NCBI RefSeq assembly: GCF_010681825.2
Contig: NZ_CP066776.1
Coordinates: forward strand, 2,480,001 to 2,544,000
Direction: 5' to 3'
DNA length: 64,000 bases
DNA from: Sulfuriroseicoccus oceanibius
Lineage (GTDB): Bacteria > Verrucomicrobiota > Verrucomicrobiia > Verrucomicrobiales > SLCJ01
The notes beneath the pieces are model-generated. The model did not search any database, was not told the DNA's origin, and saw only the letters and a program-made list of their open reading frames with translations. The translations under genes were made by a program, and so were the position numbers. Positions within the stretch are counted from its first letter, which is position 1. The number at the start of each line of letters is the position of its first letter. Shown in pieces: positions 1-64,000 of this stretch.

Positions 1-1
1 T

Positions 2-508
2 TTCGGGTGTGAATTGGTAAACGCGTTTCGTTGCGCTGAAACACTAGGCGCTGAGTACATCGTCCCCTTTATCGAGAGCACGAGGCGTGAAGGTTTCATT
101 GACGCCCTTTCGGCAATGACAGGAGACGGCAAGCACCCGACCAGCGCGACGATTGAGAAAACGATGGCGGAACTTGCTATTTACTCCCAATTAAGCGACG
201 ACCACGCCGCCGAATGTGATCGCCTATGGCTGAAAGGGAGATCGTTACTCGCTCAAGATAACCTGTCCGCGATGGCACTTGATATGATGCTGGCCGACGA
301 GATCAGGAAGGCGGAGCGGAAGATCAAAAAGCGGAAAGGCGTTGGATTATCCGAGAAACTTAGAACGCTATGGCTTCCCGCCGCACTTTGGGCGATGAGC
401 AAAGAGCGAATTGCGCGGACGATTGCCGGAGGCCATGCGCCGAAGGAGGTCGGGAGAGCGATTCAAACCGACCCCGCGTTACAGCGGAGCCATCGCCCAC
501 GAGCGTAA
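2..508 (+). CDS. hypothetical protein, 5' end outside window
   Basis: The frame is open to the left edge, so this is the C-terminal part of a longer gene. A TTG at 14 could be an internal start, but codons before it are also open. About 168 residues are visible, largely helical, with a basic stretch in the middle (KAERKIKKRKG) and a basic tail. I do not recognise a domain. It is followed at once by a strong terminator, so it closes a transcription unit that begins outside the window, where an integrase could also lie. Function unknown; it may belong to the integration module of the mobile element. Confidence 0.5.
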   Translation, partial: FGCELVNAFRCAETLGAEYIVPFIESTRREGFIDALSAMTGDGKHPTSATIEKTMAELAIYSQLSDDHAAECDRLWLKGRSLLAQDNLSAMALDMMLADEIRKAERKIKKRKGVGLSEKLRTLWLPAALWAMSKERIARTIAGGHAPKEVGRAIQTDPALQRSHRPRA

Positions 509-534
509 GCGCACCCTATGCGCCGCAAATTGAG

Positions 535-565
535 CACCCGTGATTTTTGTCGCGGGTGTTTTTTT
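535..565 (+). terminator. rho-independent terminator
   Basis: CACCCG (535-540) pairs with CGGGTG (553-558), and a run of seven T follows. It ends the transcription unit of the gene stopping at 508. Confidence 0.75.
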
Positions 566-611
566 GTGATTTTCTCCCCTTGTTTTTACGTTCGCGAAAC
601 GTGGTGCACGC

Positions 612-635
612 TTGGCGAATAACGGTTTTCGCCAA
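612..635. promoter_or_regulatory. inverted repeat, candidate operator
   Basis: TTGGCGAA (612-619) is repeated inverted as TTCGCCAA (628-635) with an 8-base spacer, 20 bases ahead of the HTH gene at 655. A second palindrome, TTCGCGAA, lies just upstream at 591-598. Between a terminator and a regulator gene, this is a natural operator, possibly autoregulatory. No binding data; position and symmetry only. Confidence 0.4.
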
Positions 636-654
636 ACTTGGACATGGTCGGGGC

Positions 655-891
655 ATGAAAGTAAACGCATCCACCACCACCCCGACCGAACGCCCTACCC
701 CATCCGTCGCACTCGCGCCCAACGAGTTGATTGATACCGCAGAACTCGCACGCCGCTTGAAGGTAACACGACGGAGTATCGACAACTACCGAGCCCAGGG
801 GCGCATTCCCGCAATCAAGATCGGGCAATGCGTAAGGTTCAATTGGCTTCGAGTGATCGAGGCACTGGAAGGCATTAGCGAGAGCAAATAG
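655..891 (+). CDS. small HTH DNA-binding protein (excisionase/AlpA-like)
   Basis: A 78-residue protein. Residues about 26-70 form a MerR/HTH_17-type winged helix of the kind found in excisionases and AlpA-like activators: an ELARRLKVTRRSIDNYRAQGRIPAIKIG core followed in this family by a short wing. The first 25 residues are Pro/Thr rich and probably disordered. The ATG at 655 is chosen because the domain starts soon after and the inverted repeat lies just upstream; an earlier in-frame ATG at 547 would run through the terminator and operator. It heads the element's left gene block and probably controls excision or transcription. Family is clear, exact role inferred. Confidence 0.7.
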   Translation: MKVNASTTTPTERPTPSVALAPNELIDTAELARRLKVTRRSIDNYRAQGRIPAIKIGQCVRFNWLRVIEALEGISESK

Positions 892-934
892 CAGGAGGCC
901 GAACCCGATCACAGAATCCAAACCGCCCGAAGAT

Positions 935-1369
935 ATGAGCCAGCTAACAGACGGCCAGATCGCACGAGTTGCCAAATACACAGGCATCGAACCCGACGCA
1001 CTCCGCCGACTCGCTCCCCAGATGCTCACCGCAGCAGACCCACAGACCGCGCCACGAGAGCGCGTGAACGTGCCGGTAAATCTTGGCAGCAAATTGTCCG
1101 AGCGACTTCACCGCGAAGCGGAGCGGCAACACATGAGCGTTAATCGCGTGATTGAGATGCTTTTGGCTTATGCGCTCAACAAAGTGGAAACCGGCCAAGC
1201 TGGAATCGCCGCGCCGATCACAATCGAGATCGACGACGAGACGGCCGCCAACCTGGCATCGCGAGCGAAAGCAGCCGGACGCACAACCGGCGAGCAGCTA
1301 AAGGCCGAGGCACTCACGCACGCCGCGACCGCCGGACGCGTACCAGCGCAGTCGAGCGACGGGAAATAA
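935..1369 (+). CDS. protein with two ribbon-helix-helix-like segments
   Basis: A 144-residue protein of unknown family. Two stretches look like ribbon-helix-helix DNA-binding folds: about residues 49-87 (VNVPVNLGSKLSERLHREAE, then a helix with MSVNRVIEMLLAYAL) and about 96-131 (ITIEIDDETAANLASRAKAA, then TTGEQLKAEAL). Each has the beta strand, helix, turn, helix order. RHH proteins normally dimerise to bind DNA, and two in one chain could act as a built-in dimer. It lies between two HTH genes ahead of the replication genes, so a repressor or copy-control role is plausible. Domain calls are by eye. Confidence 0.6.
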   Translation: MSQLTDGQIARVAKYTGIEPDALRRLAPQMLTAADPQTAPRERVNVPVNLGSKLSERLHREAERQHMSVNRVIEMLLAYALNKVETGQAGIAAPITIEIDDETAANLASRAKAAGRTTGEQLKAEALTHAATAGRVPAQSSDGK

Positions 1370-1433
1370 CAGGCGGATCGTTCCTAGAAGGTGACCCAAA
1401 CTCCCCGAGCAGGGTGACAACTCTCGTAAGGAT

Positions 1434-1610
1434 ATGAAACAAGAAATCCTGACCCGACCAGAACTTGCCGCCCGTCTCCGAGTGTCCACCAAAACGGTCA
1501 CGGAATGGACTATCAAAGGCCTGATCCCGTGCCTGAAGGCCGACCGCGCCACGCGCTACGATTGGCGCGAAGTGCAGGACGCACTCAGCACCCGCAACAA
1601 GGCGAAATAA
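1434..1610 (+). CDS. small HTH protein (AlpA/excisionase-like), 58 aa
   Basis: ATG at 1434 preceded by GTAAGGAT, a good ribosome binding site, and closed by TAA at 1608-1610. The 58-residue product begins MKQEILTRPELAARLRVS and has the pattern of the HTH_17/MerR-like domain: first helix, RVSTKTVTEW recognition region, GLIP turn, then a basic strand and RYDWREVQDAL. It resembles the protein encoded at 655-891, so the element carries two related small DNA-binding proteins. It precedes the helicase gene by about 120 bases and could be its activator or a recombination directionality factor. Confidence 0.65.
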   Translation: MKQEILTRPELAARLRVSTKTVTEWTIKGLIPCLKADRATRYDWREVQDALSTRNKAK

Positions 1611-1734
1611 CCCCGAGCACAAAAAAAAGCCGCTGCCCGGGGACGACGGACAACGACCTAAAAGAGAAGTCTTGGCGGCTTCAATCTAGGCGAGATGTCA
1701 CCCGCGAGGCAAGGGGCAAAATTCAATCCCTTCC

Positions 1735-3219
1735 ATGCAACAACACCAATATCAACTTGATAGGCAGCTTGAGCCACTAGAGCCACGCAGCCCAGACCTC
1801 GCCGCAATTATTGAGGGCGCGGGAAAAGCCAAGCATTACAGCACTGCCGAAGATGCAATCAGCCAACTTATCAAAGACGCTGAATTCGCAGACTTCTGCG
1901 AACTGGCGCTTGAATACATCGGTCACAAGCTTCTGAACGCGGAAGGCAAGGTTCGGAAGCCGACAGCGAAAGAGGCCGCCGTCATCATTGCCGAACATTT
2001 CAAGAAACACGCCGAGCACGCCGCTGGAGGCCTAGCGCGGATCAATGGATCCGTGCACTACTTCACCGGCAAACATTGGCAACCACTGGAGGCTGAATGC
2101 TTGGAATCATCGCTCGGCCAATTCGCTGAGGCTATCGGGCATTGCGTTACCGACTCCAGGTATTACGAATCGCGCCGGAAGCTTGCAGAGCAGCTCCGCA
2201 CCGTGACCCCGCAGCTACAGCCAACCGGCGGATCAATGGTCAATTTCTCCAACGGCACGCTTGAGCTAAAGCGAGATCGCGAGGTTATGACCAGCCACAG
2301 CAAAGCGCACGGATTTACCTACGTTTTGCCGTTCAACTACTCACCGGATGCGGATTGCCCGATCTTCAAGCGCTACCTTGATCGAGCGTTGCCAGATGCG
2401 GAAAGCCAGCAACTTGTGAGCGAGTTTTTCGGGTGGATCTTCCTACGAGATTTGAAGCTTGAGAAGATGCTTGTTCTGCTAGGACACGGTCACAACGGGA
2501 AGTCCGTCTTGTTTGATATTATGTCCGCAATGCTTGGAGCTGATAACATTTCAAACATCAGCTTCGATTCGCTCAAGAAACCAGAGAGCCGGTTGCCGAT
2601 GCTTGGCAAGCTTCTCAACTACGGATCCGAGATTGCGGGAAGCGTGCCGCCCGATACGCTAAAAAAAGCATCATCAGGCGAGCCGCTGGAATTCCGCCGG
2701 TTATACCAAGACCTTGTGACCAGCAAGGACTACGCTCGACTCGCGTTCAATGCGAACAATCTGCCGAGCCTCACAGAGCAAACGGAAGGCTTTTTCCGCC
2801 GCTTCCTGATTGTTCCATTTGAGCAGACGATCACGCCCGAAGAGCGAGATCCTGACCTTGCCCGCAAGATCATCGAATCTGAATTGCCTGGCGTGATGAA
2901 TTGGGTTCTCAGCGGTATGCGACGAGTCCGCGAGCGGAAAGGATTCAGCCCGTGCGCCAAGTCTGACGAGTGCTTGCGCCGCTACAAGCTGGAGTCCGAC
3001 AGCGTTGCGCTATTTCTGGACGATGAAGGACTCGCGCCATCAGCCAGCGAGCAGGTGCTGAAAGGCGAGCTTTATCAGGAGTATCGGAACTATTGCGCCG
3101 ACAACGGTTATCGAGCGTGCGGGAAGCGAGAGTTCGGAGCCCGTTTGACGAAGCAGCACCGGATCTTCGAGCATCGCACCAGCACCGGCCGCTATTGGCT
3201 GATCGAGAAGAGCGCCTGA
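1735..3219 (+). CDS. phage/plasmid P4-type SF3 helicase (D5 family)
   Basis: A 494-residue replication protein. The middle holds an SF3/D5 helicase: Walker A GHGHNGKS at about residues 250-257, an acidic Walker B-like LLNYGSEIAG near 300, sensor-like LAFNANNLP near 345 and an arginine-finger segment FFRRFLIVPF near 360. The C-terminal 100 residues form the winged-helix tail typical of phage/plasmid P4 primases (LYQEYRNYCADNGY, FGARL). The N-terminus has no primase active site that I can see; a separate primase is encoded next door at 3288. Such proteins unwind the origin of satellites and plasmids. Its stop codon abuts an iteron cluster. Confidence 0.85.
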   Translation: MQQHQYQLDRQLEPLEPRSPDLAAIIEGAGKAKHYSTAEDAISQLIKDAEFADFCELALEYIGHKLLNAEGKVRKPTAKEAAVIIAEHFKKHAEHAAGGLARINGSVHYFTGKHWQPLEAECLESSLGQFAEAIGHCVTDSRYYESRRKLAEQLRTVTPQLQPTGGSMVNFSNGTLELKRDREVMTSHSKAHGFTYVLPFNYSPDADCPIFKRYLDRALPDAESQQLVSEFFGWIFLRDLKLEKMLVLLGHGHNGKSVLFDIMSAMLGADNISNISFDSLKKPESRLPMLGKLLNYGSEIAGSVPPDTLKKASSGEPLEFRRLYQDLVTSKDYARLAFNANNLPSLTEQTEGFFRRFLIVPFEQTITPEERDPDLARKIIESELPGVMNWVLSGMRRVRERKGFSPCAKSDECLRRYKLESDSVALFLDDEGLAPSASEQVLKGELYQEYRNYCADNGYRACGKREFGARLTKQHRIFEHRTSTGRYWLIEKSA

Positions 3220-3220
3220 G

Positions 3221-3274
3221 AAATGACGCAAATGACAGAAATGACGGCTCAAACAATCGGAACAAAATTCTTCC
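3221..3274. repeat. iteron cluster, left arm of inverted repeat
   Basis: Three direct 9-base units, AAATGACGC, AAATGACAG and AAATGACGG, fill 3221-3247, starting one base after the helicase stop. After 11 unrelated bases comes GGAACAAAATTCTTCC (3259-3274). The whole arrangement recurs inverted at 4262-4314 with the same 11-base gap. Clustered iterons beside replication genes suggest an origin or copy-control site. Confidence 0.7.
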
Positions 3275-3287
3275 CCCCTTCCTTAAA

Positions 3288-4259
3288 ATGAACTCCCCAA
3301 CTTTTCCTGAGACATGCGCCCTTGATCCTAACCGGCTCGAAGCGCTTCGCATAGTTGCTGGTAAGGTTATCGCACAATGCCCACAATGCGCCGCTGGAGG
3401 GCGCGACACCGCGAAGGATAATCTAGCCATCTTTGAAAGCGGAGCGTTCTATTGCATCACAGGATGCGACGCTAAGGCGATTCACTCGCTAGCAGGCAGA
3501 GAATCGGACTGGAAGCCCGACCCTGACGAGAAGCGCCGCTGGCAGAAGGAACAAGCGCAGCGACGAAGGCAGGAGGCCGAGCAGGAGGCACGCGCCAAGG
3601 CAGCGCAGGAATACCGCCGCCCGTTGATTGATCGCCACCGATGGACAAGCGGGGAAATCCTGGCAGATAGCCCCGTGAGGCTCGACCGGCCAATGCTGAA
3701 GAATTACCCTGACCGTGCAATGCTCGCCGCGTTATTCGCCCCTGACGCTCTGCTATGGACTGGCGAAGTTTACGAGTCGGGAACCGCTCACGCCGCCCGA
3801 TGGCAGAAGACCAGCGGCCACCATTCAACCGCGCATCGGTGCGGATCCATGACCACGCCCGCAACGTGGAAGGAGGGCACAACAAGCCGCACAAGGGACA
3901 ACGTCGCAACATCGCCATACACCGTGCTGGACTTCGACGGCTTTGACGGAACCGCACCAACCACCCCCGACGAACTTCGAGCACATCTAGCAGACTCCGC
4001 CGCAATCATCCGATGGATGCGCGAAGACTTGCACTGGAGGCTTGCCGCTATTGTCTTTACTGGATCAAAGAGTCTGCACGCTTGGTTTCATACTCCGCCG
4101 CAGCAAGCCATTGCTGACCTTCGCTCAATCGCTCCGCAGCTAGGCATCGACGCCGGACTAGTAGGACACCCTGAGCACCCGTGCAGACTACCAGGACACC
4201 GACACGAGAAGACCGGCAACACGTCAAGACTACTCTGGCTCGACCACGCCGCCCGATGA
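3288..4259 (+). CDS. archaeo-eukaryotic-type primase with zinc finger
   Basis: A 323-residue protein. Residues about 25-55 carry two Cys pairs (CPQC and CITGC), a CHC2-like zinc finger that reads template DNA in primases. A long basic helix follows (residues about 80-110). The second half has the primase-polymerase core: an acidic LDFDGFD motif (DxD), then GSKSLHAW (the sxH-type motif), then CRLPGHRH, a pattern common in AEP/PrimPol primases. ATG at 3288 is chosen because it leads directly into the zinc finger; the frame is open further up through the iterons. It would make primers for the helicase at 1735. Inverted iteron arrays flank it on both sides. Confidence 0.7.
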   Translation: MNSPTFPETCALDPNRLEALRIVAGKVIAQCPQCAAGGRDTAKDNLAIFESGAFYCITGCDAKAIHSLAGRESDWKPDPDEKRRWQKEQAQRRRQEAEQEARAKAAQEYRRPLIDRHRWTSGEILADSPVRLDRPMLKNYPDRAMLAALFAPDALLWTGEVYESGTAHAARWQKTSGHHSTAHRCGSMTTPATWKEGTTSRTRDNVATSPYTVLDFDGFDGTAPTTPDELRAHLADSAAIIRWMREDLHWRLAAIVFTGSKSLHAWFHTPPQQAIADLRSIAPQLGIDAGLVGHPEHPCRLPGHRHEKTGNTSRLLWLDHAAR

Positions 4260-4261
4260 CC

Positions 4262-4314
4262 GGAAGAATTTTGTTCCATCATTTCAGCCCGTCATTTTTG
4301 TCATTTGTGTCATT
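4262..4314. repeat. iteron cluster, right arm of inverted repeat
   Basis: Inverted counterpart of 3221-3274: GGAAGAATTTTGTTCC at 4262-4277, an 11-base gap, then 26 bases (4289-4314) that are the reverse complement of the three ATGAC iterons with two or three changes. The two arms lie just outside the primase stop and start. Confidence 0.7.
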
Positions 4315-4324
4315 AGCTCCGCCG

Positions 4325-4600
4325 ATGAAGCCAAGCCCCCAACAAACACGCGCCGACGACCGGAAGCTCGAACGCATCGAATTCGACATTCAGCAGACCG
4401 CAGCAGAACCCCCAGAATCGCCACCACGAGCCGCAGGACTCGCGACGGGCATCAACCGCCAAGCACTCGAGCGGATCGGGCTGAGCCGATTACTCGCGAC
4501 CACACCGGACGCTTTGAAAGGTTGCACGACTACCAAACCGGAGCCGCCGACCGATGAGCCCGCATTTCATGCATTGCCGATTAGATCGCCGCGACGATGA
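4325..4600 (+). CDS. hypothetical protein, 91 aa
   Basis: ATG at 4325 lies 10 bases after the right iteron cluster. The product is Pro/Thr rich, hydrophilic, with a short ordered stretch in the middle (INRQALERIGLSRLLATTPDAL) that could be a helix-turn-helix-sized unit. No family recognised. Its position directly behind the primase, and the terminator shortly downstream, suggest it is the last gene of the replication block. Composition matches its neighbours. Confidence 0.45.
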   Translation: MKPSPQQTRADDRKLERIEFDIQQTAAEPPESPPRAAGLATGINRQALERIGLSRLLATTPDALKGCTTTKPEPPTDEPAFHALPIRSPRR

Positions 4601-4640
4601 CCACCCAGCGTCGCAGAGGATCCGCAGCCCGATCAATTAG

Positions 4641-4694
4641 TTTCCGTTTACGGAAATCAAAACGCCCGCCGGAGAGATCCGCGCGGGCATTTTC
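4641..4694 (+). terminator. hairpin and rho-independent terminator
   Basis: GCCCGC (4664-4669) pairs with GCGGGC (4683-4688), followed by ATTTTC. Just upstream, TTTCCG-TTTA-CGGAAA (4641-4656) forms a second perfect hairpin. Together they would end the replication transcript; the T run is short, so strength is uncertain. Confidence 0.5.
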
Positions 4695-4914
4695 GTGCAT
4701 GGATCCGGACACGAGAAAGGCGAGCGCGACGCCCCCAGCTCCCCAGCCGATACGCCGCGCCCGCCCCAACAATCGAGAGAATGGGAGGACTCTCACCCCT
4801 GCTCACTTGTCACCGCACATCGCCGGAAGTCCGTGAGGGTGACAAACGGTGCTTCTGTGAAGGCTCCCCACCACACGCGCACGCGGGAGCTCCAATTTTT
4901 AACAGCTCCGCAAT

Positions 4915-5784
4915 ATGGGATTTCTCGACAGATTCAAGCGCCGCCGCTCTAGCAAGACTCTAGCACCCAAGCACGACCAACCGATCAGCATGGCGGAATT
5001 CGACCGCAAGATCGAGGAGATCGAAGAAGCCAAAGCACGCGCAGCAGCACGCGATCAGCAACGCCGCGCCGAGATCACCGACGACTTGCCAATGGCGATG
5101 GCGCCGACCACGCCGATCACCACGAGCGCGACCACCGAGGCCACCGCGACAACAAATCAAGCGATGCCACAAACGGCACGCACTACCCAACCCGAACCAA
5201 GAACCAATATGCCGACATTCGACACTACACCAGGAACCAGCATCCACGCGTTGAAACAACAAGCCGCCGCCGCACAGAAAGCGGTTGCGGATGCCATGGG
5301 GATCAAAGACGCAGCCCAGATCCGTGCCAAGCTGAAGCTTATGCTTGCTAGCGGGAACGTTTACTACCCAGCTTGTGACATTAGCTTTGGATCAGTCTCA
5401 AAGAGGCCATCTAGCACGACTATGTTTCGCGTGGTGGAAATCGTTTCGAGCGTGGACGGTAAAAAATATCGTTACCTTGATACCATTCCCGAGCAATCCG
5501 TTCGCCGCTTGCTGGAGAAAGAAGGCTTGTCCGCCAAGCGCGAGGTCGTCGAGCCCGAGCCGCTGACGCCAGAGGAAGCGCTGAAAGTGATCGAAGGCAA
5601 GGCAGACCCGCAGAAGCCGGTTGAGCAGCCATCGCAAATCGACCTGGCGATTGAAGCCATCAAAAAACGTGAGCTCATCACCCCTCGCACATGGCTTATC
5701 GCGCGCGAATTCAAGCCCGCGTCCGTTGTCCCGCGTGATCTTTACGACGTTGGCCGCAAGACCTTCGAAGAGCTCGAATTCTAG
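4915..5784 (+). CDS. hypothetical element protein with Thr/Pro-rich linker
   Basis: A 289-residue protein of unknown family. It starts with a basic MGFLDRFKRRRSS segment, followed by an acidic/basic charged coiled-coil-like helix (residues 25-55), a Thr/Ala/Pro-rich linker (60-105), an alanine-rich helix and then a globular C-terminal half (about 125-289) with FRVVEIVSSVDGKKYRYLDTI, probably a small beta-rich domain. The short amphipathic basic N-terminus could touch membrane or DNA. It starts the second gene block of the element and is followed by two tightly linked genes. I cannot assign a function. Confidence 0.6.
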   Translation: MGFLDRFKRRRSSKTLAPKHDQPISMAEFDRKIEEIEEAKARAAARDQQRRAEITDDLPMAMAPTTPITTSATTEATATTNQAMPQTARTTQPEPRTNMPTFDTTPGTSIHALKQQAAAAQKAVADAMGIKDAAQIRAKLKLMLASGNVYYPACDISFGSVSKRPSSTTMFRVVEIVSSVDGKKYRYLDTIPEQSVRRLLEKEGLSAKREVVEPEPLTPEEALKVIEGKADPQKPVEQPSQIDLAIEAIKKRELITPRTWLIAREFKPASVVPRDLYDVGRKTFEELEF

Positions 5785-5789
5785 CCGAT

Positions 5790-6002
5790 ATGATCTTCCC
5801 GTACTTAGTAACAGAGGAAACGCTACCGGATCGCGAACCTCGCGTCATTCACATCAGCAACGACCGCCGCGCCGCGATGGACGCTTACGACGACGCATTG
5901 AAGGACGATCCCGAAGCCATCGTCTATTTCTACGAGTTGTCCGCACCGTTGAAACGCCGCAAGCCGTCCGCAATTCTCCAATCCAAATATCAAGAACCAT
6001 GA
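5790..6002 (+). CDS. hypothetical protein, 70 aa
   Basis: Starts five bases after the preceding stop and overlaps the next gene by ATGA (5999-6002), so it is translated in an operon with both. The product is small and acidic in the middle (AMDAYDDALKDDPEAIVYFYEL) with a basic tail. The N-terminal strand and single helix suggest a compact alpha/beta fold. No family recognised. Confidence 0.6.
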   Translation: MIFPYLVTEETLPDREPRVIHISNDRRAAMDAYDDALKDDPEAIVYFYELSAPLKRRKPSAILQSKYQEP

Positions 6003-6400
6003 AACGAATTCCTATTCACGAGCAGCCCGCCCCGATCAAAAACCCGCCGCTGACCGAAGCCGACTTCATCGCGGCCGCCGATGCAGCCCAACAGCACGAA
6101 AGCCCCGTCCGCGTAGCAGCGTGGTCTAACGCCGTACTTCTACGCAATAAGCGAGGGATGTGGCGCGAGATCCCGAAAGGCGATTGGGAGGCGCGTATGC
6201 GCCTGATGGGGATTCCTTCGCAGCGCTTGCAGGTTCCAGCAACCGACAAAACTCCGCAGGAAGCAAGCGAAGCGATTGCAGCCGGAGCCGATGCCTTATC
6301 GGATGATGCGTATCGAAGCGCCACCCAGATCGAATTCGATCGCGTGAAAGCGCTTGGTGTCATTAGCCGCGAAGCCTGGGCGCACATGCCGAAGAGCTAA
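5999..6400 (+). CDS. hypothetical protein, 133 aa
   Basis: ATG at 5999 overlaps the previous stop (ATGA), the typical sign of translational coupling; the frame is open upstream but only as the shadow of 4915-5784. The product is soluble, with a repeated alanine-rich helical character, a WSNAVLLRNKRGMWREIPKGDWEARMRLMG segment read here as strand-turn-helix, and a C-terminal helix. No conserved family recognised. Third gene of the 4915-6400 operon. Confidence 0.6.
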   Translation: MKRIPIHEQPAPIKNPPLTEADFIAAADAAQQHESPVRVAAWSNAVLLRNKRGMWREIPKGDWEARMRLMGIPSQRLQVPATDKTPQEASEAIAAGADALSDDAYRSATQIEFDRVKALGVISREAWAHMPKS

Positions 6401-6539
6401 CGACGATCAAGGCTCAGATTGCCAACGTAAAACCTTCAGCCTGACGGGAAACCGCCGGGCTCGAAGTGGTAAGAGAGCGGTTGTTTTATCCCATATCGTT
6501 AGCTCTCTAGCTTCCGCCGGACGGTTCACCGAGCGAAGC

Positions 6540-6569
6540 CCCGCCGCTGGCAATGGTGTTGGCGGCGGG
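6540..6569. other. strong GC hairpin between gene blocks
   Basis: CCCGCCGC (6540-6547) pairs with GCGGCGGG (6562-6569). It is followed by ATTCATTTCTC, a poor T run, so it may be a weak terminator for the 4915-6400 operon or a structure around the next start. The preceding 140 bases hold no gene; AGAGAGC and GCTCTCT there could also pair over a 30-base loop. Confidence 0.4.
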
Positions 6570-6597
6570 ATTCATTTCTCTAACGCCGCCGAGACAG

Positions 6598-7047
6598 ATG
6601 CCGATCACTGACCCACTCGCACCAGAGATTACCGTGCCGCTCTCATGCGCTGGAGACGTCGCCGTCTTCGATCACCCCATCGAGCACATCGAGCCCGAGC
6701 CCGACCGCGAGCAGATCCAAGCCGACCCTGCCGAAGTGCTTCACGCAATGATTCGCGCAGTTGCGCAGATCGACCTGGACGCAGTCGAAACAATCACACC
6801 CGACGACGTGGTGAAGATTCAGCGCAGATTCATCGCATTGCTTTATGTGGTGAGGCCGGACGTTATTCGAGGCGCGACCGTGCGCGATATTGCTGCCGCG
6901 TTAGGCATTAGCTTTCAGCCATTCCACCGCCACGTTCGCAAAGTCTCAAAGGCGACCGGACTTCACTACAGGACGGAAAAAACAAGTGGCAACTACCGAA
7001 CAGCAGCAACCGCAGCGCATAAGCGCAAACGCGCAGGAAAGCCATAG
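6598..7047 (+). CDS. putative HTH regulatory protein
   Basis: A 149-residue protein. Residues about 60-125 look like a DNA-binding HTH: a helix (VVKIQRRFIALLYVV), then GATVRDIAAALGISFQPFHRHVRKVSK, with the 'IAAALGIS' turn typical of sigma-like and replication-initiator-like HTHs. The C-terminal tail is basic (HKRKRAGKP). ATG at 6598 is preferred over an in-frame ATG at 6553 because the latter sits in the loop of a strong hairpin. It lies upstream of the possible small terminase gene, so it could be a late-gene activator, though nothing shows this directly. Confidence 0.55.
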   Translation: MPITDPLAPEITVPLSCAGDVAVFDHPIEHIEPEPDREQIQADPAEVLHAMIRAVAQIDLDAVETITPDDVVKIQRRFIALLYVVRPDVIRGATVRDIAAALGISFQPFHRHVRKVSKATGLHYRTEKTSGNYRTAATAAHKRKRAGKP

Positions 7048-7378
7048 GAGGCCGTTTAACGCGGTTTTATCAATTCGCGGCACTCTATACCAAAACACAA
7101 TCAAAACGCCATGAGCGACGCGAGAGAGCGCGAGAGAGGGGCAACCCTACCCACCCCCATTGGGACCCCTATAATTTTGAACCTTTCATTCAGGTCGCAC
7201 CGAAGCTCGGTCAAAATTCGTCAATCTGAGATCGCGCTACTGCGGGATTCATAGCAAGCGATTGCTCCCACAGTCCAGCAGCGTCCCGCAATGGTGACAA
7301 CGTGAGCACCAATGAAGGCTCGAATTCCACAGAAAGCACGACGCCACGAAGCGGAACGCGAGCGGGACAAATTCCACT
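7048..7378. other. non-coding stretch before the terminase-like gene
   Basis: About 330 bases without a convincing gene. It contains a purine-rich GCGAGAGAGCGCGAGAGAGG tract, CCCACCCCCATTGGGACCCC, and an AT-rich TATAATTTTGA box near 7170 that could be a -10 region. In satellites and phages the packaging site often lies beside the small terminase gene; whether one is here cannot be told from sequence alone. Confidence 0.35.
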
Positions 7379-8005
7379 ATGAAGCAATCACTCGACACAA
7401 TCGCGGAACGCCTATGCGCCGCCTATGGATTGGAGCAAGGCACTATCGCCAAGAGCACAATCCACCGCTGGAAACAACGGCAGTATCCGATCACGCAACC
7501 CGCAGCCCTTCTAATCATCCTGGGCAACCTACAGCGCCAGCCAGAGTGGTTTGAACAAGCCAAGCGCCACCTTCACGCGACCGCAGCGGAGGCAGGATCA
7601 CCGACCACCCCGCCGCAGGACATCGCCGACGCTATCAATGCGCAACTGGAGAAGCTTCACGCCGAGATGAGCGATGCCACCGACTACGCCACCGCGCGGA
7701 CGCTGAAGACCAAGACGAGCGCAGCCTATGATTTGTTGAGGCTATCCCGTGCGATGGGTGAGCTAGTGAGCGTTGAGAAAGCTCACGACGCTGGCTTCAG
7801 GATGGGAACAATGGTGAAAGCGATGCTTAACCGAATGGTGGACACGTTGCCGCCAATGCTCGCCGGTCTGGACGAGGTGGGAATTGTGAAGGTGCTCAGG
7901 CCGTACTTGGATCAAACGTTGCGCGAGTTCCACGAGGCCACCGCGAGAGAGCTCGAAGCATTGAAAGACGAGGCTGAAATTGAAGGCGAAAGGGGCGCCA
8001 AATGA
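7379..8005 (+). CDS. putative small terminase subunit-like protein
   Basis: A 208-residue protein. The N-terminus (residues 1-65) looks like a small HTH (TIAERLCAAYGL, then STIHRWKQRQYPITQPAALLIIL), followed by a helical region (75-130) and a C-terminal segment with MLNRMVDTLPPMLAGLDEVG and VLRPYLDQTLREF. That order, an N-terminal HTH, a central coiled coil and a C-terminal 'lP..la..d...v...L' helix pair, is what Nu1-like small terminase subunits show. In phage satellites a private small terminase redirects packaging. I am not sure of the family; a replication-linked DNA-binding protein is the alternative. Confidence 0.45.
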   Translation: MKQSLDTIAERLCAAYGLEQGTIAKSTIHRWKQRQYPITQPAALLIILGNLQRQPEWFEQAKRHLHATAAEAGSPTTPPQDIADAINAQLEKLHAEMSDATDYATARTLKTKTSAAYDLLRLSRAMGELVSVEKAHDAGFRMGTMVKAMLNRMVDTLPPMLAGLDEVGIVKVLRPYLDQTLREFHEATARELEALKDEAEIEGERGAK

Positions 8006-8253
8006 TGAAGCGAGATAACAAGAATCTATTCGCGCGGGCTGTCGTTCGCGGGATGCAGGATCCTGAGCCGGAGACAATCGAGAAGGCCGCCAAGCTCGCG
8101 CTGAGCAAGCTCAGGATCTATGACCTGATCCACGACCAGGAAGCCGAAATGCGCCGCGTGGCTGAAATCTACCGAGACGCGTTCGTAAAGGTGCTGGCTG
8201 AGCTCGAAGAAGATTGGATCCGTGAGGATAAGGAGAAAGGACTTCATGAGTAA
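8002..8253 (+). CDS. hypothetical protein, 83 aa
   Basis: Overlaps the preceding stop (ATGATGA) and is itself overlapped by the next start. The product is all-helical and charged: a basic N-terminus, a central amphipathic helix (ETIEKAAKLALSKLRIYDLI) and a second long helix ending EEDWIREDKEKG. It could be a small oligomeric helical protein. Family unknown. First of three tiny coupled genes after the terminase-like gene. Confidence 0.55.
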   Translation: MMKRDNKNLFARAVVRGMQDPEPETIEKAAKLALSKLRIYDLIHDQEAEMRRVAEIYRDAFVKVLAELEEDWIREDKEKGLHE

Positions 8254-8398
8254 GCACAAGCCCGGAAAGAAAGCACGCAGGAAGGCGAGAGAGGCCGAGA
8301 GACTGCAAGCCATGGCGATGAGTTACACCACCGCCGCCGGAAGCATTGACGCGTTGCTAGACGCCATTGCGCAGCCTCAGCCACACCACGACCGATGA
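8246..8398 (+). CDS. hypothetical protein, 50 aa, very basic N-terminus
   Basis: ATG at 8246 overlaps the upstream stop at 8251-8253, with AGGAGAAAGGA as an excellent ribosome binding site, and its TGA at 8396-8398 overlaps the next ATG. The product starts MSKHKPGKKARRKAREAERL, a strongly basic helix that may bind nucleic acid, followed by a short helix (SIDALLDAIAQ). Its start signals and coupling support a real gene despite its size. Confidence 0.55.
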   Translation: MSKHKPGKKARRKAREAERLQAMAMSYTTAAGSIDALLDAIAQPQPHHDR

Positions 8399-8598
8399 AA
8401 GATCCGTTCAAGTGGATTGCCCGACTGTTCGCGACACCGCCGCAACATCACACCGCGCCGGACGCCGCCAACCTGCCGGACGGGATCAGCTATGATGCAC
8501 GCCGCCGACGTTATCGCGTGCAGCTCGACCACGGCACAGAGCACCGAATCACGCTAGCGGACGCGATGACAGCGAGACGCGAGACGATAGACGGTTGA
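8395..8598 (+). CDS. hypothetical protein, 67 aa
   Basis: Coupled to the gene before it by ATGA at 8395. The N-terminus MKDPFKWIARLFATPP could be a short amphipathic membrane-binding helix. The second half (DGISYDARRRRYRVQLDHGTEHRITLADAM) reads like three beta strands and a helix, similar in pattern to small AP2/Arm-type DNA-binding folds of integrases, but this is a weak resemblance. Last gene of the element before its right end. Confidence 0.5.
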   Translation: MKDPFKWIARLFATPPQHHTAPDAANLPDGISYDARRRRYRVQLDHGTEHRITLADAMTARRETIDG

Positions 8599-8717
8599 GC
8601 GTGGATCCGCACCGACGATCACACCGACGACGCGACAGGAGCACCGGCACGCGACACGGTGAGCACCGACGACGACGCGGCACACCGATCACACCGGCAC
8701 ACGCGGCACGACCACGA

Positions 8718-8756
8718 CCGGCGGAGATGACCGGCGGAGATGACCGGCGGAGATGA
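8718..8756. repeat. three tandem 13-base repeats
   Basis: CCGGCGGAGATGA occurs three times without change (8718-8730, 8731-8743, 8744-8756), inside a gene-free stretch (8599-8935) that is also rich in ACCG-type words. Further right, ATCTACTC occurs twice (8866-8873, 8877-8884) and once inverted as part of GAGTAGA (8755-8761). Near the end of an element at a tRNA gene, these could be recombinase arm sites. Confidence 0.5.
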
Positions 8757-8935
8757 GTAGAATTCGAGCAGACTGTACCAAGCCGACGACGTAGCCGGAG
8801 TGGATCCGATGTGGAGAGATCCGCGCCGAAACGATCCCGAAATGCTCGAAAACCGCCCCAAAAAAATCTACTCAGAATCTACTCGAAGGCGTGCGAAATG
8901 ACGCGCAAACCCTGATAACTCCGTTACAGGCGAAA

Positions 8936-8976
8936 AAAGAAGCGACCCCCATTTTCAGGGAGTCGCTTTCTTTGTA
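8936..8976 (-). terminator. terminator of the tRNA-Ser gene
   Basis: On the minus strand AAGCGACTCCC and GGGGGTCGCTT form a stem with a GAAAAT-type loop, followed by CTTTTTTC. It lies 17 bases past the 3' end of the tRNA gene and would end its transcript; the plus strand also has a short T-rich tail, so it may work both ways. Confidence 0.7.
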
Positions 8977-8992
8977 ACTCATTCAAAATGAA

Positions 8993-9080
8993 TGGCGGAG
9001 AGGGTGGGATTCGAACCCACGGAGACTTTCGCCTCGGCGGTTTTCAAGACCGCTGCATTCGACCACTCTGCCACCTCTCC
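8993..9080 (-). tRNA. tRNA-Ser(UGA)
   Basis: Read on the minus strand, the acceptor GGAGAGG pairs exactly with CCTCTCC, the anticodon loop is CTTGAAA with anticodon TGA (9044-9046 on the plus strand), the variable arm is long as in class II tRNAs, and GGTTCGAATCC is the T arm. Discriminator G and an encoded CCA (8993-8995) complete the 88-base gene. Its 3' end faces the mobile element, the usual geometry for integration into a tRNA gene. Confidence 0.95.
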
Positions 9081-9129
9081 GCTTTGTCGGCGAACCGACG
9101 AAATCTTTTGCAGTGGCGCGAGTCTGTTT

Positions 9130-9585
9130 TTAGGAAACAGGCTCGAGGTCTGGATTGCTGTCCTCCACTGTATGACCAATGGCAGCGAGTGCAACCAAAA
9201 CTGCGTTAATTGCGATGGCAACACCGGACCCGAGGAAGCCTGAGACAACTACCACTTCTTTAGTCTTGTCGTTAACCAGTTCAGGGTTAGTCCACAGCGC
9301 ATCAGGGAAGATAGCGACCAAGACGTTGAGCGTCCCTGTAAAAAATGCGAATGCACCGACCATCATCCACAGATAGTTGGCGGCGATGCCACTGCGACCT
9401 GTGGCTACCAAGCTGATGAGCTGGAAGAACAAAACGGCTCCGAAAGCGACGATAGCGCCGCCGTAGATCTTCTGCCAGAAGCCTTCCTGGAACAAATTGC
9501 CCCCGGCGGCCAGAACGTTAAGCATTACGACGAACAACGCCCCGATGGCGAAGACACGACTAAAAGCGGTGGATGGTGCGGACAT
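9130..9585 (-). CDS. small four-helix membrane protein, unknown function
   Basis: A 151-residue protein with four hydrophobic segments (about residues 13-33, 45-65, 78-100 and 117-142 from the ATG at 9585), short loops and an acidic C-terminus ([11 protein letters not shown]). This start is preferred because the membrane part follows it directly; an upstream extension in the same frame would be a hydrophilic, unlikely 46 residues. I do not recognise the family. It stands alone between the tRNA gene and a repeat-filled spacer. Confidence 0.6.
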
Positions 9586-9753
9586 GGCATGAGCATTAGC
9601 CGACTCATGGCCACTGCGCAACTGGAAAGCGCAATCAGATGCATCGGCCGGATTCCCACTCACAATCAACGAATCCGCCTGTAATAGACGGGTGAAAGCA
9701 TCCCACCTTCTCTGCTGGAGCATCCATCGAGGATAGAGGAAGCGATCGAGAAA

Positions 9754-9844
9754 TGGACGGAGCCCAACGCTTCAACGGCAAGAGTGCCGTTGCTCCAGCG
9801 GGGGATGGTGGTCGCACGGGGTGCGATGGAGCGACCACCCTCCT
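9754..9844. repeat. dispersed intergenic repeat, copy 1
   Basis: A 91-base block starting TGGACGGAGCCCAACG and ending GACCACCCTCCT that recurs at 10166-10256 with about seven changes. It includes AACGGCA-AGAG-TGCCGTT, a hairpin. Both copies are followed by a second shared block (GTCCCTCCAGCGCTGCGCAT) and then the AATCATG...GTCTAAA motif. The spacer 9586-10465 holds these repeats and no gene I can support. Confidence 0.75.
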
Positions 9845-10057
9845 GAATTCGAAGGGGATGGCGACCTCGACAATAAGCCTGCCCTCCCTCAAAACATCTC
9901 CGATCCAGGAATCTGCGGCAACCGCTTGGCTCACGCCCTCGCCTCATACTCTCTACGGGCTCTTTGCCCTGAATGATGGCCTGAATCCTGCAGGACAGCG
10001 CCCTCCCTCATGACGGCAGGAATGCCGTCCCTCCAGCGCTGCGCATGCCTTGGACGG

Positions 10058-10090
10058 CAATCATGAACATGTTGTGAATCCAGTCTAAAC
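10058..10090. repeat. solo AATCATG...GTCTAAA motif
   Basis: CAATCATGAACATGTTGTG followed by AATCCAGTCTAAAC. It resembles the end repeats that bound the GxxExxY cassette at 38280-38784, here without a gene. Confidence 0.55.
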
Positions 10091-10165
10091 CCGCACTACG
10101 AATGATCCCCATTCTGCGCCTTGGCATATCTGCGTGAGCTCAGCTTTAGAGAAGCTGCCGCGAAG

Positions 10166-10256
10166 TGGACGGAGCCCAACGATTCAACGGCAGGAGTGCC
10201 GTTGCTCCAGCGGGGAATGGTGGCCGCACGGGTTGCGATGGAGCGACCACACTCCT
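10166..10256. repeat. dispersed intergenic repeat, copy 2
   Basis: Direct copy of 9754-9844 with a few substitutions, again leading into CGTCCCTCCAGCGCTGCGCA and the AATCATG motif at 10335. The hairpin AACGGCA-GGAG-TGCCGTT is kept. Confidence 0.75.
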
Positions 10257-10334
10257 GTGGTCGAGGGGGGATGGAGCCATCCCTTTTAACGGCTGGAATG
10301 CGTCCCTCCAGCGCTGCGCATGCCTGATTCCGGT

Positions 10335-10366
10335 AATCATGACCATCTTGTGAATCCTGTCTAAAA
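10335..10366. repeat. solo AATCATG...GTCTAAA motif
   Basis: AATCATGACCATCTTGTG followed by AATCCTGTCTAAAA, 100 bases ahead of the HMG-CoA reductase gene. Same family as 10058-10090 and the ends of the cassette at 38280-38784. Confidence 0.6.
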
Positions 10367-10465
10367 ACAGACCTCCCCTGCGTCTTTGCCGAGCATTGCC
10401 TGCAAAAACTCCTAGCAGGCCGATAATTTCTATCCAAACACCCGCATCCTTTGCATCATCGCGCC

Positions 10466-11728
10466 ATGTCCGGAAAGCGCTCATTGATCAACCACCACAT
10501 GCGGCAACTGCTCGACCAACATTCGGTCGATGAGTTTTCCCAACGGCTCCAACTCGACACCGAAGACCTGCCGCGTGCGCTCCCCGCCACCGCAAAATGC
10601 ACCGCTGGGCGCGCGGACAAGCTGTGGACCCGACTCAATGCCCCGGAAGCCGTGCGCGAGACCTTGCTCGACCCCACCACCCGCGACCAGATCGAGTCCT
10701 ATTCCGGCAACATAGAAAACTGCATCGGCTCGGTGAACGTGCCGGTTGGTGTGGTCGGGCCGCTGCGCGTGCGTGGGTTCTTCGCCCACGGCGACTACCC
10801 CGTCCCACTCGCCACCAGCGAGGCGGCACTGGTGGCCAGCTACCATCGCGGTGCACGATTGATCAGCGCTGCCGGAGGGGCCCGCTCCGTGTTGCTCAAT
10901 CAGGCGGTCACGAGATCGCCCGCCTTTGCGTTCCGCGACATGATCGAAGCCGGCCGCTTCATCGCCTGGATCAGCGAACAGTTCGACCACCTGTGCGCTC
11001 GCGCCAACGCCACCACCTCACACGGCGAGCTACTGGACATGAGCATCACCGCCGAGGGCAACCACGTGTACCTCAACTTCGAGTTCAGCACCGGCGACGC
11101 CTCGGGCCAGAACATGGTCACCATCGCCACCCAGCACGCGTTTGAATACATCCTCGAGCACAGCCCGATCGCCCCCCAGGAGGCCTATGTCGAAGGCAAC
11201 CTCTCCGGCGACAAAAAGGCCAGCGCCCAAGCGTTCACCACCGTCCGCGGGAAAAAGGTCAGCGCTGAGGTCATCATCCCCGCCGACCTGCTGGAAAAAC
11301 ACGTCCACGCCACACCGCAACAACTCGTGGACTACTGGCGCATGTCGGCGGTAGGTGGCGTACTCAGCGGTACCATTGGCGTGCACGGGCACTTCGCCAA
11401 TGGGCTCGCGGCCCTTTATATTGCCACCGGTCAGGACGCCGCGTGCGTTGCCGAGTCCGCCGTGGGGGTCACCCGCTTCGAGACCACCGACGACGGATCA
11501 CTCTACGCCGCTGTGACACTGCCGGGCATCATGGTCGGAACTGTGGGTGGTGGAACGGGGCTTCCGTCACAGCGGGCGTGCCTTGAGTTGATGGGACTGA
11601 GCGGGGCAGGAAAATCCGGAGCCCTCGCCGAGGTCACCGGTGCTTTGTTGTTAGGCGGAGAAATCTCCATCATCGCAGCACTCGCGGCCGGGCACTTCAC
11701 CCGAGCCCACCGCAAGTTGGCCAGATAA
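10466..11728 (+). CDS. hydroxymethylglutaryl-CoA reductase
   Basis: A 420-residue enzyme reducing HMG-CoA to mevalonate with NAD(P)H. Family marks: ENCIGSVNVPVGVVGPL at about residue 84 (substrate binding, catalytic Glu), TSEAALVAS near 117, the DASGQNM loop near 211 (DAMGMN-like), GTVGGGTGLPSQ near 358, and the catalytic His in the C-terminal GHFTRAHRK. The 'ENVIG' block and length fit class I-like enzymes without the membrane domain. ATG at 10466 is used; five codons more are possible. It leads a co-oriented cluster with a UbiA enzyme 33 bases downstream. Most bacteria make isoprenoids by the MEP route, and no other mevalonate gene lies here, so this enzyme probably feeds a dedicated product. 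Confidence 0.9.
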   Translation: MSGKRSLINHHMRQLLDQHSVDEFSQRLQLDTEDLPRALPATAKCTAGRADKLWTRLNAPEAVRETLLDPTTRDQIESYSGNIENCIGSVNVPVGVVGPLRVRGFFAHGDYPVPLATSEAALVASYHRGARLISAAGGARSVLLNQAVTRSPAFAFRDMIEAGRFIAWISEQFDHLCARANATTSHGELLDMSITAEGNHVYLNFEFSTGDASGQNMVTIATQHAFEYILEHSPIAPQEAYVEGNLSGDKKASAQAFTTVRGKKVSAEVIIPADLLEKHVHATPQQLVDYWRMSAVGGVLSGTIGVHGHFANGLAALYIATGQDAACVAESAVGVTRFETTDDGSLYAAVTLPGIMVGTVGGGTGLPSQRACLELMGLSGAGKSGALAEVTGALLLGGEISIIAALAAGHFTRAHRKLAR

Positions 11729-11761
11729 CCACCACCTGCTGCAGCATCGCTTTCCCGATCC

Positions 11762-12691
11762 ATGGAATCCACCGCATCAAACGAATCCGCGCTCTCGTTC
11801 CCACGACGCTTCTGGCGCTACCAGTCCGAGCGCTTTCCATTGGTTCAACACAGCCCGTTGGTTGCCGCGTTCAGCGCGTGTGCCGTCATCTTCCCCACTC
11901 TGCTGGCCGACGCCGTACTGCCCGGTTGGGAAGCATTCGCCGGTGCGTTTATCGTCTGCCTGTGGTTCTTCTTCCAACTGCGCATTGCAGACGAATTCAA
12001 AGACAACGAAGAGGACACGCAGTTCCGCCCCTACCGTCCGGTTCCCCGCGGGCTGATCAAGTTGCGCGAGCTGGGCATACTCTTTGTTATTGGCGCGCTG
12101 ATCCAAGCCGCGGTGGCTTGGTATCTGGCGCCGGCATTGCTGATCATTCTCGCCATTGCCTGGGCCTACCTCGCGCTGATGAGCGTCGAGTTCTTCGCCG
12201 GCGACTGGCTCAAAGCGCGCCCCATCACTTATCTGTGGACGCACATGCTCATCATGCCGCTGGTCGATCTGTTTGCCACCGCGTGTTACTGGCTTCCGGC
12301 GGGCAGCCACCCTGGGCTGCCATTGGTGGCATTCCTCGCAGCAAGCTTCGCCAATGGCCTGGTGATCGAAGTCGGCCGCAAGTGCCGCCAACCCGACGAC
12401 GAAGAGGATGGCGTACCAACCTACAGCAAACTCTGGGGCCGCGACCGCTCGGTGACGGTGTGGCTCGGCTGTCAGATCGCAACCGGGGCATTTGCAATTC
12501 TAGCAGCCCTTGCCGCCGGCACAGTGTGGCTGGTCGCAGCCGTGCTCGGTGCCGCGTTCGCCTACTCGCTGGTCCAACGCCGACGCTTCATCAATGGCCA
12601 CCACGGCAAATGCATCGAAACCGCCTCCGGCATCTGGACACTCGCCCTCTACCTCGCACTCGGACCACTGAGCTGGCTGCTAGTCAGGTAG
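11762..12691 (+). CDS. UbiA-family prenyltransferase
   Basis: A 309-residue integral membrane protein with eight or nine hydrophobic helices. The first Asp-rich motif reads RIADEFKDNEEDTQFRPYRP (about residues 75-94), the position where UbiA enzymes have NDxxDxxxD followed by RP; the second acidic motif is QPDDEEDGVPTYSKLWGRD (about 210-228). Both bind the Mg-pyrophosphate of a prenyl donor. UbiA enzymes attach prenyl chains to aromatic acids, heme, glycerol phosphates or sugars. Placed directly after HMG-CoA reductase, it probably uses an isoprenoid diphosphate. The acceptor cannot be read from sequence. The first motif differs from the usual NDxxD, a hint of an unusual substrate. Confidence 0.85.
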   Translation: MESTASNESALSFPRRFWRYQSERFPLVQHSPLVAAFSACAVIFPTLLADAVLPGWEAFAGAFIVCLWFFFQLRIADEFKDNEEDTQFRPYRPVPRGLIKLRELGILFVIGALIQAAVAWYLAPALLIILAIAWAYLALMSVEFFAGDWLKARPITYLWTHMLIMPLVDLFATACYWLPAGSHPGLPLVAFLAASFANGLVIEVGRKCRQPDDEEDGVPTYSKLWGRDRSVTVWLGCQIATGAFAILAALAAGTVWLVAAVLGAAFAYSLVQRRRFINGHHGKCIETASGIWTLALYLALGPLSWLLVR

Positions 12692-12754
12692 CCCTTCTAT
12701 AACCAGCGGGCACCACCTAAAACGTAAAAACCTCACCACCTAAAACCTCACCCG

Positions 12755-15208
12755 ATGTCCATCATCCCCTTTAGCCACGAGCTGGCGACTGATCCTGCGG
12801 TTGTCGGAGGAAAATCCGCGGCGCTCGCACGGCTCACCGCTGCCGGGCTTCCGGTTCCTGCTGGTTTTTCCGTTCCTAACGACGACGCCCCAACGACCGC
12901 CGAGCTCCAACACGCCGTCGATTCACTGGGAGGCTCACTTTTCGCCGTCCGCTCATCGGCCACCGAGGAAGATGGAGCCAACCACTCATTCGCCGGCCAA
13001 TTTGATTCATTTCTCGAACTGAGCGCCGACCAGGTAGCCAAGCATGTCGAGAAAGTGCGGGCATCCGCCAGCGCTCCGGCGATCCAACAATACGCCAAAG
13101 AACACGCCCTGCCCGCCCCATCGGTCCCTGCCGTCTTGGTCCAACGCATGATCCCCGCCGAGTTCGCAGGTGTGGCTTTCAGCGCCGACCCGGTTTCCGG
13201 CCGCCGCTCGGTCGTCGTCATCAGCGCGGTCACGGGCACGGGAGAGAAGCTCGTTTCCGGTGATGTCGACGGCGAAACCTGGACCTGTGACCATGGCGGC
13301 CACATCCTCAGCCAGCCGGAAAAACCGGAGCTCTCCGCAGCGCAGGCCGGCAGGGTGGCGCGGCTTGCCATTGCTTGCGCCGAATACTTCGAGCACCCGC
13401 AGGATATCGAATGGGCGATCGTGGGCGACGACGTTTTCCTGCTCCAAAGCCGGCCGATCACCACACTCGGCGCACTCCCCGACCCGGACGAACCTCTCAC
13501 CATCTGGGACAACAGCAACATCGCCGAAAGCTATAGCGGACTCACGTTACCACTCACCTTCAGCTTCGCCCGCCGCGCGTACGAACACGTCTACCGCGAG
13601 TTCTGTAAAATCCTCAGTGTTCCGGAAAGCCGCATCGAAGCGCACGACGACGTCTTCCCGAAGATGCTCGGACAGTTCCGCGGCCAGGTTTACTACAATC
13701 TGGTGAGCTGGTACCGGGTGCTGGCAATGCTTCCCGGCTATCAGGTCAACCGCCGGTTCATGGAGCAGATGATGGGCGTCAAAGAACCGCTGCCCGATGA
13801 AATCTCGGAGCGCATCGCGGCGGAAATGAAGTCGTCAAAAGCGGCCGACACCATCGCCCTGTCCCGCACGCTGGCAGCTCTGGTCTGGCGCCGCATCCGC
13901 CTCGGCGGCACCATCGACCGCTTCAACCATCGCCTCGAAGCGGCGCTGAGGGAAGAAACACCGGTCGCCGAGATGACAGGTCCGCAGCTCGTTGCCCACT
14001 ACCGCGATCTGGAACGTCAGTTGCTCAAACAGTGGGATGCTCCGCTGATCAACGATTTCTTCGCCATGATCATCCACGGCGTGCTCCGGGCCACAGCGAT
14101 CAAATGGCTGGGCGATGAATCCCACGCCAACGAACTGGTCAGCGGATGCCGCGACATCGTCAGCGCCGAGCCGCCGCGCCGCATCGCTGAAATGGCCACC
14201 ATTGCCCGCACCAACCACGCGCTGGCAAAAACGCTCGCGGATCCTGACATCCCAGCGGCCACCAGGCTGAATGCCCTGCGGCAAAACCACCAACTGGGTG
14301 AGCTTTTCACCAGCTACCTTGATAAGTTCGGCGACCGCTGCCTCGGTGAGCTGAAGCTCGAAAGCCCGACCGTCGCCGACGATCCGGCAGCGCTGCTCCA
14401 ATCCATCGGCGCGATGGCTCTGCGCCCACCGGCACCAGCTGATGCCGCTCCACCCGAATCCACGGATGAGCAAACATTCAAACAAATCCGCTCACCGCTG
14501 AAGCGCTGGATGTTCCGCCGCATCGTCAACGAAGCCCGCGACCGCGTGCAAGACCGCGAGAACCTGCGCTTCGAGCGCACCCGGTTGTTTGGACGTGTGC
14601 GCAAAATTGCCAAAGCGCTGGGAAGACATCTAGCCACCGACGGCCTCCTCGACTCCGCGGACGACGCATTCCATCTGGATCTCGCCACGTTGCTAGGGGT
14701 TTACGAAGGCACCCACGAGGCATCGCAGCTGCGCGACAGTGTAGAGGCTAGCAAACAGTGCTTCGCGCGCCATGCGGCGGCGCCCCCACCGCCGGACCGC
14801 TTCACCACCCGTGGTGCCATGCACCGGCATGCCGATGTTCAGGAAAGCGCGCCGGCCGCAGCCTGCGACGGTGATGCGCTCCAAGGGCTGGGCGCGTGCC
14901 GCGGCGTGGTGCGTGGCAAAGTCCGCGTAGTCATCGACCCGACCGACGCCCGCCTCGAGCCCGGCGAAATCCTCGTCGCCCGCCAGACCGATCCGGGTTG
15001 GGTCGTGCTCTTTCCCTCGGCCAGCGGCCTGTTGGTCGAGCGCGGCAGCTTGCTCTCGCACTCCGCCATTGTCGCCCGCGAACTGAACCTCCCCTGCGTC
15101 GTCTCGCTGAGCCACATCACCCGCACGCTGCAAACCGGCGACGAAGTGGAGATGGACGGTAGCACCGGATCCGTACGCATTCTAACCCAAGCCAACTCCC
15201 CCTCATGA
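12755..15208 (+). CDS. PEP synthase/rifampin phosphotransferase-like dikinase
   Basis: An 817-residue enzyme. Residues about 1-245 are the ATP-grasp PEP/pyruvate-binding domain (VGGKSAALARL, RSSATEED, FAGVAFSADPVSGRR, DIEWAIVGDDVFLLQSRPIT). The middle (about 250-690) is a helical substrate domain beginning WDNSNIAESYSGLTLPLTFSF, as in rifampin phosphotransferase. The C-terminus is the swivelling phosphohistidine domain: GSLLSHSAIVARELNLPCVV with His769. There is no PEP/pyruvate TIM barrel, so it should move a phosphate from ATP, via His, to a small-molecule hydroxyl, not make PEP. Its stop overlaps the next start (ATGA at 15205), so the two are coupled. The acceptor is unknown; an alcohol intermediate of the cluster is the obvious guess. 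Confidence 0.8.
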   Translation: MSIIPFSHELATDPAVVGGKSAALARLTAAGLPVPAGFSVPNDDAPTTAELQHAVDSLGGSLFAVRSSATEEDGANHSFAGQFDSFLELSADQVAKHVEKVRASASAPAIQQYAKEHALPAPSVPAVLVQRMIPAEFAGVAFSADPVSGRRSVVVISAVTGTGEKLVSGDVDGETWTCDHGGHILSQPEKPELSAAQAGRVARLAIACAEYFEHPQDIEWAIVGDDVFLLQSRPITTLGALPDPDEPLTIWDNSNIAESYSGLTLPLTFSFARRAYEHVYREFCKILSVPESRIEAHDDVFPKMLGQFRGQVYYNLVSWYRVLAMLPGYQVNRRFMEQMMGVKEPLPDEISERIAAEMKSSKAADTIALSRTLAALVWRRIRLGGTIDRFNHRLEAALREETPVAEMTGPQLVAHYRDLERQLLKQWDAPLINDFFAMIIHGVLRATAIKWLGDESHANELVSGCRDIVSAEPPRRIAEMATIARTNHALAKTLADPDIPAATRLNALRQNHQLGELFTSYLDKFGDRCLGELKLESPTVADDPAALLQSIGAMALRPPAPADAAPPESTDEQTFKQIRSPLKRWMFRRIVNEARDRVQDRENLRFERTRLFGRVRKIAKALGRHLATDGLLDSADDAFHLDLATLLGVYEGTHEASQLRDSVEASKQCFARHAAAPPPPDRFTTRGAMHRHADVQESAPAAACDGDALQGLGACRGVVRGKVRVVIDPTDARLEPGEILVARQTDPGWVVLFPSASGLLVERGSLLSHSAIVARELNLPCVVSLSHITRTLQTGDEVEMDGSTGSVRILTQANSPS

Positions 15209-16308
15209 CGCGCAGTGAAGTTCAATCGCGCACCCGTTTCGACCTCGTGCGCTACGCCAACACATGGGAGGATGCCGACATCCTGGTCGAGGCCCTTGCT
15301 CCCGGGAACCGGCACTGCCTAAGCATCGGCTCGGCGGGTGACAACTCGTTCTCCCTCCTCGCCGCGGGTGCCGCATCGGTCACGGCCGTCGAAATGAACC
15401 CGACGCAGGTCGCATGCATTGAGTTGCGCAAGGCCGCCTACCACCGCCTCGATCACGCTGGGTTCCTCGCCCTGCTCGGTCACCGCGAATGCCCCGATCG
15501 CAGCGCGCTCTACCAACAGTGCTCTCCTGACCTTAGCGCATCATCCCGCGACTACTGGGACAGCCAACCGGAAACGATCGCAGCAGGCTTCGCCACCGTG
15601 GGCAAGTTCGAGTCCTACTTCCGCATCTTCCGTACCCGCGTGTTGCCACTGGCGCATTCAAAACGCCGTGTCGCCCGTTTGTTGGAGCCGAAGGAGGCCA
15701 CGGAACGCGCCCGATTCTACGATGATGAATGGAACACATGGCGCTGGCGGGCGGTGTTCCACCTCTTCTTTTCGCGCCAGGTCATGGGGATGCTGGGGCG
15801 CTCGCCGGCATTCTTCAAGTACGTCGAAGGCAGCGTCGCCGACCGCATCCTCGAACGAACCGAGCACGCCCTGCGCGAACTGGATCCCTCCTGCAACCCC
15901 TACCTCCACTACATCCTCAGCGGCAGCTACCCCGACCACGCCCTGCCCCACGCGCTGCGGCCGGAGAACTTCGAGCGCATCCGCTCACGGCTCGACGACT
16001 TCCACATCGTCAACGCACCCATCGAACAGATCCTGACCACCAGCGACCAACCATTCGATGCATTCAACCTGAGCGACATCTTCGAATACATGTCGGAGGA
16101 GAACTACCACGCTCTGCTCGCCCAACTGGTCGCCAATTCCTCACCGGACGCGCGGCTCGCCTATTGGAACATGCTCGCCCCACGCTCGCGCCCCGAGTCG
16201 ATGGCCGGCCAACTCGTCCCACTCACCGAGCTCGCCCAACGCCTCCACCTTGAGGACAAGGCATTCTTCTACTCACGCTTCGTGGTGGAATCGGTGACTG
16301 GGGATTAG
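15205..16308 (+). CDS. DUF3419/BtaA-like SAM-dependent 3-amino-3-carboxypropyl transferase
   Basis: A 367-residue soluble protein. The N-terminus has FDLVRYANTWEDADIL and the SAM site LSIGSAGDNSFSLLAAGA followed by VTAVEMNPTQ (about residues 37-66), the pattern of DUF3419, the family of BtaA. BtaA moves the 3-amino-3-carboxypropyl group of S-adenosylmethionine to diacylglycerol in betaine lipid synthesis. The FNLSDIFEYMSEENYHALL segment (about 285-305) matches the family's second conserved block. No BtaB N-methyltransferase follows, so a plain DGTS pathway is not supported here; the acceptor could be a prenylated or phosphorylated lipid made by the neighbours. Translationally coupled to the dikinase gene. 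Confidence 0.8.
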   Translation: MTRSEVQSRTRFDLVRYANTWEDADILVEALAPGNRHCLSIGSAGDNSFSLLAAGAASVTAVEMNPTQVACIELRKAAYHRLDHAGFLALLGHRECPDRSALYQQCSPDLSASSRDYWDSQPETIAAGFATVGKFESYFRIFRTRVLPLAHSKRRVARLLEPKEATERARFYDDEWNTWRWRAVFHLFFSRQVMGMLGRSPAFFKYVEGSVADRILERTEHALRELDPSCNPYLHYILSGSYPDHALPHALRPENFERIRSRLDDFHIVNAPIEQILTTSDQPFDAFNLSDIFEYMSEENYHALLAQLVANSSPDARLAYWNMLAPRSRPESMAGQLVPLTELAQRLHLEDKAFFYSRFVVESVTGD

Positions 16309-16335
16309 CCGAGCAACTAGGATCCGATTCGCAAC

Positions 16336-16430
16336 TCTCGGTAAACCGCACCTTCGGCGCGAGGTCACGGCGTCGGTCAATCCAGCGGATGAATCCGCTG
16401 GCTAACCAGTAAGCCATCGCTACGCGATGA
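16336..16430. repeat. composite intergenic repeat with TGAA-loop hairpin
   Basis: GGTAAACCGCACCTTCGGCGCG, then the hairpin CCAGCGGA-TGAA-TCCGCTGG (16382-16401), then GGCTAACC and ATCGCTACGCGAT. The same order of modules returns at about 28650-28740 with different stem bases but the same loop. Confidence 0.65.
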
Positions 16431-16444
16431 ACCCAGGATCGCCT

Positions 16445-16870
16445 ACGCAAGCCCCCCGCAGGATCCTGCGCCGACACCAGACCGCGCCGGATGTGCATCC
16501 CAACGATCCATTCCTCGCGTTGCGGTTCAACACCTTGCCGTCGGCGCTAACCACAGACAAACGCAAGCCCCCCCACCGCAGGATCCAGACCCGACATCAG
16601 ACCGCGCCGGAGGCGCATCCCAACGATCCATTCCTCGCGTTGCGGCTCAACACCTTGCCATCGGCGCTAACCACCGACCAACGCACGCCCCCCACCGCAG
16701 GATCCAGACCCGACATCAGACCGCGCCGGAGGCGCATCCCAACGATCCATTCCTCGCGTTGCGGTTCAACACCTTGCCGTCGGCGCTAACCACAGACCAA
16801 CGCAAGCCCCCCCACCGCAGGATCCAGACCCGACATCAGACCGCGCCGGAGGCGCATCCCAACACAGCCC
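16445..16870. repeat. tandem repeat, about 120-base unit, 3.6 copies
   Basis: Units begin at 16445, 16561, 16681 and 16800 with ACGCAAGCCCCC- or ACGCACGCCCCC-type starts and contain CGCGCCGGAGGCGCATCCCA and CCATTCCTCGCGTTGCGG. Lengths are 116, 120 and 119 bases, the last copy being partial. An open frame across part of it is an artefact of the 120-base period and breaks at the 119-base unit. The remaining spacer up to 17243 holds short dispersed repeats (for example CCCTGCAAGGGCGGC) and no gene. Confidence 0.85.
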
Positions 16871-17171
16871 TTGGCAACGCCATGGGGATCACCGCCCCGC
16901 CATTCTGAGCCCTGCAAGGGCGGCATAACAATGCGTCAAAGGAGACGGAGGCGTATTAGTGAGCAATCGTCTTCGATCACGCTTCGTCCCCCACGCCAGA
17001 CGCGGACGCCTATCAGCATACCTCTGACGTTCCAATGTGCGGAACGCACATCTCATACAACCTTGGTGTCAGCGAGCCTCAGGCGAGTGCCCCCGTAGGC
17101 ACCCCTGCCTCCCTGTGCCTCACCGCCACGTCACCGAGATCCGCAAAAAACCATCGCAAGGCAGTCGCGAA

Positions 17172-17201
17172 AATCATGTCACTCATGTTAATCCTGTCAA
17201 A
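17172..17201. repeat. solo AATCATG...TGTCAAAA motif
   Basis: AATCATGTCACTCATGTTA then ATCCTGTCAAAA, nearly identical to the right-hand end of the GxxExxY cassette (38756-38784), in the leader of the CTP-dependent kinase gene. Confidence 0.6.
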
Positions 17202-17243
17202 ACCCACCCGCGCCTAAAGCTGGTGCCACAATACGAGTCCACC

Positions 17244-18575
17244 ATGCCCACCGCGATTTTCATCCCACTCGCCCTGCTCACCGTGGGCATCCTGCTCGGC
17301 GTCTCGTCGCTGCTGCTCAAGCTGCACATGGTTTCCGCGGAGATGGCGCGCAAAATCGTCCACATCGGCATGGGCCTGGTTTGCCTGGGCTTTCCATTGC
17401 TGGAAGTATCTACCACAGCGGTGGTTCTGCTCACGTTCATCGCATCCGCAGTGTTGTTACTCATCCGATTGACCAAAGCGAGCAATCCATTTGCCTCCGC
17501 CCTCTTTAGTGTGGACCGCAGTTCCTCCGGTGAGCTGCTCTTTCCGATTGCCGTGGCCTGGGTCTATGCGGCAAGTGCCGGCAACACCGTGCTCTACATC
17601 ATCCCCGTGCTGGTGCTCACCCTCAGCGACGCCGCGGGAGCCTTGGTAGGAACACGTTACGGAGCGGAAAAATACCAATGCTCCAACGGCACGAAATCGG
17701 TCGAGGGGTCGGCTACTTTCTTCCTCGTCACCTTCCTCGCCATTCACATCCCGCTGTTATTGCTCTCCGACACCGGACGCCCCGAATGCCTGCTCATCGC
17801 GTTAGTCATCAGCGGCTTCATCACCGCGGTCGAAGGCATGTCGGGCAAAGGCACGGACAACATCCTGGTCCCCATTGGCACGTACTTCCTGCTCGATCGT
17901 TATCTCCCCATGGGCAGCGCCGAGCTGATCGGCCGTGGGCTGGCGCTCGGTGCGATTTTGCTCATCCTTCTCGCCACCCGCAAAATGACCACGCTCAATG
18001 GCGGCGCCATGTTGGCAGCCTTGCTTTACGGGTTCGGCGCACTCCACTTGGGCGGCGTGGTTCCGCTCGTCTCACTGCTTCTGCTTTTCGCACTTCACGT
18101 CGCCACCAGTGGCAAGCTCAAGAAGGCAGACTACCACAAGCCCACTCGCCACACCTCAAACCAGATCGTCGCGCTGGCGCTGCCCGCACTCGGCTGGCTG
18201 CTCACCGCCCGCTCCGGGGTGATCGCCCCGACCTGGGGACCACTCGGGTTCTGCCTCACCACCGCCTTCCAGGCCGGACTCCTCCACATCGGCATCCTGG
18301 CGCCGGACACCAACCTGAGAAAACCGCCGCTCAGCGTCATCCTCAAATCACTCATCGTGGCGGCACCAATGCTCCATATCGTCGAACCGCTGACCTTCGG
18401 CTCGCTGATGCTATTGGTCGCAGGGGCGGCCTGGGGCTGCGCCGTTCTCTTCCGTGCGTGGCGTTTGCCCATGCAACCGGACGACCCGCTAAACGGCTGG
18501 GTCAAACTCACCCTGGTCGCCACCACCGCCTCCATCGCCGTCTATCTCGTCGCCCAGCTACCCGTAGCGATCTAA
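17244..18575 (+). CDS. dolichol/phytol kinase-like membrane protein
   Basis: A 443-residue protein with about twelve hydrophobic helices. The first half matches the CTP-dependent polyprenol kinase family (SEC59, phytol kinase VTE5): EMARKIVHIGMGL near residue 33, then LSDAAGALVGTRYG (about 127-140) and NGTKSVEGSATFFLV (about 147-161), the nucleotide-binding KSxEGS block. These enzymes phosphorylate a polyprenol or phytol with CTP at the membrane. The second half is a further membrane domain of unknown role. ATG at 17244 starts right before the first membrane helix. In this cluster a prenyl alcohol is the likely substrate; a cytidylyltransferase role is the alternative. Confidence 0.75.
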   Translation: MPTAIFIPLALLTVGILLGVSSLLLKLHMVSAEMARKIVHIGMGLVCLGFPLLEVSTTAVVLLTFIASAVLLLIRLTKASNPFASALFSVDRSSSGELLFPIAVAWVYAASAGNTVLYIIPVLVLTLSDAAGALVGTRYGAEKYQCSNGTKSVEGSATFFLVTFLAIHIPLLLLSDTGRPECLLIALVISGFITAVEGMSGKGTDNILVPIGTYFLLDRYLPMGSAELIGRGLALGAILLILLATRKMTTLNGGAMLAALLYGFGALHLGGVVPLVSLLLLFALHVATSGKLKKADYHKPTRHTSNQIVALALPALGWLLTARSGVIAPTWGPLGFCLTTAFQAGLLHIGILAPDTNLRKPPLSVILKSLIVAAPMLHIVEPLTFGSLMLLVAGAAWGCAVLFRAWRLPMQPDDPLNGWVKLTLVATTASIAVYLVAQLPVAI

Positions 18576-18891
18576 CAGAATTCGAGCCATCTAAGGTTCC
18601 AGAAAAGAAGCGAAAACATTCGGCGTCCGCAGCACGCGCTACCTCCACCATCCCTCGACCTGATACTCTGGCATCCAGACCATCTGCGGTTCCCCAAAAA
18701 ACGAACACACTCGGCGTCCGCAGCACGCTCGTTTCCCGACTACCTCCCCCTCTGCGTCTTCGCGTCTCTGCGTGAGCCCTCATTCCGCCTGATCCATCAC
18801 CGACAAAAATCATGTCCATCACGGGAATCCTGTCTAAAGGTACCCTCGCCCTATCGCTCTCGGCTAAATCGCTCCAATTAGTTCCCCAGCC
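18576..18891. other. repeat-rich spacer without genes
   Basis: Contains two direct copies of CTCGGCGTCCGCAGCACGC-type sequence (near 18620 and 18710), the common CTTCGCGTCTCTGCGTGAG word at 18757-18775, and the AATCATG motif at 18808. I see no gene in it. Confidence 0.6.
18808..18838. repeat. solo AATCATG...GTCTAAA motif
   Basis: AATCATGTCCATCACGGG then AATCCTGTCTAAAG, the fourth solo copy of the motif that bounds the GxxExxY cassette, 54 bases before the GNAT gene. Confidence 0.6.
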
Positions 18892-19842
18892 ATGATCATC
18901 ACCCGCCCATCGCACCCCAACCCATCGCACTCCGCACTTACCGCGTTTCGCACCGGCGCGTCCATCTGGACCTCGTTCGGCGAAGCCGGTGCCGCCCTTT
19001 GGTTCGACTCGCTGCCCGCTCACGATGGTCTGCCGGTGGTCGCTCTGGGCAACGCCATGCTCCCGGACTCGGCACAGTCCCACGAGTTCCTCCAAAACCT
19101 CACCGACTTCGTAGCTGAGGAAATGAAGCGCGACTGCCTGTTGGTCGGACCAATGAATGGCAACACATGGATGCCCCACCGACTCGTCGTTGAGTCCAAT
19201 GGCCGCCCACCCTTCATGATGGAGCCGATGCCGCCGTCGCACTGGCAGGGATTGTTCCGCGCCGCAGGATTCGAGGAACTTTCGCGCTACTCGTCAGGCT
19301 TGATCGACCTCAACTCTGCTGCCGCTTTCGCCACCGACTTCACCAGCGTGCGCGACCGTCTCAAGCAGTCCGACGTTACCATCCGCCCGGTCGATCCATC
19401 CCGGTTCGAAGATGAACTGCACGCCCTTCACGGCCTGTGCCTGACCGCATTCGCCAACAACTTCCTCTACACCGACATCGACGAAGCCACCTTCCTGCAG
19501 CTCTACCTAAAGGCCCGCGCCGTGATCGATCCCGAGTTGGTCCTCATCGCCGAACGCGAGGGCAAACCTGTCGGCTTCGTCTTCACCCTCCCCGACCCGA
19601 GCGCCCCGGACGACCAAGCGACCCTCGTCGTGAAAACGCTCGCCGTCGCACCCGAGCGCGACCTCCGCGGCCTCGGCTCGGTACTCGTCGACGACGTCCA
19701 GCGCCAAGCCAAAGCAAATGGAATGGCACTCGCCATCCACGCCCTCCAACACGAGAACAACCAATCCCTGCGCGTCAGCCAACGCTTCGGCGCCGAGATC
19801 TTCCGCCGATATGCATTGATGGCGAAGAAGATAACGGTCTAG
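18892..19842 (+). CDS. GNAT-family acyltransferase
   Basis: A 316-residue protein. Residues about 165-316 form a GNAT fold: IRPVDPSRFEDELHALH start, VLIAEREGKPVGFVFTLPD strand pair, VVKTLAVAPERDLRGLGSVLVDDV with the acyl-CoA pyrophosphate-binding RxxxGLG, and HALQHENNQSLRVSQRFGAE near the end. The N-terminal 160 residues look like a second, degenerate GNAT-like half, as in proteins fused from two copies. Such enzymes transfer an acyl group from CoA to an amine. It sits 12 bases before the acyl ligase gene, so the ligase probably supplies its acyl donor and the amino group could come from the BtaA-like product. Substrates are inferred. Confidence 0.75.
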   Translation: MIITRPSHPNPSHSALTAFRTGASIWTSFGEAGAALWFDSLPAHDGLPVVALGNAMLPDSAQSHEFLQNLTDFVAEEMKRDCLLVGPMNGNTWMPHRLVVESNGRPPFMMEPMPPSHWQGLFRAAGFEELSRYSSGLIDLNSAAAFATDFTSVRDRLKQSDVTIRPVDPSRFEDELHALHGLCLTAFANNFLYTDIDEATFLQLYLKARAVIDPELVLIAEREGKPVGFVFTLPDPSAPDDQATLVVKTLAVAPERDLRGLGSVLVDDVQRQAKANGMALAIHALQHENNQSLRVSQRFGAEIFRRYALMAKKITV

Positions 19843-19854
19843 GATGACCGCCGC

Positions 19855-21393
19855 ATGAACCTAACGCAGCACCTCACCCGCCACGCCGCGGAGCGACCAG
19901 ACCAAGCGGCGATCATCGATTACGTATCCGGCCGCCCGCGTTCCATCAGCTTCGGCGATCTGGAGCAGCAGGTGAATGGTGGAGCCGAGGCACTGCTGCG
20001 CTCGGGATTGCGCAGTGGCGACCGGGTGGTGGTTTTCCACCCCATCGCCATCGAGCTGTATGTTTTTCTGCTGGCGGCAATGCGCGCCAATCTGGCGGTC
20101 GTGCTGATCGACCCGGCCAATGGACGCGATTTCGTCAACCGCTGCGTCCATCGTGTGATGCCCTCGGCATTCTTCGGATCCGGCAAAGCGCACCTGCTGC
20201 GCATCGGCTGCCCGGCATTGCGTACCATCCGCCGCAACTGGCACAGTTCGGGAGTAGTGCCATTTTCCAAACGCTGGAAACCGAGCCCGTCCAACCAAGC
20301 CCCCACCCTGAACACACCGGGCACGCCCCCGGCCTTGATCACCTTCACCAGTGGAGGCACCGGCGAACCGAAGGCGGCCAGCCGCACCCACGACTTCCTA
20401 TTGGCACAACACCGCGAGCTCTCCACGGCTCTGGAACATGAAGCCGGGGCCGTAGAGCTGGTTACCTTGCCAGTGTTCACCCTGGCCAATCTGGCATCCG
20501 GCATGACTTCGGTGATCGCCAACACCGACCTCCGCCACCCTGGTGCCGCCGATGCAGCCGCCATTGCCAAGCAGTGCGAACGCCACGCGATCACACGCTG
20601 CGTGGCATCCCCCGCGTTCTTCCAACGTCTCATTGCGAGCGACTGCTGGCCCGGATTCCAACACATCCACACCGGCGGGGCTCCAGTCTTCCCGCCTCTG
20701 CTTGACGCGATCGCCGAACGCGGCACCGATGCTTGGGTCGTCTACGGGTCCACCGAGGCCGAACCCATTTCTGACCAACAATGGAGTACGGTTAGCAAAG
20801 CAGACCGCGAACGCATCACGAACGGCTACGGCATTCCGGTCGGCCGCCCATCCGCCGGCACGGAGCTGCGCATCCTCATCGACCAAACAGGCACTCCACT
20901 GATCGACCTCACTCCGGAGGAACTCGACCGCCTCACCCTGGCACCCGGCCATTGCGGTGAAATCATCGTCAGCGGCGACCATGTGCTCTCCGGCTACCTC
21001 GACCGCCACGGCGACGACCTCAACAAAATCCACATCGGCTCGACGACCTGGCACCGCACCGGCGACGCCGGCATCATCGACGAATCCGGCAGACTCTGGC
21101 TACGCGGCCGCTGCAGCGCCCTGCTAGAAGACAAACCCGGCGAGACCGACGTGCTCTACCCATTCCAGATCGAAGCCGCCGCCCACACACTCGCTCCGCA
21201 GATTACCCGCTGCGCAGCCATCGACCACAACAGCCAGCGCCTCCTCATCATCGAAGGCACCATCCCCGAGAACCTCGAGCAACAACTCGCATGGGCCAAG
21301 CTCGACGCCATCCGATCCCGCCCAAAAATCCCCGTCGACAAACGCCACAACGCCAAGATCGATTATCCGAGGTTGGTGGAGGTGTTAGGGTGA
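19855..21393 (+). CDS. AMP-forming acyl ligase (ANL superfamily)
   Basis: A 512-residue adenylating enzyme. Motifs: TFTSGGTGEPKAASRTH at about residue 163 (P-loop), YGSTEAEP near 297, GEIIVSGDHVLSGYLDRHG near 365, HRTGDAG near 402, and a catalytic Lys in NAKIDYPRL near the C-terminus. It joins a carboxylic acid to AMP and then to CoA, a carrier or an amine. The RTH after the P-loop and the compact C-terminal part recall OleC-like and small fatty-acyl ligases, but the substrate cannot be fixed. Last gene of the cluster; 12 bases separate it from the GNAT gene. Confidence 0.85.
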   Translation: MNLTQHLTRHAAERPDQAAIIDYVSGRPRSISFGDLEQQVNGGAEALLRSGLRSGDRVVVFHPIAIELYVFLLAAMRANLAVVLIDPANGRDFVNRCVHRVMPSAFFGSGKAHLLRIGCPALRTIRRNWHSSGVVPFSKRWKPSPSNQAPTLNTPGTPPALITFTSGGTGEPKAASRTHDFLLAQHRELSTALEHEAGAVELVTLPVFTLANLASGMTSVIANTDLRHPGAADAAAIAKQCERHAITRCVASPAFFQRLIASDCWPGFQHIHTGGAPVFPPLLDAIAERGTDAWVVYGSTEAEPISDQQWSTVSKADRERITNGYGIPVGRPSAGTELRILIDQTGTPLIDLTPEELDRLTLAPGHCGEIIVSGDHVLSGYLDRHGDDLNKIHIGSTTWHRTGDAGIIDESGRLWLRGRCSALLEDKPGETDVLYPFQIEAAAHTLAPQITRCAAIDHNSQRLLIIEGTIPENLEQQLAWAKLDAIRSRPKIPVDKRHNAKIDYPRLVEVLG

Positions 21394-22144
21394 GATCGCT
21401 CCCCCTGCCCGACGGAAGAAATGCGGTGCCACCAGCGCTTCGTGAGAGCGTGCGGAGTCGAGTGGATCCGTGCCCCCATTCCCGGGATCATCGAGCGGAC
21501 GGACCTCCGCACTGTTAAGGTTCCTGAAAGGAACCCGGATCAAAGCCCAATGGCTTTAGCCTTGGGAACCCTAGGCACGATCTATTATCCACCCTGCAAG
21601 GGTGGCGGAAAACATAGCTTAACCCACGACTTCCAGCATCCATATCAGGATACGATTCGCATTTCTTCGTCTTCCCCTAGGGATGAATCCCTAGGCTTCG
21701 TTACGAGCTCCCTTCAGGAGCAATTTCCCCGAACATGATCCTCTGCTCTTTGGGATCTTAGAGACTTTGCGTGAGCCTATTGCCGGCTCCGCCTCCGATC
21801 GAAAGCAGTGATTCTCACTGCACTCCCAAACTCGGCATCTCGGATGCGGATCTTCATCTACGAAATCTGCGCAATCTGCGGATCCCCCCCCTCATCTTGC
21901 CCATCTGCGGACTACTCCAAGACTCACACGGCTTAGGGGCGATTGTGATTCTCACTGCACTCCCAAAACTCCGCATCTCGGAGCGGGAATACCCCTGTGA
22001 AATCGGCGTGATCTGCGGACTTCCCTCTGCGTCTCAGCGTCTCTGCGTGAATTCTCCTCCGCCGTGCAGCCAGACTCCGTGGGGATTCGCATTGCCATGG
22101 CGGATTATCTAGGATTTATTAACCATTCCCGCATCACCCTGCCC
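21394..22144. other. long repeat-filled spacer
   Basis: No supportable gene in 750 bases. It has a TGAA-loop hairpin CCTAGGGA-TGAA-TCCCTAGG (21676-21695), CCCTGCAAGGGTGGC near 21593, the hairpin GCAGTG-ATTCT-CACTGC (21806-21822; repeated at 31669-31685), and CTGCGTCTCAGCGTCTCTGC-type words near 22025. It separates the lipid cluster from the tol operon. Confidence 0.65.
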
Positions 22145-23104
22145 ATGACCATTGCATCGCCTATCCTCGCCTCGAACGGATTTCAGTACGCCATTGAGCA
22201 ATCGTCGGTCGCCGGGGTGCTGGTTTGTGTAGCTCTGGGCGTCTTGTCGGTGATCGCCTGGACAGTGATGATCACCAAGTTCATCACCCTGCGCCGAGCA
22301 GAAGAGGAAAACCAAAAGTTCCTCGAAACCTTCCGCACCGCTGGCAGTCCGTTGGAGCCCTTTGAAAAACAAGTCCAACCCAAAGGAGCGCCGCTCTTCA
22401 GCGTTTATGCCGCGGGGTGCCGTGAACTTTGCATCCACCTGCTGGGATCAGCCGAGCGCGACGAGTTGTTTGGCGCGCGCGTACGGAGTGCCGAGCGCAT
22501 CACACCGAGCCAGATGGAAGGCATCCGCACAGCAATGGACCGCGCGGTGGGCGAAATGGCATTGCGTTTGGAATCCCGGATGAACTTCCTGGCCACCGCA
22601 GTCTCGGGCGCACCATTCCTCGGTCTGCTCGGCACGGTTTGGGGCGTGATGGACACATTCTCCGGCATTGCGGATGCTGGTGGCGGGGCCTCGCTGGCTG
22701 AAATGGCGCCGGGCGTGAGTGCCGCGCTGGTAACAACCGTCATCGGCCTGTTGGTCGCGATCCCGGCGATGTTCGGGTACAACTACTTGATCAACCACAT
22801 CAAGTCGATGGTGATGAGCCTCGACCATTATGCCGCCGAACTACAGACCCGGTTTGAGCGTCGCTACGTGGACTACGGGCGCAAGCTCGACTCTGAAATC
22901 GCAGCGATTGCTCCAGATCCGACCGATGTTCCGGTTGCCCAAGTTGCCGCCCGCAGGACAAAATCGCGCAAGACCGCTGCTCCACCGCATCAGCCGTCCA
23001 GCTCCGCATCAGAAACCCCGTCAACGGAGCCGGAGGAGCCCGAGGACGACTTCCTCAACTTGGGTGTAGGCGACGACGATCCAGACGCCCGACACTCCGG
23101 CTAA
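22145..23104 (+). CDS. tolQ: TolQ/ExbB-family proton channel protein
   Basis: A 319-residue inner membrane protein. Three membrane helices are visible: VAGVLVCVALGVLSVIAWTVM near the start, FLATAVSGAPFLGLLGTVWGVM in the middle and ALVTTVIGLLVAIPAMFGYNY, the MotA/TolQ/ExbB pattern with the conserved GLLGTVWG. The C-terminal 60 residues are a charged, low-complexity tail that is longer than usual. It forms the proton channel with TolR and energises TolA. Start chosen at 22145 just before the first helix; ATG at 22097 is also possible. First gene of tolQ-tolR-tolA-tolB-pal. Confidence 0.88.
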   Translation: MTIASPILASNGFQYAIEQSSVAGVLVCVALGVLSVIAWTVMITKFITLRRAEEENQKFLETFRTAGSPLEPFEKQVQPKGAPLFSVYAAGCRELCIHLLGSAERDELFGARVRSAERITPSQMEGIRTAMDRAVGEMALRLESRMNFLATAVSGAPFLGLLGTVWGVMDTFSGIADAGGGASLAEMAPGVSAALVTTVIGLLVAIPAMFGYNYLINHIKSMVMSLDHYAAELQTRFERRYVDYGRKLDSEIAAIAPDPTDVPVAQVAARRTKSRKTAAPPHQPSSSASETPSTEPEEPEDDFLNLGVGDDDPDARHSG

Positions 23105-23149
23105 CGAGACGCCTCTAGGTAAAACCTCCATCAGAACACCCTCTGATTC

Positions 23150-23560
23150 ATGCGCAAACGCACCAGAGAATTCGGTACGCTCAGCGAGCTCAACATCACC
23201 CCGTTGCTCGACTTGGCATTCGTGTTGCTGATCATTTTCATGATCACCGCGCCACTATTGGGCAATAAAGCGGATTTGATCATTCCGACCTCCACCGCCA
23301 ACCGGGAATCCCTGCCACCGGATCGGGTGCATGTGGTGACCTTGGCTCAGGATGGCAGCATCGACGTCAATGGCGACCCGACAAACCGGGAATCGTTGCC
23401 TGACGTGCTCAGCGCGCTGGCTGCCACCGATCCGGGTATTGCCGTCGTGATCCAGGCCGACCACCGGCTCTCGGTTCAACCGGTAGTCGAGGTGATGGAC
23501 GCGCTGGCTGCAGTCAACATCACCAAAGTCGCGCTGGTCACGAAGCCTAGCACGGATTAG
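23150..23560 (+). CDS. tolR: TolR/ExbD-family protein
   Basis: A 136-residue protein: short cytoplasmic N-terminus, one membrane helix (LNITPLLDLAFVLLIIFMIT) carrying the conserved Asp of ExbD/TolR (residue about 22) that takes part in proton movement, then a periplasmic domain ending VDALAAVNITKVALVT-like. Partner of TolQ, 45 bases downstream of it. Confidence 0.9.
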   Translation: MRKRTREFGTLSELNITPLLDLAFVLLIIFMITAPLLGNKADLIIPTSTANRESLPPDRVHVVTLAQDGSIDVNGDPTNRESLPDVLSALAATDPGIAVVIQADHRLSVQPVVEVMDALAAVNITKVALVTKPSTD

Positions 23561-23611
23561 CCCCACCCACCGATGACCCGCAGGCTCGTCGATTGAATCC
23601 CTCCCCGCCCC

Positions 23612-24610
23612 ATGCGCAACAAACCGACCACAGCTCCCCGCCGACGCCCGGAAGGCGATGGCTTCAAGCGCTGGCTGACCATCATTCTGGTGGTGCATTT
23701 ACTGGCACTTGCCGTTGTTTTTGTGCGTCTCAACAGCGGCCAACCGGCGACCGATGACCAACCGGTCACGATCACCAAGCCATTACCTGATCCGGACTCC
23801 CAGATCCGTTTCTTCGAGCTGGCAGCCAACGCAACCCAGCGGCTCCCAAGCCTCCCCAATACACGGGAAAACGGCCACAGTAGCGAGATCGTCCTACCTT
23901 CGGAGCAACAGGTTGCCGAACTCAAACGCCGCCACGAGGAAGAGGTCGAACGCCGACGCCAGGCCGAACAAGCTCTTGAACGGATCCGTCGTGAACGGGA
24001 AACCGCCGAACGAGAACTAGCAGAGCGCAAAGCCCGCGAAGAACGCGAACGAATCGCCGCCCGCAAGCGTGAGGAATTGCGCAAAAAGCAAGAGGCCGAG
24101 CGCCAACGCAAACTCGCCGAAGAACGCAAACGGAAGGCCGAACAAGCTCGCATCGCCAAAGCAAAACGCGACGCCGAGCGCAGGAAAGCGGCTGCGGCCG
24201 CAGCCAAGGCAAGAGCCGACGCGGAAGCCAAGCGCGTCGCCGCAGCCAATGCGAAAAAGCGCGCTGCCTCCAGTGGCTCCGGAGGCGGCAGAGGATCCGG
24301 CAATGGCCACCTGCCCGCTCCGGACATGGGGTGGTATAACAACGAAGTGCTTGGTCCGGCTTTCTACGCGGCTTGGCAACAACCCGCCGGCCCAGAGTTC
24401 ACGGGCAGTAAGTTCTCCGTCACCGCCAAGATTGTCGTGCGCAAGGACGGACGAGTCATCAGCGCCGAAATCACCCGCCCATCCGGGAACCCAACCGTGG
24501 ACGCCAGCGTCCGGCGCGCGCTCGACCACGTCAAACAACTCGCGCCGCTACCACGAGGGTACCGCAGCAGCAGTTATACCGAATCACTGACATTCGCCCT
24601 CGACTCGTGA
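23612..24610 (+). CDS. tolA: TolA-like energy transducer with TonB C-terminal domain
   Basis: A 332-residue protein built like TolA: cytoplasmic start, one membrane helix (WLTIILVVHLLALAVVFV, about residues 19-36), a long Glu/Arg/Lys/Ala-rich helical rod (about 100-215, EREREREA-type coiled coil) and a C-terminal TonB/TolA domain (about 245-332) with FSVTAKIVVRKDGRVISAEI and PSGNPTVDASVRRAL. It links the inner membrane motor to Pal and TolB across the periplasm during division. A Gly/Ser linker (SSGSGGGRGSGNG) separates rod and domain. Confidence 0.85.
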   Translation: MRNKPTTAPRRRPEGDGFKRWLTIILVVHLLALAVVFVRLNSGQPATDDQPVTITKPLPDPDSQIRFFELAANATQRLPSLPNTRENGHSSEIVLPSEQQVAELKRRHEEEVERRRQAEQALERIRRERETAERELAERKAREERERIAARKREELRKKQEAERQRKLAEERKRKAEQARIAKAKRDAERRKAAAAAAKARADAEAKRVAAANAKKRAASSGSGGGRGSGNGHLPAPDMGWYNNEVLGPAFYAAWQQPAGPEFTGSKFSVTAKIVVRKDGRVISAEITRPSGNPTVDASVRRALDHVKQLAPLPRGYRSSSYTESLTFALDS

Positions 24611-24701
24611 CCCACAATTTCTGAATGATGTCTGTGGTCCGCGCACGTAGTGGGCCCATCTACCAATTTCTGATATCAACTGCTGTCCCCATTTCAGATC
24701 C

Positions 24702-25874
24702 ATGCCGCGCCCCCCTCTTCTCATCCGTAGTTTCCGTGCCGTTACCTTGGTGGTACTGTCGCTGCTAATGGTCGCACTTCCCGATGCCGACGCACAGGTT
24801 GTGATCAAGAAGAGCAGCCAGATCAACGTCGATGTCGAACGCTTTGGGGGACCCAATGGAAGTTCAGCGGCAGCAGTGGTTCAGCAGGACTTGAAGGCCA
24901 CACCGGGGTTCCGGTTGGCGAAAGTTGCGGGATCGACTTGGACGGTGAAGGGCGTGGTGCAAGACAATGCGCTGCAAGGCTCGTTGATCGACCCGACCGG
25001 CCGCGCGCGTTTCAGCCGCCGCTACACCGCGCCATCCCTGGCCACCGCCGCCCATCAGCTCAGCGGCGACGTCATTTACGAGATCACCGGAACGCGCGGG
25101 CTCCCCGGTAGCAAGATTGTATTCTCTGGCAGCGCGGGGCGCGGGCGCGAAATCTTCATCTGCGACTGGGACGGTAAGAACCTCAAGCAGCTCACGAGCG
25201 ATGGCTCGCTCGCGGTCTCCCCAGCAATTTCTCCGGATGGACGCAAAGTAGCATTCACCAGCTACCGCAGTGGATACCCCGACGTTTGGGTGCTCGACCT
25301 ACCGACCGCACGCCGCCAGCGCGCATACAATTCACCGGGCACCAACACCGGCGCAGCCTTCTCACCAGACGGACGCCGCATCGCCCTGACGATGAGTTTC
25401 AGCGGTAACCCGGAACTTTACGTCGGACCTGCAACCGGAGGACGCGCCCGCCAACTCACAAAAACCATCGAAGTGGAATCCTCACCATCGTGGTCACCCG
25501 ACGGCCGCCAAGTGGCCTACGTCACCAGCCGCGGTGCCGGCCCGCGCATCGCGATTGTCAGTGCGGGCGGTGGCCGACCGAAGATCCTCAACACAGGCCA
25601 TGGCTACAACACCGAGCCAAGCTGGTCGCCAGATGGCAAGCAGATTGCCTTCAACGTCCGCGGCTCGGGGGGCATGCAAATTGCAGTCTATGAAATCTCA
25701 ACCGGCCGCACCCGGATCGTCGGCAGTGGCGAAGCTCCCCACTGGGGACCGGACTCACAGCACGTTGTTGCAACCAAAGGCGGCGACCTCGTTTTGATCA
25801 ACACCGCCGATGGCTCCACCCGCACCATCGTCAAGGGACGGCGCGCCAAGGAACCATCCTGGACTATTCGCTAA
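24702..25874 (+). CDS. tolB: TolB-like periplasmic beta-propeller protein
   Basis: A 390-residue secreted protein. A signal peptide (VTLVVLSLLMVALPDADAQ) precedes an N-terminal alpha/beta domain and a six-bladed propeller from about residue 130. The blades show repeated WD40-like PD40 motifs: SPAISPDGRKVAFTS, AAFSPDGRRIALTM, SPSWSPDGRQVAYVT, PSWSPDGKQIAFN. TolB binds Pal and TolA in the periplasm. Between tolA and pal, on the same strand. Confidence 0.92.
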   Translation: MPRPPLLIRSFRAVTLVVLSLLMVALPDADAQVVIKKSSQINVDVERFGGPNGSSAAAVVQQDLKATPGFRLAKVAGSTWTVKGVVQDNALQGSLIDPTGRARFSRRYTAPSLATAAHQLSGDVIYEITGTRGLPGSKIVFSGSAGRGREIFICDWDGKNLKQLTSDGSLAVSPAISPDGRKVAFTSYRSGYPDVWVLDLPTARRQRAYNSPGTNTGAAFSPDGRRIALTMSFSGNPELYVGPATGGRARQLTKTIEVESSPSWSPDGRQVAYVTSRGAGPRIAIVSAGGGRPKILNTGHGYNTEPSWSPDGKQIAFNVRGSGGMQIAVYEISTGRTRIVGSGEAPHWGPDSQHVVATKGGDLVLINTADGSTRTIVKGRRAKEPSWTIR

Positions 25875-25924
25875 CCCCACCGGACTCACTATCATCTCCC
25901 TGACCCGCTAATCTCACTTCTGTC

Positions 25925-26446
25925 ATGAACGCACGCACCCTCCTCGCCGCCGCAGTCGCACTGGCTATCATTCCACTCACATCGTGCCAGCAAACCCGCA
26001 CCGATGACTTCGCTGCGGATCCTAACTTCGACAGCTCGGCCTACGAGGACTTTGCCAATGTCACGCCGCTACCGCAGCGCGACAGCTCGATTTCGTTTTA
26101 CGGTCCCGGCAGCGAACGCTTGGACAAGAGCATGTTTGGCCCGGTCTACTTCGACTACGACAGCTACGCCATCAAACCGACCGAGGGGGCGAAACTCGAG
26201 CAGATGGCCACACGTCTCCGCTCGAACCGCAAGCGCTTGATCATCGCCGGCCACACCGATGCCTCGGGCACTTCTGAATACAACCGCGCACTCGGCGAAC
26301 GCCGCGCCCAAGCAGTCCGCTCGACCCTGCTTGCCATGGGCGTCGCCTCCAACCGCATGCAAACCGTCAGCTTCGGAGAAGACGCCCCCGCCCAACCAGG
26401 CAACGCCAGCGCCAACCGCCGCGCCGAGTTCGGGGCGTACGATTAA
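25925..26446 (+). CDS. pal: peptidoglycan-associated lipoprotein Pal
   Basis: A 173-residue lipoprotein. The signal peptide ends in LTSC, a lipobox, so Cys21 should be lipidated and anchor it to the outer membrane. Residues about 68-173 are an OmpA-like peptidoglycan-binding domain: VYFDYDSYAIKP, RLIIAGHTDASGTSEYNRALGERRAQAV and NRRAEFG. It ties outer membrane to cell wall. Last gene of the tol operon. Confidence 0.93.
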   Translation: MNARTLLAAAVALAIIPLTSCQQTRTDDFAADPNFDSSAYEDFANVTPLPQRDSSISFYGPGSERLDKSMFGPVYFDYDSYAIKPTEGAKLEQMATRLRSNRKRLIIAGHTDASGTSEYNRALGERRAQAVRSTLLAMGVASNRMQTVSFGEDAPAQPGNASANRRAEFGAYD

Positions 26447-26490
26447 ACCTGTTCGCTGAGGGGGGCTCACGAGGCACCACCTCCATCCGA

Positions 26491-26690
26491 AGGACGGCGC
26501 CGCGCAGTGATCTCACGCCCGCTTCGCTCAAGACGCAGAGACGCGAAGAAGTATAAGTAGGAACCGAGACTCCAACTCGACACGCAGCTCCGCGCTTGCG
26601 CAAAATCAACCTAATCTGCGAAATCTGCGGATAACAAAACAACCCTCCGCAGATCATTCACCGCAGCAGAGCGCAGCGAAAACACAGCTC
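26491..26690. repeat. intergenic direct duplication, copy 1
   Basis: Begins AGGACGGCGCCGC and runs through GACGCAGAGACGC, CAACCTAATCTGCGAAATC and CCGCAGATCATTCACCGCA. The same block returns 214 bases later at 26705-26898. It lies between pal and trpD, where no gene is seen. Confidence 0.75.
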
Positions 26691-26704
26691 CCGAACTCAT
26701 CCAC

Positions 26705-26898
26705 AGGACGGCGCCGCTCAGTGATCTCACGCCCGCTTCGCTCAAGACGCAGAGACGCTAAGGTGTTATAAGTAGAATCCCGGTTCTCCTCCTCACAGCG
26801 CCGCCCCGCGCTTGCCCAAAATCAACCTAATCTGCGAAATCTGCGGATAACAAAACCAACCCTCCGCAGATTATTCACCGCACCAGAGCGCAGCGAAC
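26705..26898. repeat. intergenic direct duplication, copy 2
   Basis: Second copy of the block at 26491-26690; outer parts nearly identical, the middle 40 bases diverged. Its end touches the stop codon of trpD. Confidence 0.75.
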
Positions 26899-26899
26899 A

Positions 26900-27958
26900 C
26901 TAAGCATTGGTCGCATCGATGAGTGCCTTGAGGCGCTGGACGGCTTTTCCGCTATCGAGCGATTCATTGGCCCGATCGAGCGCTTGCTCCATCGATTCAC
27001 AAACGCCGGCAGCACAAAGGCCTGCCGCAGCATTGGCCACCGCCATGCGTCGTGGTGCACCGCGTTCGTCACCCGACAAAATTGCTTTGGTGATCTGTGC
27101 GTTCTCTCGCGCGGTTCCACCTACCAACTGTTCGAGGCCATCGGCATCCACGCCCCCCACCTCGGCGGCGGCCAGCACCGACCGGGTGATTGGCTGCCCT
27201 GACACCACGCGGGCAACTTGAGTTTCTCCCAGAATTGACACCTCGTCCATACCTTGGCCCTCTCCGGTCGTGCCATGCACCACCCAGCCCGACTTGCGGC
27301 CGAGTGCCTTCATGATCTCAGCGAACTGATCGACCATCGCAGCATCGTAAACGCCGATAAGCTGGTGATCCGGCTTCACGGGATTCAAGTGTGGCCCGAG
27401 CAAATTAAAGACCGTGCGCACACCGCGGGCCGCCAACTCCTTGCGGACAGGTACCACTGCGGCAAACGCAGGATGATAGACTGGCGCGAACAAGAAGCCA
27501 ATTTTGGCCTGCTTGAGTGCCTCGGCAAACTGCGACGGAGCCAGGTCGATCTTCACCCCCAGAGCATCCAACAAATCAGCACCACCTGACTTCGACGTCA
27601 CCGCACGGTTAGCGTGCTTGACCGGAACCACGCCGGCACCTGCGAGGATGAACATGGCAGTGCTCGAGACATTAAAAAGGTTCAGCTTGTCCCCTCCGGT
27701 TCCGACAATATCGAAAAGCGGCTCCTCAAAATCCGAAGCGTCCACCTGCGGATCGACCGCATGACGCAAGAACGCGCGCACGAAAGCTTCAATCTCGGCG
27801 GTGGATTCTCCCTTTGCCGCCAGGGCTTCAAGAAATGCCAGGCGATCGGCATCCGCAGTGTCTTGGGCGATCAACGCATCTGCACACAGGGTGACGAGAT
27901 CCACGGGCAAATCCTGACCAACACGCAGGGAATCGACAGCAGAGGTGAGAATATTCAT
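26900..27958 (-). CDS. trpD: anthranilate phosphoribosyltransferase
   Basis: A 352-residue enzyme of tryptophan synthesis that joins anthranilate to phosphoribosyl diphosphate. Family marks: DIVGTGGDKLNLFNVSS (PRPP-binding GTGGD) near residue 85, VKHANRAVTSKSGGADLLDALG near 112, NLLGPHLNPVKP near 175 and DEVSILGETQV. The ATG at 27958 gives a start matching the family; the frame is open 22 codons further. Alone on the minus strand; no other trp gene is in the window. Confidence 0.93.
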   Translation of the reverse strand: MNILTSAVDSLRVGQDLPVDLVTLCADALIAQDTADADRLAFLEALAAKGESTAEIEAFVRAFLRHAVDPQVDASDFEEPLFDIVGTGGDKLNLFNVSSTAMFILAGAGVVPVKHANRAVTSKSGGADLLDALGVKIDLAPSQFAEALKQAKIGFLFAPVYHPAFAAVVPVRKELAARGVRTVFNLLGPHLNPVKPDHQLIGVYDAAMVDQFAEIMKALGRKSGWVVHGTTGEGQGMDEVSILGETQVARVVSGQPITRSVLAAAEVGGVDADGLEQLVGGTARENAQITKAILSGDERGAPRRMAVANAAAGLCAAGVCESMEQALDRANESLDSGKAVQRLKALIDATNA

Positions 27959-28069
27959 GGCGCGCACCTTAGCAGTGGTCATGAAATCAGCGCAACGCGA
28001 TTGTTTGCCAAAGATCCGCTCCATGGCGTATCATGGAAAAGAATCGATTTTTGCCCCGAAGCCTCCCCC

Positions 28070-28636
28070 ATGCACCAGGATCCCACACCCCCATTGACCG
28101 AAAAATCACCACTCGAAGGACAACTGCTCGTGGCCACTCCCGTCCTGCGTGACCCTCATTTTTTCCACAGTGTGATCTATCTGAGCGACCACGACGACGA
28201 TGGGGCACACGGGTTGGTGCTCAACATGCCGGTTGAATCCTCCGTCAGAGAGCTGCTGCGCGGCCAGGAATTCGACGCACTCAGCGACGTCCCCGTCTAC
28301 CGAGGCGGCCCGGTCAACCAGGACAAACTCACCTTCGCCAAGCTCGACTGGGACAACAGCAAACAGAGCTTCACTTTCGAGAACCACCTGTCCTCGACCG
28401 CTGCCACGGAAGCCTTCCAGAAGGGCGAAGACGTGCGCGCATTCGTGGGTTATTCCGGCTGGACCGCCGGCCAGCTGGAAAACGAACTTGAGGAGAACGC
28501 GTGGGTAACCCACCCGCCGATCGCTGCAGTTTCGTTCACCGATGCCACCCCGCAGTTGTGGTCAACCGTTCTGCGCTCGATGGGGCCATTCTACGAACTA
28601 CTGACCACCACGCCGCGCCGCCCCGAGCTCAACTAA
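28070..28636 (+). CDS. YqgE/AlgH family protein (UPF0301)
   Basis: A 188-residue protein with the UPF0301 pattern: LEGQLLVATPVLRDPHFFHSVIYLSDHDDDGAHGLVLN at the start, VYRGGPVNQDKL in the middle, FVGYSGWTAGQLENELEENAW near residue 128. The biochemical role of the family is not settled; it was linked to alginate regulation in Pseudomonas. Divergent from trpD with about 110 bases between the starts. Confidence 0.88.
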   Translation: MHQDPTPPLTEKSPLEGQLLVATPVLRDPHFFHSVIYLSDHDDDGAHGLVLNMPVESSVRELLRGQEFDALSDVPVYRGGPVNQDKLTFAKLDWDNSKQSFTFENHLSSTAATEAFQKGEDVRAFVGYSGWTAGQLENELEENAWVTHPPIAAVSFTDATPQLWSTVLRSMGPFYELLTTTPRRPELN

Positions 28637-28647
28637 CGAGCTCCGGT

Positions 28648-28915
28648 AAAGGTAAACCGCACCTCCGGCGCGCATCTAATTGTGGCGTCCCCCTGAGGTT
28701 GAAACCTCAGGCTAGCCGGTCAGCTATCGCTCCGCGATGATGACGGCCACGCGCCGCGCATCCCACAATTGGTCGAGAACCGGAGGATCGCTGTTGTGCA
28801 AGCCCCCCCCGTCGCGACGCGACGACTTACCGGCTAGCCTGCGGTTTCAACCGCAGGAATAGCACCCAATCCATCCCGCGTCCCGTAGGGACGGCTTACC
28901 CCGGCTTACCGTTTG
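28648..28915. repeat. composite intergenic repeats with TGAA/TTCA-loop hairpins
   Basis: A module GGTAAACCGCACCTCCGGCG is followed by hairpin CCTGAGGT-TGAA-ACCTCAGG (28692-28711), GGCTAGCC and ATCGCTCCGCGAT, parallel to 16336-16430. A second hairpin, CCTGCGGT-TTCA-ACCGCAGG (28838-28857), is the same design read on the other strand. No gene between 28637 and 29024. Confidence 0.7.
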
Positions 28916-28958
28916 CCGAATGATCCCGGCTACGATCAAGACGACCTTCCCCCCGCTC

Positions 28959-28999
28959 AAAAAAAAATCGGCGGCAGAGCGAAATGCCCTACCGCCGAT
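28959..28999 (-). terminator. rho-independent terminator of tdh
   Basis: On the minus strand ATCGGCGGTAG pairs with CTGCCGCCGAT and is followed by nine T. It lies 25 bases past the tdh stop. Confidence 0.85.
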
Positions 29000-29024
29000 A
29001 TACAAAAACGGTTCAGATCAGACC

Positions 29025-30059
29025 TTACTTCTGCTCGGTCCAGTCGAGCACAACCTTGCCGGACTGGCCGGAAAGCATCGCATCGAAGCCCTTCTTGAAG
29101 TCGGTGTAGTGGAAGCGATGCGTGATCACGTCCTGCACGTTGAGGCCGCTGAGCACCATCGAGCTCATTTTGTACCAGGTCTCGTACATTTCGCGTCCGT
29201 AGATCCCCTTGAGTTCAAGGCCCTTGAAGATCACCTTGTCCCAATCGATCGCCACTTTTTCCGGGAAGATTCCGAGCAACGAGATCTTGGCACCGTTGGA
29301 CGAGTACTCAAGCAAGTCATTGAGACCGCTTGGGTGACCGGACATTTCCAAGCCCACATCGAAGCCTTCGCGCATGCCGAGCTCTTTCATCACGTCGTCG
29401 AGCTTCTCCTCGGCCACGTTGACCACTCGGGTGGCGCCCAACTTCTTGGCCAACTCGAGGCGGTATGGGTTCACGTCGGTAACCACCACGTTGTGCGCAC
29501 CAGCCTGGCGGCAGACGGCAGCAGCCATGCAGCCGATCGGGCCGGCTCCGGTGATCAGCACGTCTTCAGCAACGAGATCCCAGCTGAGTGCGGTGTGCAC
29601 GGCATTCCCGAGTGGGTCGAAAAGCGACACGATATCCGGGTCGATGCCTTCAGGGATCTTGTAAACGTTGGTAGCAGGAATCGAAAGGTACTCGGCGAAT
29701 GCGCCGGTACGGTTCACGCCGACGCCCTTGGTGTTCGGGCAGAGGTGACGGCGACCAGCGAGGCAGTTACGGCAGCGGCCGCAAACGATGTGCCCTTCTC
29801 CGGAGACGATGTCGCCCACTTTGACGTCGGTCACGCCGGCTCCGACCTCTGCGACTTCACCGCAGAACTCGTGTCCGACGGTCATGCCGACGGGGATGGT
29901 TTTCTGAGCCCACTGGTCCCATTTCCAGATGTGGACGTCGGTACCACAGATAGAGGTTTTGTTGATCTTAATCAGCACGTCCATTGGCCCGACTTCGGGC
30001 ATTGGGACGTCTTCGAGCCAGAGGCCTTCGGCCGCCTCTTTTTTAACCAGAGCTTTCAT
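29025..30059 (-). CDS. tdh: L-threonine 3-dehydrogenase
   Basis: A 344-residue zinc-dependent medium-chain dehydrogenase, oxidising L-threonine to 2-amino-3-oxobutyrate with NAD. Catalytic zinc ligands lie in [13 protein letters not shown] (Cys near 38) and GHEFCGEV; the structural zinc site is [15 protein letters not shown] (about 92-106). The nucleotide fold has [12 protein letters not shown] near 170. The WKWDQWAQ segment after the first Cys and the length are typical for Tdh. No kbl gene is next to it. A strong terminator follows. Confidence 0.92.
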
Positions 30060-30212
30060 AGCGGAGTTGTCAGAGTTCAGGGTGAGCCAGCACCATCATT
30101 GCGCGCACACGATACGCAAGCGCAATCCACCCATTCGGCAGGAAATTTAGCCGTATTATAGTCTCGAAACCAGAGCTCAGAAACCCGTCATACAGAACTC
30201 CGCACCAAGCAC

Positions 30213-30809
30213 TTATTCAGCCCGCCCGATCTTCGCCCAATCCGGAGCGTGGCCATCCATGCGCAGCAATTCCAAGCCGAAAATCGCGTCCTCATTCTGC
30301 GGGTCCAGCGCCACCGCCAGATCCAGCAAACAACCGGCAAGGTGGATATTCTCCGCGCCGCCCTCATCCAGCAATCGCGTCGCCCGCATCTGCATCAACG
30401 AAGCCAACGTGCGAGGCTGGACCTCCGGCTTATAATGCTTGGCCACCAGTCCCTTCTTAAGCTGATGGTTGATCACGATCGTCGCCTTGGTCCGTGGCGA
30501 GAGCTCGACGGCGAGCGCCATCAAGCGGTTGACCAGAGGCATCATCGCTTCGGCCTTCTTCGCATCCACTTGAAGCTCCCCGTCATCGGAGAGCGCAGAC
30601 TCGCGCAACAGCTGGTTCGCCGTCGCCGCTAGATTACGCGAATACTCCTCGCGCTCGGCCATGATCATCCCCAGGCCCTCAGCCGAAAACACCTCACCAT
30701 TCTGCTCCGGTACGATGTAACCAAATCCATCGTCTCCTGCCCGCAATGGGTTCACCGCGCAGATCAGCGCGGCGCAGAGTAGTGTCAGCCATCGATTCAT
30801 CTTCATCAT
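30213..30809 (-). CDS. exported protein of unknown function
   Basis: About 198 residues from the start used. A signal peptide (MNRWLTLLCAALICAVNPLRAG) is followed by an all-helical mature part with TPR-like spacing (LAATANQLLRESAL, AEAMMPLVNRLMALAVEL, ENIHLAGCLLDLAVALDPQNEDAIFG). Several ATGs (30821, 30809, 30806, 30800) are possible starts. Its upstream region is shared with the divergent cyclo-ligase gene starting at 30892. Family not recognised. Confidence 0.6.
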   Translation of the reverse strand: MMKMNRWLTLLCAALICAVNPLRAGDDGFGYIVPEQNGEVFSAEGLGMIMAEREEYSRNLAATANQLLRESALSDDGELQVDAKKAEAMMPLVNRLMALAVELSPRTKATIVINHQLKKGLVAKHYKPEVQPRTLASLMQMRATRLLDEGGAENIHLAGCLLDLAVALDPQNEDAIFGLELLRMDGHAPDWAKIGRAE

Positions 30810-30891
30810 ATCGTGCATCATGCCCAGAAGCGTCAATCCCGGATCCGGCTTGCATGTTGTGCGGAGAAAAACCATTCTCGGCAACTCTGAA

Positions 30892-31509
30892 ATGAACGAA
30901 AAAATGGCGCACCCCACCGACATCCGCAACTCCAAGGCCCTCCTCCGCCGGGAAATTAAGTCGCGCCTGGCCGGCACCACCGATGCCGAACTGGAGCGCC
31001 AGGACGGTGAGATCGCATGCCAGATTGTTGGAATCCTGAACACAGCCCAGACGGCCCAGACCGTTTTAATGTTCTCGCCCATCCGTTTCGAGCCTCAGAT
31101 CGCATCGGCTTTCGATCATTGCCTCAACGGAGGCCACCAGCTTGTCCTCCCGCGCATCACCGACGCCGCATCCGGCGCCATGAACCTCCTGCGGGTCGAT
31201 GCACTCGACACCATGGTCAACGGCCCATTCGGCATCACCGAACCAGACCCCGACTTTTGCCCACCAGTCGACGCGGGATCCATCGACCTCGCCTTCATCC
31301 CGGGCTGGGCATTCAACCCACAGTCCGGCGCACGCCTCGGCAAGGGCGGCGGCTTCTACGATCGCCTGCTCGCCAACCCAAACTTCCGCGCCCGCACCAT
31401 CGGTGTCGCCTACTCCGACCAACTCGTCCCCGACCTCCCCATCGAAGCCCACGACCACCCAATGGATGCGGTGCTGTCACCGGAGGGTTTAGTTGAGGTT
31501 GAGAAGTAG
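30892..31509 (+). CDS. 5-formyltetrahydrofolate cyclo-ligase
   Basis: A 205-residue enzyme turning 5-formyl-THF into 5,10-methenyl-THF with ATP. Family marks: KALLRREIKSRLAG at the N-terminus, VLMFSPIRFEPQI, and the signature IPGWAFNPQSGARLGKGGGFYDRLL (about residues 146-170) that holds the nucleotide-binding loop, then TIGVAYSDQLV and a late HDHPMDAVLS. ATG at 30892 chosen because the domain starts about 15 residues later. Confidence 0.9.
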   Translation: MNEKMAHPTDIRNSKALLRREIKSRLAGTTDAELERQDGEIACQIVGILNTAQTAQTVLMFSPIRFEPQIASAFDHCLNGGHQLVLPRITDAASGAMNLLRVDALDTMVNGPFGITEPDPDFCPPVDAGSIDLAFIPGWAFNPQSGARLGKGGGFYDRLLANPNFRARTIGVAYSDQLVPDLPIEAHDHPMDAVLSPEGLVEVEK

Positions 31510-31697
31510 GATTCGCCCTTGAGCCCTCATTTCCAGCTTCTCCCAGTGATCTCTGCTCCATAAAGGAGAACGGACCTTAACAGAAGCCAACGCACACGTT
31601 CGGAGTTCCCTTCAGCACCGACATTCTACGACGCGTTCTCGTCGCTTAACGCCCCCCTTGAATCAAAGGCAGTGCTTCTCACTGCACTCCAAGCTCC

Positions 31698-32144
31698 CTA
31701 ACCTGGCACGTTCATTTTGAACTCGGGAATGCGGACGCAGACCGGTTCGCCGTTGTCCAGCCTGCCGAAATAAGCGCCGCTGGCAATGCTGTTGGCAGCA
31801 ACCGTGTGGTAGGAATTGTAGGAAAAGACCTCCTCGGGGGAGATGCGCGGCTTTTGGCCAATGATCCCATCGCCCTCGACCACGGTCCGCTCACCGCTCT
31901 CCGAGGTGACCACCCATTTTCTACCAAGAAATGTCACCGCCTCCTCTCCTTCGTTGCGGATAGCGATGATGTACACGAATGGATAGGGCTGATCGAGGGG
32001 GGCCTCCAACGACGGCATGAACACGACGTCGCGCACCTCCACTTTTACAAAATCGATTTCACGGATAGCAGCCACAACAGTATCGTAATGATCAGTACGC
32101 CAATTCTGACCGACAGGCGATACTTTGCAGGATCCACGAATCAC
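31698..32144 (-). CDS. apaG: ApaG domain protein
   Basis: A 148-residue protein from a GTG start. It has the ApaG fold of paired beta strands: [30 protein letters not shown], then [24 protein letters not shown] and a final SGAYFGRL. The family has an immunoglobulin-like fold; in enterobacteria it is linked to Co/Mg resistance, but the molecular role is open. Slightly longer than usual at the N-terminus, so the true start may be a later GTG. Divergent from thiD. Confidence 0.85.
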
Positions 32145-32156
32145 CTAATAAACGCA

Positions 32157-32999
32157 ATGAAAGAATCACCTGCCACCTCACAACCAGCCTTCACTGCTCC
32201 CCCCGTCGCCCTGACCATCGCGGGCTCTGATTGTTCCGGGGGCGCCGGAATCCAGGCGGATCTGAAGACCTTTCAATTGCTCGGTGTCCATGGAACCAGC
32301 GCACTGACTTGCGCGGTGTCCGAATGTCCGGGCATCGTCGAATCGATCGAGGCGCTGCCACCTGAGTTCACCGCGTCCCAAGCCGCATTGATTTTGAAAC
32401 ACTATCCGGTCGGAGCCATCAAGACCGGCATGCTTTTAAGCCCGGCACACATCGAGGCGCTGCTTCCTTTGTTATCCGAACGCCCGGCTCCACTCGTCGT
32501 GGACCCTGTGATGATCGCCTCCAGTGGCGACGCCCTGGTAGAGCTCGACGCGGTCGAATTGATCAGCAACAAGCTGTGCCAACTGGCCACCTTAATCACA
32601 CCCAACCTTCACGAACTCGCAGCGCTCACTGGTACACCTCTTGCCACCGATGAAGAATCCGCCACCGCCGCTGCCAAACAACTGACGGAAACCTCGGGCG
32701 CCGCGGTGCTCGCCAAGGGTGGACACTTCGACAACTCCGACGAAGCCACCGACCTGCTGGTTCTCACCGGGGGCAGCGTTATCCGCTTCACCGGCCGCCG
32801 TATTGATGGCGTGTCCACGCACGGCACGGGTTGCACATTGTCCGCAGCCATCGCCGCCGGACTCGCCCACGGGTTACCGGTTCAGGAAGCGGTAGCGAAA
32901 GGCAAGAAAGTCATTAGCACCGCCATCCGCACCAGCCACCGATGGCAAGATGGCGAGAATGAACTGCAAGCACTGAACCTGCTCGCATCCCATCATTGA
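32157..32999 (+). CDS. thiD: hydroxymethylpyrimidine/phosphomethylpyrimidine kinase
   Basis: A 280-residue ribokinase-fold enzyme of thiamine synthesis that phosphorylates HMP and HMP-P. Marks: [28 protein letters not shown] at about residue 19, IKTGMLLS near 88, [12 protein letters not shown] near 115, [14 protein letters not shown], and the catalytic loop [20 protein letters not shown] near 223. All substrate-binding blocks are intact. Single thi gene in this window. Confidence 0.93.
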
Positions 33000-33207
33000 A
33001 CCCGTGCGGCACGCCTCGAGACGGCAGCCACAAACCCACCGCCTCCCGGTCGATGACTCGGCCCATCTGAACCGCCTCCACAGCAGTCAGGGCTAGAATT
33101 GCGTCGATTCCCTTGCATTCGCGCAAATATTTCGGGAATGTGAAGCAATTCTTCCGGCGAGCCTCCCCTGCCCGCCGGCGTAGAACCCCGCGAATCCATC
33201 CCTCTCG

Positions 33208-35280
33208 ATGACTCCAGGAAACGACCAAGACCAGCCAGAACCGGACGACGCCCATGCCGACCCAGCCAACGATTTGGAGATGGGAGAGCCAGTGAGCGAC
33301 GAAGATGCCGGCATTGCCGAAGGACAGGAAAAGGTCGATGACATGTACTCGAAGTATTTCCTCGAGTACGCATCCTACGTCATTCTGGAGCGCGCCGTCC
33401 CACATATAAACGACGGCCTCAAACCGGTGCAGCGCCGAATCCTCCATGCCATGCACGGCATCGAAGACGGCCGCTACAACAAGGTGGCAAACATTGTGGG
33501 AGACACGATGAAGTACCACCCGCACGGTGACTCGGCCATCGGCGACGCCATCGTACAACTGGGGCAAAAGGATCTCTTGATCGATACCCAGGGAAACTGG
33601 GGCAACACACTGACCGGTGACCCGGCGGCCGCGCCACGATACATCGAAGCACGACTCACCAAGCTGGCACTCGCCATTGGGTTCAGCCCTAAGGTAACCG
33701 AATGGACAGTGAGCTACGACGGACGCCGCGACGAACCGGTGACCCTGCCGGTTAAGTTCCCGTTGCTTTTGGCTCAAGGCGTGGAAGGCATCGCCGTCGG
33801 CTTGGCTTGCAAGATTCTGCCACACAATTTCAACGAACTGATCGACGGCGCGATCGCGGCGCTGCGCAACCAGCCATTTACTCTGGTGCCGGACTTCCCG
33901 ACCGGCGGTACCATGGATGCCACCGAGTACAAAGACGGCCTGCGCGGCGGCAAGATCCGCGTCCGCGCCACGATTACGATCGAAAAGGCCAAGCTACTGC
34001 GCATCACCGAGATCCCATTCTCGACGACCACCGGCTCGCTGATTGACTCGATCGTGGCAGCCAACGAAAAGGGTAAGATCAAGATCGCCCGCATCGAGGA
34101 CAACACCTCGGCCCACGCAGACATCCTCGTTCACCTTCCTACCGGAACGGATGCCGAGACGATGCGCGACGCGCTCTATGCCTTCACCGACTGCGAGGTC
34201 ACGATTTCCCCGAACGCCTGTGTGATCAACGAAGGCAAACCGCGCTTCCTCGGCGTCACCGAGATCCTGAAGGAAAACGCATTCCAGACAAAAGCCCTGC
34301 TGGGCCGCGAGTTGGAGATCAAGCTTGGCGAACTTCGGGAGAAGTGGCACTTCAGCTCGTTGGAGAAGATTTTCATCGAGGAGCGCATCTATCGCGATAT
34401 CGAAGAGTGCGAAACTTGGGACGCCGTGCTCGAGGCAATCGACACCGGCCTAAAACCTCATATAAGCGGCCTGCAACGCGAGGTCACCACCGACGACCTG
34501 ATCCGGCTCACCGAAATCAAGATCAAGCGGATCTCCAAGTTCGACAGCTTCAAAGCGGACGAGATCCTCAAAGGGCTGGAAGCGGATATTGAACAGACCG
34601 AGAAAAACCTCCGCAACCTCACCCGCTTTACCATCCGCTGGTTCGAGAACCTCCAGAAGCAGTTCGGCAAAGGACGTGAGCGCAAGACCGCTATTGAGGA
34701 GGAAGGCTTCGGCAAAATCAACCGCACCCAGGTCGTGGTCTCGACCGAAACCCTCTACGTCGACCGCAAGAACGGCTTCGCCGGCTGGGGGCTGAAGAAG
34801 GAAGAGCCGGTCGAGAAATGCTCGCAGCTCGATGACGTCATCGCCATCACCCGCGAAGGCGTGATGCAGGTACAGAAGATCGCCGAGAAATCCTTCATCG
34901 GAAAGAACGCGCTACACGTCGCGATTTTCCGCAAGGAGGAAGCCGCTCAGAAGATCTACTCGATCATCTACCGTGACGGCCGCCAAGGCTCAAGCTACGC
35001 CAAGCGGTTCCGCATCGGCGGCGTCACCCGCGACCGCGAATACGACCTCACGCAGGGGAAAAAGGGCACGCGGATCCTCTACTTCGCCGTGCACGACACC
35101 GAGGAAGAGTCCGACGACAACCTCGTGCGCATCCACATGAAGAGCGGACTCGGTCTGCGTAACCTCTCGCGCGACTTCCTCTTCGGCGAGCTGGCAATCA
35201 AAGGACGAGGCGCACGCGGCAACATCGTCACCAAACGCCCGGTCGACCGCATCGTGCGGGCGCCGAAAGAGGAGCAATAA
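33208..35280 (+). CDS. parC: DNA topoisomerase IV subunit A (type IIA)
   Basis: A 690-residue breakage-reunion subunit. After an acidic tail of about 40 residues come YSKYFLEYASYVILERAVPHINDGLKPVQRRIL and KYHPHGDSAIGDAIV, the family hallmark, with the catalytic Tyr at about 145 in APRYIEARLT. A helical tower and coiled-coil gate follow. The C-terminus after residue 480 is short for GyrA and lacks clear GyrA boxes, which favours topoisomerase IV. It cuts and passes DNA with a ParE partner; parE is not next to it. Confidence 0.88.
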   Translation: MTPGNDQDQPEPDDAHADPANDLEMGEPVSDEDAGIAEGQEKVDDMYSKYFLEYASYVILERAVPHINDGLKPVQRRILHAMHGIEDGRYNKVANIVGDTMKYHPHGDSAIGDAIVQLGQKDLLIDTQGNWGNTLTGDPAAAPRYIEARLTKLALAIGFSPKVTEWTVSYDGRRDEPVTLPVKFPLLLAQGVEGIAVGLACKILPHNFNELIDGAIAALRNQPFTLVPDFPTGGTMDATEYKDGLRGGKIRVRATITIEKAKLLRITEIPFSTTTGSLIDSIVAANEKGKIKIARIEDNTSAHADILVHLPTGTDAETMRDALYAFTDCEVTISPNACVINEGKPRFLGVTEILKENAFQTKALLGRELEIKLGELREKWHFSSLEKIFIEERIYRDIEECETWDAVLEAIDTGLKPHISGLQREVTTDDLIRLTEIKIKRISKFDSFKADEILKGLEADIEQTEKNLRNLTRFTIRWFENLQKQFGKGRERKTAIEEEGFGKINRTQVVVSTETLYVDRKNGFAGWGLKKEEPVEKCSQLDDVIAITREGVMQVQKIAEKSFIGKNALHVAIFRKEEAAQKIYSIIYRDGRQGSSYAKRFRIGGVTRDREYDLTQGKKGTRILYFAVHDTEEESDDNLVRIHMKSGLGLRNLSRDFLFGELAIKGRGARGNIVTKRPVDRIVRAPKEEQ

Positions 35281-35324
35281 GCGCGAAACCAAGATCCGTC
35301 CGATCCGCCTGCCCCCCCCTCGCA

Positions 35325-36620
35325 CTACGGCTGCACGACGTGCTCCTTGAACTTCAGGAAAATCGGCTCCAGCGGCGTTCCGGCATATTTCTCGGCGTAC
35401 TTCTCACCGGCTTCCACGACCTCTGGATAGAGCGTCTTGTAGGACCTGTACTCGCTGCCGCAGACCTTCTTCGCCATCTTATCCATGTCCGCCAAGCCAT
35501 CGACAAAACGTTGGTTTTCTGGATTCTTCGAGAGCTTGCGCATCAGCCGCGCAAACCGCGTGGTGCGCGTGCCACTGGTCAGCCCACGATCGATCATGAA
35601 CTGCGTTAACATGTAAGCACGGTGCGGCTCTGCCTCGAGACAACTCTCGATCACGCTAAGCACATCCACTTCAAAGCGCGCCTGCTGCTGCGGGTAAGCT
35701 TCTCCGTTCTGCTCGAAAAACACACCATTGAGATGGACCATCGCATCCTCAAGCAGCGCCCCACCGGCCCAATCGTGGTTCCCCACAAAGAAACGCAAGA
35801 CACTGTCAGGATTCGTCATTTTCGCGTGTGATCTGGACATGTCGTAGCGGTTGAAGCAGTTGGTCCCGCACAATCCGTAGGTCACCACATGATTGTCGGG
35901 AACCCGCTCACCATGTTTGTGGCAGCTAGAACCAGCCCCACAGGCGATAATACCGGCCACGTCGTTCTGGCTGGCGGTAAAGAACGAGTACCGACTGCCG
36001 CCGGAAAACCCACTGAGATAAATCCGCTTTTCATCGATCGGAAGGTTCTCCTTCACGAACTCCATCATCGCGACAATCGCCTTGTAGCTCGCGTCATAGT
36101 CGAGCTTGTTCGAGGACTGCGGAGTGGTGGCCAGAATCCATCGGTTCATCTCCGCTGCCTTCTTGTAGCGGTTCAACGTGCCTACCCTCCCACTCCCTGG
36201 GTCCTGAATAAACAGAACCGGATGAGCATCATCATCCCGGAGCGACGTCGGCAAATAGAGTCGGCAGGTGTAGCCGTTGGCTGTCGGGATCTCATCGGTG
36301 ATCTTCCCCAACGGGTATTTGAGCTCCGCAGGTTTCTCACTGGCGAACTTGGCAGCCTCAGCGGCTGCCTCCGCTTTGTTGTAATGGTCTTCGATCGCGT
36401 CCTGATCCTCCTGCACCAATTTATCCAACGCGACCACCACGGTTTCGCCGTCCGGCTTCTCCAAGCGAATCTTCCCCATCTTGAAGCCGGTGACCATCGC
36501 CTCAATTTGGTGACCTGATTTCGCGGTCCACATCCGCATTTCAGTCGCAGGAGTAGGCTCACCACGGCTGTGTATGAGGAGCACACTGGCGAGAGCAAGG
36601 AGGAGAAGAGGGTTTTTCAT
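35325..36620 (-). CDS. secreted alpha/beta hydrolase with SHD1 domain
   Basis: A 431-residue exported protein. Signal peptide MKNPLLLLALASVLLIHSRG, then a SLA1 homology-like SHD1 domain (about residues 27-75: MRMWTAKSGHQIEAMVTGF and KLVQEDQDAI) common in Verrucomicrobiota and Planctomycetota. The rest is an alpha/beta hydrolase or PHB-depolymerase-like esterase: HPVLFIQDPGSG, and YLSGFSGGSRYSF near residue 200 with the nucleophile elbow GFSGG. The acid and His residues are less certain (GNHDWAG is a candidate His region). Substrate unknown. Confidence 0.75.
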   Translation of the reverse strand: MKNPLLLLALASVLLIHSRGEPTPATEMRMWTAKSGHQIEAMVTGFKMGKIRLEKPDGETVVVALDKLVQEDQDAIEDHYNKAEAAAEAAKFASEKPAELKYPLGKITDEIPTANGYTCRLYLPTSLRDDDAHPVLFIQDPGSGRVGTLNRYKKAAEMNRWILATTPQSSNKLDYDASYKAIVAMMEFVKENLPIDEKRIYLSGFSGGSRYSFFTASQNDVAGIIACGAGSSCHKHGERVPDNHVVTYGLCGTNCFNRYDMSRSHAKMTNPDSVLRFFVGNHDWAGGALLEDAMVHLNGVFFEQNGEAYPQQQARFEVDVLSVIESCLEAEPHRAYMLTQFMIDRGLTSGTRTTRFARLMRKLSKNPENQRFVDGLADMDKMAKKVCGSEYRSYKTLYPEVVEAGEKYAEKYAGTPLEPIFLKFKEHVVQP

Positions 36621-36910
36621 CACAATGGGAAACAGAATATCGAAACGATGTATCACCCGCACAGCACACACGCCACCATATTGTTAAGCTCACCAAACCA
36701 CTCGCCGCAACTGCAACCCAGTCTCAATAAGAACGCACCTACCGAACTCCCCACCCGCTCCGAGCCGCCCGCAACGGGCTGAATCCCCCCGGTTAGCCGC
36801 GCCGGATTCGACAAGCGCATTCAAACAGCGTACATTACCCACCCACTGGGACCAAAACCCAAGGAAAAAGCATGCTTCGCTCCGCTTGTGAAAAATTTCA
36901 CAAAATCACC

Positions 36911-36939
36911 TTGCGAGGGTATGCGAGCGGTCAAATACT
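36911..36939 (+). promoter_or_regulatory. candidate promoter of the nuo operon
   Basis: TTGCGA (36911-36916) and AATACT (36934-36939) are 17 bases apart, fitting a housekeeping promoter about 65 bases before nuoD. The spacer 36621-37005 has nothing else of note. Confidence 0.35.
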
Positions 36940-37005
36940 GCCCTGTGGTTTTATTCTGGGAGACCTCTGATTTCCCGTTACGACCCGCCCCACACCGATC
37001 TCATT

Positions 37006-38265
37006 ATGGCTGAATCAGTTAAGGAATTCGAAGTACCCGACATGGCTGCCAAATCCGCGAACCAAGCGGAGGCCTACCAGCAGACCACCGATGACATTGT
37101 CGGCGAAAAGTTGACGGTGAACATGGGGCCCTCCCACCCCGCAACCCACGGCGTGCTGCGTCTGGTGCTGGAATTGGACGGCGAAATGATCACCAAAGCC
37201 CAGCCTGAGCTCGGCTACCTGCACCGCGGTGCCGAAAAGATCGCGGAGAACATGCATTACAACCAGTTCGTGCCATACACCGACCGTCTGGACTATCTTG
37301 CACCTCTCGCCAACAACGTCGCCTACGCAACCGCAGTCGAGAAGCTGATGGGCTGGCAGTTGCCTGAGCGCGGCCAGGCGATCCGCGTGATTGCCTGCGA
37401 GTTGGCACGCATCTCCGCTCACCTGTTGGGCGTTGGCTGTTACGCCATGGACGTCGGTGCGATGACCGTCTTCCTGTACACCTTCACTGAACGTGAAAAG
37501 ATCTACAACCTCTGCGAACTGCTGACAGGGGCTCGCTTCACGACATCGTGGACACGTGTCGGCGGCCAGATCCGCGACATCGATGACAAGACCTTCGCAG
37601 CGATCAACACATTCCTCGACGGCCTGCCGCCAGTGATCGACGAAGTCGACAAGCTCCTCAGCCGCAACAAAATCTTCCTCGACCGTACCGTCGACGTTGG
37701 CACCATCACCCGCGAAGACGCTATCGGCTTCGGTCTTACCGGACCGAACCTGCGCGGATCCGGCGTCGACCACGACGTCCGCAAGGCCCGCCCATACCTC
37801 GGCTACGAGCAGTATGAGTTCGACATCCCAGTGGGTGAAAATGGTGACAGCTACGACCGCTACCTCGTACGCATGGAGGAAATGCGCCAGTCGATCCGCA
37901 TCCTCAAGCAGGCTCTCAAGTCGCTCCCATCCGGACCGATCAATGTGGTCGATCCAAAGAGCACCCTCCCACAGAAAGAACGCGTGCTGATGTCGATGGA
38001 AGAACTGATCCACCACTTCATCGTCGCAACCCAAGGCATCGACGCACCGGAAGGTGAAGTTTACTTCGCAGCGGAGAACCCGAAGGGCGAACTCGGCTTC
38101 TACATCAACAGCAAAGGCGGTGGCGTACCTCACCGACTCAAGATGCGCAGCCCGTCATTCTGCAACTTGTCCATCCTTCCAAAGCTTCTACCGAACCACA
38201 TGGTCTCCGACGTGGTCGCCATCCTAGGCTCGCTCGACTTCGTGATGGGCGAATGCGACCGCTAA
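37006..38265 (+). CDS. nuoD: NADH-quinone oxidoreductase subunit D
   Basis: A 419-residue 49-kDa-type subunit of complex I. Marks: NMGPSHPATHGVLRLVLELDGE near residue 39, ELGYLHRGAEKIAE near 66, then FTERE, TRVGGQIRD and DVGTITREDAIGFGLTGPNLRGSG; the C-terminus ends FVMGECDR, as is typical. It lies at the base of the quinone site. It opens the operon here; nuoA, nuoB and nuoC, which usually precede nuoD, are absent upstream. Confidence 0.95.
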   Translation: MAESVKEFEVPDMAAKSANQAEAYQQTTDDIVGEKLTVNMGPSHPATHGVLRLVLELDGEMITKAQPELGYLHRGAEKIAENMHYNQFVPYTDRLDYLAPLANNVAYATAVEKLMGWQLPERGQAIRVIACELARISAHLLGVGCYAMDVGAMTVFLYTFTEREKIYNLCELLTGARFTTSWTRVGGQIRDIDDKTFAAINTFLDGLPPVIDEVDKLLSRNKIFLDRTVDVGTITREDAIGFGLTGPNLRGSGVDHDVRKARPYLGYEQYEFDIPVGENGDSYDRYLVRMEEMRQSIRILKQALKSLPSGPINVVDPKSTLPQKERVLMSMEELIHHFIVATQGIDAPEGEVYFAAENPKGELGFYINSKGGGVPHRLKMRSPSFCNLSILPKLLPNHMVSDVVAILGSLDFVMGECDR

Positions 38266-38279
38266 CTCAGAATTTATTC

Positions 38280-38784
38280 AGACAGGATTAACATGATGGA
38301 CATGATTGGAGCTGCCGGGTTTGCAGCTCTGGATCAGTCCGGAACCAACAGAAACTTCAACGAGTGAACGACCTCCTTACCGAGAAAATTATCGGATGCG
38401 CCATGAAAGTGCACCGGACACTCGGCCCGGGATTCTTGGAAAGCGTTTACTCAAATGCACTCTGCCACGAACTTCGAACGTCCGGAATACAGTCCATCCA
38501 AGAAGATGCCATCTCCGTCGTGTACGACGGTATTGTCGTCGGCGAATTCAAAGCAGACCTCCTCGTTGAAAACCGAATTATCGTTGAACTAAAAGCCATT
38601 GAGACTCTTCACCCAGCTCATGAGGTACAGCTCGTAAACTACCTCACGGCAACCAACATCGAAGTCGGCCTACTCATCAACTTCGGAAGCAGCAGCCTTC
38701 AGTTCAAACGAAAGCACCGCACCTATCGCCCTCATTCTTAAGCACAGGATTTAGTCAATCATGTTCCTCATGTTAATCCTGTCT
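38280..38784. mobile_element. GxxExxY cassette bounded by inverted repeats
   Basis: A 505-base unit inserted between nuoD and nuoE. Its ends are inverted copies: 38280-38308 starts AGACAGGATTAACATGATGG, and 38756-38784 is its reverse complement with 27 of 29 bases identical. It carries one gene (38364-38741). Solo relatives of the ends lie at 10058, 10335, 17172 and 18808. No transposase is inside, so movement would depend on another factor. Confidence 0.6.
38364..38741 (+). CDS. GxxExxY family protein (PD-(D/E)xK-like)
   Basis: A 125-residue protein with the signature GPGFLESVY (GxxExxY) near residue 21 and a nuclease-like core: GEFKADLLVENRIIVELKAI (about 58-78), where the Asp and the ExK pair match PD-(D/E)xK enzymes, then VQLVNYLTATNIEVGLLINFGS. 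The family is widespread, often in repeated copies, with no established function. Here it sits alone inside the nuo operon and inside an inverted repeat, which marks it as an insertion. No terminator in it, so nuo transcription can pass through. Confidence 0.85.
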   Translation: MNDLLTEKIIGCAMKVHRTLGPGFLESVYSNALCHELRTSGIQSIQEDAISVVYDGIVVGEFKADLLVENRIIVELKAIETLHPAHEVQLVNYLTATNIEVGLLINFGSSSLQFKRKHRTYRPHS

Positions 38785-38830
38785 AAAACAAGACCTTTCC
38801 CCGTCACCCGCCAACTTCCCTACCGATCCC

Positions 38831-39355
38831 ATGTCAGACTGTGAAAATTTCTCCGTACCCGCCGAACTTGAGGCGGAAGCGGACAAGCGCATCACCCATT
38901 ACCCTGAGAACAAGCGATCGGCCGTGTTGCCGTTGTTGCACTTGATCCAGCACCACTTTGGATTCATCTCCGAGCCAGCGGTGAAGTGGGTGGCAGCCAA
39001 GCTCGACTTGGAACCGATCAAGGTTCTTGAAGTGGTGACCTTCTATCCGGGCTTCCGTCAGGAGGCTCCTGGCAAGTTCCACATCCGAGTTTGCCGCACC
39101 CTTTCCTGCGCGATGGGCGGCAGCTACGAGCTGATGGACAAGCTCTGTGAACTCACCGGCATCGACCGCAGCAAGACCAGCCATTCCAACCCGATCGCGG
39201 TGAGCCCGTGTGGCAACTTCAGCGTCGAGTTTGCCGAGTGCCTCGCCTCCTGCGGAACCGCACCAGTCTGCATGGTCAACGACGATTTCCACGAGGCGAT
39301 CACCGACGACAAGGCGGCCGATCTCCTCAAGCAGTACAAGAACGACAATCAGTGA
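38831..39355 (+). CDS. nuoE: NADH-quinone oxidoreductase subunit E
   Basis: A 174-residue 24-kDa-type subunit with a thioredoxin-like [2Fe-2S] domain. The four ligands are the Cys of CRTLSC (two), ECLASCG (two) (about residues 87-92 and 136-140). It passes electrons at the NADH module with NuoF. Expected next to nuoF; separated from nuoD by the GxxExxY cassette. Confidence 0.93.
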   Translation: MSDCENFSVPAELEAEADKRITHYPENKRSAVLPLLHLIQHHFGFISEPAVKWVAAKLDLEPIKVLEVVTFYPGFRQEAPGKFHIRVCRTLSCAMGGSYELMDKLCELTGIDRSKTSHSNPIAVSPCGNFSVEFAECLASCGTAPVCMVNDDFHEAITDDKAADLLKQYKNDNQ

Positions 39356-39416
39356 GGATACTTCCCGCTGGAACGCAAACCCGCCCGAACCACCCACTGA
39401 TACCCGCTTGTAAACC

Positions 39417-40814
39417 ATGAGCCAAATCACTTACCTCGCCGGCAAGGAACCTGATCCACGCGAACACCGACTGATCTTCAAAAACGTCGACCGCGAAGGA
39501 TGGGACCCATCGATCGCCACCTACATCAATGACGGTGGCTACAAGATGCTCGAGAAGGCCCTGAAGATGGAGCCGTCCGAGATCACCAACGAGGTCAAGA
39601 CCTCCGGCCTCCGCGGCCGTGGCGGCGCAGGCTTCCCTACCGGCCTCAAGTGGACGTTCATTCCACCAAACAACACCAAGCCGGTTTACCTGATCTGTAA
39701 CTGCGACGAATCCGAGCCCGGTACATTCAAGGACCGCTACATCGTCCACCAGGATCCACACCAGTTGCTTGAGGGCATGGTGATTTCCAGCTTCGCAGTA
39801 GGCGCACACACCGCCTACATCTACATGCGCGAAGAGTTCCCGGAAGCGGCCAAGATCATGGAAGCCGCCATCGAAGAAGCACGTGAAAAGGGCTTCATCG
39901 GCAAAGACATCCTCGGATCCGGCTTCGATTTGGAAATCTACGTCCACCGTGGCGCTGGTGCCTACATCTGTGGTGAAGAGACCGGACTCATCGAGTCGCT
40001 CGAAGGCAAGCGCCCGTACCCACGGATCAAGCCACCATACTTCCCAGCGGCTCTCGGACTCTACATGTGCCCGACCATCGTCAACAACGTGGAATCACTC
40101 TGCCACGTGAAGCACATCATCGAGATGGGCGGCGACGAGTACGCCAAGCTGGGTGTGCCTCGCAACACCGGCACCCGCATCGTCGGTGTCTCCGGCGACG
40201 TGAAGAAGCCTGGCTACTTTGAGATCCAGGTGGGCAAGGTCACCATGCGTGAACTGCTCTACGATATGTGCGGCGGACCAAAGGACGGCCGCGAGTTCAA
40301 GGCGGTGATCCCTGGCGGATCGTCGTCGAAGATCCTGCGCTGTGACGAGTCGTTCAAGATCAAAGGCAAGGACGGCGACGAGGACCTCTCGTTCTGGGAC
40401 ATCCCTCTCGATTTCGACACCTTGGCCGCCTGCGGCTCGATGGCCGGCTCCGGTGGTGTGATCGTCCTCGATGACTCGCGCAAGATGTCGTGGGTGCTCA
40501 ACAACCTGAACCACTTCTACGGACACGAAAGCTGTGGTCAGTGCACACCATGCCGCGAGGGCTCGACCTGGATGCGCAAACTCTCCGACCGCATCGTCTC
40601 CGGAGAAGCCGCACCGGAAGACGTCGCCACTCTGGAGTCGGTCGCCTATCAGATCGACGGCAAAACCATTTGTGCCTTCGGTGAAGCCTCGTCCTGGCCG
40701 GTAGAAGCGATCATCGCCAAGTTCCGCGATGAGCTGCTCGCCGAAACCAAGGAAGAGAACGCCGCCATTTCCACCCCTGAGGCCCTCGCCCAGCGCCAGT
40801 TCCTCAAGAAGTAA
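39417..40814 (+). CDS. nuoF: NADH-quinone oxidoreductase subunit F
   Basis: A 465-residue 51-kDa-type subunit binding NADH, FMN and a [4Fe-4S] cluster. Marks: SGLRGRGGAGFPTGLKW near residue 62 (NADH), CNCDESEPGTFKDR near 97 (FMN), GAGAYICGEETGLIESLEGK near 180 and ESCGQCTPCREG near 370 with three cluster ligands, the fourth in ICAFGEA. It is the electron entry point. Between nuoE and nuoG, as usual. Confidence 0.95.
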   Translation: MSQITYLAGKEPDPREHRLIFKNVDREGWDPSIATYINDGGYKMLEKALKMEPSEITNEVKTSGLRGRGGAGFPTGLKWTFIPPNNTKPVYLICNCDESEPGTFKDRYIVHQDPHQLLEGMVISSFAVGAHTAYIYMREEFPEAAKIMEAAIEEAREKGFIGKDILGSGFDLEIYVHRGAGAYICGEETGLIESLEGKRPYPRIKPPYFPAALGLYMCPTIVNNVESLCHVKHIIEMGGDEYAKLGVPRNTGTRIVGVSGDVKKPGYFEIQVGKVTMRELLYDMCGGPKDGREFKAVIPGGSSSKILRCDESFKIKGKDGDEDLSFWDIPLDFDTLAACGSMAGSGGVIVLDDSRKMSWVLNNLNHFYGHESCGQCTPCREGSTWMRKLSDRIVSGEAAPEDVATLESVAYQIDGKTICAFGEASSWPVEAIIAKFRDELLAETKEENAAISTPEALAQRQFLKK

Positions 40815-40871
40815 CCGCCAGCTTAACAAGCACTGGCAACCCAATTTTCCAACTCTCGCATTTCTTTCACC

Positions 40872-42623
40872 ATGAGCGACGCTCCAGCTGAAACCAAAGA
40901 ACTACCGAAAGACATCGCGGCGCGCGATGGCAAGGTGAACGTCCAGATCAACGGAGTCTGGCATCAGTTCCCACGCGGCACCCGCATGATCGAGGCCTGC
41001 AAATCGGTAGGCGTGGAAGTCCCTCATTACTGCTACCACCCGAAGCTTTCGTCTCCGGGCAACTGCCGTATGTGCCTCGTGCAGATGGGCATGCCTCCGC
41101 GTCTCGCACCGGGACAGGATCCGGAGTACGACGAAGACGGCTACCAGAACATCGGCTGGATGCCACGTCCGGTGATTGCTTGTGCCAACACGGTTGCCGA
41201 GAACATGGGCATCCGCACCGGCGGCGAGCTCGTCGAGGAAGTCCGCAACGGGGTGATGGAGTTCTTGCTCATCAACCACCCTCTGGACTGCCCGATCTGT
41301 GACCAGGCTGGTGAATGCCGCCTGCAGGAGTTCTCGGTCGAGCACGGCCGCGGCGAATCACGATTCAAGGAAAGCAAGGTCAAGAAACCTAAGAACGTCG
41401 ACATCGGACCACGCATCCGCCTCGACGACGAGCGCTGCATCATGTGCAGCCGCTGTATCCGCTTCATGGACGAAGTCGCGGATGATCCGGTGCTTGGGTT
41501 CACCGACCGCGGAACCCACACCACCCTCACCATTCACCCTGAGCGCCGCCTCGACCACAACTACTCGCTCAACACCGCAGACCTTTGCCCGGTTGGCGCA
41601 CTCACCTCGAACGACTTCCGCTTCCAGATGCGCGTCTGGTTCCTCAAGGAAACCAAGACCATCGACACCTCGTGCGGAACCGGCGTCAACATTACCGTCG
41701 GCGCACGCTCGAACACCATCCACCGCGTGACCCCACGCGAAAACAACGAGGTCAACTCCTCTTGGATGCCAGACAGCCATCGCATGAGCTTCCACGCGGT
41801 TGCATCGGAAGCACGCCTCACCCACCCGTTGGTGAAAGAAGAGGACAAACACGTGGAGACCAGCTGGCAGGATGCAATCGCAACTGCAGCCGCAGGACTC
41901 AAGCCATTCTCAGGCGAGGAGGTTGCCGTTATCGCATCGGCGCGCATGACCAATGAGGAACTCTTCCTCGTGGCTGACCTTTGCGGCGCACTCGACACCG
42001 TCGTGTGCGACGTGGTTCCACGCGTTGGTGAGCCGGACAACATCATGATCTCCGCCGACCGCAACCCGAACACGGAAGGAACCAAGCAAGTACTCGGTCT
42101 TGAATCACCGGGCACCACGCTTGCCACCATCCGCGAGGGATTGCAGAGCGGAAAGATCAAAGCCCTCATCGTTCTCGGCGAAGACGTGCTGGAAGATGCA
42201 GGCTTCACCGAAGATGAGCTCTCTGCTGCCAAGTTCATTGTCGCCAGCCACACCCACGCCAACGCGACCGCTCAACTCGCAGACGTCGTGCTGCCAGGTG
42301 CACACTCGCTTGAGAAGCGTGGCTCGATGATCAACGTCACCGGCCGCATCCAGCGACTGAACCAAGCGGTGCAGGCACCGGGTCAGGCGCTCGAAGATTG
42401 GGAGATCCTGCGCGATTTGACCAAAGCTCTCGGCGGCAAGGACAACGGCCTCTACCTCATCGAGGATGTTTTCAAAGCCATGAGCACGGAACTCGAACTC
42501 CTCAAAGATCTGTCGCTCGGCAAGATCGGCGACCAGGGCATCCAGCTCTATGAGACCGGCGTGGAGATTCCTATCCTCAAACGCGAACAAGACCGCGTCT
42601 CCCGCGGCGAAATCGTTGGCTAA
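40872..42623 (+). CDS. nuoG: NADH-quinone oxidoreductase subunit G
   Basis: A 583-residue protein with three N-terminal iron-sulfur sites: the [2Fe-2S] ferredoxin part (HYCYHPKLSSPGNCRMCLVQM), the His/Cys [4Fe-4S] motif (INHPLDCPICDQAGECRLQ, about residues 135-153) and a second [4Fe-4S] set (CIMCSRCIRFMDEV near 190; LCPVGAL near 238). The molybdopterin-oxidoreductase-like rest is shorter than in E. coli NuoG. It relays electrons from NuoF/E to NuoI. Confidence 0.93.
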   Translation: MSDAPAETKELPKDIAARDGKVNVQINGVWHQFPRGTRMIEACKSVGVEVPHYCYHPKLSSPGNCRMCLVQMGMPPRLAPGQDPEYDEDGYQNIGWMPRPVIACANTVAENMGIRTGGELVEEVRNGVMEFLLINHPLDCPICDQAGECRLQEFSVEHGRGESRFKESKVKKPKNVDIGPRIRLDDERCIMCSRCIRFMDEVADDPVLGFTDRGTHTTLTIHPERRLDHNYSLNTADLCPVGALTSNDFRFQMRVWFLKETKTIDTSCGTGVNITVGARSNTIHRVTPRENNEVNSSWMPDSHRMSFHAVASEARLTHPLVKEEDKHVETSWQDAIATAAAGLKPFSGEEVAVIASARMTNEELFLVADLCGALDTVVCDVVPRVGEPDNIMISADRNPNTEGTKQVLGLESPGTTLATIREGLQSGKIKALIVLGEDVLEDAGFTEDELSAAKFIVASHTHANATAQLADVVLPGAHSLEKRGSMINVTGRIQRLNQAVQAPGQALEDWEILRDLTKALGGKDNGLYLIEDVFKAMSTELELLKDLSLGKIGDQGIQLYETGVEIPILKREQDRVSRGEIVG

Positions 42624-42678
42624 CCGCTCCAGCCCGCAAGCCCACTAACGACAGCATTTCCTCACTCCCTTCCAACCA

Positions 42679-43803
42679 ATGGATCCCACCCTACTCTCCA
42701 TCCTCATCACGCTGGCAAAGATCTTCGGCTTTACCTTTGCCCTGGTGCTGCTCCTCGTCGCCTACTCGGTGTATGCCGAGCGCCGCGTGGCAGCCGCGAT
42801 GCAAGACCGAGTCGGCCCTAACCGCACCGGTCCATTCGGCCTGCTGCAGCCGATCGCCGACGGCTTGAAGTTCGTTCTCAAAGAAGACTTCACACCGGGC
42901 CACGTCCGAAAGTTCTACTTCTGGCTCGCCCCGGCATTGGTCATGGTGCCTGCCCTGATTACCGTGGCGGTGATTCCATTCGGCAGTGAGGTCGCTGTTC
43001 CATGGCTGGAAGAGCCGATCAAGCTGGTGATCGCGGACATCAACGTCGGCCCGCTCTTCATCTTCGCCATCGCCTCGCTCTCGGTCTACGGCATCGTATT
43101 GGCCGGCTGGTCGTCGAACTCGAAATACCCATTCCTCGGCGGCGTGCGTTCGAGCGCCCAGATGATCTCCTACGAGATCTCGATGGGACTTTCGTTGATC
43201 CCGGTTCTCCTCATCATGGGCGAACTCAATCTCAACGACATCGTGCGCTACCAGTCCGAGAACGGCTGGCTGCTCTTCCCAGTGCTGTGGAACCACGAAG
43301 GCTTTTCCACATCGTTGGAAGCATGGGCACTGTGGGTTCCGGCCATGATCGCCTTCATCATCTTCACCGTTTCGATCTTCGCTGAGACCAACCGTACGCC
43401 ATTCGACCTTCCGGAGTGCGAAACCGAGCTCGTTGCTGGTTACCACACCGAGTACAGCTCGATGAAGTTCGCGCTCTTCTTCCTCGGTGAGTACGCCGCT
43501 ATGATCGTCGGATCGGGCTTGATCGTCACCCTCTTCTTCGGTGGCTGGTCTCTTCCATTCGGCTGGGACCAAAGCATCATGGAAGCCAACGGTGGCGCCA
43601 GCCCATGGTGGCTTGGTCTGGCACACGTCGGTGTGTTCCTCGCCAAAGTCATCTGCTTCATCCTCTTCTTCATCGCCATCCGCTGGACCGTCCCACGTTT
43701 CCGCTACGACCAACTGATGAAGCTCGGCTGGGTGATCTTCTTCGAACTCGCCCTGGTCAACATCTTCATCGCAGCGGGCATCAAGATGCTCTTCCGTAAC
43801 TAA
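42679..43803 (+). CDS. nuoH: NADH-quinone oxidoreductase subunit H
   Basis: A 374-residue membrane subunit with about eight to nine helices. Marks: YAERRVAAAMQDRVGPNRTGPFGLLQPIADGLK near residue 31, then AETNRTPFDLPECETELVAGYHTEYSSM near 237, both hallmarks of NuoH; it forms much of the quinone chamber with NuoD and NuoB. Confidence 0.95.
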   Translation: MDPTLLSILITLAKIFGFTFALVLLLVAYSVYAERRVAAAMQDRVGPNRTGPFGLLQPIADGLKFVLKEDFTPGHVRKFYFWLAPALVMVPALITVAVIPFGSEVAVPWLEEPIKLVIADINVGPLFIFAIASLSVYGIVLAGWSSNSKYPFLGGVRSSAQMISYEISMGLSLIPVLLIMGELNLNDIVRYQSENGWLLFPVLWNHEGFSTSLEAWALWVPAMIAFIIFTVSIFAETNRTPFDLPECETELVAGYHTEYSSMKFALFFLGEYAAMIVGSGLIVTLFFGGWSLPFGWDQSIMEANGGASPWWLGLAHVGVFLAKVICFILFFIAIRWTVPRFRYDQLMKLGWVIFFELALVNIFIAAGIKMLFRN

Positions 43804-43845
43804 TCCGGCCGCACTGTCATCCCCACCCATTTCACCTGACTCACT

Positions 43846-44412
43846 ATGGCAACCGTCACAGTCAAACGTCCTAAACTTACCTTTTGGGAGAAGATCTACC
43901 TCCCAACGGTGCTCAAAGGTCTGAAACTCACCCTCGCCCACGCCAAGCGATCGTTCCGCGGCAAGACCACCGGCAAAGAACAACTCAACGCCGGACGCCT
44001 CGGAACCACCATGCAGTACCCGGAAGAAAAGTGGGACGACCACCTTCCCGAGTACTTCCGCGGTGCACCTGCCCTGGTGACCGACGAAGTAGGCCGTGAG
44101 CGCTGCGTCTCGTGCCAGCTGTGCGAGTTCATCTGCCCACCAAAGGCAATCAAGATCGAGCCCGAGGAAATCCCGGCGGATGAAAAATGGTCGAAAGTTG
44201 AAAAGCGCCCGAAGGAATTCGAAATCGACATGATCCGCTGCATCTACTGCGGCATGTGCGAAGAAGTCTGCCCGGAACAGGCTATCTTCCTGCGCAAAGA
44301 CTACGCCATCACCGGCCTCTCCCGCGAAGAGATGGTCCACGACAAAGAGAAACTTTACGAAATCGGAGGCAAACGCGTCGGCCTCGTGAACAAATGGAAT
44401 GAGCTCAAGTAG
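43846..44412 (+). CDS. nuoI: NADH-quinone oxidoreductase subunit I
   Basis: A 188-residue ferredoxin-like subunit with two [4Fe-4S] motifs: CVSCQLCEFICPPKAIKIE (about residues 87-105) and CIYCGMCEEVCPEQAIFL (about 132-149). It hands electrons from NuoG to NuoB. Its stop lies three bases before the left inverted repeat of the following cassette. Confidence 0.95.
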   Translation: MATVTVKRPKLTFWEKIYLPTVLKGLKLTLAHAKRSFRGKTTGKEQLNAGRLGTTMQYPEEKWDDHLPEYFRGAPALVTDEVGRERCVSCQLCEFICPPKAIKIEPEEIPADEKWSKVEKRPKEFEIDMIRCIYCGMCEEVCPEQAIFLRKDYAITGLSREEMVHDKEKLYEIGGKRVGLVNKWNELK

Positions 44413-44415
44413 CAG

Positions 44416-44841
44416 GTAGGCAGTAGGTTGTAGGAAGGGAATCCCTGATGGAGAGCGCCAGATCATTCGAAGACCTCATGGCCTGGCAAAAAGCCCACGC
44501 TCTCGTACTCGAGATCTACAAGATCACACAATCATTCCCCTCCTCTGAGACCTACGGACTCACTTCACAAATCCGCCGCGCGGCCGTCTCCATCGCATCC
44601 AACATCGCCGAAGGCTTCAATCGCTTCTCCCCCACTGAGAAAATCAGATTCTATAACATCGCCGAAGCCTCCGCTGAAGAAGTCCGCTACCAACTCCTGC
44701 TCGCACACGACCTCCAATTCGCCGACACCTCTCACCTCCAAGAACAAGCTACAGAAGCAAAACGACTGATCATCGGGCTCATTAAAAGCATTCGGGCCCG
44801 CAGCTAGTTCCCCTCCCCACTTCCTACTACCTACTCGCTAC
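44416..44841. mobile_element. four-helix-bundle (IVP/S23) cassette bounded by inverted repeats
   Basis: A 426-base unit inserted exactly between nuoI and nuoJ. The left end (44416-44439, GTAGGCAGTAGGTTGTAGG...) and right end (44818-44841, reading GTAGCGAGTAGGTAGTAGG... on the other strand) are inverted copies with about 20 of 24 bases equal. Only one gene is inside. The nuoJ start follows the right end by four bases. Confidence 0.55.
44448..44807 (+). CDS. four helix bundle protein (23S rRNA intervening-sequence protein family)
   Basis: A 119-residue all-helical protein with the family pattern: SFEDLMAWQKAHALVLEIYKIT at the start, YGLTSQIRRAAVSIASNIAEGFNR (about residues 37-60), then EASAEEVRYQLLLAHDL. 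Relatives are encoded in intervening sequences of 23S rRNA genes, and others serve as Avd accessory proteins of diversity-generating retroelements. Function of lone copies is unknown. Not a complex I subunit; its place inside the nuo operon and inverted-repeat borders point to insertion. Confidence 0.88.
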   Translation: MESARSFEDLMAWQKAHALVLEIYKITQSFPSSETYGLTSQIRRAAVSIASNIAEGFNRFSPTEKIRFYNIAEASAEEVRYQLLLAHDLQFADTSHLQEQATEAKRLIIGLIKSIRARS

Positions 44842-44845
44842 TCCA

Positions 44846-45430
44846 ATGGAATCTCTTCTCTTCTACGTCTTCACCGCGATCATGCTTGGCAGCGCGATTG
44901 GTGTGATCGTCAACCGCAACCCGATCAGCAGCGCGCTTTGCCTGGTGCTTTCGTTCGTCGGAGTTGCCGGATTGTTCATTCTTCTCAGTGCCTTCTTCAT
45001 CGGCATCATCCAGATCCTCGTCTATGCAGGTGCGGTGATGGTGCTTTTCCTCTTCATCATCATGTTGCTCGACGTGAATGTGGAAGAGAAGCGCAAGGTC
45101 AACCTCGGTGCAGTCGGCGGTGGTATCTTCATCGCCTTGATCTTCCTCGGCCAACTGCTCTCGGTCGTCGGGGACATCCCGGGCGCCAGCGAGCCTCTTG
45201 CTGACATCGACCACCAGCAGGCACTCGTTGCCCGCACCGAAGCCCGCGGTACCGACGCCATCGATGGCGACCGCATCGCCGAAGAACTCGCCGAAGGCAG
45301 TCTGCCGGACGTCCAGCTTATCGGTGAGGCGATCTTCACCAAATACAACTTCCACCTGCAGATGGTTGGCGTGCTCTTGCTGACCTCGACTGTCGGCGTC
45401 GTGCTCCTCTCGAAGAAGAAGCTTTCCTAA
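44846..45430 (+). CDS. nuoJ: NADH-quinone oxidoreductase subunit J
   Basis: A 194-residue membrane subunit with five hydrophobic segments: FTAIMLGSAIGVIV, ALCLVLSFVGVAGLFILLSAFF, IGIIQILVYAGAVMVLFLFIIMLLDV (the conserved 'YAGAVMVLFLFVIMLL' block of NuoJ), GGGIFIALIFLGQLL and a last helix MVGVLLLTSTVGVVLL. Part of the proton-pumping arm. Confidence 0.93.
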   Translation: MESLLFYVFTAIMLGSAIGVIVNRNPISSALCLVLSFVGVAGLFILLSAFFIGIIQILVYAGAVMVLFLFIIMLLDVNVEEKRKVNLGAVGGGIFIALIFLGQLLSVVGDIPGASEPLADIDHQQALVARTEARGTDAIDGDRIAEELAEGSLPDVQLIGEAIFTKYNFHLQMVGVLLLTSTVGVVLLSKKKLS

Positions 45431-45485
45431 CCACGCCGCGAAGGCCACTCCGTTCATTCCAGATTTTCATCCCACTCCTTTCACG

Positions 45486-45800
45486 ATGACCTTAGCCAAC
45501 TACCTGATCGCCTCCGGTCTTCTTTTCACCATCGGATTCCTTGGTGTCTTCGTTCGCCGCAACATCATCGTCGTCTTCATGTGCCTGGAGATGATGCTTA
45601 CCGCGGCCAACATCACACTCGTTGCGTTCTCGCGCTTCAACGGAACCCAGGGCCTGCCAAACTTGGACGCCCAAACGCTGGTCTTCTTCATCATCACCGT
45701 AGCCGCAGCCGAAGTCGCCGTCGGTCTCGCCATCATCGTGGCGCTCTACCGCGCCAAGCAAAGCATCCACACCGACGACATCCAATCGATGAAGGGCTAA
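45486..45800 (+). CDS. nuoK: NADH-quinone oxidoreductase subunit K
   Basis: A 104-residue subunit with three membrane helices. FLGVFVRRNIIVVFMCLEMMLTAANITLVAF holds the conserved Glu (about residue 37), and AAAEVAVGLAIIVALYRAK the second conserved Glu (about 73); both take part in proton transfer. Standard length. Confidence 0.95.
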   Translation: MTLANYLIASGLLFTIGFLGVFVRRNIIVVFMCLEMMLTAANITLVAFSRFNGTQGLPNLDAQTLVFFIITVAAAEVAVGLAIIVALYRAKQSIHTDDIQSMKG

Positions 45801-45860
45801 GCACCTGCCGACACCCGCTCACCTCCCAAATCGAAAGACTCATCCACGCACCATCCTGAT

Positions 45861-47705
45861 ATGGAACTTTCCCTCCTTCCCTGGCTCCTACTTCTGCTCC
45901 CGCTCGTCAGCGCGGCGTTGATCCGGTTCGTCTTCAAAAAAGCCGCCAACCTCAGCGCCTACATCGGCACTGCATCGGTCGCCGCTACCTTCGGCATCAA
46001 CCTGATGTTGCTCACAAACCTGGGCGCCGAATCGCTCGCTGAAATCAAACCACTCAAGTGGTTCGAAGCAGGCTCGTTCTCGATCGACCTCGGAGTCACC
46101 GTCGACCAACTCGCGGTCGGCATGATGTTCGTCGTCACCACCATCGGCTTGCTCGTTCACCTCTTCTCGCTTGGGTACATGAAGGACGACGCAGGCAAGT
46201 CGCGCTACTTCGCCGGGCTTTCGCTCTTCATGTTCTCAATGACCGGCATCGTGCTCTCGGACAACTTCCTGATGATGTTCATCTTCTGGGAGCTCGTGGG
46301 TGTCAGCTCGTACATCCTGATCGGCCACTGGTTCGAAAAGAACTCGGCAGCCGAGGCCTCGAAGAAAGCATTCCTCACCAACCGTATCGGTGACTTCGGC
46401 TTCATGGCCGGTATCCTCATTCTCTTCGGTGCAACCGGAACCGTCAGCTTCACAGGAATCGAAGCCGCATTCGCAGGTGCCAACGCACCAATCGCCGGCG
46501 GCCTCCTCACCCTCGCCGTGCTCGGCATCTTCTGCGGCGCCGTCGGTAAGTCGGCCCAGCTTCCACTCCACGTCTGGCTGCCAGACGCGATGGAAGGCCC
46601 AACCCCAGTCTCCGCGCTCATCCACGCAGCCACCATGGTTGCCGCCGGTGTCTACATGCTGGTCCGCGTTTCGTTCCTTATCGAGTCCGATGCATGCGCG
46701 GCCAACGTGATCGCCTGGATCGGTGGTATCACCGCACTGCTCGCCGCACTCATGGCCACGCAGCAGAGCGACATCAAGCGCGTACTCGCCTACTCCACCC
46801 TTTCCCAGCTCGGTTACATGGTGATGGCCGTGGGTCTGCTTGCCGGATACGCTGGTATGTTCCACCTCTTTACCCACGCCTTCTTCAAGGCGCTCCTCTT
46901 CCTCGGCTCCGGTGCTGTGATCTACGCCTGCCACCACGAGCAGGACATCTGGAAGATGGGCGGGCTGTTCAAGAAGATGCCGCTCACCGCAATTACCTTC
47001 ATCATCGGTACGCTCGCACTGATCGCGGTTCCTGGCATGTCCGGATTCTGGTCGAAGGAGGCCATCCTTCACGCCGCCGAGGACGCCAACCCTGCATTGT
47101 TCTGGATCGCAGTCTTCGTCGCCTTCCTGACCACCTTCTACATGACCCGCCTGGTGATCGTCACTTTCTTTGGCAAAGCCCGCGCCCACGGTGCGGAAGA
47201 AGCCAAAGAAGTCGGCCCTACCATGCTGCTTCCGCTGCTCGTTCTTGCCGTACTCTCGGTGATTGCCGGTTTCGGATTCTTCGGTGCCAAGTTCATGCCA
47301 GAGGCTTTCCACTCGAAGCTTCACTGGGGTGACCACCCTGCAGAAGTTGCCGAAGGCAGCCTTGCATTGATCGCCTCGATCACGACGCTCGTGCTCGGTC
47401 TCATCGCAGCCACAGTCCTCTACAAAGGCAAGGACAAGGATCCGATCTCGATCCCACTCTTCCGCAACAAATTCTACATCGACGAAATCTACGCCTGGGT
47501 CGTTCGCCTCGGCCAGGACCTCGTCGCCTTTGTTGCCAACGTGATCGACCGCTTCGTCATCGGTGGCGCAATCGTCCGCGGAGCCGCTGGTCTTTGCTCG
47601 GGTGCCGGTCTCTTCTTCCGCCGCATCCAGTCCGGCAACCTTCAGGCCTACGCCCTCATGCTCGGCGTTGGCGCCATCGTCATCATCTACATCGCGCTGA
47701 ACTAA
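45861..47705 (+). CDS. nuoL: NADH-quinone oxidoreductase subunit L
   Basis: A 614-residue antiporter-like proton pump subunit. Marks: FWELVGVSSYILIGHWFEK near residue 140 (key Glu), SAQLPLHVWLPDAMEGPTPVSALIHAATMVAAGVYML near 230 and QQSDIKRVLAYSTLSQLGYM near 305, then HAFFKALLFLGSG. The C-terminal lateral helix region (about 500-614) is present. Confidence 0.95.
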   Translation: MELSLLPWLLLLLPLVSAALIRFVFKKAANLSAYIGTASVAATFGINLMLLTNLGAESLAEIKPLKWFEAGSFSIDLGVTVDQLAVGMMFVVTTIGLLVHLFSLGYMKDDAGKSRYFAGLSLFMFSMTGIVLSDNFLMMFIFWELVGVSSYILIGHWFEKNSAAEASKKAFLTNRIGDFGFMAGILILFGATGTVSFTGIEAAFAGANAPIAGGLLTLAVLGIFCGAVGKSAQLPLHVWLPDAMEGPTPVSALIHAATMVAAGVYMLVRVSFLIESDACAANVIAWIGGITALLAALMATQQSDIKRVLAYSTLSQLGYMVMAVGLLAGYAGMFHLFTHAFFKALLFLGSGAVIYACHHEQDIWKMGGLFKKMPLTAITFIIGTLALIAVPGMSGFWSKEAILHAAEDANPALFWIAVFVAFLTTFYMTRLVIVTFFGKARAHGAEEAKEVGPTMLLPLLVLAVLSVIAGFGFFGAKFMPEAFHSKLHWGDHPAEVAEGSLALIASITTLVLGLIAATVLYKGKDKDPISIPLFRNKFYIDEIYAWVVRLGQDLVAFVANVIDRFVIGGAIVRGAAGLCSGAGLFFRRIQSGNLQAYALMLGVGAIVIIYIALN

Positions 47706-47756
47706 CCCAAGCCGCAGCGCCCGTCCCGCACTTTTCACCGCACCATCCATTCCAAG

Positions 47757-49250
47757 ATGTCCGCTATCCCAGTCATCATCCTCCTACTTCCGATCCTCGC
47801 AGCGATCGCGATCGGTCTCCGTGCCCCGGCGCGCAACACCGCACTCCTCGCGGCGATTGCCAACGTCGCACTGACCGCCGTCCTGTGCTTCAACTTCGAC
47901 CAAAGCCAAGGCACCGGTGACTTCCAGTTCACCTCAAGCCTGCTGGTTCTCCAGTCGCCTGAGATCTCCCTCGCCTTTGGCGTGGACGGAATGAGCCTCA
48001 TCATGGTGCTGCTCACCGTCATCGTGACGCTCGCCGCACTTTGGAGCATCAAGCCTCAGATCGCCAACGAGCGCCTGCACTACATCTCGTCTTTGCTGAT
48101 TGCAGCTGGTGGTCTCGGTGCTTTCCTCTCGACCGACGTCTTCTTCTTCTACGCCTTCCACGAACTGGCGTTGATTCCGACCTTCCTCATGATCGGCCTC
48201 TGCGGGCGCGGTGAAAATCCAAAGCGCGTCGCCTGGACCATCACACTCTACCTCGCTCTCGGCTCGCTCGTGCTCCTCGCCGGCATCGTTGCGTTGGTGC
48301 TCAACAGCGGCGGCTCCGACGGCGGACTCACCTTCTCCATGAGCCACTTGCTCAGCATGGGCTCCCAGATCGATCCATCAACTCAGAAGTGGATCGCCGC
48401 TCTGCTCCTCGTTGGCTTCGGCACCTTGGTTTCGCTCTTTCCATTCCACTCGTGGGCGGCACCAGCCTACGCCGCTGCACCGACTTCGGTCTCGATGCTC
48501 CACGCCGGTGTGTTGAAGAAGTTCGGTCTTTACGGCCTCATCCGCCTCGCCGTCCCTCTCCTTCCTGAGGGCATGGCCGAGTGGACCAACGTCCTGCTCG
48601 TCCTGCTGCTCTGCAACATCCTCTACGTCGGCTTGGTCACCGTTGCCCAGCGCCGCCTCGACCTGATGCTTGGCAACTCGTCAGTGATGCACATGGGCTA
48701 CATCTTCCTCGGCATCGCTGCCCTGATCTCTGACAAGGGACCAAACCCAATCGCCACCAACGGCGCGGTGCTTCTCATGTTCGCCCACGGTGTTTCGATT
48801 GCCCTTCTCTTCGCGCTCGCCGGTAAGATCGAGGAGCGCACCGGTCGCCTTGAGCACGACACCCTCGGTGGTCTCGCCAAGAAGATGCCGTCGCTCGGCT
48901 TCCTCTTCGGTCTCGCGGCTTTCGCATCCATCGGCCTTCCAGGATTCGCCAACTTCGCCGGTGAAGTTGCCATCTTTGTCGCTGCCTTCGCTGGCGTTTA
49001 CGACGGATCCACACTGACCGAACTCGGCAACCTGCAATGGGCTGCAATCGCCGCCTTCTGGGGCGTCGTGATCTCCGCGGTCTACATGCTCCGCTCGTAC
49101 CGCTCGATCTTCATGGGCGAGGAACCAAAAGGCGGACTCGAAGTCGATGGTCGCCTCACCCTCGATGAAAAACTGCCACTCGGCATGCTCGCCGCCGCCC
49201 TGCTCGTGGTCGGCTTCTTCCCGAACATCATCCTCCAGTACCTCAACTAA
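47757..49250 (+). CDS. nuoM: NADH-quinone oxidoreductase subunit M
   Basis: A 497-residue antiporter-like subunit: FGVDGMSLIMVLLTVIVTL near residue 72, FFYAFHELALIPTFLMIG near 132 (key Glu), FPFHSWAAPAYAAAPTSVSMLHAGVLKKFGLYGLIRL near 225 and LMLGNSSVMHMGYIFLG near 302. Between nuoL and nuoN, as usual. Confidence 0.95.
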   Translation: MSAIPVIILLLPILAAIAIGLRAPARNTALLAAIANVALTAVLCFNFDQSQGTGDFQFTSSLLVLQSPEISLAFGVDGMSLIMVLLTVIVTLAALWSIKPQIANERLHYISSLLIAAGGLGAFLSTDVFFFYAFHELALIPTFLMIGLCGRGENPKRVAWTITLYLALGSLVLLAGIVALVLNSGGSDGGLTFSMSHLLSMGSQIDPSTQKWIAALLLVGFGTLVSLFPFHSWAAPAYAAAPTSVSMLHAGVLKKFGLYGLIRLAVPLLPEGMAEWTNVLLVLLLCNILYVGLVTVAQRRLDLMLGNSSVMHMGYIFLGIAALISDKGPNPIATNGAVLLMFAHGVSIALLFALAGKIEERTGRLEHDTLGGLAKKMPSLGFLFGLAAFASIGLPGFANFAGEVAIFVAAFAGVYDGSTLTELGNLQWAAIAAFWGVVISAVYMLRSYRSIFMGEEPKGGLEVDGRLTLDEKLPLGMLAAALLVVGFFPNIILQYLN

Positions 49251-49308
49251 GGTAGCCGTCTCGGATCCACACATCCCCTCAGGTCACTCTATTTTCCCAA
49301 TTCCAACC

Positions 49309-50802
49309 ATGCCAGCCCACTACCTCGAATTTCTCCTCCTCGGATTCGGTCTCGTGCTCTTGCTTGTCGAGGCATTTGTCCCACTTCGTGACAAATCGTT
49401 CATCGGCAAACTCGCCGCCGCCGGATTGCTCGTTGCCTTTGGTTTGCTCTTTGCCATCGACCGCAATCCCGTCCAGAGCGACGTCTTTGCCAACTACTAC
49501 CACGTAGACGCCGCAGCACTCTTCTTCAAAGGCATCGCCATTCTGACTACGTTCTGCGTCGTTCTGCTCGGCCTCGACTTCCTGCCTGTGCTCAAGCAAG
49601 GCATCAATGGAGCCTCGGACAGCGAGCGCACCAGTCAGGGAGGCATCGCTGAATTCTTCAGCCTCCCGATCTTTGCCTGCGCCGGCCTCATGTGGATGGC
49701 CTCCGCCAAGGACCTGATCACCATGTTCGTCGCACTCGAAACCGTGACCATCACCTTCTACGTCATGGTCTCATCGATGCGCCGCAACGTCGGTTCTCTT
49801 GAGGCCGGGGTAAAATACCTCATCCTCGGTGCCCTCTCCACCGGCGTCCTAGTCTTCGGTATGGCTTGGGTCTTCGGTGCCACCGGTACACTGTCGCTTG
49901 AGGTTCTTACCAATGCCGGCCCGGAGCAATGGGCGACCTGGTCGTCTTCCTCAGCCCTGCTCTTTGGTGTCGCACTCGTTCTCATCTCGCTAGGCTTCAA
50001 AGTCGGTGCCGTCCCAATGCAGGTCTGGATTCCAGACGTGTACCAGGGTGCGCCAACCCCGATCACCGGATTCCTTTCCGTCGGATCGAAGGCTGCAGGA
50101 TTCATCGTCCTGTGGCGCTTCGTCCAGCCATTCCTCGGCCGTGGTGAGCTTACCGAGACCATTCTCCTCATCCTCGCGGTTATGACCGCCGCCACTCTGC
50201 TGGTCGGAAACCTGGCAGCACTCGGACAATCAAACTTCAAGCGCCTGCTTGCTTACTCGTCGATCGCTCATGCCGGATTCCTCCTGCTCGGTCTCGTCGC
50301 CGGCACCCCATTGACCGTACTCGGCTTCTACCTCGGTGCTTACCTGCTCATGACCTTCCTCGCCTTTGCAGTGCTCGCCATCGTACGCGTCAAAACCGGC
50401 AGCGACGAACTGGTCGCCTTCAACGGATTGGCCAAGCGCTCGCCATTCCTCGCCTTCGCATTGGTTGTGGCCGTTTCCAGCCTCGCTGGCGTCCCTGGCA
50501 CAGCCGGCTTCATCGGCAAGTTCCTCATCATCATGGGCACAGTCAGCGCCAGCGCATGGGTGCTTCTCGGCTTCGCTGTCCTCGGCGCGGCCTCCGGCTT
50601 CTACTACTACCTGAAGGTGCTGCGCAACGTGTTCTGGCTTGAAGGATCGGAAGACTCCATCACCGTCACTCCGCTGACCAAGGCATTCATCACCGTTCTC
50701 ATCGCGGCGATCTTCTTCTTCGGAATCTATCCTAAGCCGATCTTCGACGCCCTCGGCGTCCAAACGACTGAGACCGCGACCGAGCTGGTCAGCCAGCCGT
50801 AG
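49309..50802 (+). CDS. nuoN: NADH-quinone oxidoreductase subunit N
   Basis: A 497-residue antiporter-like subunit, last gene of the operon. Marks: FVALETVTITFYVMVSSMRRN near residue 142, LGFKVGAVPMQVWIPDVYQGAPTPITGFLSVGSKAAGF near 225 and QSNFKRLLAYSSIAHAGFLLLG near 307. ATG at 49309 directly precedes the first helix; the frame is open upstream inside nuoM. A strong terminator follows. Confidence 0.94.
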   Translation: MPAHYLEFLLLGFGLVLLLVEAFVPLRDKSFIGKLAAAGLLVAFGLLFAIDRNPVQSDVFANYYHVDAAALFFKGIAILTTFCVVLLGLDFLPVLKQGINGASDSERTSQGGIAEFFSLPIFACAGLMWMASAKDLITMFVALETVTITFYVMVSSMRRNVGSLEAGVKYLILGALSTGVLVFGMAWVFGATGTLSLEVLTNAGPEQWATWSSSSALLFGVALVLISLGFKVGAVPMQVWIPDVYQGAPTPITGFLSVGSKAAGFIVLWRFVQPFLGRGELTETILLILAVMTAATLLVGNLAALGQSNFKRLLAYSSIAHAGFLLLGLVAGTPLTVLGFYLGAYLLMTFLAFAVLAIVRVKTGSDELVAFNGLAKRSPFLAFALVVAVSSLAGVPGTAGFIGKFLIIMGTVSASAWVLLGFAVLGAASGFYYYLKVLRNVFWLEGSEDSITVTPLTKAFITVLIAAIFFFGIYPKPIFDALGVQTTETATELVSQP

Positions 50803-50833
50803 TCCACCCGCGGCTAATTCACATTCTCCTCCA

Positions 50834-50867
50834 ATGCGGAGCCTCCAGCAGGCTCCGCATTTTTTTG
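50834..50867 (+). terminator. terminator of the nuo operon
   Basis: ATGCGGAGCCT (50834-50844) pairs with AGGCTCCGCAT (50850-50860), followed by seven T. It closes the nuo transcript. Confidence 0.92.
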
Positions 50868-50990
50868 TGTCTATTTCACACCGGACAACCGCACCCGTCA
50901 TCGGATTCAGATTCGTACCCCATCTCACGGAAGCCGCTGAGCCCCTCGCTACAGCGGGCTCAAGATGATCACCCGAAGTTGACCCTCCTG

Positions 50991-51782
50991 ATGCCACACC
51001 TCCCGCCCCCTCAGCTCAATGAAAACGACATCCGCTCGATCGTACGACTGCTAGGACAAGTCGCAGTCGAAGGCAACTGCCTCCGCGAAAAGCGCAAGCT
51101 TCTGATGACTGGGCTCATCTCGCTCATCGACGCCGACTCTTGGGCCTGGGGCGTCTACGCAAACGAAACACCAGGTGAACTACAGCAGCCGTCCCTGCTT
51201 ATGTACGATGGTTTTACCCCCGATGAATTCGGCGCATTCGCCATCGCACAAAACCACCCGGACATGGCGCGCCTCAGTGCCCCCTTCATGGAAGATTGCC
51301 GACAATCCGACGGACGCGTCACCCGCCTGCGCCAACAAGTCGACCCCGAAAACACATTTCCTAACTCAGAGGCCTACCATCTGTGGCGCGCAGCTAATGT
51401 CGACCCGCTCATTCTCTCAAGCAAATTGAACCGATCCGGCCAACGCGGCGTAATCGGCATCTACCGCAAGTTCGGCCGTCCACTTTTCAACGAGAGAGAA
51501 CTCCGCATCACCCACATCGTGCTCACGGAGGTCTCATGGCTCCACGAAGAATCCTGTCAGAAGATTCCCACTGAAGCCGTGAGCTGCTTGTCCCCAAGGC
51601 TCAATACCATCCACAACCTCCTCCTCGCGGGCCAGACAAGAAAGCAAATCGCCCACGAGCTCAGCATCTCGATCAACACCGTCCACAGCTACATCAAAGA
51701 GCTCTATCAACGCTTCGAAGTTCACTCTCAAGCCGAACTCATCCGCCGCTTCATCCAAGGCGACGGGGGGGATGGGCTCTGA
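50991..51782 (+). CDS. LuxR-type transcriptional regulator
   Basis: A 263-residue protein. The last 60 residues are a LuxR/FixJ HTH: LSPRLNTIHNLLLAGQTRKQIAHELSISINTVHSYIKELYQRFEVHSQAELIRRF. The N-terminal 190 residues have GAF-like sensor character (LISLIDADSWAWGVYAN; VIGIYRKFGRPLFNERELRI) but no named ligand domain I am sure of. ATG at 50991 is the first after the nuo terminator that leads into this domain. It sits just ahead of the sialic acid genes on the same strand and may control them. Confidence 0.8.
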   Translation: MPHLPPPQLNENDIRSIVRLLGQVAVEGNCLREKRKLLMTGLISLIDADSWAWGVYANETPGELQQPSLLMYDGFTPDEFGAFAIAQNHPDMARLSAPFMEDCRQSDGRVTRLRQQVDPENTFPNSEAYHLWRAANVDPLILSSKLNRSGQRGVIGIYRKFGRPLFNERELRITHIVLTEVSWLHEESCQKIPTEAVSCLSPRLNTIHNLLLAGQTRKQIAHELSISINTVHSYIKELYQRFEVHSQAELIRRFIQGDGGDGL

Positions 51783-51924
51783 TCGCCCCCCCGCAGGCCT
51801 GTTCGGCACCGGCACGCCACAACCTACACTCCCCCAACGATCTCCCCCCCCGGACAACAGCAGACATTCCAGCCAACCGAATGTAGCTTCTGGGTCGCAT
51901 GTAATTGTCGGGAAATCGGCGCAA

Positions 51925-51996
51925 TTTTCGCTGTACGAAAAGCTTGCTCCTCCTATCCTCACTCGTGTCTAAAATCCCTGCATAATCATTGATTAT
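51925..51996. promoter_or_regulatory. two palindromes upstream of nanA
   Basis: TTTTCG-CTGTA-CGAAAA (51925-51941) and the perfect 15-base palindrome ATAATCATTGATTAT (51982-51996) lie 116 bases and more before nanA. Such symmetry in the spacer (51783-52112) of a catabolic operon suggests regulator sites. Which protein binds is unknown. Confidence 0.4.
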
Positions 51997-52112
51997 CGCT
52001 GGATCGTCGGCCAAAAGAGTCTCCAACTGGTCGCACAAGAAGACCAGACAACTACGAGTGACTCACCCCAACAAGCAAGCTACAGATTGCATACATTTTC
52101 CCCAAGATTTCT

Positions 52113-53042
52113 ATGAATCCATTGAACATTGATGGCTTGGTCGCCGCCACGGTGACCCCGATGCACGCAGACGGCTCGGTAAACTATGACCTCATCGCCC
52201 CACAGATCGACTACCTCGTCGACCAAGGCATCAAAGGCGCATACATCCTCGGTAGTACCGGTGAAGGCATGTTGCTCACCGACGACGAGCGTAAGAAAGT
52301 CGCCGAAAAGTTCGTCACTCTCGCCGGTGACCGCCTCCCTATCTTCGTTCAGGTCGGCCACAACAGCTGGCAAGCTGCCGCAGACCTCGCAGCCCACGCC
52401 GAATCACTCGGTGCAGCTGCCGTTTCGGCCACCTCGCCGGGCTACTTCAAGCCAGACAACGCTCAGAGCCTCGTCGACGGCGTAAAAGAGGTCACCGATG
52501 CCGCTCCAAACACACCATTCTACTACTACCACATCCCAGCCCTCTCCGGCGTATCGGTCGACATCATCGAAGCCGCACGCCTGAGCAAGGAACAGCTGCC
52601 AACCTTCACCGGTATCAAGTACTCGGACGGCTCGACCTTCTACAACCTGCCACTGCTCCAGGAAGCCGCTCCAGGCTGCGAGTTCTTCGCTGGCTCGGAC
52701 GAAGCCTACCTGATGTCGGTTGCTCAAGGTTTCAAGGGTGCTGTCGGTAGCACCTACGGCTATGGCAAAGTGATCTACGACAACGTGCGCAAGCATGTTG
52801 AGGCCGGCGAGTTCGAAGAAGCCCGCATGTGGCAGGCCCGCGCTCTCTCGATGATCACCACCTTCTTCTCAACCTGCGGCCGTTCCGGCATCAAAGGCAT
52901 GTGGAGCGCCATCGGCCTTCCAATGGGTGCCAGCCGCAACCCGATCGCCAGCACCACGCCTGAGCAGATCGACGCGCTGCGCAAGGGCCTCGAGCAAATT
53001 GGCTTCTACGACTGGGCTGCCCAGCAAGTGGTCTCCAAGTAA
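52113..53042 (+). CDS. nanA: N-acetylneuraminate lyase
   Basis: A 309-residue TIM-barrel aldolase of the DHDPS/NAL family. Marks: GSTGEGMLLTDDERK near residue 48, the catalytic Tyr in FYYYHIPALSG near 138, and the Schiff-base Lys169 in FTGIKYSD. The YYYHIPALSGV pattern favours sialic acid lyase over DHDPS. It splits Neu5Ac to ManNAc and pyruvate in the cytoplasm. The neighbours, a symporter with a Kelch domain and a 2-epimerase, supply transport and the next step. Confidence 0.88.
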   Translation: MNPLNIDGLVAATVTPMHADGSVNYDLIAPQIDYLVDQGIKGAYILGSTGEGMLLTDDERKKVAEKFVTLAGDRLPIFVQVGHNSWQAAADLAAHAESLGAAAVSATSPGYFKPDNAQSLVDGVKEVTDAAPNTPFYYYHIPALSGVSVDIIEAARLSKEQLPTFTGIKYSDGSTFYNLPLLQEAAPGCEFFAGSDEAYLMSVAQGFKGAVGSTYGYGKVIYDNVRKHVEAGEFEEARMWQARALSMITTFFSTCGRSGIKGMWSAIGLPMGASRNPIASTTPEQIDALRKGLEQIGFYDWAAQQVVSK

Positions 53043-53075
53043 CCGCTCACGCTCAACCTCAGCACTTCCCTCTTC

Positions 53076-53125
53076 ATCCGGCTGGTGCGCACTGCCCAGC
53101 GGTGCCACCAGCCGGATCTTTTTTT
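53076..53125 (+). terminator. terminator after nanA
   Basis: ATCCGGCTGGTG (53076-53087) pairs with CACCAGCCGGAT (53106-53117), followed by CTTTTTTT. It may reduce, not abolish, readthrough to the transporter gene. Confidence 0.9.
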
Positions 53126-53162
53126 AGCCTCCCGTTCCATCTTCCAAACCACCCGATCCACC

Positions 53163-55901
53163 ATGTTTCGCAAGCTCTTCCCCCTGCTCCTAGCCCTGAT
53201 GGCTTCCCTGCCATTGATGGCATCAGACGCCATCAAGTGGTCGTCAGATTTCCCTGCCATCCCCGATGACTACGGATACGCGGGCGCATTTGCGGGCGTG
53301 ATCGGTAAAAACGACTCACCGCGCACGCTGGTCATCGCGGGTGGTGCCAACTTCCCAGATGCGGATCCTTTCACCAGCAACGTCGGCAAAGCGTGGCACG
53401 ACACCGTGTTCACCATTCCGCTTGAAGGCAACTCGCTGAAGGCCGCCGGAACATGGACCGTCAGCGGAGCCAAGCTCCCTCTTCCCCTCGGTTACGGAGC
53501 ATCCGCCACATTGCCGCATCACGGCTCCGCCCTTTTCATCGGCGGCAGCTACAAGGTCGACGGCGAGGAAATCTTCTCCAACAAGGTCTATGAAGTGACC
53601 ATCGCCAACGGCAACCCGGTCTTCACCGAGGTCGCGCAATTGCCAACCGGCACGTCCTACATGGCGGCGGCCACCATTGACAAAAATGTCTACGTCTTCT
53701 CCGGCCAGGGCGCCGAAGGCGAAATCGAGCAGGCTCTCGTGCTCGACACATCCTCCGACAACCGCAGCGACTGGCAGTGGAAGTCCATGCCATGGCCTGA
53801 GTATTCCGAAGGCGTACCAGCCCGCGCCCGCGCGCACTACACAATCGGCACCATCGGCAACAAACTCTTCGTCTTCGGTGGCCGCGCCAAGCAACTCGCC
53901 GGCGACCACCGGGTTCATAAAGACGACGTCAACGACCTCTACGGCACCGACGACTTCCGCGACTGCTACGTTTACTCACCAGGCGCAACCGACGCCGCAG
54001 CCGGAACCTGGGCGCGTGTCGCAGACCTCCCGACCGCGATCTCCGCAGCACCTACCAATGCGGTACCAGCAGGTGCCAGCCACCTCCTCGTGCTCGGCGG
54101 CGTCGACCTGGCCACGCTGGTCGACCTGCAGGATAAAGACAAGTATCCAAGCCTCAACAACGCCCGCCACGGCTTTGACCATCCGGGCTTCCCACGCAAG
54201 GTCCTGGCTTACCACACCATCACCAACACCTGGGCAGAACAAAGTGAGATCCCTGCCGAGATGAAAGCTCCGGTGACCGCACCGGTCGTGATCGCCGGCA
54301 ATGACTTCCTCGTGCCATCCGGCGAATGGAGCCCGAAACTCCGCACATCCAATGTGCTCGCCGGCACCATCACACCACCAATCCCTGACTTCGGATGGAT
54401 CAACTGGTCGGTCGTTGCCATCTACCTGCTCGGCATGGTCGGTGTCGGTTACTGGTTCATGAAGCGCGAAGCCGCATCCAGCACCGAAGCGTACTTCCGT
54501 GGCGGACAAAAGATCCCATGGTGGGTCGCTGGTCTTTCGATCTTCGCCACCATGCTCAGCGCCCTCACCTTCATGGGCATCCCGGCACGCGCCTACCAAA
54601 CCGACATCACTTGGTACATCGGACAGCTGCCTATCCTCCTCGTGGCACCGCTCGTTGCGTTCTGCTACCTGCCTTTCTTCCGTCGCCTCAACATCACCAG
54701 TGCTTACGAATATCTCGAGAAGCGCTTCGGCCTCGGCGTCCGCGTCTTCGCCAGCTTGTCGTTTATTCTCTTCCACATCGGCCGCATCGCGATCGTTCTC
54801 TACCTCCCGGCACTCGCGGTTTCCGGCGTGACCGGCATCCCTGTGACCACAGCCATCATCGTCATCAGCGTGCTTTGCATCATCTACACCGTGATGGGTG
54901 GCATCGAAGCAGTGGTTTGGACAGACGCCATTCAGGCAATGGTTCTCATCGGCGGCGCACTGCTTTGCTTCATCCTCGTCGTGTTCAGCCTCGACGGTGG
55001 GATGGGTGAACTCTTCACCATCGCCCAGGCCGACGACAAGTTGTTCTCCAACTTGGAATGGGGCAGCTTCGACATCAAAGATGGAACAGCAGCCGTCTCG
55101 GTCCTCTTCCTCGCCTTCACCTTCAACGCCCTGGTTCCATACACCTCGGGACAAGACGTGGTGCAGCGTTACGTCACGACCTCGGACGAGCAAGCCGCCC
55201 GCAAGTCGCTCTGGACCACCATGTGGATGTCAGTCTTCGGTTCGTTGATCTTCTTCGGTCTCGGCGCGGCGATCTACGCCTTCTACAAGACCCACCCGGA
55301 CCTCCTCAGCCCGGCCATGGCGAAGACCGACAGCATCCTGCCATTCTACATCGTGCAGCAGCTGCCAGTCGGAGTCTCTGGCTTGATCATTGCAGCGGTC
55401 TTCGCGGCAGCGCAGTCGACCATTTCCAGCTCGCTCAACAGCTCGGCCACAGCTTACATCAAAGACTTTGACTCCCGCCTGTTCCGCCCTGGCCGCGACG
55501 ACAAGACCTACCTGCGCGCAGCACAGTTTGTCGTCACCGGCATCGGCATCCTCGGGACCATCGTTGCCATCATCATGGCAAAGTCGGACATCGAGTCGGC
55601 CTTCAAGACCTTCAACTCGATCATCGGCCTGACCGCAGGTTCGCTGGGTGGTCTATTCGCCCTCGGAATCTTCACCCGCAAAGCCAATGGCACAGCAGCT
55701 CTGATTGCCGCATTCATCGGCGCGGGAGTGGTGATCACACTCTTCCTCACGGAAGCACCTGTCACCGGTCTGCTCTACGCCTTCATCGGATTCGCTACCT
55801 GCTTCGTGCTCGGCATCATCCTCGGCACCATCATGCCGGCCAAGCCACAGCAACTCAAGGGGCTCTCGTTCTCCACCATCAAGGACATCGGAAAAGACTA
55901 A
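53163..55901 (+). CDS. fused Kelch (mutarotase-like) and sodium/solute symporter
   Basis: A 912-residue fusion. Signal peptide (FPLLLALMASLPLMASDA), then a Kelch beta-propeller (about residues 25-405) with repeats such as TLVIAGGANFPD, GSALFIGGSYKVDGE, NKLFVFGGRAKQ and HLLVLGGVD, resembling the N-acetylneuraminate mutarotase NanM. From about residue 412 follows a sodium/solute symporter with about thirteen membrane helices (YFRGGQKIPWWVAGLSIFATMLSALTFMG; GIEAVVWTDAIQAMVLIGGAL; SSSLNSSATAYIKDF). The propeller would lie in the periplasm and convert sugar anomers at the mouth of the transporter. Next to nanA, sialic acid is the likely cargo; the link of Kelch to mutarotation is inferred from relatives. 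Confidence 0.85.
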   Translation: MFRKLFPLLLALMASLPLMASDAIKWSSDFPAIPDDYGYAGAFAGVIGKNDSPRTLVIAGGANFPDADPFTSNVGKAWHDTVFTIPLEGNSLKAAGTWTVSGAKLPLPLGYGASATLPHHGSALFIGGSYKVDGEEIFSNKVYEVTIANGNPVFTEVAQLPTGTSYMAAATIDKNVYVFSGQGAEGEIEQALVLDTSSDNRSDWQWKSMPWPEYSEGVPARARAHYTIGTIGNKLFVFGGRAKQLAGDHRVHKDDVNDLYGTDDFRDCYVYSPGATDAAAGTWARVADLPTAISAAPTNAVPAGASHLLVLGGVDLATLVDLQDKDKYPSLNNARHGFDHPGFPRKVLAYHTITNTWAEQSEIPAEMKAPVTAPVVIAGNDFLVPSGEWSPKLRTSNVLAGTITPPIPDFGWINWSVVAIYLLGMVGVGYWFMKREAASSTEAYFRGGQKIPWWVAGLSIFATMLSALTFMGIPARAYQTDITWYIGQLPILLVAPLVAFCYLPFFRRLNITSAYEYLEKRFGLGVRVFASLSFILFHIGRIAIVLYLPALAVSGVTGIPVTTAIIVISVLCIIYTVMGGIEAVVWTDAIQAMVLIGGALLCFILVVFSLDGGMGELFTIAQADDKLFSNLEWGSFDIKDGTAAVSVLFLAFTFNALVPYTSGQDVVQRYVTTSDEQAARKSLWTTMWMSVFGSLIFFGLGAAIYAFYKTHPDLLSPAMAKTDSILPFYIVQQLPVGVSGLIIAAVFAAAQSTISSSLNSSATAYIKDFDSRLFRPGRDDKTYLRAAQFVVTGIGILGTIVAIIMAKSDIESAFKTFNSIIGLTAGSLGGLFALGIFTRKANGTAALIAAFIGAGVVITLFLTEAPVTGLLYAFIGFATCFVLGIILGTIMPAKPQQLKGLSFSTIKDIGKD

Positions 55902-55933
55902 TTCCAACAGCCCAAAATCCACATTAACTTCAA

Positions 55934-55961
55934 GGTAGCCACTCCGGTGGCTGCCTTTTTT
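55934..55961 (+). terminator. terminator after the symporter gene
   Basis: GGTAGCCAC pairs with GTGGCTGCC over a TCCG loop with one mismatch, then six T. Confidence 0.8.
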
Positions 55962-55984
55962 CATCCACTCAAAAGCCACATCCC

Positions 55985-57187
55985 ATGTCTGCTTATACCA
56001 CCGAAGAATTGAACGGCCTGCGCGACTTCTACCGCGACAGCTTGCTCGACGACACCCTCAAGTTCTGGCTCCCTGACGCCATCGACAAAGAACACGGCGG
56101 CTACCTCCTGATGCGCGACGCCGACGGATCACTCGTCGACACCGACAAATCCGTCTGGTTCCAGGGCCGCTTCGCAACCATCCTCGGCACGCTCTACAAC
56201 CAGGTCGAACCACGCCAGGAATGGCTCGACGGGGCCAAGGCAGGCGTCGACTTCCTGCGCAAGCACTGCATCGACGACGATGGTCAGATGTTCTTCATGG
56301 TCACCCGCGAGGGCAAGCCTCTGCGCAAGCGCCGCTATTTCTTCTCCGAAGCATTTGCCATCAGTGGCTACTGCCAGCTCGCCAAAGCCACCGGCGACGA
56401 GCAACTCGCCCAGGAAGCTCGCGATTTGTTCAAGCGCTGCATGGAGTACGCAGACGGCACCCGCCCGCTCGCTCCCAAGTTCACCGACGAACGCCCGACC
56501 ATAGGAATCGGCGTGCCGATGATTTTCCTCAACATCGCCCAACAACTTGTCGACACCGTGGGCTGCGAGTTCGCCGAATCCTGTATCGACAAGTTCGTCG
56601 AAGACATCCGCAAGTTCGTCAAGGACGATATCGAATGTGTGATGGAGTGCCTCTCCCCTGAAGGCGATATCATCGACCACTTCCAAGAGCGCACGCTCAA
56701 CCCGGGCCACGCCATCGAGGGCGGATGGTTCATCCTCCACGAGGCACGCCGCCGCGGCGGTGACAAAGACCTCGAAGACCTCGGCCTGCGCATGATCGAC
56801 TACATGTGGAAGCGCGGATGGGACGAGCAGTTCGGCGGCATCATCTACTTCAAGGACGTCTACGACAAACCGGTGATGGAGTACTGGCAGGACATGAAGT
56901 TCTGGTGGCCACAGAACGAAGCCGTCATCGCCACCCTCCTCGCCTACACCATGACCGGCGATGAAAAGTGGGCCGAGCGCCACCGCATGATCCACGAATA
57001 CGCTCACAAACATTTCCACGATCCTGAGCACGGTGAGTGGTTCGGTTACCTCAGCCGCGACAACCGCGTCTGCTCCACACTCAAGGGAACCCACTACAAG
57101 GGACCATTCCACCTGCCGCGCATGCAGACCTACTGCTGGCAGTTGCTCGAATCCCTCGGCACCGACCCGACTTTGGTCGTTCGTTAG
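55985..57187 (+). CDS. N-acylglucosamine 2-epimerase family protein
   Basis: A 400-residue (alpha/alpha)6-barrel of the AGE/RnBP family. Marks: FWLPDAIDKEHGGYLLMRDADG at about residue 27, WFQGRFATILGTLYN near 58, then RKRRYFFSEAFAISGYCQLAK, RTLNPGHAIEGGWFILHEA near 238 (His base) and QNEAVIATLLAYTMTGD. It interconverts ManNAc and GlcNAc, which fits directly after the lyase: Neu5Ac to ManNAc to GlcNAc, the route also seen in Bacteroides. Downstream kinases are not in the window. Confidence 0.87.
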   Translation: MSAYTTEELNGLRDFYRDSLLDDTLKFWLPDAIDKEHGGYLLMRDADGSLVDTDKSVWFQGRFATILGTLYNQVEPRQEWLDGAKAGVDFLRKHCIDDDGQMFFMVTREGKPLRKRRYFFSEAFAISGYCQLAKATGDEQLAQEARDLFKRCMEYADGTRPLAPKFTDERPTIGIGVPMIFLNIAQQLVDTVGCEFAESCIDKFVEDIRKFVKDDIECVMECLSPEGDIIDHFQERTLNPGHAIEGGWFILHEARRRGGDKDLEDLGLRMIDYMWKRGWDEQFGGIIYFKDVYDKPVMEYWQDMKFWWPQNEAVIATLLAYTMTGDEKWAERHRMIHEYAHKHFHDPEHGEWFGYLSRDNRVCSTLKGTHYKGPFHLPRMQTYCWQLLESLGTDPTLVVR

Positions 57188-57204
57188 ACCTGCCTATCAC
57201 CTAT

Positions 57205-57246
57205 CAACCGCGGCTCCGATTCACTCCGGAGTCGCGGTTTTTTTTG
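57205..57246 (+). terminator. terminator after the epimerase gene
   Basis: AACCGCGGCTCCG pairs with CGGAGTCGCGGTT (one mismatch), and the stem runs into eight T. Confidence 0.9.
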
Positions 57247-57377
57247 TGCCCGCTCAACAAGCTTACATACAGATCATTATGTTATGTGGCACACTCGTCA
57301 TACATCTGAAAATTTCGCGCTGGCTTTCAATTTTTGCCTGATACATCCTGCGACCACATCACGTAAGCCGCTCCGCT

Positions 57378-59609
57378 ATGATCAAAACCATCGCATTTTC
57401 CACGATGATCGCCTCCGCAATCACTGCGGCCCAGGCATCACCCGCCACCGATATCCTCCAAGGCACGCAAACCTACGGCGCCGCCAAAATTAACGAATCG
57501 TCCAGCGGCGGCAAACTTACCATCGCCGGCAAAACCTACGAAAAAGGAATCGGCGTCCACGCCACCTCGGAAATCCCACTCAGCATTCCTAAAGGCGTCT
57601 CGTCCCTCACCGGATTGGCCGGAATCGACGACAATGCCGCCGGTCCGGGAAAGGTGCAGTTCCGCATTCTCTCGGGCAGCTCGGTGCTTTGGGAGTCACC
57701 GGAAATCTCACACGGTGATGCGGCGGTTGCGTTCGATGTCGCGGTCCCATCCGGCGCCCGCAAGCTCTACCTTCAGGTAGACGAGTTGGAAAACAACGCC
57801 CACGACCACGCCAACTGGGTCGACCTGAAATGGAAAGACGGCGATGTCGCCACCAAAGCGGCCACCACATTCAAGGGCGCGGACTTCGGCTTGAAGCCTA
57901 ACGTCACCGAAGATCAGGCACCTGCCTTCCACAAGGCGCTCGATGCCCTGCGCTCGGCTCCGGGATCCACTCTCGTGCTGGAAAAAGGCACCTACCACTT
58001 TCACCACAGCAGCGCGATCAAGCGTCACTACCACCCGTCCAACCACGACCAACCGATCTGGCAACCTGTCTGTGTTCCATTGGTGGACCTGATGGACGTC
58101 ACCATCGATGCTCAGGGATCACTCTTCCTCTTCCAAGGCAAGGTGGCACCGATGTTCATCCAGGACACGGACGGACTCACCATCAAGGGACTCGCTCTCG
58201 ACTACGTCTATCCACCGGATTCCCAATGCACCGTCACCAAGGTCACCCCCGAGTTCTATGAAATGACCATCGACCAGCAGAAGTTCCCTCACCGCGTGGA
58301 GAACGGCTGGATCACATTCACCGGAGAAAACTGGGAAAAGCACGACGGATCACACGGTATTGTCTTCAGTGGAAAGACCGGCGAAATCGTCGCCGGCACC
58401 AGTGACTACGGCTACCGCGGCAAGCTCACTGTCATCGCAGACGGCCACTACCGCGTGGAAAAGAACGTCCAGAAAGACGGCATCGTCGCTGGCGACACCA
58501 TCACCATGCGCCACGGCTGGGGCCGCCCACACCCAGGTGTCGTCATGTACCGCGCTAAGGACACCGTGCTCGAAGACTTCGTCATCCACGCATCGCAAGG
58601 CATGAGCCTCGTTGCCCAGCGTAGCGAAAATGTCCACATCAAGGGCGGTGGCGTATTCCCACGCGAAGGAACCGGCCGCAACTTCTCCGCCGGCGCTGAT
58701 GCCACTCACTTCTCAAACTGCAAAGGCGTCATCATCACAGACGGCGCACTCTACGAAGGCATGATGGACGATGCCATCAACGTCCACGCCACCTGCCTGC
58801 GCATTGAAGAGAAAATCGATGCCAATACCATCCGCTGCCGTTACGTCCACGGCCAGGCCTACGGCTTCGAGGTCGTCATGCCGGGTGAAACCATCAACTT
58901 CCTCCAGGCCAAGTGGCTCACCCCGCGCGACCCAAGCAAGGTCAAAGCGGTGAACTGGATCGATAACAAGAACCTCATCCTGACTCTCGAAACTCCGATC
59001 CCGGACGACCTTGGCCCGGGCGATGCCCTGGAGAACGCCGATTGGCACCCGAGCGTCCACTTCAAGAACAACATCGTTCGCAACAACCGCGCGCGAGGCA
59101 GTCTCTTCACCACCCCTCACCCAGTGATCGTGGAGAACAACACGTTCGAAACCATCGCCGGCTCCGCCATCCTGCTCGCAGGAGACGCCAACGGCTGGTA
59201 CGAAAGCGGTGCCTGCTACGACGTGGTCATCCGTAACAACACCTTCAAGAACAACCTTACCTCCCGCTTCCAGTTCACCGAGGCGATCATTTCCATCTTC
59301 CCTGAAGTGCCGGACCTCAAGGGGCAAAAGGAGTTCTACCACCGTAACGTCCGCATCGAGGACAACGTCTTCGAGACCTTCGATGTGCCATTGGTTTTCG
59401 CAATCTCGACCGATGGCCTGACCTTCACCGGCAATCAGGTCAGCTACAACAACGACTACCCGGCGTGGAACAAGCCACCGTTCATCCTCCGCCGCGCGGC
59501 CAACGTCACCGTTAAGGACAACACGGTGAAGGACGCTCCACGCCAGTGGACCAAGGAGAACAGCTTCGACCTCCACCTCACACCGGCGGAAGAGATTACC
59601 TTCGAATAA
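57378..59609 (+). CDS. GH110-like alpha-galactosidase with NPCBM domain
   Basis: A 743-residue secreted enzyme. Signal peptide (MIKTIAFSTMIASAITAAQA), an NPCBM-type carbohydrate-binding domain (about residues 22-158: YEKGIGVHATSEI, KLYLQVDELENN), then a right-handed parallel beta-helix with DFVIHASQGMSLVAQRSENV and the GH110-type acidic block ALYEGMMDDAINVHATCLRI, with Asp464 and Asp465. GH110 enzymes invert and remove terminal alpha-1,3-galactose, for example from blood group B and linear B glycans. Beside sialic acid genes and a beta-galactosidase, a host or animal-type glycan target is plausible. The family call is by motif and architecture only. Confidence 0.72.
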   Translation: MIKTIAFSTMIASAITAAQASPATDILQGTQTYGAAKINESSSGGKLTIAGKTYEKGIGVHATSEIPLSIPKGVSSLTGLAGIDDNAAGPGKVQFRILSGSSVLWESPEISHGDAAVAFDVAVPSGARKLYLQVDELENNAHDHANWVDLKWKDGDVATKAATTFKGADFGLKPNVTEDQAPAFHKALDALRSAPGSTLVLEKGTYHFHHSSAIKRHYHPSNHDQPIWQPVCVPLVDLMDVTIDAQGSLFLFQGKVAPMFIQDTDGLTIKGLALDYVYPPDSQCTVTKVTPEFYEMTIDQQKFPHRVENGWITFTGENWEKHDGSHGIVFSGKTGEIVAGTSDYGYRGKLTVIADGHYRVEKNVQKDGIVAGDTITMRHGWGRPHPGVVMYRAKDTVLEDFVIHASQGMSLVAQRSENVHIKGGGVFPREGTGRNFSAGADATHFSNCKGVIITDGALYEGMMDDAINVHATCLRIEEKIDANTIRCRYVHGQAYGFEVVMPGETINFLQAKWLTPRDPSKVKAVNWIDNKNLILTLETPIPDDLGPGDALENADWHPSVHFKNNIVRNNRARGSLFTTPHPVIVENNTFETIAGSAILLAGDANGWYESGACYDVVIRNNTFKNNLTSRFQFTEAIISIFPEVPDLKGQKEFYHRNVRIEDNVFETFDVPLVFAISTDGLTFTGNQVSYNNDYPAWNKPPFILRRAANVTVKDNTVKDAPRQWTKENSFDLHLTPAEEITFE

Positions 59610-59626
59610 CGGCACCAGCCCACATC

Positions 59627-59666
59627 AAAGCTCACGGCCACCACCCCGGCCGTGAGCTTTTTTTTT
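59627..59666 (+). terminator. terminator after the GH110-like gene
   Basis: AAAGCTCACGGCC (59627-59639) pairs with GGCCGTGAGCTTT (59648-59660), continuing into a run of nine or more T. Confidence 0.92.
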
Positions 59667-59717
59667 GCCGTGAGGGAACGGTCAGGCGCAAAATCATCGC
59701 CCGCAGACCGAGTCTGG

Positions 59718-60565
59718 AACGCCAAGCATCGCCTTGGCAAACCAAACCACCCGCGCAACGCGCGCATTACTCCCACCAAAAATTAACACTTAGGCGTAAC
59801 GTTCAATAATGAATGAACACGGTCCCAACTGGCACTCCAGAGGCTACCTCCCACACTTCGACTCAAACAACCATGTTCAATCCATCACGTTTCGATTGGC
59901 CGACTCGCTCCCCACTGCCGCGTTGGAAGCCCTCAAAACTGAGCTCACAAAAGCTCCCGAAACCGAACGCGAGAAAACACGGAGAAGACTCATCGAAAAA
60001 TGGCTCGATTCGGGCCAGGGCTGCTGTGCACTAGCCCACCCCGGCATGGCGAAGATCATGCAGGACACGCTTCTCCACTATGATAAGCAGCGGTACCACA
60101 TGATTGCATGGTGCGTAATGCCAAATCACGTGCACGTCATGATCGGGCCAACCGCCCCCATATCTCAAATCGTGCAATCTTGGAAAGGCTACACCGGTTA
60201 CTGGGCAAAACAACACGCAGAGGATATCGGCCTGAAATCCGCAGGCAGATTCTGGATGCGAGATTACTGGGACCGGTACATTCGCAACGAACACCACTTC
60301 CACCAAACGATGCGCTACATCCACCGCAATCCGGTGAAAGCGGGCTTATGTAGCGACCCTAAGGATTGGCAGTGGTCCAGCGCATGCCGATATCGGTAGA
60401 CATGCGGCTTCGCCGATTACTGACGGCTTGCCGAGACGATGCTCGGCGTTCCAGTCGTTCTCACCAGCTTCCCCCCACCAACAGCCTCCACAGCCCCCGC
60501 GCACAGCTCACACTGAAACGCCAAGCATCGCCTTGGCAAACCAAACCACCCGCGCAAAGCGCGCA
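59718..60565. mobile_element. RAYT transposase flanked by two REP copies
   Basis: Two 49-base direct copies (59718-59766 and 60517-60565), identical but for one base, flank the transposase gene. Each holds GCCAAGCATCGCCTTGGC (stem GCCAAG/CTTGGC) and GCGCAACGCGC or GCGCAAAGCGC (stem GCGC), the double-hairpin layout of REP sequences. This is the classical arrangement of a RAYT with its REPs. Between the gene end at 60399 and the second REP no other gene is seen. Confidence 0.8.
59809..60399 (+). CDS. REP-associated tyrosine transposase (RAYT)
   Basis: A 196-residue Y1/HUH endonuclease (IS200/IS605-related). Marks: YHMIAWCVMPNHVHVMIGP with the metal-binding HUH pair His107/His109, FWMRDYWDRYIRNEHHFHQTM near residue 150 and YIHRNPVKAGL with the catalytic Tyr at about 170. 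RAYTs nick single-stranded REP hairpins and are thought to spread them. All active-site motifs are intact, so it may be active. It sits between the convergent GH110-like and GH2 genes. Confidence 0.92.
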   Translation: MNEHGPNWHSRGYLPHFDSNNHVQSITFRLADSLPTAALEALKTELTKAPETEREKTRRRLIEKWLDSGQGCCALAHPGMAKIMQDTLLHYDKQRYHMIAWCVMPNHVHVMIGPTAPISQIVQSWKGYTGYWAKQHAEDIGLKSAGRFWMRDYWDRYIRNEHHFHQTMRYIHRNPVKAGLCSDPKDWQWSSACRYR

Positions 60566-60571
60566 CACCAC

Positions 60572-60603
60572 AAAAAAAGCCGGAGAGGTCTCCCTCTCCG
60601 GCT
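60572..60603 (-). terminator. terminator of the GH2 gene
   Basis: On the minus strand AGCCGGAGAGG and CCTCTCCGGCT pair with a GAGA loop and are followed by seven T, 37 bases past the GH2 stop. Confidence 0.92.
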
Positions 60604-60639
60604 TCCATGAACGAATTCTTCGTTGAATCGTAGGCTCGC

Positions 60640-63573
60640 CTACTTCACTTCAACATCCACTTTCGTGGTGCCAACGCCTTCGCCGGCGATTTCGATTGTG
60701 GCCGCGCCGGACTCGCCACGCTTCGAGCGGACGATGACCTGCGCCAGACCATTGAAGGCTGTGATGCGCGCCTTGGTCGGATCGACCGGCTTCATCACGG
60801 TGTGATCAGTTGGATCACCATTACCAATGCCGACGATCTCAGCAGGTCCGCTGATGCGCACGTGCACTGGCAAGCGGGTGCGTGGCACTTCACGCCCTTT
60901 CGCATCCAACACGCGGATGGTCAGGTACGAAAGGTCACGACCATCATTAGCAATCGTTGAACGATCCGCAGTGAGCTCAAGCTTGGCCGGTTCGCCGGTG
61001 GTCTCCTTGACCGCCTTCGCCCACTCTTTGCCGTCCTTGGTCACCACGACCTCCAGCTTACCTGGAGCGTACTTCACCTCGTCCCAGGTGAGACGGTAGT
61101 GATGCGGTTCACCAATCTTGCGCTTGCCGAGCGATTTGCCATTGAGGAACAACTCCGCCTCGTCACCATTGGTGTAAACGTGCACTGGAGTCACTTCGCC
61201 CTGACGCTCTTCCCAGTTCCAGTGTGGCAGGATGTGTGCCACTGGATAGTCCGGGCGCCAACGGGCCTGGTAGATGTAGAATCGGTCCTTCTTAAACCCG
61301 CAAAGATCGAGGATTCCGAAGTACGAACTACGCGATGGTGCGCGGTTGCCCAGTTTTTTGAGCAACTCCATGGCTTCCTTGCGCTCTTTTTCGTCGCGGA
61401 AGTTCAGCGCGTTGGACTGATCCTGGTTGTACGGAGTTGGCTCGCCAATGTAGTCGAATCCAGTCCAGACATACTCACCGGCAAAGCGTGGGTACTTGTC
61501 GAGCGCCTCGAACTGAAGGTCCGGACGGTTCGCCCAACCTGGAGCATAGAGGTCGTACGAGCTCACCTGGAAGTTGTAGAAGCCCTTCGACTTGTTCCAG
61601 TCCACCGGGAAGAAGTACTCGCCGCGGGTGCTCACCGTCGACGACGTCTCCGACGCGTAGAGCGGCATATCCTGACGGTTCTTGGTGAGTGCATCGTACG
61701 AGCCGAGGTGGTAGTTCACACCATAGACATCTACCGTGTTCTGGAAGCCATTGGTGGCGGCTGCCGGGTTGTTTGAGCCAGCGGTGACCGGACGGGTCTT
61801 GTCGTAGCTTTTGATCATGTCGCGCAACTTGGCAGGAACCCAGTGCATCGACGGGGTGCCAAGTTCGGGAATCTCATTCCCGGTGCTCCAGGCGATGATG
61901 CTCGGGTGGTTGCGGTCACGCAGCATGAAGTTGCGGGTGTCCTTCTCGTTCCACTCGTCCCAGTAGATGTTATAGCCGTTGACCTTGCCGTACTTCTGCA
62001 TCTTCCAGATGTCGAACAACTCGTCGATCACCAGGATGCCCATGCGGTCACAAAGTTCGAGGAACTCAGGAGCCGGTGGGTTGTGCGCGGTGCGGATCGA
62101 ATTGCAGCCCATCTCTTGCAGGATCTCAATCTGACGCTCCATGCCGCGGGTGTGAACAGCCGCCCCAAGAGGCCCGAGATCGTGGTGCAGGCAGACGCCC
62201 TTGAGCACGACCTTACGGCCATTGAGCAGGAAGCCCTTCTCGTTGTGCCACTCGATCTCACGGATACCAAACGTGGTGTCCTTGACGTCAATCACCTCGT
62301 CCCCTTTGAGCAACGTGGTGCGCAAGGTGTAGAGGTTCGGCGACTCGATATCCCAGCGCTTCGGCTGCTTCACGGTCAGCGAGGTTGGAACCATCGCGGT
62401 CTTGCCGGCTGGCACGTCGAGGCTGCTGACTTCGGTCGCTACGACTTGCTCACCGTCGAGCACTTCCGATCGCACTTCAAATGTACCAGAGGCCTCGGTC
62501 GTGTTGTCGATGGTCGTTTCCACCGCCACAGTCGCTGCTTCATCGGTGATCTCAGGCGTCGTGACATACGTCCCCCAGTGCGCAATGTGCACCTCAGGGG
62601 AAACGGTCAGCCAAACGTGGCGATAAATACCTGCGCCAGGATACCAGCGGGTGGATGCCGGCAGGTTCTGCAAGCGCACCGCCACAGTGTTCTTCTCACC
62701 AACCTTCAAATGCGGCGTCGCGTCGATGCGGAACGAATTGTAGCCGTACGCCCACTCACCAGCGAACTCGCCATTGATGTAGACCTTCGGCTGCGCCATC
62801 GCACCGTCAAAATCGAGGTAAACCTTCTTGCCCGCCATCGATGCAGGCACATCGAAGGTCTTGCGGTACCAACCGATACCTTCCCATGGCAGCTTGCCGG
62901 TCTCGTTCTCAATGTCCATGTGGAATGGACCCTCAATCGCCCAATCGTGCGGCAGATTCAGCTCGCGCCACGACGAGTCATCGAACGCCACAGCGTCCGG
63001 CGCCAACTGCACATCGTCACCAGTAGCCGGCTCAGGCTTCACCACATTGCCGTCTTTGCCCAACACTTCGAGTTCACGGATACTCGCCCAGGCGGCCTGC
63101 TTGCCGTCGGCCACCACGCGTACATATCGAGCTGGAGTCGAGAAGCGCACGGTCTGCTCGGCGCCTTTGGCTTCCGCCTTGGGTACCACTTCCACCCATG
63201 TCTTTCCATCACGGGAAAGGTCGACTTTAAACGGATTGCCACTGTCTTTCTCCCACACAATGCGAACACCGGTCATCTCAACCTGACGCCCCATATCCAA
63301 CTGCAGCCACTGGTTGGCCAGTCCACTCGCAGCACACCAGCGTGTGTTAGTGTCGCCATCAATTGCGTGATCCACCGGGTTGTGGTTCTCGGCACTCGAT
63401 GCGGTAACCATCCCGGTCACAACACCTGGCTCGGGCACCCGCGTGCCATCCGCCATTTTGCCAAAACGGGCAAACTTCCAATCCAAGTCAAACGAGCTGC
63501 GCTCGGTTGGCTCAGCCGACGCGGCGGCACATAGCAATGCCCCGCTGGTTATCGTCATCAATAATTTGTTCAT
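60640..63573 (-). CDS. GH2 beta-galactosidase with nested F5/8-type domain
   Basis: A 977-residue secreted glycosidase. Signal peptide MNKLLMTITSGALLCAAASA; the GH2 jelly-roll start (SFDLDWKFARFG) is interrupted at about residues 55-172 by an F5/8 type C (CBM32-like) domain (HAIDGDTNTRWCAAS, WLQLDMGRQVEMTGVRI, RYVRVVADG), then resumes (WRELNLPHDWAIEGPF). The GH2 TIM barrel has the acid/base Glu567 in STGNEIPE and the nucleophile Glu642 in YASETSS. A DUF4982-like domain (VHVYTNGDEAELFLNGKSLGKR) and Ig-like C-terminal domains follow. It cleaves terminal beta-galactose outside the cytoplasm. Confidence 0.9.
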   Translation of the reverse strand: MNKLLMTITSGALLCAAASAEPTERSSFDLDWKFARFGKMADGTRVPEPGVVTGMVTASSAENHNPVDHAIDGDTNTRWCAASGLANQWLQLDMGRQVEMTGVRIVWEKDSGNPFKVDLSRDGKTWVEVVPKAEAKGAEQTVRFSTPARYVRVVADGKQAAWASIRELEVLGKDGNVVKPEPATGDDVQLAPDAVAFDDSSWRELNLPHDWAIEGPFHMDIENETGKLPWEGIGWYRKTFDVPASMAGKKVYLDFDGAMAQPKVYINGEFAGEWAYGYNSFRIDATPHLKVGEKNTVAVRLQNLPASTRWYPGAGIYRHVWLTVSPEVHIAHWGTYVTTPEITDEAATVAVETTIDNTTEASGTFEVRSEVLDGEQVVATEVSSLDVPAGKTAMVPTSLTVKQPKRWDIESPNLYTLRTTLLKGDEVIDVKDTTFGIREIEWHNEKGFLLNGRKVVLKGVCLHHDLGPLGAAVHTRGMERQIEILQEMGCNSIRTAHNPPAPEFLELCDRMGILVIDELFDIWKMQKYGKVNGYNIYWDEWNEKDTRNFMLRDRNHPSIIAWSTGNEIPELGTPSMHWVPAKLRDMIKSYDKTRPVTAGSNNPAAATNGFQNTVDVYGVNYHLGSYDALTKNRQDMPLYASETSSTVSTRGEYFFPVDWNKSKGFYNFQVSSYDLYAPGWANRPDLQFEALDKYPRFAGEYVWTGFDYIGEPTPYNQDQSNALNFRDEKERKEAMELLKKLGNRAPSRSSYFGILDLCGFKKDRFYIYQARWRPDYPVAHILPHWNWEERQGEVTPVHVYTNGDEAELFLNGKSLGKRKIGEPHHYRLTWDEVKYAPGKLEVVVTKDGKEWAKAVKETTGEPAKLELTADRSTIANDGRDLSYLTIRVLDAKGREVPRTRLPVHVRISGPAEIVGIGNGDPTDHTVMKPVDPTKARITAFNGLAQVIVRSKRGESGAATIEIAGEGVGTTKVDVEVK

Positions 63574-63717
63574 GATATCCGTGAGTTCCCGTTTCTCCTA
63601 TCATCGCGGGCCCGCCCTCTAACGTCGAAAGCCAGCCCTCTATTACAGGAATATTTCAGAAAAAACGCTACAGAGCTGCCTCACTTTCGTCACGACTGAA
63701 GTCACCACGAGCGAGAC

Positions 63718-63762
63718 AAAAAAATCCCCGTGGAGCCCGGCCGAAACCAACTCCACGGGGAC
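63718..63762 (-). terminator. terminator of the M42 peptidase gene
   Basis: On the minus strand TCCCCGTGGAG pairs with CTCCACGGGGA, followed by seven T, 20 bases past the stop at 63782. Confidence 0.88.
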
Positions 63763-63781
63763 ATCAAATGCATCCTACATT

Positions 63782-64000
63782 CTAGATCGCCCAGTCGCCC
63801 TGGTCGAAGTTGGCAACCACCAACTTGAGCAAGTCGATCGACGCGCGCAGATCTTCCTTGTGCGACATCTCGGTCGACAAGTGAATGTTACGCGTTGGAA
63901 TCGAGATCGCGCCGACGATCGCACCACCTGGTGTGTTGCGCTGCATGCCCGCGGTATCCGTTCCACCTGCGGTCAGCACTTCCGGCTGCCACTTGATCTT
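63782..64000 (-). CDS. M42-family aminopeptidase, C-terminal part
   Basis: The last 73 codons of a gene whose start lies beyond the right edge. The visible residues (GGTDTAGMQRNTPGGAIVGAISIP, then RNIHLSTEMSHKEDLRASIDLLKLVV) match the C-terminus of M42 glutamyl aminopeptidase/endoglucanase-like metallopeptidases; the late His in NIHLSTE is the position of a metal ligand in the family. These are cytoplasmic cobalt/zinc peptidases forming dodecamers. Confidence 0.82.
   Translation of the reverse strand, partial: KIKWQPEVLTAGGTDTAGMQRNTPGGAIVGAISIPTRNIHLSTEMSHKEDLRASIDLLKLVVANFDQGDWAI

Follow-up and report, generated by a model that had tools for sequence, protein, structure and literature searches.

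The two mirrored sets of AATGAC repeats that enclose a primase gene in Sulfuriroseicoccus oceanibius are probably (at about 60%, in our estimate) the replication origin of an integrated element's SF3/D5 helicase, split by the primase gene or inversely duplicated around it. The replicon appears to be of a known kind, PICI-like with a helicase and iterons; what seems to be new is the layout enclosing the primase gene, a single case so far. The window, i.e. the whole stretch of 64,000 nucleotides that was analysed, is G000:C1:2480001-2544000 of a single-contig genome of 3.5 Mb. The element spans ~10.8 kb, is integrated at tRNA-Ser and, judging by its genes, appears to be a satellite-like, PICI-like replicon of the helicase-iteron kind. 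Its genes, identified by homology, and its sites are as follows, in window coordinates unless stated otherwise.

G000:C1:2478191-2478220, outside the window and left of the integrase: candidate attL, matching the tRNA-Ser 3' end exactly over 30 nt
L090 14516-15703, just left of the window: tyrosine integrase (Phage_integrase 6.6e-09; phrog_1 1.1e-28)
622..891, + strand: excisionase-like HTH gene, xis (HTH_17 7.8e-08; phrog_7735 excisionase 3e-09)
935..1369, + strand: ribbon-helix-helix (RHH) protein gene (RHH_1 3.1e-05)
1735..3219, + strand: SF3 (D5-type) replicative helicase / initiator gene (DUF5906 4.2e-13; D5_N 6.7e-11; Pox_D5 1.4e-05 at residues 420-473)
3222..3247, + strand: left iteron arm, three AATGAC at period 9 (inverted-repeat and pattern searches)
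3259..3274, + strand: left 16-base box, separated from the left iterons by 11 nt (same searches)
3288..4259, + strand: AEP-type primase gene, with a cysteine-rich N part and a catalytic domain at about residues 135-323 (structure model, fold matches)
4262..4277, - strand: right 16-base box, an exact inverted copy (inverted-repeat and pattern searches)
4289..4314, - strand: right iteron arm, three AATGAC at period 9, inverted (same searches)
7379..8005, + strand: terminase small subunit-like gene, TerS-like (phrog_57 4.3e-09)
8982..9011, no strand: candidate attR at the tRNA-Ser 3' end, matched exactly over 30 nt by the attL candidate
8993-9080, - strand: tRNA-Ser, the element's insertion site

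The D5_N, DUF5906 and C-terminal Pox_D5 matches of the helicase all exceed the gathering score, and a PDB profile match was obtained to 7ola (1.3e-16). The helicase structure model was unusable (mean pLDDT 37.5), and its DNA-binding domain is therefore assigned from the Pox_D5 Pfam match. A phage-family scan of 10 element ORFs returned the xis-like and terS-like matches, with three more ORFs having no match. A second tRNA-Ser-like remnant of 66 nt (89%) lies between the attL candidate and the integrase (L090 14352-14417, G000:C1:2478352-2478417), and near the element's right end (window 8716-8756) a 13-nt unit, GACCGGCGGAGAT, occurs in 3.2 mismatch-free repeats.

The left arm (3222-3274) and the right arm (4262-4314) are inverted repeats identical at 42 of 53 positions, compared with a maximum of 29 across 300 shuffles. 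The mirrored iteron clusters and 16-base boxes around the primase gene, with equal 11-base gaps, that a sequence-only reading had described are thus present; its iterons are also real, but the unit it gave, ATGAC, is to be corrected to AATGAC at period 9. Two inverted pairs make up the arms, 3222-3247 / 4289-4314 (26 nt, 92% complementary) and 3259-3274 / 4262-4277 (16 nt, 100% complementary). Between the two arms the box is identical at 16/16 positions and the iteron cores at 18/18, with equal spacing; the 11-nt spacers that separate iterons from box are the same length on both sides and match at only 2/11 positions. Similarity ends at the arm edges, with 7/30 nt matching outside the arms and 6/30 inside. 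Such retention of iterons, box and spacing next to a diverged spacer would be expected of sites under selection for protein binding. When the triple AATGAC-N3 was searched with up to three mismatches, the two arms were the only matches in 64 kb (0.04 expected), and 0/100 shuffles reached two matches. The box, likewise with up to three mismatches, gave only its two arm copies in 64 kb and is the weaker signal alone (9/100 shuffles reach two); at up to two mismatches in the 3.5 Mb genome it has three sites, namely the two exact arm copies and one site with two mismatches.

The iteron arms are 1041 bp apart, with the primase gene enclosed. The left set had been placed right before the primase, and the left box is indeed 13 nt from the primase ATG (3288), but the left arm starts 2 nt past the helicase stop codon (3219), so that it could equally be described as following the helicase. 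The right arm is followed after 10 nt by the next ATG (4325). AT-rich 40-mers are present in both arms (0.65 and 0.675, the top 0.37% and 0.07% of window 1-8990), the right arm containing one of the two most AT-rich 40-mers in that range. Predicted folding of the 40-nt stretches around the boxes does not surpass that of shuffles (z 0.81 and -0.17), and folding of the left arm with its box was not above shuffles; a hairpin of the ssi type at the boxes, a candidate prompted by the RepB' fold of the primase, was rejected on the first of these results. The arms might instead act in RNA, the two ends of the primase message pairing into a long stem that controls translation or stability. A predicted fold does pair the arms across the whole gene, at a length for which there was no shuffled control, and the two mismatches in the iteron arms would still allow G-U pairing. 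We consider this very unlikely, as the 11-nt middle has diverged while keeping equal length, iterons in tandem whose cores are conserved suggest a protein that binds the DNA, and Rfam at gathering score returned nothing besides tRNA in 1-10000.

A Pfam search of the primase gave no match on its own. Its structure model (pLDDT 89.7) matches the fold of RepB', PriS and PrimPol at Z about 8-11; in VIA-align RepB' (3h20) scored Z 11.4 with an rmsd of 3.2 Å over 144 aligned residues, tied with other primases at Z 10-11. By Foldseek alone the match was weak, with one PDB entry at E <= 0.001 (LigD polymerase domain). Conserved residues include D215-x-D217 and S262-L-H264, which we take to be the AEP DxD and SxH-like motifs. 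By modelled fold and motifs, the protein is assigned to the AEP superfamily. Primase relatives were detected in 46/288 genomes of the order (E <= 0.001) and at 23 loci in genome_contigs, Akkermansiaceae and Verrucomicrobiaceae among them; a search with the single primase as query returned no relative from genome_contigs, viral_contigs, phages or plasmids. The nearest, at 86% identity, is at locus L038 on the same chromosome (G000:C1:3277588-3278541), and one further relative in that chromosome (G000:C1:1797020-1797742) is 27% identical, which suggests several such elements per genome.

The comparison with L038 separates the primase from the repeats. DNA common to the window and L038 consists of the primase gene (window 3303-4253, 85%) and short upstream pieces (918-1008, 1212-1335 and 1591-1755); the helicase beyond its first codons and the helicase-primase gap have no DNA similarity. 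L038 has a helicase of the AAA_25 type and GGAAAC iterons, yet its primase is 86% identical to that of the window, so a link of the repeats to the primase as such is not supported. Shared DNA that coincides almost exactly with the primase gene, together with inverted arms that are perfect over 16 nt and 92% over 26 nt, could be taken as the mark of a cassette able to invert or move, with terminal inverted repeats, and inversion of the gene had been suggested at the outset. This is the least credible of the explanations weighed here: helicase and primase are on the same strand in 25/25 loci having both (28 scanned), L038 has this gene but lacks the arms, no flanking target duplication was seen by eye, and the arms have no further copy in their own genome (iteron triple at up to one mismatch, box exact). 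Nor was a recombinase gene found adjoining the arms, the one integrase lying ~3.5 kb off at the attL candidate.

The layout was then compared across relatives, using a score devised for the present analysis that combines inverted match with tandem repetition. The primase-centred test comprised 25 loci (the window, 17 of the better matches of order genomes and 7 new genome_contigs loci; weaker order-genome matches and L039, L056 and L057 were left out). One-genome pairs among the loci are L045 with L046 and L102 with L104, and L038 is in the window's genome. With a 280-nt segment tested at the primase start and a threshold of <=2/200 shuffles, a mirrored unit was detected at the primase start in 15/24 relatives, 11 of which were judged clear iteron units. 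Among the others, the match in L042 is a palindrome, not an iteron unit (its iteron unit is at -543), L106 is not clearly iterated, and L047 and L100 have irregular arrays. A mirrored unit at the primase end was found in 0/25 loci, and arms across the gene, start against end, in the window alone (1/25); given 75 segment tests, about one false match is expected at this threshold. In a remote primase set of 26 of the 29 weak loci (L130, L135 and L136 left out), flanks were mirrored at <=2/200 in 1/23 upstream, 3/26 downstream and 1/23 across the gene, the last being a simple A/T repeat in L132; there is little beyond chance in this set apart from L112 and L114.

Centring the test on the helicase and the 250 nt 3' of its stop codon revealed a mirrored repeat in 16/24 relatives (<=6/500 shuffles), including L039, which is not clearly iterated. 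Seven of the 24 had no mirrored unit there (L040, L041, L048, L049, L050, L051 and L057), and L054 was marginal (8/500); L053 was excluded because its helicase runs off the contig. The L049 unit overlaps the helicase stop codon. Three loci, L041, L048 and L053, seem to have their mirrored iterons within the helicase gene, in its 5' coding part; these exceed shuffles in L048, do not in L041 (14 vs 13-16) and are placed by eye in L053. The window itself has no compact unit within 250 nt of the helicase stop (412/500 shuffles). In L101 and L102, an SF3 helicase is followed by three iterons at 9-base steps, a gap (17 bases in L101, 13 in L102), three inverted iterons and the primase; the L101 unit is modest (2/200, 6/500), with one of its six iterons imperfect. 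By this resemblance the window arms are the same kind as those of L101 and L102, set 1041 nt apart. The initial view that these are iterons of the origin type is supported both by compact mirrored repeats 3' of the helicase in relatives and by the position of PICI origins (PMC6092414). Of the roles suggested in that view, a two-sided origin is the most probable. The sequence of the repeats is not kept in L038, the locus with the nearest primase, which is the outcome named beforehand as refuting; the mirrored layout goes with the helicase.

With one box 13 nt from the primase start, the right arm 10 nt from ATG 4325 and an RHH gene upstream, the arms could also be operators at which the helicase or the RHH protein controls the primase gene and its downstream neighbour. 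We regard this as improbable. The RHH region is similar in L038 (pieces of 77% and 81% nt identity), where the iterons are different; a search of the + strand at 1300-5000 by simple consensus only gave no sigma-70-like promoter; and mirrored repeats are present 3' of the helicase even when the primase precedes it (L052, L055) or went undetected (L088).

Iteron type goes with helicase type, not with the primase, in the loci compared. The helicases of L054 and L100 are of the L038 type (63%, and for L100 33-39% in three pieces) and their iterons are GGAAAC; the L054 primase is 31% identical, and still the iterons are GGAAAC. As GGAAAC tracks the AAA_25-type helicase across near and distant primases, the iterons follow the helicase. 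L043-like helicases have GTCC-type iterons around a CTAGG/TTAGG core (L042-L046, L053 and L099, the last with TCC, not GTCC). At SF3 loci the iterons are GTCCC in L088, L101 and L102, CGGTAAA in L055 and AATGAC in the window, whose iteron is in none of these four SF3 relatives; iteron sequence therefore varies within SF3, as it does within some other helicase types. Among five SF3 helicases the C-terminal part is 22-50% identical, compared with 53-78% for the core, as expected if the C-terminal part reads differing iterons. In five period-9 units, arm mismatches fall at 1/73 core vs 15/36 spacer positions (cores set by eye). The natural swap, in which the same primase occurs with a different helicase and different iterons, points to the helicase as the iteron reader, and the comparison yields predicted helicase-iteron pairs in apparent Verrucomicrobiales elements. 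At E <= 1e-30 the SF3 helicase was found in 7/387 genomes of the phylum, the window's included, with none apart from itself >32% identical; the nearest helicases in the comparison set are 42-50% identical (L101 45%, L102 44%).

Several known replicons share parts of this arrangement. Phage P4 is one element with two separate origin sites (ori1 and crr), which are not known to be a mirrored pair around a gene, and its alpha protein is a fused primase-helicase; in the window the two genes are separate. The closest likeness is to PICI and SaPI islands. According to PMC6092414, the origin of a PICI adjoins the initiator gene on its 3' side, and two iteron sets on either side of an AT-rich region are always present. 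Like these, the window has iterons directly after an initiator helicase gene, in two sets and of element-specific sequence, and integrase, xis-like and terS-like genes in an island of ~10.8 kb (PMC6092414). The left arm, if it acts as an origin, is immediately 3' of the initiator, and an integrase (Phage_integrase 6.6e-09) with an attachment site (30-nt tRNA-Ser copy) is present; unlike the PICI case, the iteron sets enclose the primase gene over 1041 bp, not a compact AT-rich stretch (PMC6092414). In PMC7581432, Cch2, a D5-type SCCmec helicase, binds through its C-terminal domain three 5-nt iterons downstream of its operon; one iteron set suffices for binding, which is unaffected when inverted repeats are removed, and the partner primase starts at the iteron-region sequence. 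The pattern-2 Cch2 system thus resembles the window in its D5-type helicase, three short direct iterons and partner primase, but differs in having one iteron set as the binding site and a CCPol-MP pair as primase, where the window has an AEP (PMC7581432). ORF904 of pRN1 likewise combines AEP, SF3 helicase and winged-helix, with a putative origin 3' of the replication gene; its domains are in one protein and its origin is a ~100-nt stem-loop, whereas the window genes are separate (PMC4234260). RSF1010 has one initiator site per strand (ssiA, ssiB; PMC4434180), which recalls the inverted boxes, and its RepB' tops the primase fold list (tied); in contrast to ssiA, which forms a hairpin, the window box folds no better than shuffles.

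We propose that the element's own SF3/D5-type initiator helicase binds at the AATGAC repeats. By analogy with Cch2, which binds three iterons through its C-terminal domain, the AATGAC arms are the expected target of the window helicase. An arm comprises three iterons at 9-base steps, the 11-base spacer and the AT-rich 16-base box, and would be an apparently complete half-origin; the helicase would load at each arm with opposite polarity and open the AT-rich stretch next to it, perhaps at the box, and the primase would then prime at the opened stretch. Since each arm has an AT-rich stretch of its own, each could open by itself, and the arms would be two mirrored start sites, used alone or paired through looping. 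PICI-like replicons have, between their two iteron sets, a short stretch at which melting is thought to occur; an element with such sets 1 kb apart would show whether arms are adjacent by necessity, act via looping or are independent starts. A more specific version, which we put forward tentatively, is a bipartite origin of two self-sufficient opposed half-origins with one helicase hexamer each, in which the enclosed primase gene would be opened or looped before any other DNA, so that initiation would be coupled to the dosage or expression of the primase. We found no account of an origin split around a primase gene in the open-licence literature. PICI origins being described as compact, a 1-kb split origin may not work, and the split layout is so far seen in one example and in no relative tested.

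The split may have arisen by the primase moving into the origin or by inverted duplication of one arm. In the helicase-primase gap, whole palindromic units occur as inverted copies in L045 (45/45 nt, 363 apart), L046 (44/44, 408 apart) and L042 (43/45, 97 apart); extra units are present upstream of the helicase gene in L043 and L044, so that there the helicase gene is enclosed by units. Recurrent inverted duplication of this kind could have produced the window layout, and would equally suit a rather doubtful alternative to the split origin, in which a single arm works as the origin, the left one beside the helicase stop being the likeliest, and the right is a decaying or accessory inverted copy, e.g. 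a copy-number or looping site. The left arm is the only one in the usual place. The right arm, on the other hand, is intact in box, cores and spacing, its spacer differing at 9/11 positions, and its AT-rich 40-mer is among the two highest.

In a wider search, the AATGAC triple (up to one mismatch) was present in 11/288 genomes of the order, the window's included, in some cases as longer tandem arrays. Contigs C3, C12, C38 and C78 of genome G015 carry AATGAC repeats at period 9, some of them in longer tandem arrays.

Follow-up and report, generated by a model that had tools for sequence, protein, structure and literature searches.

What the seven co-oriented open reading frames at 10466-21393 of the window (the whole stretch of 64,000 nucleotides that was analysed) make, and whether the HMG-CoA reductase (HMGR) homologue at their head feeds mevalonate into the product, are the questions raised by this locus. 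Judged from sequence, the conserved seven-gene operon on balance probably makes a lipid with a fatty alcohol as its base and an amino acid attached. All seven frames were confirmed at the coordinates below, which also place a tandem repeat among them.

10466..11728, + strand: HMG-CoA-reductase-fold enzyme, likely FcrA-like (ATG at 10466, 420 aa; Pfam HMG-CoA_red, E 1e-111)
11762..12691, + strand: UbiA-family membrane prenyltransferase (Pfam UbiA, 2e-10; first Asp-rich motif DEFKDxxxD invariant)
12755..15208, + strand: ATP dikinase of the PEP synthase/rifampicin phosphotransferase/PigC superfamily (Pfam and NCBIfam; PPDK_N and PEP-utilizers, mobile His domain with His769)
15205..16308, + strand: DUF3419 (BtaA-like) SAM-dependent 3-amino-3-carboxypropyl transferase (Pfam, 4e-66)
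16452..16863, no strand: tandem array of 3.5 copies of a 120-bp repeat, separating genes 4 and 5, in the gap before the CTP-kinase-like gene
17244..18575, + strand: CTP-dependent alcohol-kinase-like integral membrane protein of the CTP_transf_1/CdsA superfamily (ATG, 443 aa; Pfam matches of relatives)
18892..19842, + strand: tandem GNAT acyltransferase (Pfam Acetyltransf_1)
19855..21393, + strand: AMP-forming acyl ligase of the PRK09274 group, which is related to OleC (olefin beta-lactone synthetase) (Pfam AMP-binding, 8e-44)

Gene starts were set by comparison with homologues, by which a longer TTG frame at 10451 was rejected as an over-extension of the HMGR homologue and a GTG start at 17037 as too early for the CTP-kinase-like gene. 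Junctions within the sub-blocks measure 33, 63, -4 and 12 bases, the negative value being a 4-base overlap shared by the dikinase and DUF3419 frames, and in frames and coordinates, and for six of the genes in Pfam matches, the locus agrees with its initial description as seven co-oriented genes of the named families with tight junctions. The CTP-kinase-like gene is flanked by gaps of 935 bases, which hold the 120-bp array, and 316 bases. In several relatives the genes on either side of the array site (4 and 5) overlap by 4 bases.

The seven genes are a real conserved unit, and their co-occurrence is far beyond chance. All seven lie on one strand near DUF3419 in 58 of 99 loci, or in 54 of 94 once duplicate contigs are set aside; among complete loci the order is RUDBKNL (one letter per gene) in 46 and NLRUDBK in 11, and reshuffled sets such as RBKNLUD occur too. 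Complete clusters are found in at least eight phyla, and the carriers include Verrucomicrobiota, Gammaproteobacteria, Planctomycetota, Gemmatimonadota, Acidobacteriota, Rhodothermota/Bacteroidota and Deinococcota, with cyanobacteria holding the cluster in contig-cut form. The proposal of a single uncharacterised lipid cluster is thus borne out, and the conservation sought across Verrucomicrobiota extends far beyond that phylum. Cluster-type DUF3419 is present in 18 of 289 genomes of the phylum and in all 12 genomes with a cluster-type HMGR; the distribution is patchy and partly horizontal-looking (10 of 112 relatives). Counting against the fatty-alcohol reading, at least six genomes keep DUF3419 without any HMGR, most other cluster genes being retained in the loci examined; in its favour, HMGR directly precedes DUF3419 in loci L126-L128. 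All-against-all clustering of ORFs from related loci revealed no further gene family that recurs about as often; those large families besides the seven that were checked proved to be opposite-strand frames over core genes, and the downstream Tol-Pal genes, absent from related loci, were rejected as part of the unit. No description of the seven-gene set turned up in the open-access PMC papers searched, those on DUF3419 being judged by title and abstract.

The first-pass annotation placed a true HMG-CoA reductase at the start, supplying mevalonate to an isoprenoid aminolipid. Annotation by similarity and the retained HMGR catalytic residues (Glu559, Lys691, Asp767 and His866, all kept in the window protein and in cluster HMGRs) speak for this scheme, and the best PDB match of the homologue is 6hr7 (E 1e-81). 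Against it, the carriers use the MEP pathway, with Dxr in all 38 tested, while HMG-CoA synthase is absent from 40 of 41 (present in one) and no mevalonate kinase scored above the cut-off in the 10 carriers tested. The pocket is also altered: Ser684, replaced by Glu, and Lys735, which pairs in a salt bridge with the carboxylate of HMG (PMC9500038), are both lost in 66 of 66 cluster HMGRs (Lys735 to a non-Lys residue in each, Met in the window protein), and Leu862 is Phe in all 66, the window protein included. The Ser and Lys are retained in the HMGR of a Streptomyces mevalonate operon, in ten other verrucomicrobial HMGRs and in three PDB HMGRs. Mevalonate supply was rejected on the strength of the pocket residues and of the missing HMG-CoA synthase and mevalonate kinase, and the scheme as a whole, already strongly disfavoured, is extremely improbable. 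The cluster enzyme thus shares fold and catalytic residues with class I HMG-CoA reductases but differs from them in a rebuilt HMG-carboxylate pocket and in carriers that lack the neighbouring steps.

The same residue pattern, with the catalytic Glu/Lys/Asp/His kept, Ser684 changed to Glu, the HMG-binding lysine lost and Leu862 made bulky, is that of FcrA, which reduces acyl-CoA and not HMG-CoA (Grossi et al. 2025, PMC11948995), and the hosts of both enzymes mostly lack a mevalonate pathway. The HMGR homologue is therefore most likely an alcohol-forming, FcrA-like fatty acyl-CoA reductase, and its label as HMG-CoA reductase probably a misannotation, given that its carriers use MEP and have neither HMG-CoA synthase (one excepted) nor a mevalonate kinase above the cut-off, and that it bears the FcrA-type changes. 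Differences from FcrA exist. Residues at the Lys735 position in FcrA are "generally small" (PMC11948995), and the window's Met is not among them; the cluster enzyme lacks the N-terminal lipid-binding domain, its catalytic Glu standing at 84 of 420 residues as against 236 in N. pharaonis FcrA, an extension that is variable within the FcrA clade (PMC11948995). In a tree that includes no proven FcrA, cluster HMGRs fall beside Vibrio orphans, apart from mevalonate HMGRs. Also on the side of a fatty acyl reductase, some clusters that have no HMGR homologue contain a fusion of an acyl-ACP reductase with an aminotransferase. The characterised FcrA uses straight long-chain acyl-CoA and works in wax ester synthesis (PMC11948995), and the homologue might accordingly be a wax-ester-type FcrA merely adjoining unrelated genes. 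A search for WS/DGAT gave no match in 18 carriers, nor did its control. Since the cluster enzyme shares its operon with the six other genes listed above, and all seven stay linked through rearrangements and across phyla, this explanation is very improbable.

How the remaining genes might act on a fatty alcohol can be set out as a scheme, in which the individual reactions of this strain, their sequence and the product are all inferred. The FcrA-like NADPH reductase would convert a fatty acyl thioester to a long-chain alcohol, making no mevalonate; the CTP kinase, dikinase and UbiA would phosphorylate a lipid alcohol and add a prenyl or alkenyl chain supplied in diphosphate form; the DUF3419 enzyme would move the 3-amino-3-carboxypropyl group from SAM onto what is most likely a hydroxyl of a lipid, yielding a homoserine-like head group, although N or some other group might be the acceptor; and the ligase with the tandem GNAT would probably acylate the free amine, acylation being suggested by the lack of an N-methyltransferase in the cluster. 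The product would be a homoserine-type, probably N-acylated, fatty-alcohol-based lipid. The BtaA-like transferase fits such a head group, with the DUF3419 fold and, by family, the SAM aminocarboxypropyl chemistry of BtaA/BtaB. It differs from that system in its approximately 25% identity to the DUF3419 proteins of relatives, in a clade distinct from BtaA-BtaB pairs, and in the GNAT and ligase that stand where a BtaB-like methyltransferase, none of which is found among recurrent cluster genes, would be expected; simple BtaA membership was rejected on low identity and the missing partner. In one relative, a distant DUF3419 adjoins a methyltransferase ORF. The acylation pair is likewise supported. 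The GNAT model (AlphaFold2, pLDDT 96) best matches the tandem-repeat GNAT 7q3a in the PDB (E 1e-12), and the ligase scores 316 bits against NCBIfam PRK09274, under the cut-off of 478. The lipid cluster, its head-group enzyme and its acylation pair thus survive from the original scheme, and mevalonate supply does not.

More broadly, and tentatively, the cluster, headed by an HMGR-fold enzyme that would reduce acyl-CoA, may define an undescribed class of bacterial membrane lipid, spread over at least eight phyla, in which an ether-linked fatty-alcohol chain and possibly a UbiA-attached chain are joined to an N-acylated head group of homoserine type. If so, a widespread membrane or storage lipid has been missed or left unassigned by standard lipidomics, and FcrA-like enzymes in bacteria without a known wax ester role, whose function the FcrA paper left as an open question (PMC11948995), would gain a concrete pathway. 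The "HMG-CoA reductase" label in MEP-pathway bacteria would often be wrong, a warning for annotation.

The only genes now pointing to an isoprenoid product are UbiA and the prenol-kinase-like gene, both of them core genes. In UbiA, D77, D81 and D85 of DEFKDxxxD are invariant among 69 sequences and the second Asp-rich motif is acidic (E214 invariant, E215 in 65 of 69), so that both metal-binding motifs are present; in the dikinase, each of the 72 residues aligned at His769 is a histidine. No Pfam family matches the CTP-kinase-like gene itself; among 59 relatives, two match CTP_transf_1 (best 5e-7) and two match DUF92 marginally, suggesting that the C-terminal part is perhaps DUF92-like, which we take to be the VTE6 family. 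In the CTP-kinase-like protein K149, E152, G153, D203 and N204 are invariant, forming a DN motif and a KSxEGS motif that presumably marks phytol/dolichol kinases. Its model (pLDDT 92) has no significant structural match in the PDB, the lone plausible one, to CdsA, being weak (prob 0.94, E 0.18, TM-score 0.21 to query), and a profile search of the family in PDB sequences found nothing. Roles for UbiA, the dikinase and the CTP kinase are presumptive. UbiA enzymes normally act on allylic diphosphates, and since none can arise from a saturated fatty alcohol, the fatty-alcohol scheme works only if the prenyl group has its own donor or the substrate is 2-enoyl. The HMGR-fold enzyme might instead act on an acyl thioester with a branched or 2-enoyl chain and so form an allylic alcohol, which a VTE5/VTE6-like CTP kinase would convert to a diphosphate for UbiA transfer as in tocopherol synthesis, giving a prenyl or alkenyl aminolipid. 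The pairing of a putative CTP-dependent alcohol kinase with a UbiA transferase does resemble phytol salvage of the tocopherol type (VTE5 phytol kinase, VTE6, UbiA-family VTE2), but the cluster lacks aromatic-acceptor genes and adds FcrA-like reductase, DUF3419, GNAT and ligase; the nearest characterised HMGR-fold reductase takes straight-chain substrates, the DUF92 similarity is slight, and variants L102 and L106 keep UbiA without CTP kinase. This isoprenoid route is unlikely, if worth keeping in view.

Less probable again, the cluster could turn SAM-derived aminobutyrate not into a membrane lipid but into a diffusible small molecule (a metallophore, a signal or an antibiotic). The patchy spread would suit such a compound, as would a dikinase of the PigC/RedH/rifampicin phosphotransferase group and the PigE-like fusion of variant loci. 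Against it, UbiA and the CTP kinase are both membrane-embedded enzymes of lipid type, the reductase is of the fatty acyl-CoA kind, and no exporter, regulator or NRPS/PKS recurs in related loci. Likeness to prodigiosin synthesis is limited to the PigC/RedH superfamily and to variant loci; the cluster scores far under the PigC and PigE cut-offs, and prodigiosin genes were not seen. Among loci without an HMGR homologue, L040, L086, L121 and L133-L135 show no obvious reductase adjoining the cluster when ORF lists are read by eye, and the acyl-ACP-reductase/aminotransferase fusion in the clusters of some others resembles PigE (acyl-thioester reductase plus aminotransferase) with the domain order reversed.

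The seven open reading frames claimed by the first-pass annotation are present on the plus strand where it placed them (10466-21393), and homologue comparison corrects two starts, that of the HMG-CoA reductase (HMGR) homologue to ATG 10466 and that of the CTP-kinase-like gene to ATG 17244. They form two tight blocks, genes 1-4 (HMGR homologue, UbiA, dikinase, DUF3419) and genes 6-7 (GNAT, ligase), with gaps of 935 and 316 bases flanking gene 5, the CTP-kinase-like gene:

10466-11728, plus strand, HMGR homologue
15205-16308, plus strand, DUF3419 gene
16452-16863, 120-bp tandem repeat, 3.5 copies, 93% matches, in the 935-base gap between the DUF3419 and CTP-kinase-like genes
17244-18575, plus strand, CTP-kinase-like gene

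Because corresponding neighbours overlap by 4 bases in several relatives, these gaps seem to be local insertions in a cluster that was apparently a single operon in its ancestral state. Upstream lie a D5-type primase/helicase gene and a terminase-small-subunit-like gene (1735-8005), with a tRNA-Ser nearby (8993-9080), and this region has the appearance of a phage satellite or prophage remnant. The Tol-Pal genes downstream show no linkage to the cluster and were rejected as members.

Conservation of the neighbourhood had been put forward as a check, and the seven genes do co-occur in related genomes, beyond Verrucomicrobiota as well. Among 112 relatives searched together with the window genome, 10, from several families of the order, have a close DUF3419 (50-65%). 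In seven of these the fetched stretch contains the complete set in identical order and strand, an eighth is intact up to the ligase, which the contig end cuts, and the last two either break off at a contig end or have no HMGR homologue. Scanning 84,980 species genomes identified 533 proteins related to the DUF3419 protein, and the top 80 were fetched. All seven genes stand on one strand near DUF3419 in 58 of 99 DUF3419-anchored loci (54 of 94 distinct loci, as the 58 include four contigs fetched twice). The order HMGR-UbiA-dikinase-DUF3419-CTPK-GNAT-ligase (CTPK, CTP-kinase-like) occurs 46 times and a GNAT-ligase-first order 11 times; a distant verrucomicrobial locus, L126, has all seven reshuffled as HMGR-DUF3419-CTPK-GNAT-ligase-UbiA-dikinase. 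Full sets occur in Verrucomicrobiota, Pseudomonadota, Planctomycetota, Gemmatimonadota, Acidobacteriota, Bacteroidota, Rhodothermota and Deinococcota, with partial sets, or sets cut by contig ends, in Cyanobacteriota, Chloroflexota, Actinomycetota and Latescibacterota, a list that MAG contamination has possibly inflated; named strains among the carriers belong to Luteolibacter, Rubritalea, Haloferula, Alkalilimnicola and Natronospirillum. All-against-all clustering of ORFs from cluster loci yielded no eighth gene recurring at a comparable rate. The novelty of the set is provisional, since the literature search that found no description of it covered the open-access papers in PMC.

The role first proposed for the lead enzyme, mevalonate supply, is contradicted by the carriers' isoprenoid route, their missing mevalonate genes and a rebuilt substrate pocket. 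Dxr exceeds the cut-off in 38 of 38 carriers, which therefore rely on the MEP pathway; HMG-CoA synthase is found in one of 41, by a search that was positive in four control genomes, and mevalonate kinase is above cut-off in none of the ten tested. The class I catalytic residues (Glu559, Lys691, Asp767, His866) are retained in the cluster proteins, and in 66 of 66 the HMG carboxylate pocket is rebuilt: Ser684 becomes Glu, Leu862 becomes Phe, and Lys735 becomes Met, Val or another non-lysine residue. Comparison HMGRs, namely those of a Streptomyces mevalonate operon, ten more from Verrucomicrobiota and three from the PDB, keep both the Ser and the Lys. Taken together, these findings place the enzyme heading the cluster outside mevalonate synthesis. 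The same pattern is found in FcrA, an alcohol-forming fatty acyl-CoA reductase, in which the catalytic residues are kept, Ser684 is Glu, Leu862 is bulky and the HMG-binding lysine, printed there as Lys795, is lost (Grossi et al. 2025, PMC11948995). Our pocket argument was made independently of that paper, which therefore serves as its test. Many bacterial FcrA occur without wax ester synthase and other pathways are suspected, and the main text does not mention UbiA-containing neighbourhoods (PMC11948995). Cluster proteins and orphan Vibrio homologues split from mevalonate HMGRs with starred support of 98/94. Since none of the sequences in this tree is a proven FcrA, and since the protein encoded in the window has no N-terminal domain like that of characterised FcrA, we term it FcrA-like rather than FcrA.

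The data establish the cluster, its distribution, its residue pattern and the lack of a mevalonate pathway, while each reaction, the reaction order and the product are inferred. The most likely product would be an aminolipid that contains a fatty alcohol and has a head group of the homoserine type, probably N-acylated. DUF3419 is the BtaA family, established as transferring the 3-amino-3-carboxypropyl group from SAM onto a lipid hydroxyl. Cluster members stand far apart (about 25%) from the relatives' other DUF3419 proteins, one of whose genes adjoins a methyltransferase ORF, as in BtaA-BtaB. No methyltransferase is among the recurring cluster genes, an absence that fits N-acylation more readily than trimethylation. 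The acyltransferase is a tandem GNAT whose model has a pLDDT of 96 and finds its best PDB match in the tandem-repeat GNAT 7q3a, and the ligase is nearest to the PRK09274/OleC group, under that group's cut-off. UbiA retains its acidic motifs, the dikinase has its catalytic histidine, and the CTP-kinase-like protein is tentatively placed in the CTP-transferase superfamily; these three would add or activate another chain.

In some loci the HMGR homologue and CTP kinase were not found near DUF3419, most fully in L102 and L106 and as fragments in L079, L092 and L107. L102 and L106 carry instead a protein in which a class III aminotransferase is fused to an acyl-ACP-reductase-like domain (matched in the PDB by PigE 4ppm and by the long-chain acyl-ACP reductase 6jzq), accompanied by a second dikinase and a SnoaL-like protein:

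L106 4656-9925, variant cluster with these three genes and no HMGR homologue

That another acyl-thioester reductase takes the position of the HMGR homologue is consistent with a step of fatty acyl thioester reduction, and an amine-containing analogue of the product would be expected from L106. At least six genomes have the DUF3419 gene and lack an HMGR altogether, so the step assigned to the HMGR homologue can be dispensed with or supplied from another source.

HMGR homologues also occur outside such clusters. In vibrios, among them Vibrio fluvialis and V. campbellii (L146 13944-15206, L147, L148), stand-alone 'HMG-CoA reductase' genes encode proteins 56-61% identical to the cluster enzyme, in which Ser684 is replaced by Asp, Lys735 by Met and Leu862 by Phe; these are probably FcrA-like too. 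An Alteromonas macleodii plasmid (L149 7875-9041) encodes a divergent homologue (Ser684 to Ala, Lys735 to Tyr, Leu862 to Trp), upstream of which are annotated an AMP-binding protein, a 'thermostable hemolysin', an SDR and an iron-containing redox enzyme; this may be a further pathway that uses an acyl reductase of the HMGR fold. A very divergent homologue in Sinorhizobium (L150 5887-7131; Lys735 to Ala, Arg590 to Lys) is flanked on both sides by acyl-CoA carboxylase subunit genes.

Follow-up and report, generated by a model that had tools for sequence, protein, structure and literature searches.

The window, the whole 64-kb stretch of DNA analysed here, comes from a single-contig genome of 3.50 Mb. 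It carries a cassette of ∼435 bp between nuoI and nuoJ whose single gene is of the IVP/S23 kind, flanked by inverted ends built of degenerate heptamers. The features at the locus are:

43846–44412, + strand: nuoI, the upstream host gene, recognized from a ferredoxin-like sequence and from its position within the nuo operon
44408–44441, + strand: left inverted end, with heptamers AGTAGCA, GGTAGGC, AGTAGGT, TGTAGGA and the partial unit AGGGAA; the nuoI stop codon (44410–44412) lies within it
44448–44807, + strand: IVP/S23 four-helix-bundle gene, intact, 119 amino acids, matching profiles PF05635 and TIGR02436
44808–44842, + strand: right inverted end, reading from the outside in AGTAGCG, AGTAGGT, AGTAGGA, AGTGGGG and AGGGGAA
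44846–45430, + strand: nuoJ, the downstream host gene, matched once in almost all relatives from the order

In profile searches the IVP protein scored 126.8 bits against PF05635 (cut-off 33.8; profile positions 1–104 of 106) and 125.7 bits against TIGR02436 (cut-off 24); by this whole-length match over curated cut-offs it is a member of the 23S_rRNA_IVP protein family. Its nearest named relative is in a Rubritalea MAG. The core of the inverted ends, 44416–44437 against 44820–44841, is complementary at 19 of 22 positions, and the full heptad-periodic arms are ∼34 nt each (44408–44441 and 44808–44842). The left end begins within the last codons of nuoI and takes in the TAG stop of that gene; on the other side, the nuoJ ATG follows the right end after three bases. 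An identity of at least 0.75 at lag 7 over 35 nt is reached in the 64-kb window only by stretches of the right arm. The profile scores and the complementarity, together with the class-wide statistics given below, confirm the preliminary description of an IVP gene with inverted ends between nuoI and nuoJ.

From the ORF list and the profile search, the cassette has no transposase ORF, the IVP gene being its sole ORF. It does not lie in a 23S rRNA gene, its location being nuoI–nuoJ, and an Rfam scan of 43800–45500 found no group I or group II intron core, the one hit being a chance snoRNA match (E 0.5). In the predicted RNA fold of the cassette the two ends pair as a terminal stem (z −2.26), so that sequence and predicted fold together give terminal inverted repeats with a predicted closing stem. 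This pairing is predicted to set the nuoI stop beside the nuoJ start and would explain how an insert is tolerated in operons. A stem is what lets 23S rRNA carry an intervening sequence (IVS) (PMC4990558), and the stem predicted in the mRNA may be its counterpart.

Inverted heptad ends and their coupling to the IVP protein

IVP loci were gathered from many phyla, from the phylum of the window and from plasmids, and 105 of them had both flanks. Inverted ends were called where the best inverted flank-to-flank match scored at least 14; the controls were 268 windows offset to other positions on the same contigs, together with direct-orientation matching of the 105 loci. Inverted ends were found at 82 of the 105 IVP loci versus 3 of the 268 displaced controls, with direct-orientation matches at 12 of the 105; with extra loci added, the count of inverted ends becomes 97 of 128. 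The pattern is far beyond chance for the IVP class, about a fifth of the loci in the 105-locus set having no clear inverted ends. Two proteins over the Avd cut-off also had none.

Among the 82 loci with inverted ends, the best repeat lag is 7 or 14 in 74 and 8 in another 6. The letters of the heptamer vary from locus to locus (GTAGGAA, AGAATCC, AGTGCTG and GGAGACC are examples) while the period is constant. The arrays have a median length of 31 nt and mostly hold 3–5 units; because their lengths vary, a strict rule of five heptamers per arm was rejected as suggestive at most. Left arms are G-skewed in 74 of the 82, which may simply reflect the ribosome-binding sites of the IVP genes.

To compare ends with proteins, end similarity was expressed as a 4-mer cosine and set against the protein identity of IVP pairs. 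The cosine is about 0.07–0.10 for pairs with less than 50% protein identity, 0.15 at 50–60%, 0.42 at 60–80% (33 pairs) and 0.90 above 80% (11 pairs, some of the closest being the same site in related records); a Mantel test of end similarity against protein relatedness gave p 0.001. Two groupings cross phyla, subject to the contamination caveat that attaches to single MAG cases: an IVP from a Fibrobacter MAG (AGAATCC ends) and one from Planctomycetota (CAGGAGA ends) both group with Nostocales plasmid IVPs, whose ends are of the AGAAGTC or AGGAGTC type. The sequence comparison indicates that the end tracks IVP protein relatedness, across phyla too. In same-site cassettes whose IVPs are 50–80% identical, ends match their own partners better than crossed ones (16.1 versus 12.1, p 0.0026; 17 pairs, not all independent). 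The cleanest same-site pair, from genomes G000 and G002, has 14.5 and 17.5 for own ends versus 7.5 and 7.0 for crossed ends, and the two ends of such cassettes appear to have changed in concert. That the ends follow the IVP protein supports the earlier view of a discrete inserted cassette of which the ends are part.

The window genome has seven IVP loci, mostly with differing ends, and not all of them have clear ends. One of the seven genes (genome positions 2582050–2582352) contains a TAG stop within its reading frame; another IVP cassette is found at a distance of 3 kb, and both have TTAAAC-type ends. A genome search for the end sequence of the nuoI–nuoJ cassette found about 22 AGTAGC-type sites, so the end is not unique, as the preliminary description expected, but neither does it always bracket an IVP gene, about 20 of the sites having none. 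GTAGG-type ends are not shared by all IVP genes: this type is specific to the window's IVP subfamily and is mostly gene-less in the window genome. Among the gene-less AGTAGC sites are hairpins that separate tRNA genes within rRNA operons, and single ends located just a few bases beyond a gene. A pattern search with GTAGGNAGTAGGNNGTAGG gave 38 matches in the window genome against 47 for the reversed-pattern control, no excess, and a longer AGTAGC pattern was likewise not above its reversed control (31 matches on one strand). Because the pattern counts are no higher than the controls, the claim of dispersed ends draws on inspection of the sites (extended consensus and contexts), from which ends without an IVP gene appear to have spread too.

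Several other repeats were seen in the same genome. Several rRNA operon copies (at 630770, 1634042, 3117295, 3374230 and 3450831) have a short gene-less AGTAGC hairpin separating their two spacer tRNA genes. Near-perfect GTAGGAA tandem arrays lie at 1460162–1460229 (about 9 units) and 1962113–1962145 (about 5 units), without an inverted partner and without an IVP gene. The 31 one-strand matches of the reversed control pattern (GGATGNNGGATG...) are possibly another heptamer array.

A cassette with a different gene lies between nuoD and nuoE:

38277–38307, + strand: left inverted end of the GxxExxY cassette
38364–38741, + strand: GxxExxY (PDDEXK_3) gene, PF13366 144.3 bits, TIGR04256 153.9 bits
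38757–38787, + strand: right inverted end of the GxxExxY cassette

GxxExxY cassettes of this one design are found at 38277–38787 of the window and at loci L008–L014 and L188–L216. Inverted ends flank 31 of 36 genes of this PD-(D/E)XK-like type versus 2 of 72 controls; they have a period of 9 in 18 of 34, often start with an AACCAC-like sequence and have no skew. Co-occurrence of IVP and GxxExxY genes among 195 genomes has an odds ratio of 10.7 (uncorrected for phylogeny). Neither cassette encodes a known mover. The idea that the two share a design stands, with the same architecture and co-occurring families, but that of one common mechanism is not supported: the period (7 versus mostly 9 nt), the start and the skew of the ends differ, and recognition therefore differs.

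Filled and empty sites in plasmids and operons

Pairs of sites with and without a cassette were found mainly in cyanobacteria. Site A is filled in plasmids of Trichormus and Scytonema and empty in 97%-identical ones of Aulosira, Nostoc and Fremyella, which read AAAAAGTAATTAACAAATAATT-ATG. The insert, roughly 410–430 bp long, is flanked on either side by GTAAT; in Nostoc C052 a decayed remnant of the cassette is left. Sites D and E are in homologous operons X-Y-Z on pNsp_a/pC052_D and on pNsp_c. The IVPs of the two operon copies belong to different subfamilies and differ in their heptamers; one is inserted at X-Y and the other at Y-Z, and the sites are reciprocal, each being empty in the other operon copy. 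The cassette at Site B separates cas10 from cmr3 in Picosynechococcus PCC 7003, the site being empty in PCC 7002. The Site C cassette is inserted into the 3′ end of a gene, where the junction supplies a new in-frame stop codon. Elsewhere a ∼182-bp element that has the same ends and no IVP gene lies within an IVP gene and interrupts it. The empty plasmid sites have no heptamers whatsoever. A clear target duplication (GTAAT, 5 bp) is seen at Site A only, the remaining sites being ambiguous. Since near-identical plasmids have filled and empty sites, reciprocal ones included, the ends and the IVP gene go in as one unit in cyanobacterial plasmids.

A scan of 50-kb plasmid stretches for further events returned Site A only, other indels being without heptamer ends. 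Near-identical cyanobacterial plasmids also differ in GC-rich insertions of 27 and 48 bp, again without heptamer ends, which may be small dispersed repeats.

The window's IVP/end subfamily occurs at nuoI–nuoJ in G000 and G002, at nuoJ–nuoK in G063 and at nuoL–nuoM in Rubritalea. Most relatives examined have no IVP gene at nuoI–nuoJ, the junction often being a few bases, so that the empty junctions that the preliminary description proposed to look for are common; a target duplication at nuoI–nuoJ is not resolvable, as no close relative has an empty site. Taken together, the nuo operons of G002, G063, G094 and Rubritalea have IVP genes at nuoI–J, nuoJ–K, nuoK–L and nuoL–M. IVP genes are apparently commoner in nuo operons than their copy number, which ranges from 0 to 18 per genome, would predict. 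Other conserved sites, with apparent names taken from translated neighbours, are atpA–atpG, gltB–gltD, lysA–dapA, gmd–fucose synthase and wzm–wzt; annotated sites are cas6–cas4 and a suf operon.

Where both neighbours run the same way, 58 IVP genes are in sense and 6 antisense, a count made from crude ORF calls in which the window's own case was wrongly entered as antisense. The dN/dS ratio is 0.06–0.20 in most IVP pairs, and about 0.18–0.20 for the window IVP against its G002 and G063 relatives; these sequence ratios indicate that the IVP protein is under purifying selection and matters.

Nature of the element

The best reading is a widespread class of mobile element related to the 23S rRNA intervening sequence. 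For the nuoI–nuoJ cassette we consider it probable that this is an IVP/S23 insertion element, with ends of about 4–5 degenerate heptamers, that works through a looped-out RNA, targeting by a ring protein, and a nuclease or recombinase acting in trans. Comparison of loci shows that elements of this family insert mostly in sense at stop/start junctions inside operons. Its ends are predicted to pair in the polycistronic RNA, so that the IVP gene loops out and the upstream stop meets the downstream start. The IVP homologues 2gsc and 2rld gave crystals with five chains each, and a pentamer of four-helix bundles has been published for the family (Lin 2006, as cited in PMC3936711). A pentameric IVP ring may bind the ends of its own element in the form of RNA or single-stranded DNA, with each subunit taking one heptamer, and may steer the element to transcripts or operon joints; the array length is compatible with one heptamer per subunit, which it fits and does not prove. 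Cutting and joining would fall to a host or trans-acting nuclease or recombinase. Several points count against the insertion-element reading. The element lacks a catalytic enzyme and no trans-acting one has been identified; a clear target duplication is confined to one site and the arms are not strictly five heptamers; about a fifth of IVP loci lack clear ends, and heptamer repeats are found elsewhere with no reported link to IVP.

The absence of an enzyme from the cassette, its inverted ends, the 5-bp duplication at Site A and the IVP-less elements with the same ends would all suit a MITE-like passenger, whose ends are read by an ordinary transposase in trans while the IVP gene hitch-hikes. 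We regard this as unlikely, though deserving real weight: across phyla the heptad ends vary together with the IVP protein, a coupling that recognition by a foreign transposase would not require, the sense bias is strong, and no transposase with such ends was met among the loci read (an incidental, non-systematic observation). Sense bias can also be claimed, with the folded RNA, for movement like that of a retroelement, in which a reverse transcriptase in trans copies the transcript with IVP as an Avd-like cofactor. IVP has homology to Avd, a protein of diversity-generating retroelements (DGRs) (PF22296, 27.1 bits, below the cut-off), and co-occurs weakly with RVT_1 (odds ratio 3.6). We find this improbable, as neither the window genome nor 12 of the 28 genomes that have 8 or more IVPs gave an RVT_1 match, which leaves room for past movement elsewhere. 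Because these genomes have no RVT_1 match, residence does not depend on a reverse transcriptase in trans, and as a strict necessity such an enzyme is contradicted by the IVP-rich genomes among them.

Generic heptamer arrays might instead be a landing platform on which IVP genes merely end up, given that heptamer repeats, inverted pairs included, abound in Xanthomonas and cyanobacteria and that the window genome has gene-less ends. The empty plasmid sites without heptamers disfavour this, as does the agreement of ends within IVP subfamilies and their difference between them, and we hold it very unlikely. Purifying selection, long residence at atpA–atpG, gltB–gltD, lysA–dapA and nuo, and the overlap of the ends with stop and start regions would be expected of a host regulatory module, the cassette being a fixed regulator of its operon; this idea is hard to credit against the unrelated operons, patchy presence, empty orthologous junctions and copy numbers that vary so widely among genomes.

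Known systems and significance

What S23 intervening sequences are, and whether and how they move, has been an open question since the early 1990s. The IVP family and the rRNA IVS are already known, and separate reports exist of IVP genes at cas loci and of heptamer repeats; a link between IVP/S23 and heptad ends, or filled and empty operon sites, was not found in the subset of open-access papers searched.

The 23S rRNA IVS of Coxiella is 428 nt with an S23/IVP ORF; its horizontal acquisition is thought likely and it has been termed selfish (PMC4990558). The cassettes resemble it in protein family, similar size, one ORF and stem-forming terminal inverted repeats, but lie in operons between protein genes; their ends are heptad-periodic and coupled to the protein, and their sites occur both filled and empty. 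The ends of rRNA IVSs lay outside the comparison, none of 20 fetched loci being a 23S rRNA-embedded IVP. In REPIN/RAYT systems, too, a gene has inverted repeats, gene-less copies are dispersed, and ends and protein vary together (PMC3116915). The IVP cassette ends are likewise dispersed without the gene (about 20 sites, some of them hairpins), but IVP is not a Y1 (HUH) transposase, its ends are heptad arrays rather than a short palindrome, and its gene travels with the ends.

Heptamer repeats have been described as GGGAATC in Xanthomonas and GGGGA(C/T)T in Nostoc (PMC4692102), and as TAACTGA in Beggiatoaceae (PMC4679880). These are also degenerate 7-nt tandems, often intergenic and in Xanthomonas often in convergent inverted pairs; PMC4692102 and PMC4679880 do not mention IVP/S23, whereas here the heptamers form the termini of a gene cassette that has inserted. 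The 18 IVP-family genes reported in cas loci, with the motif GxxRxxxSxxxNxxE, were presented as having a CRISPR-Cas-associated function (PMC3936711). Two cas-locus IVPs here have inverted heptad ends, and the cas10–cmr3 site is empty in a close relative; from their sequences, those examined look like insertions into an operon. The DGR accessory protein Avd is a distant homologue and also a pentameric four-helix bundle, but the window cassette has neither a reverse transcriptase nor template and variable repeats. The IVP cassette differs from insertion sequences and DNA transposons in encoding no transposase. With respect to MITEs, the cassette itself has a gene, and elements without the IVP gene share its ends. 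If IVP drives movement, this would be a new kind of element.

More tentatively, and short of calling it probable, we suggest that a non-enzymatic ring protein reads its own ends in a 7-nt register and enters operon joints via transcripts or single-stranded DNA, that GxxExxY cassettes are a second such class and that many heptamer repeats are relics. If this ring-protein reading is true, the folding ends would make the element nearly invisible to its host operon. The 7-nt register, the end–protein coupling and the natural filled/empty pairs are direct handles on S23 elements. IVP genes in cas operons gain a candidate explanation other than association with CRISPR, IVP elements are a possible source of some unexplained heptamer repeats, and caution is warranted in annotating IVP and GxxExxY genes by guilt by association. 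The findings suggest that the rRNA IVS cases represent one form of a common element that invades operons.
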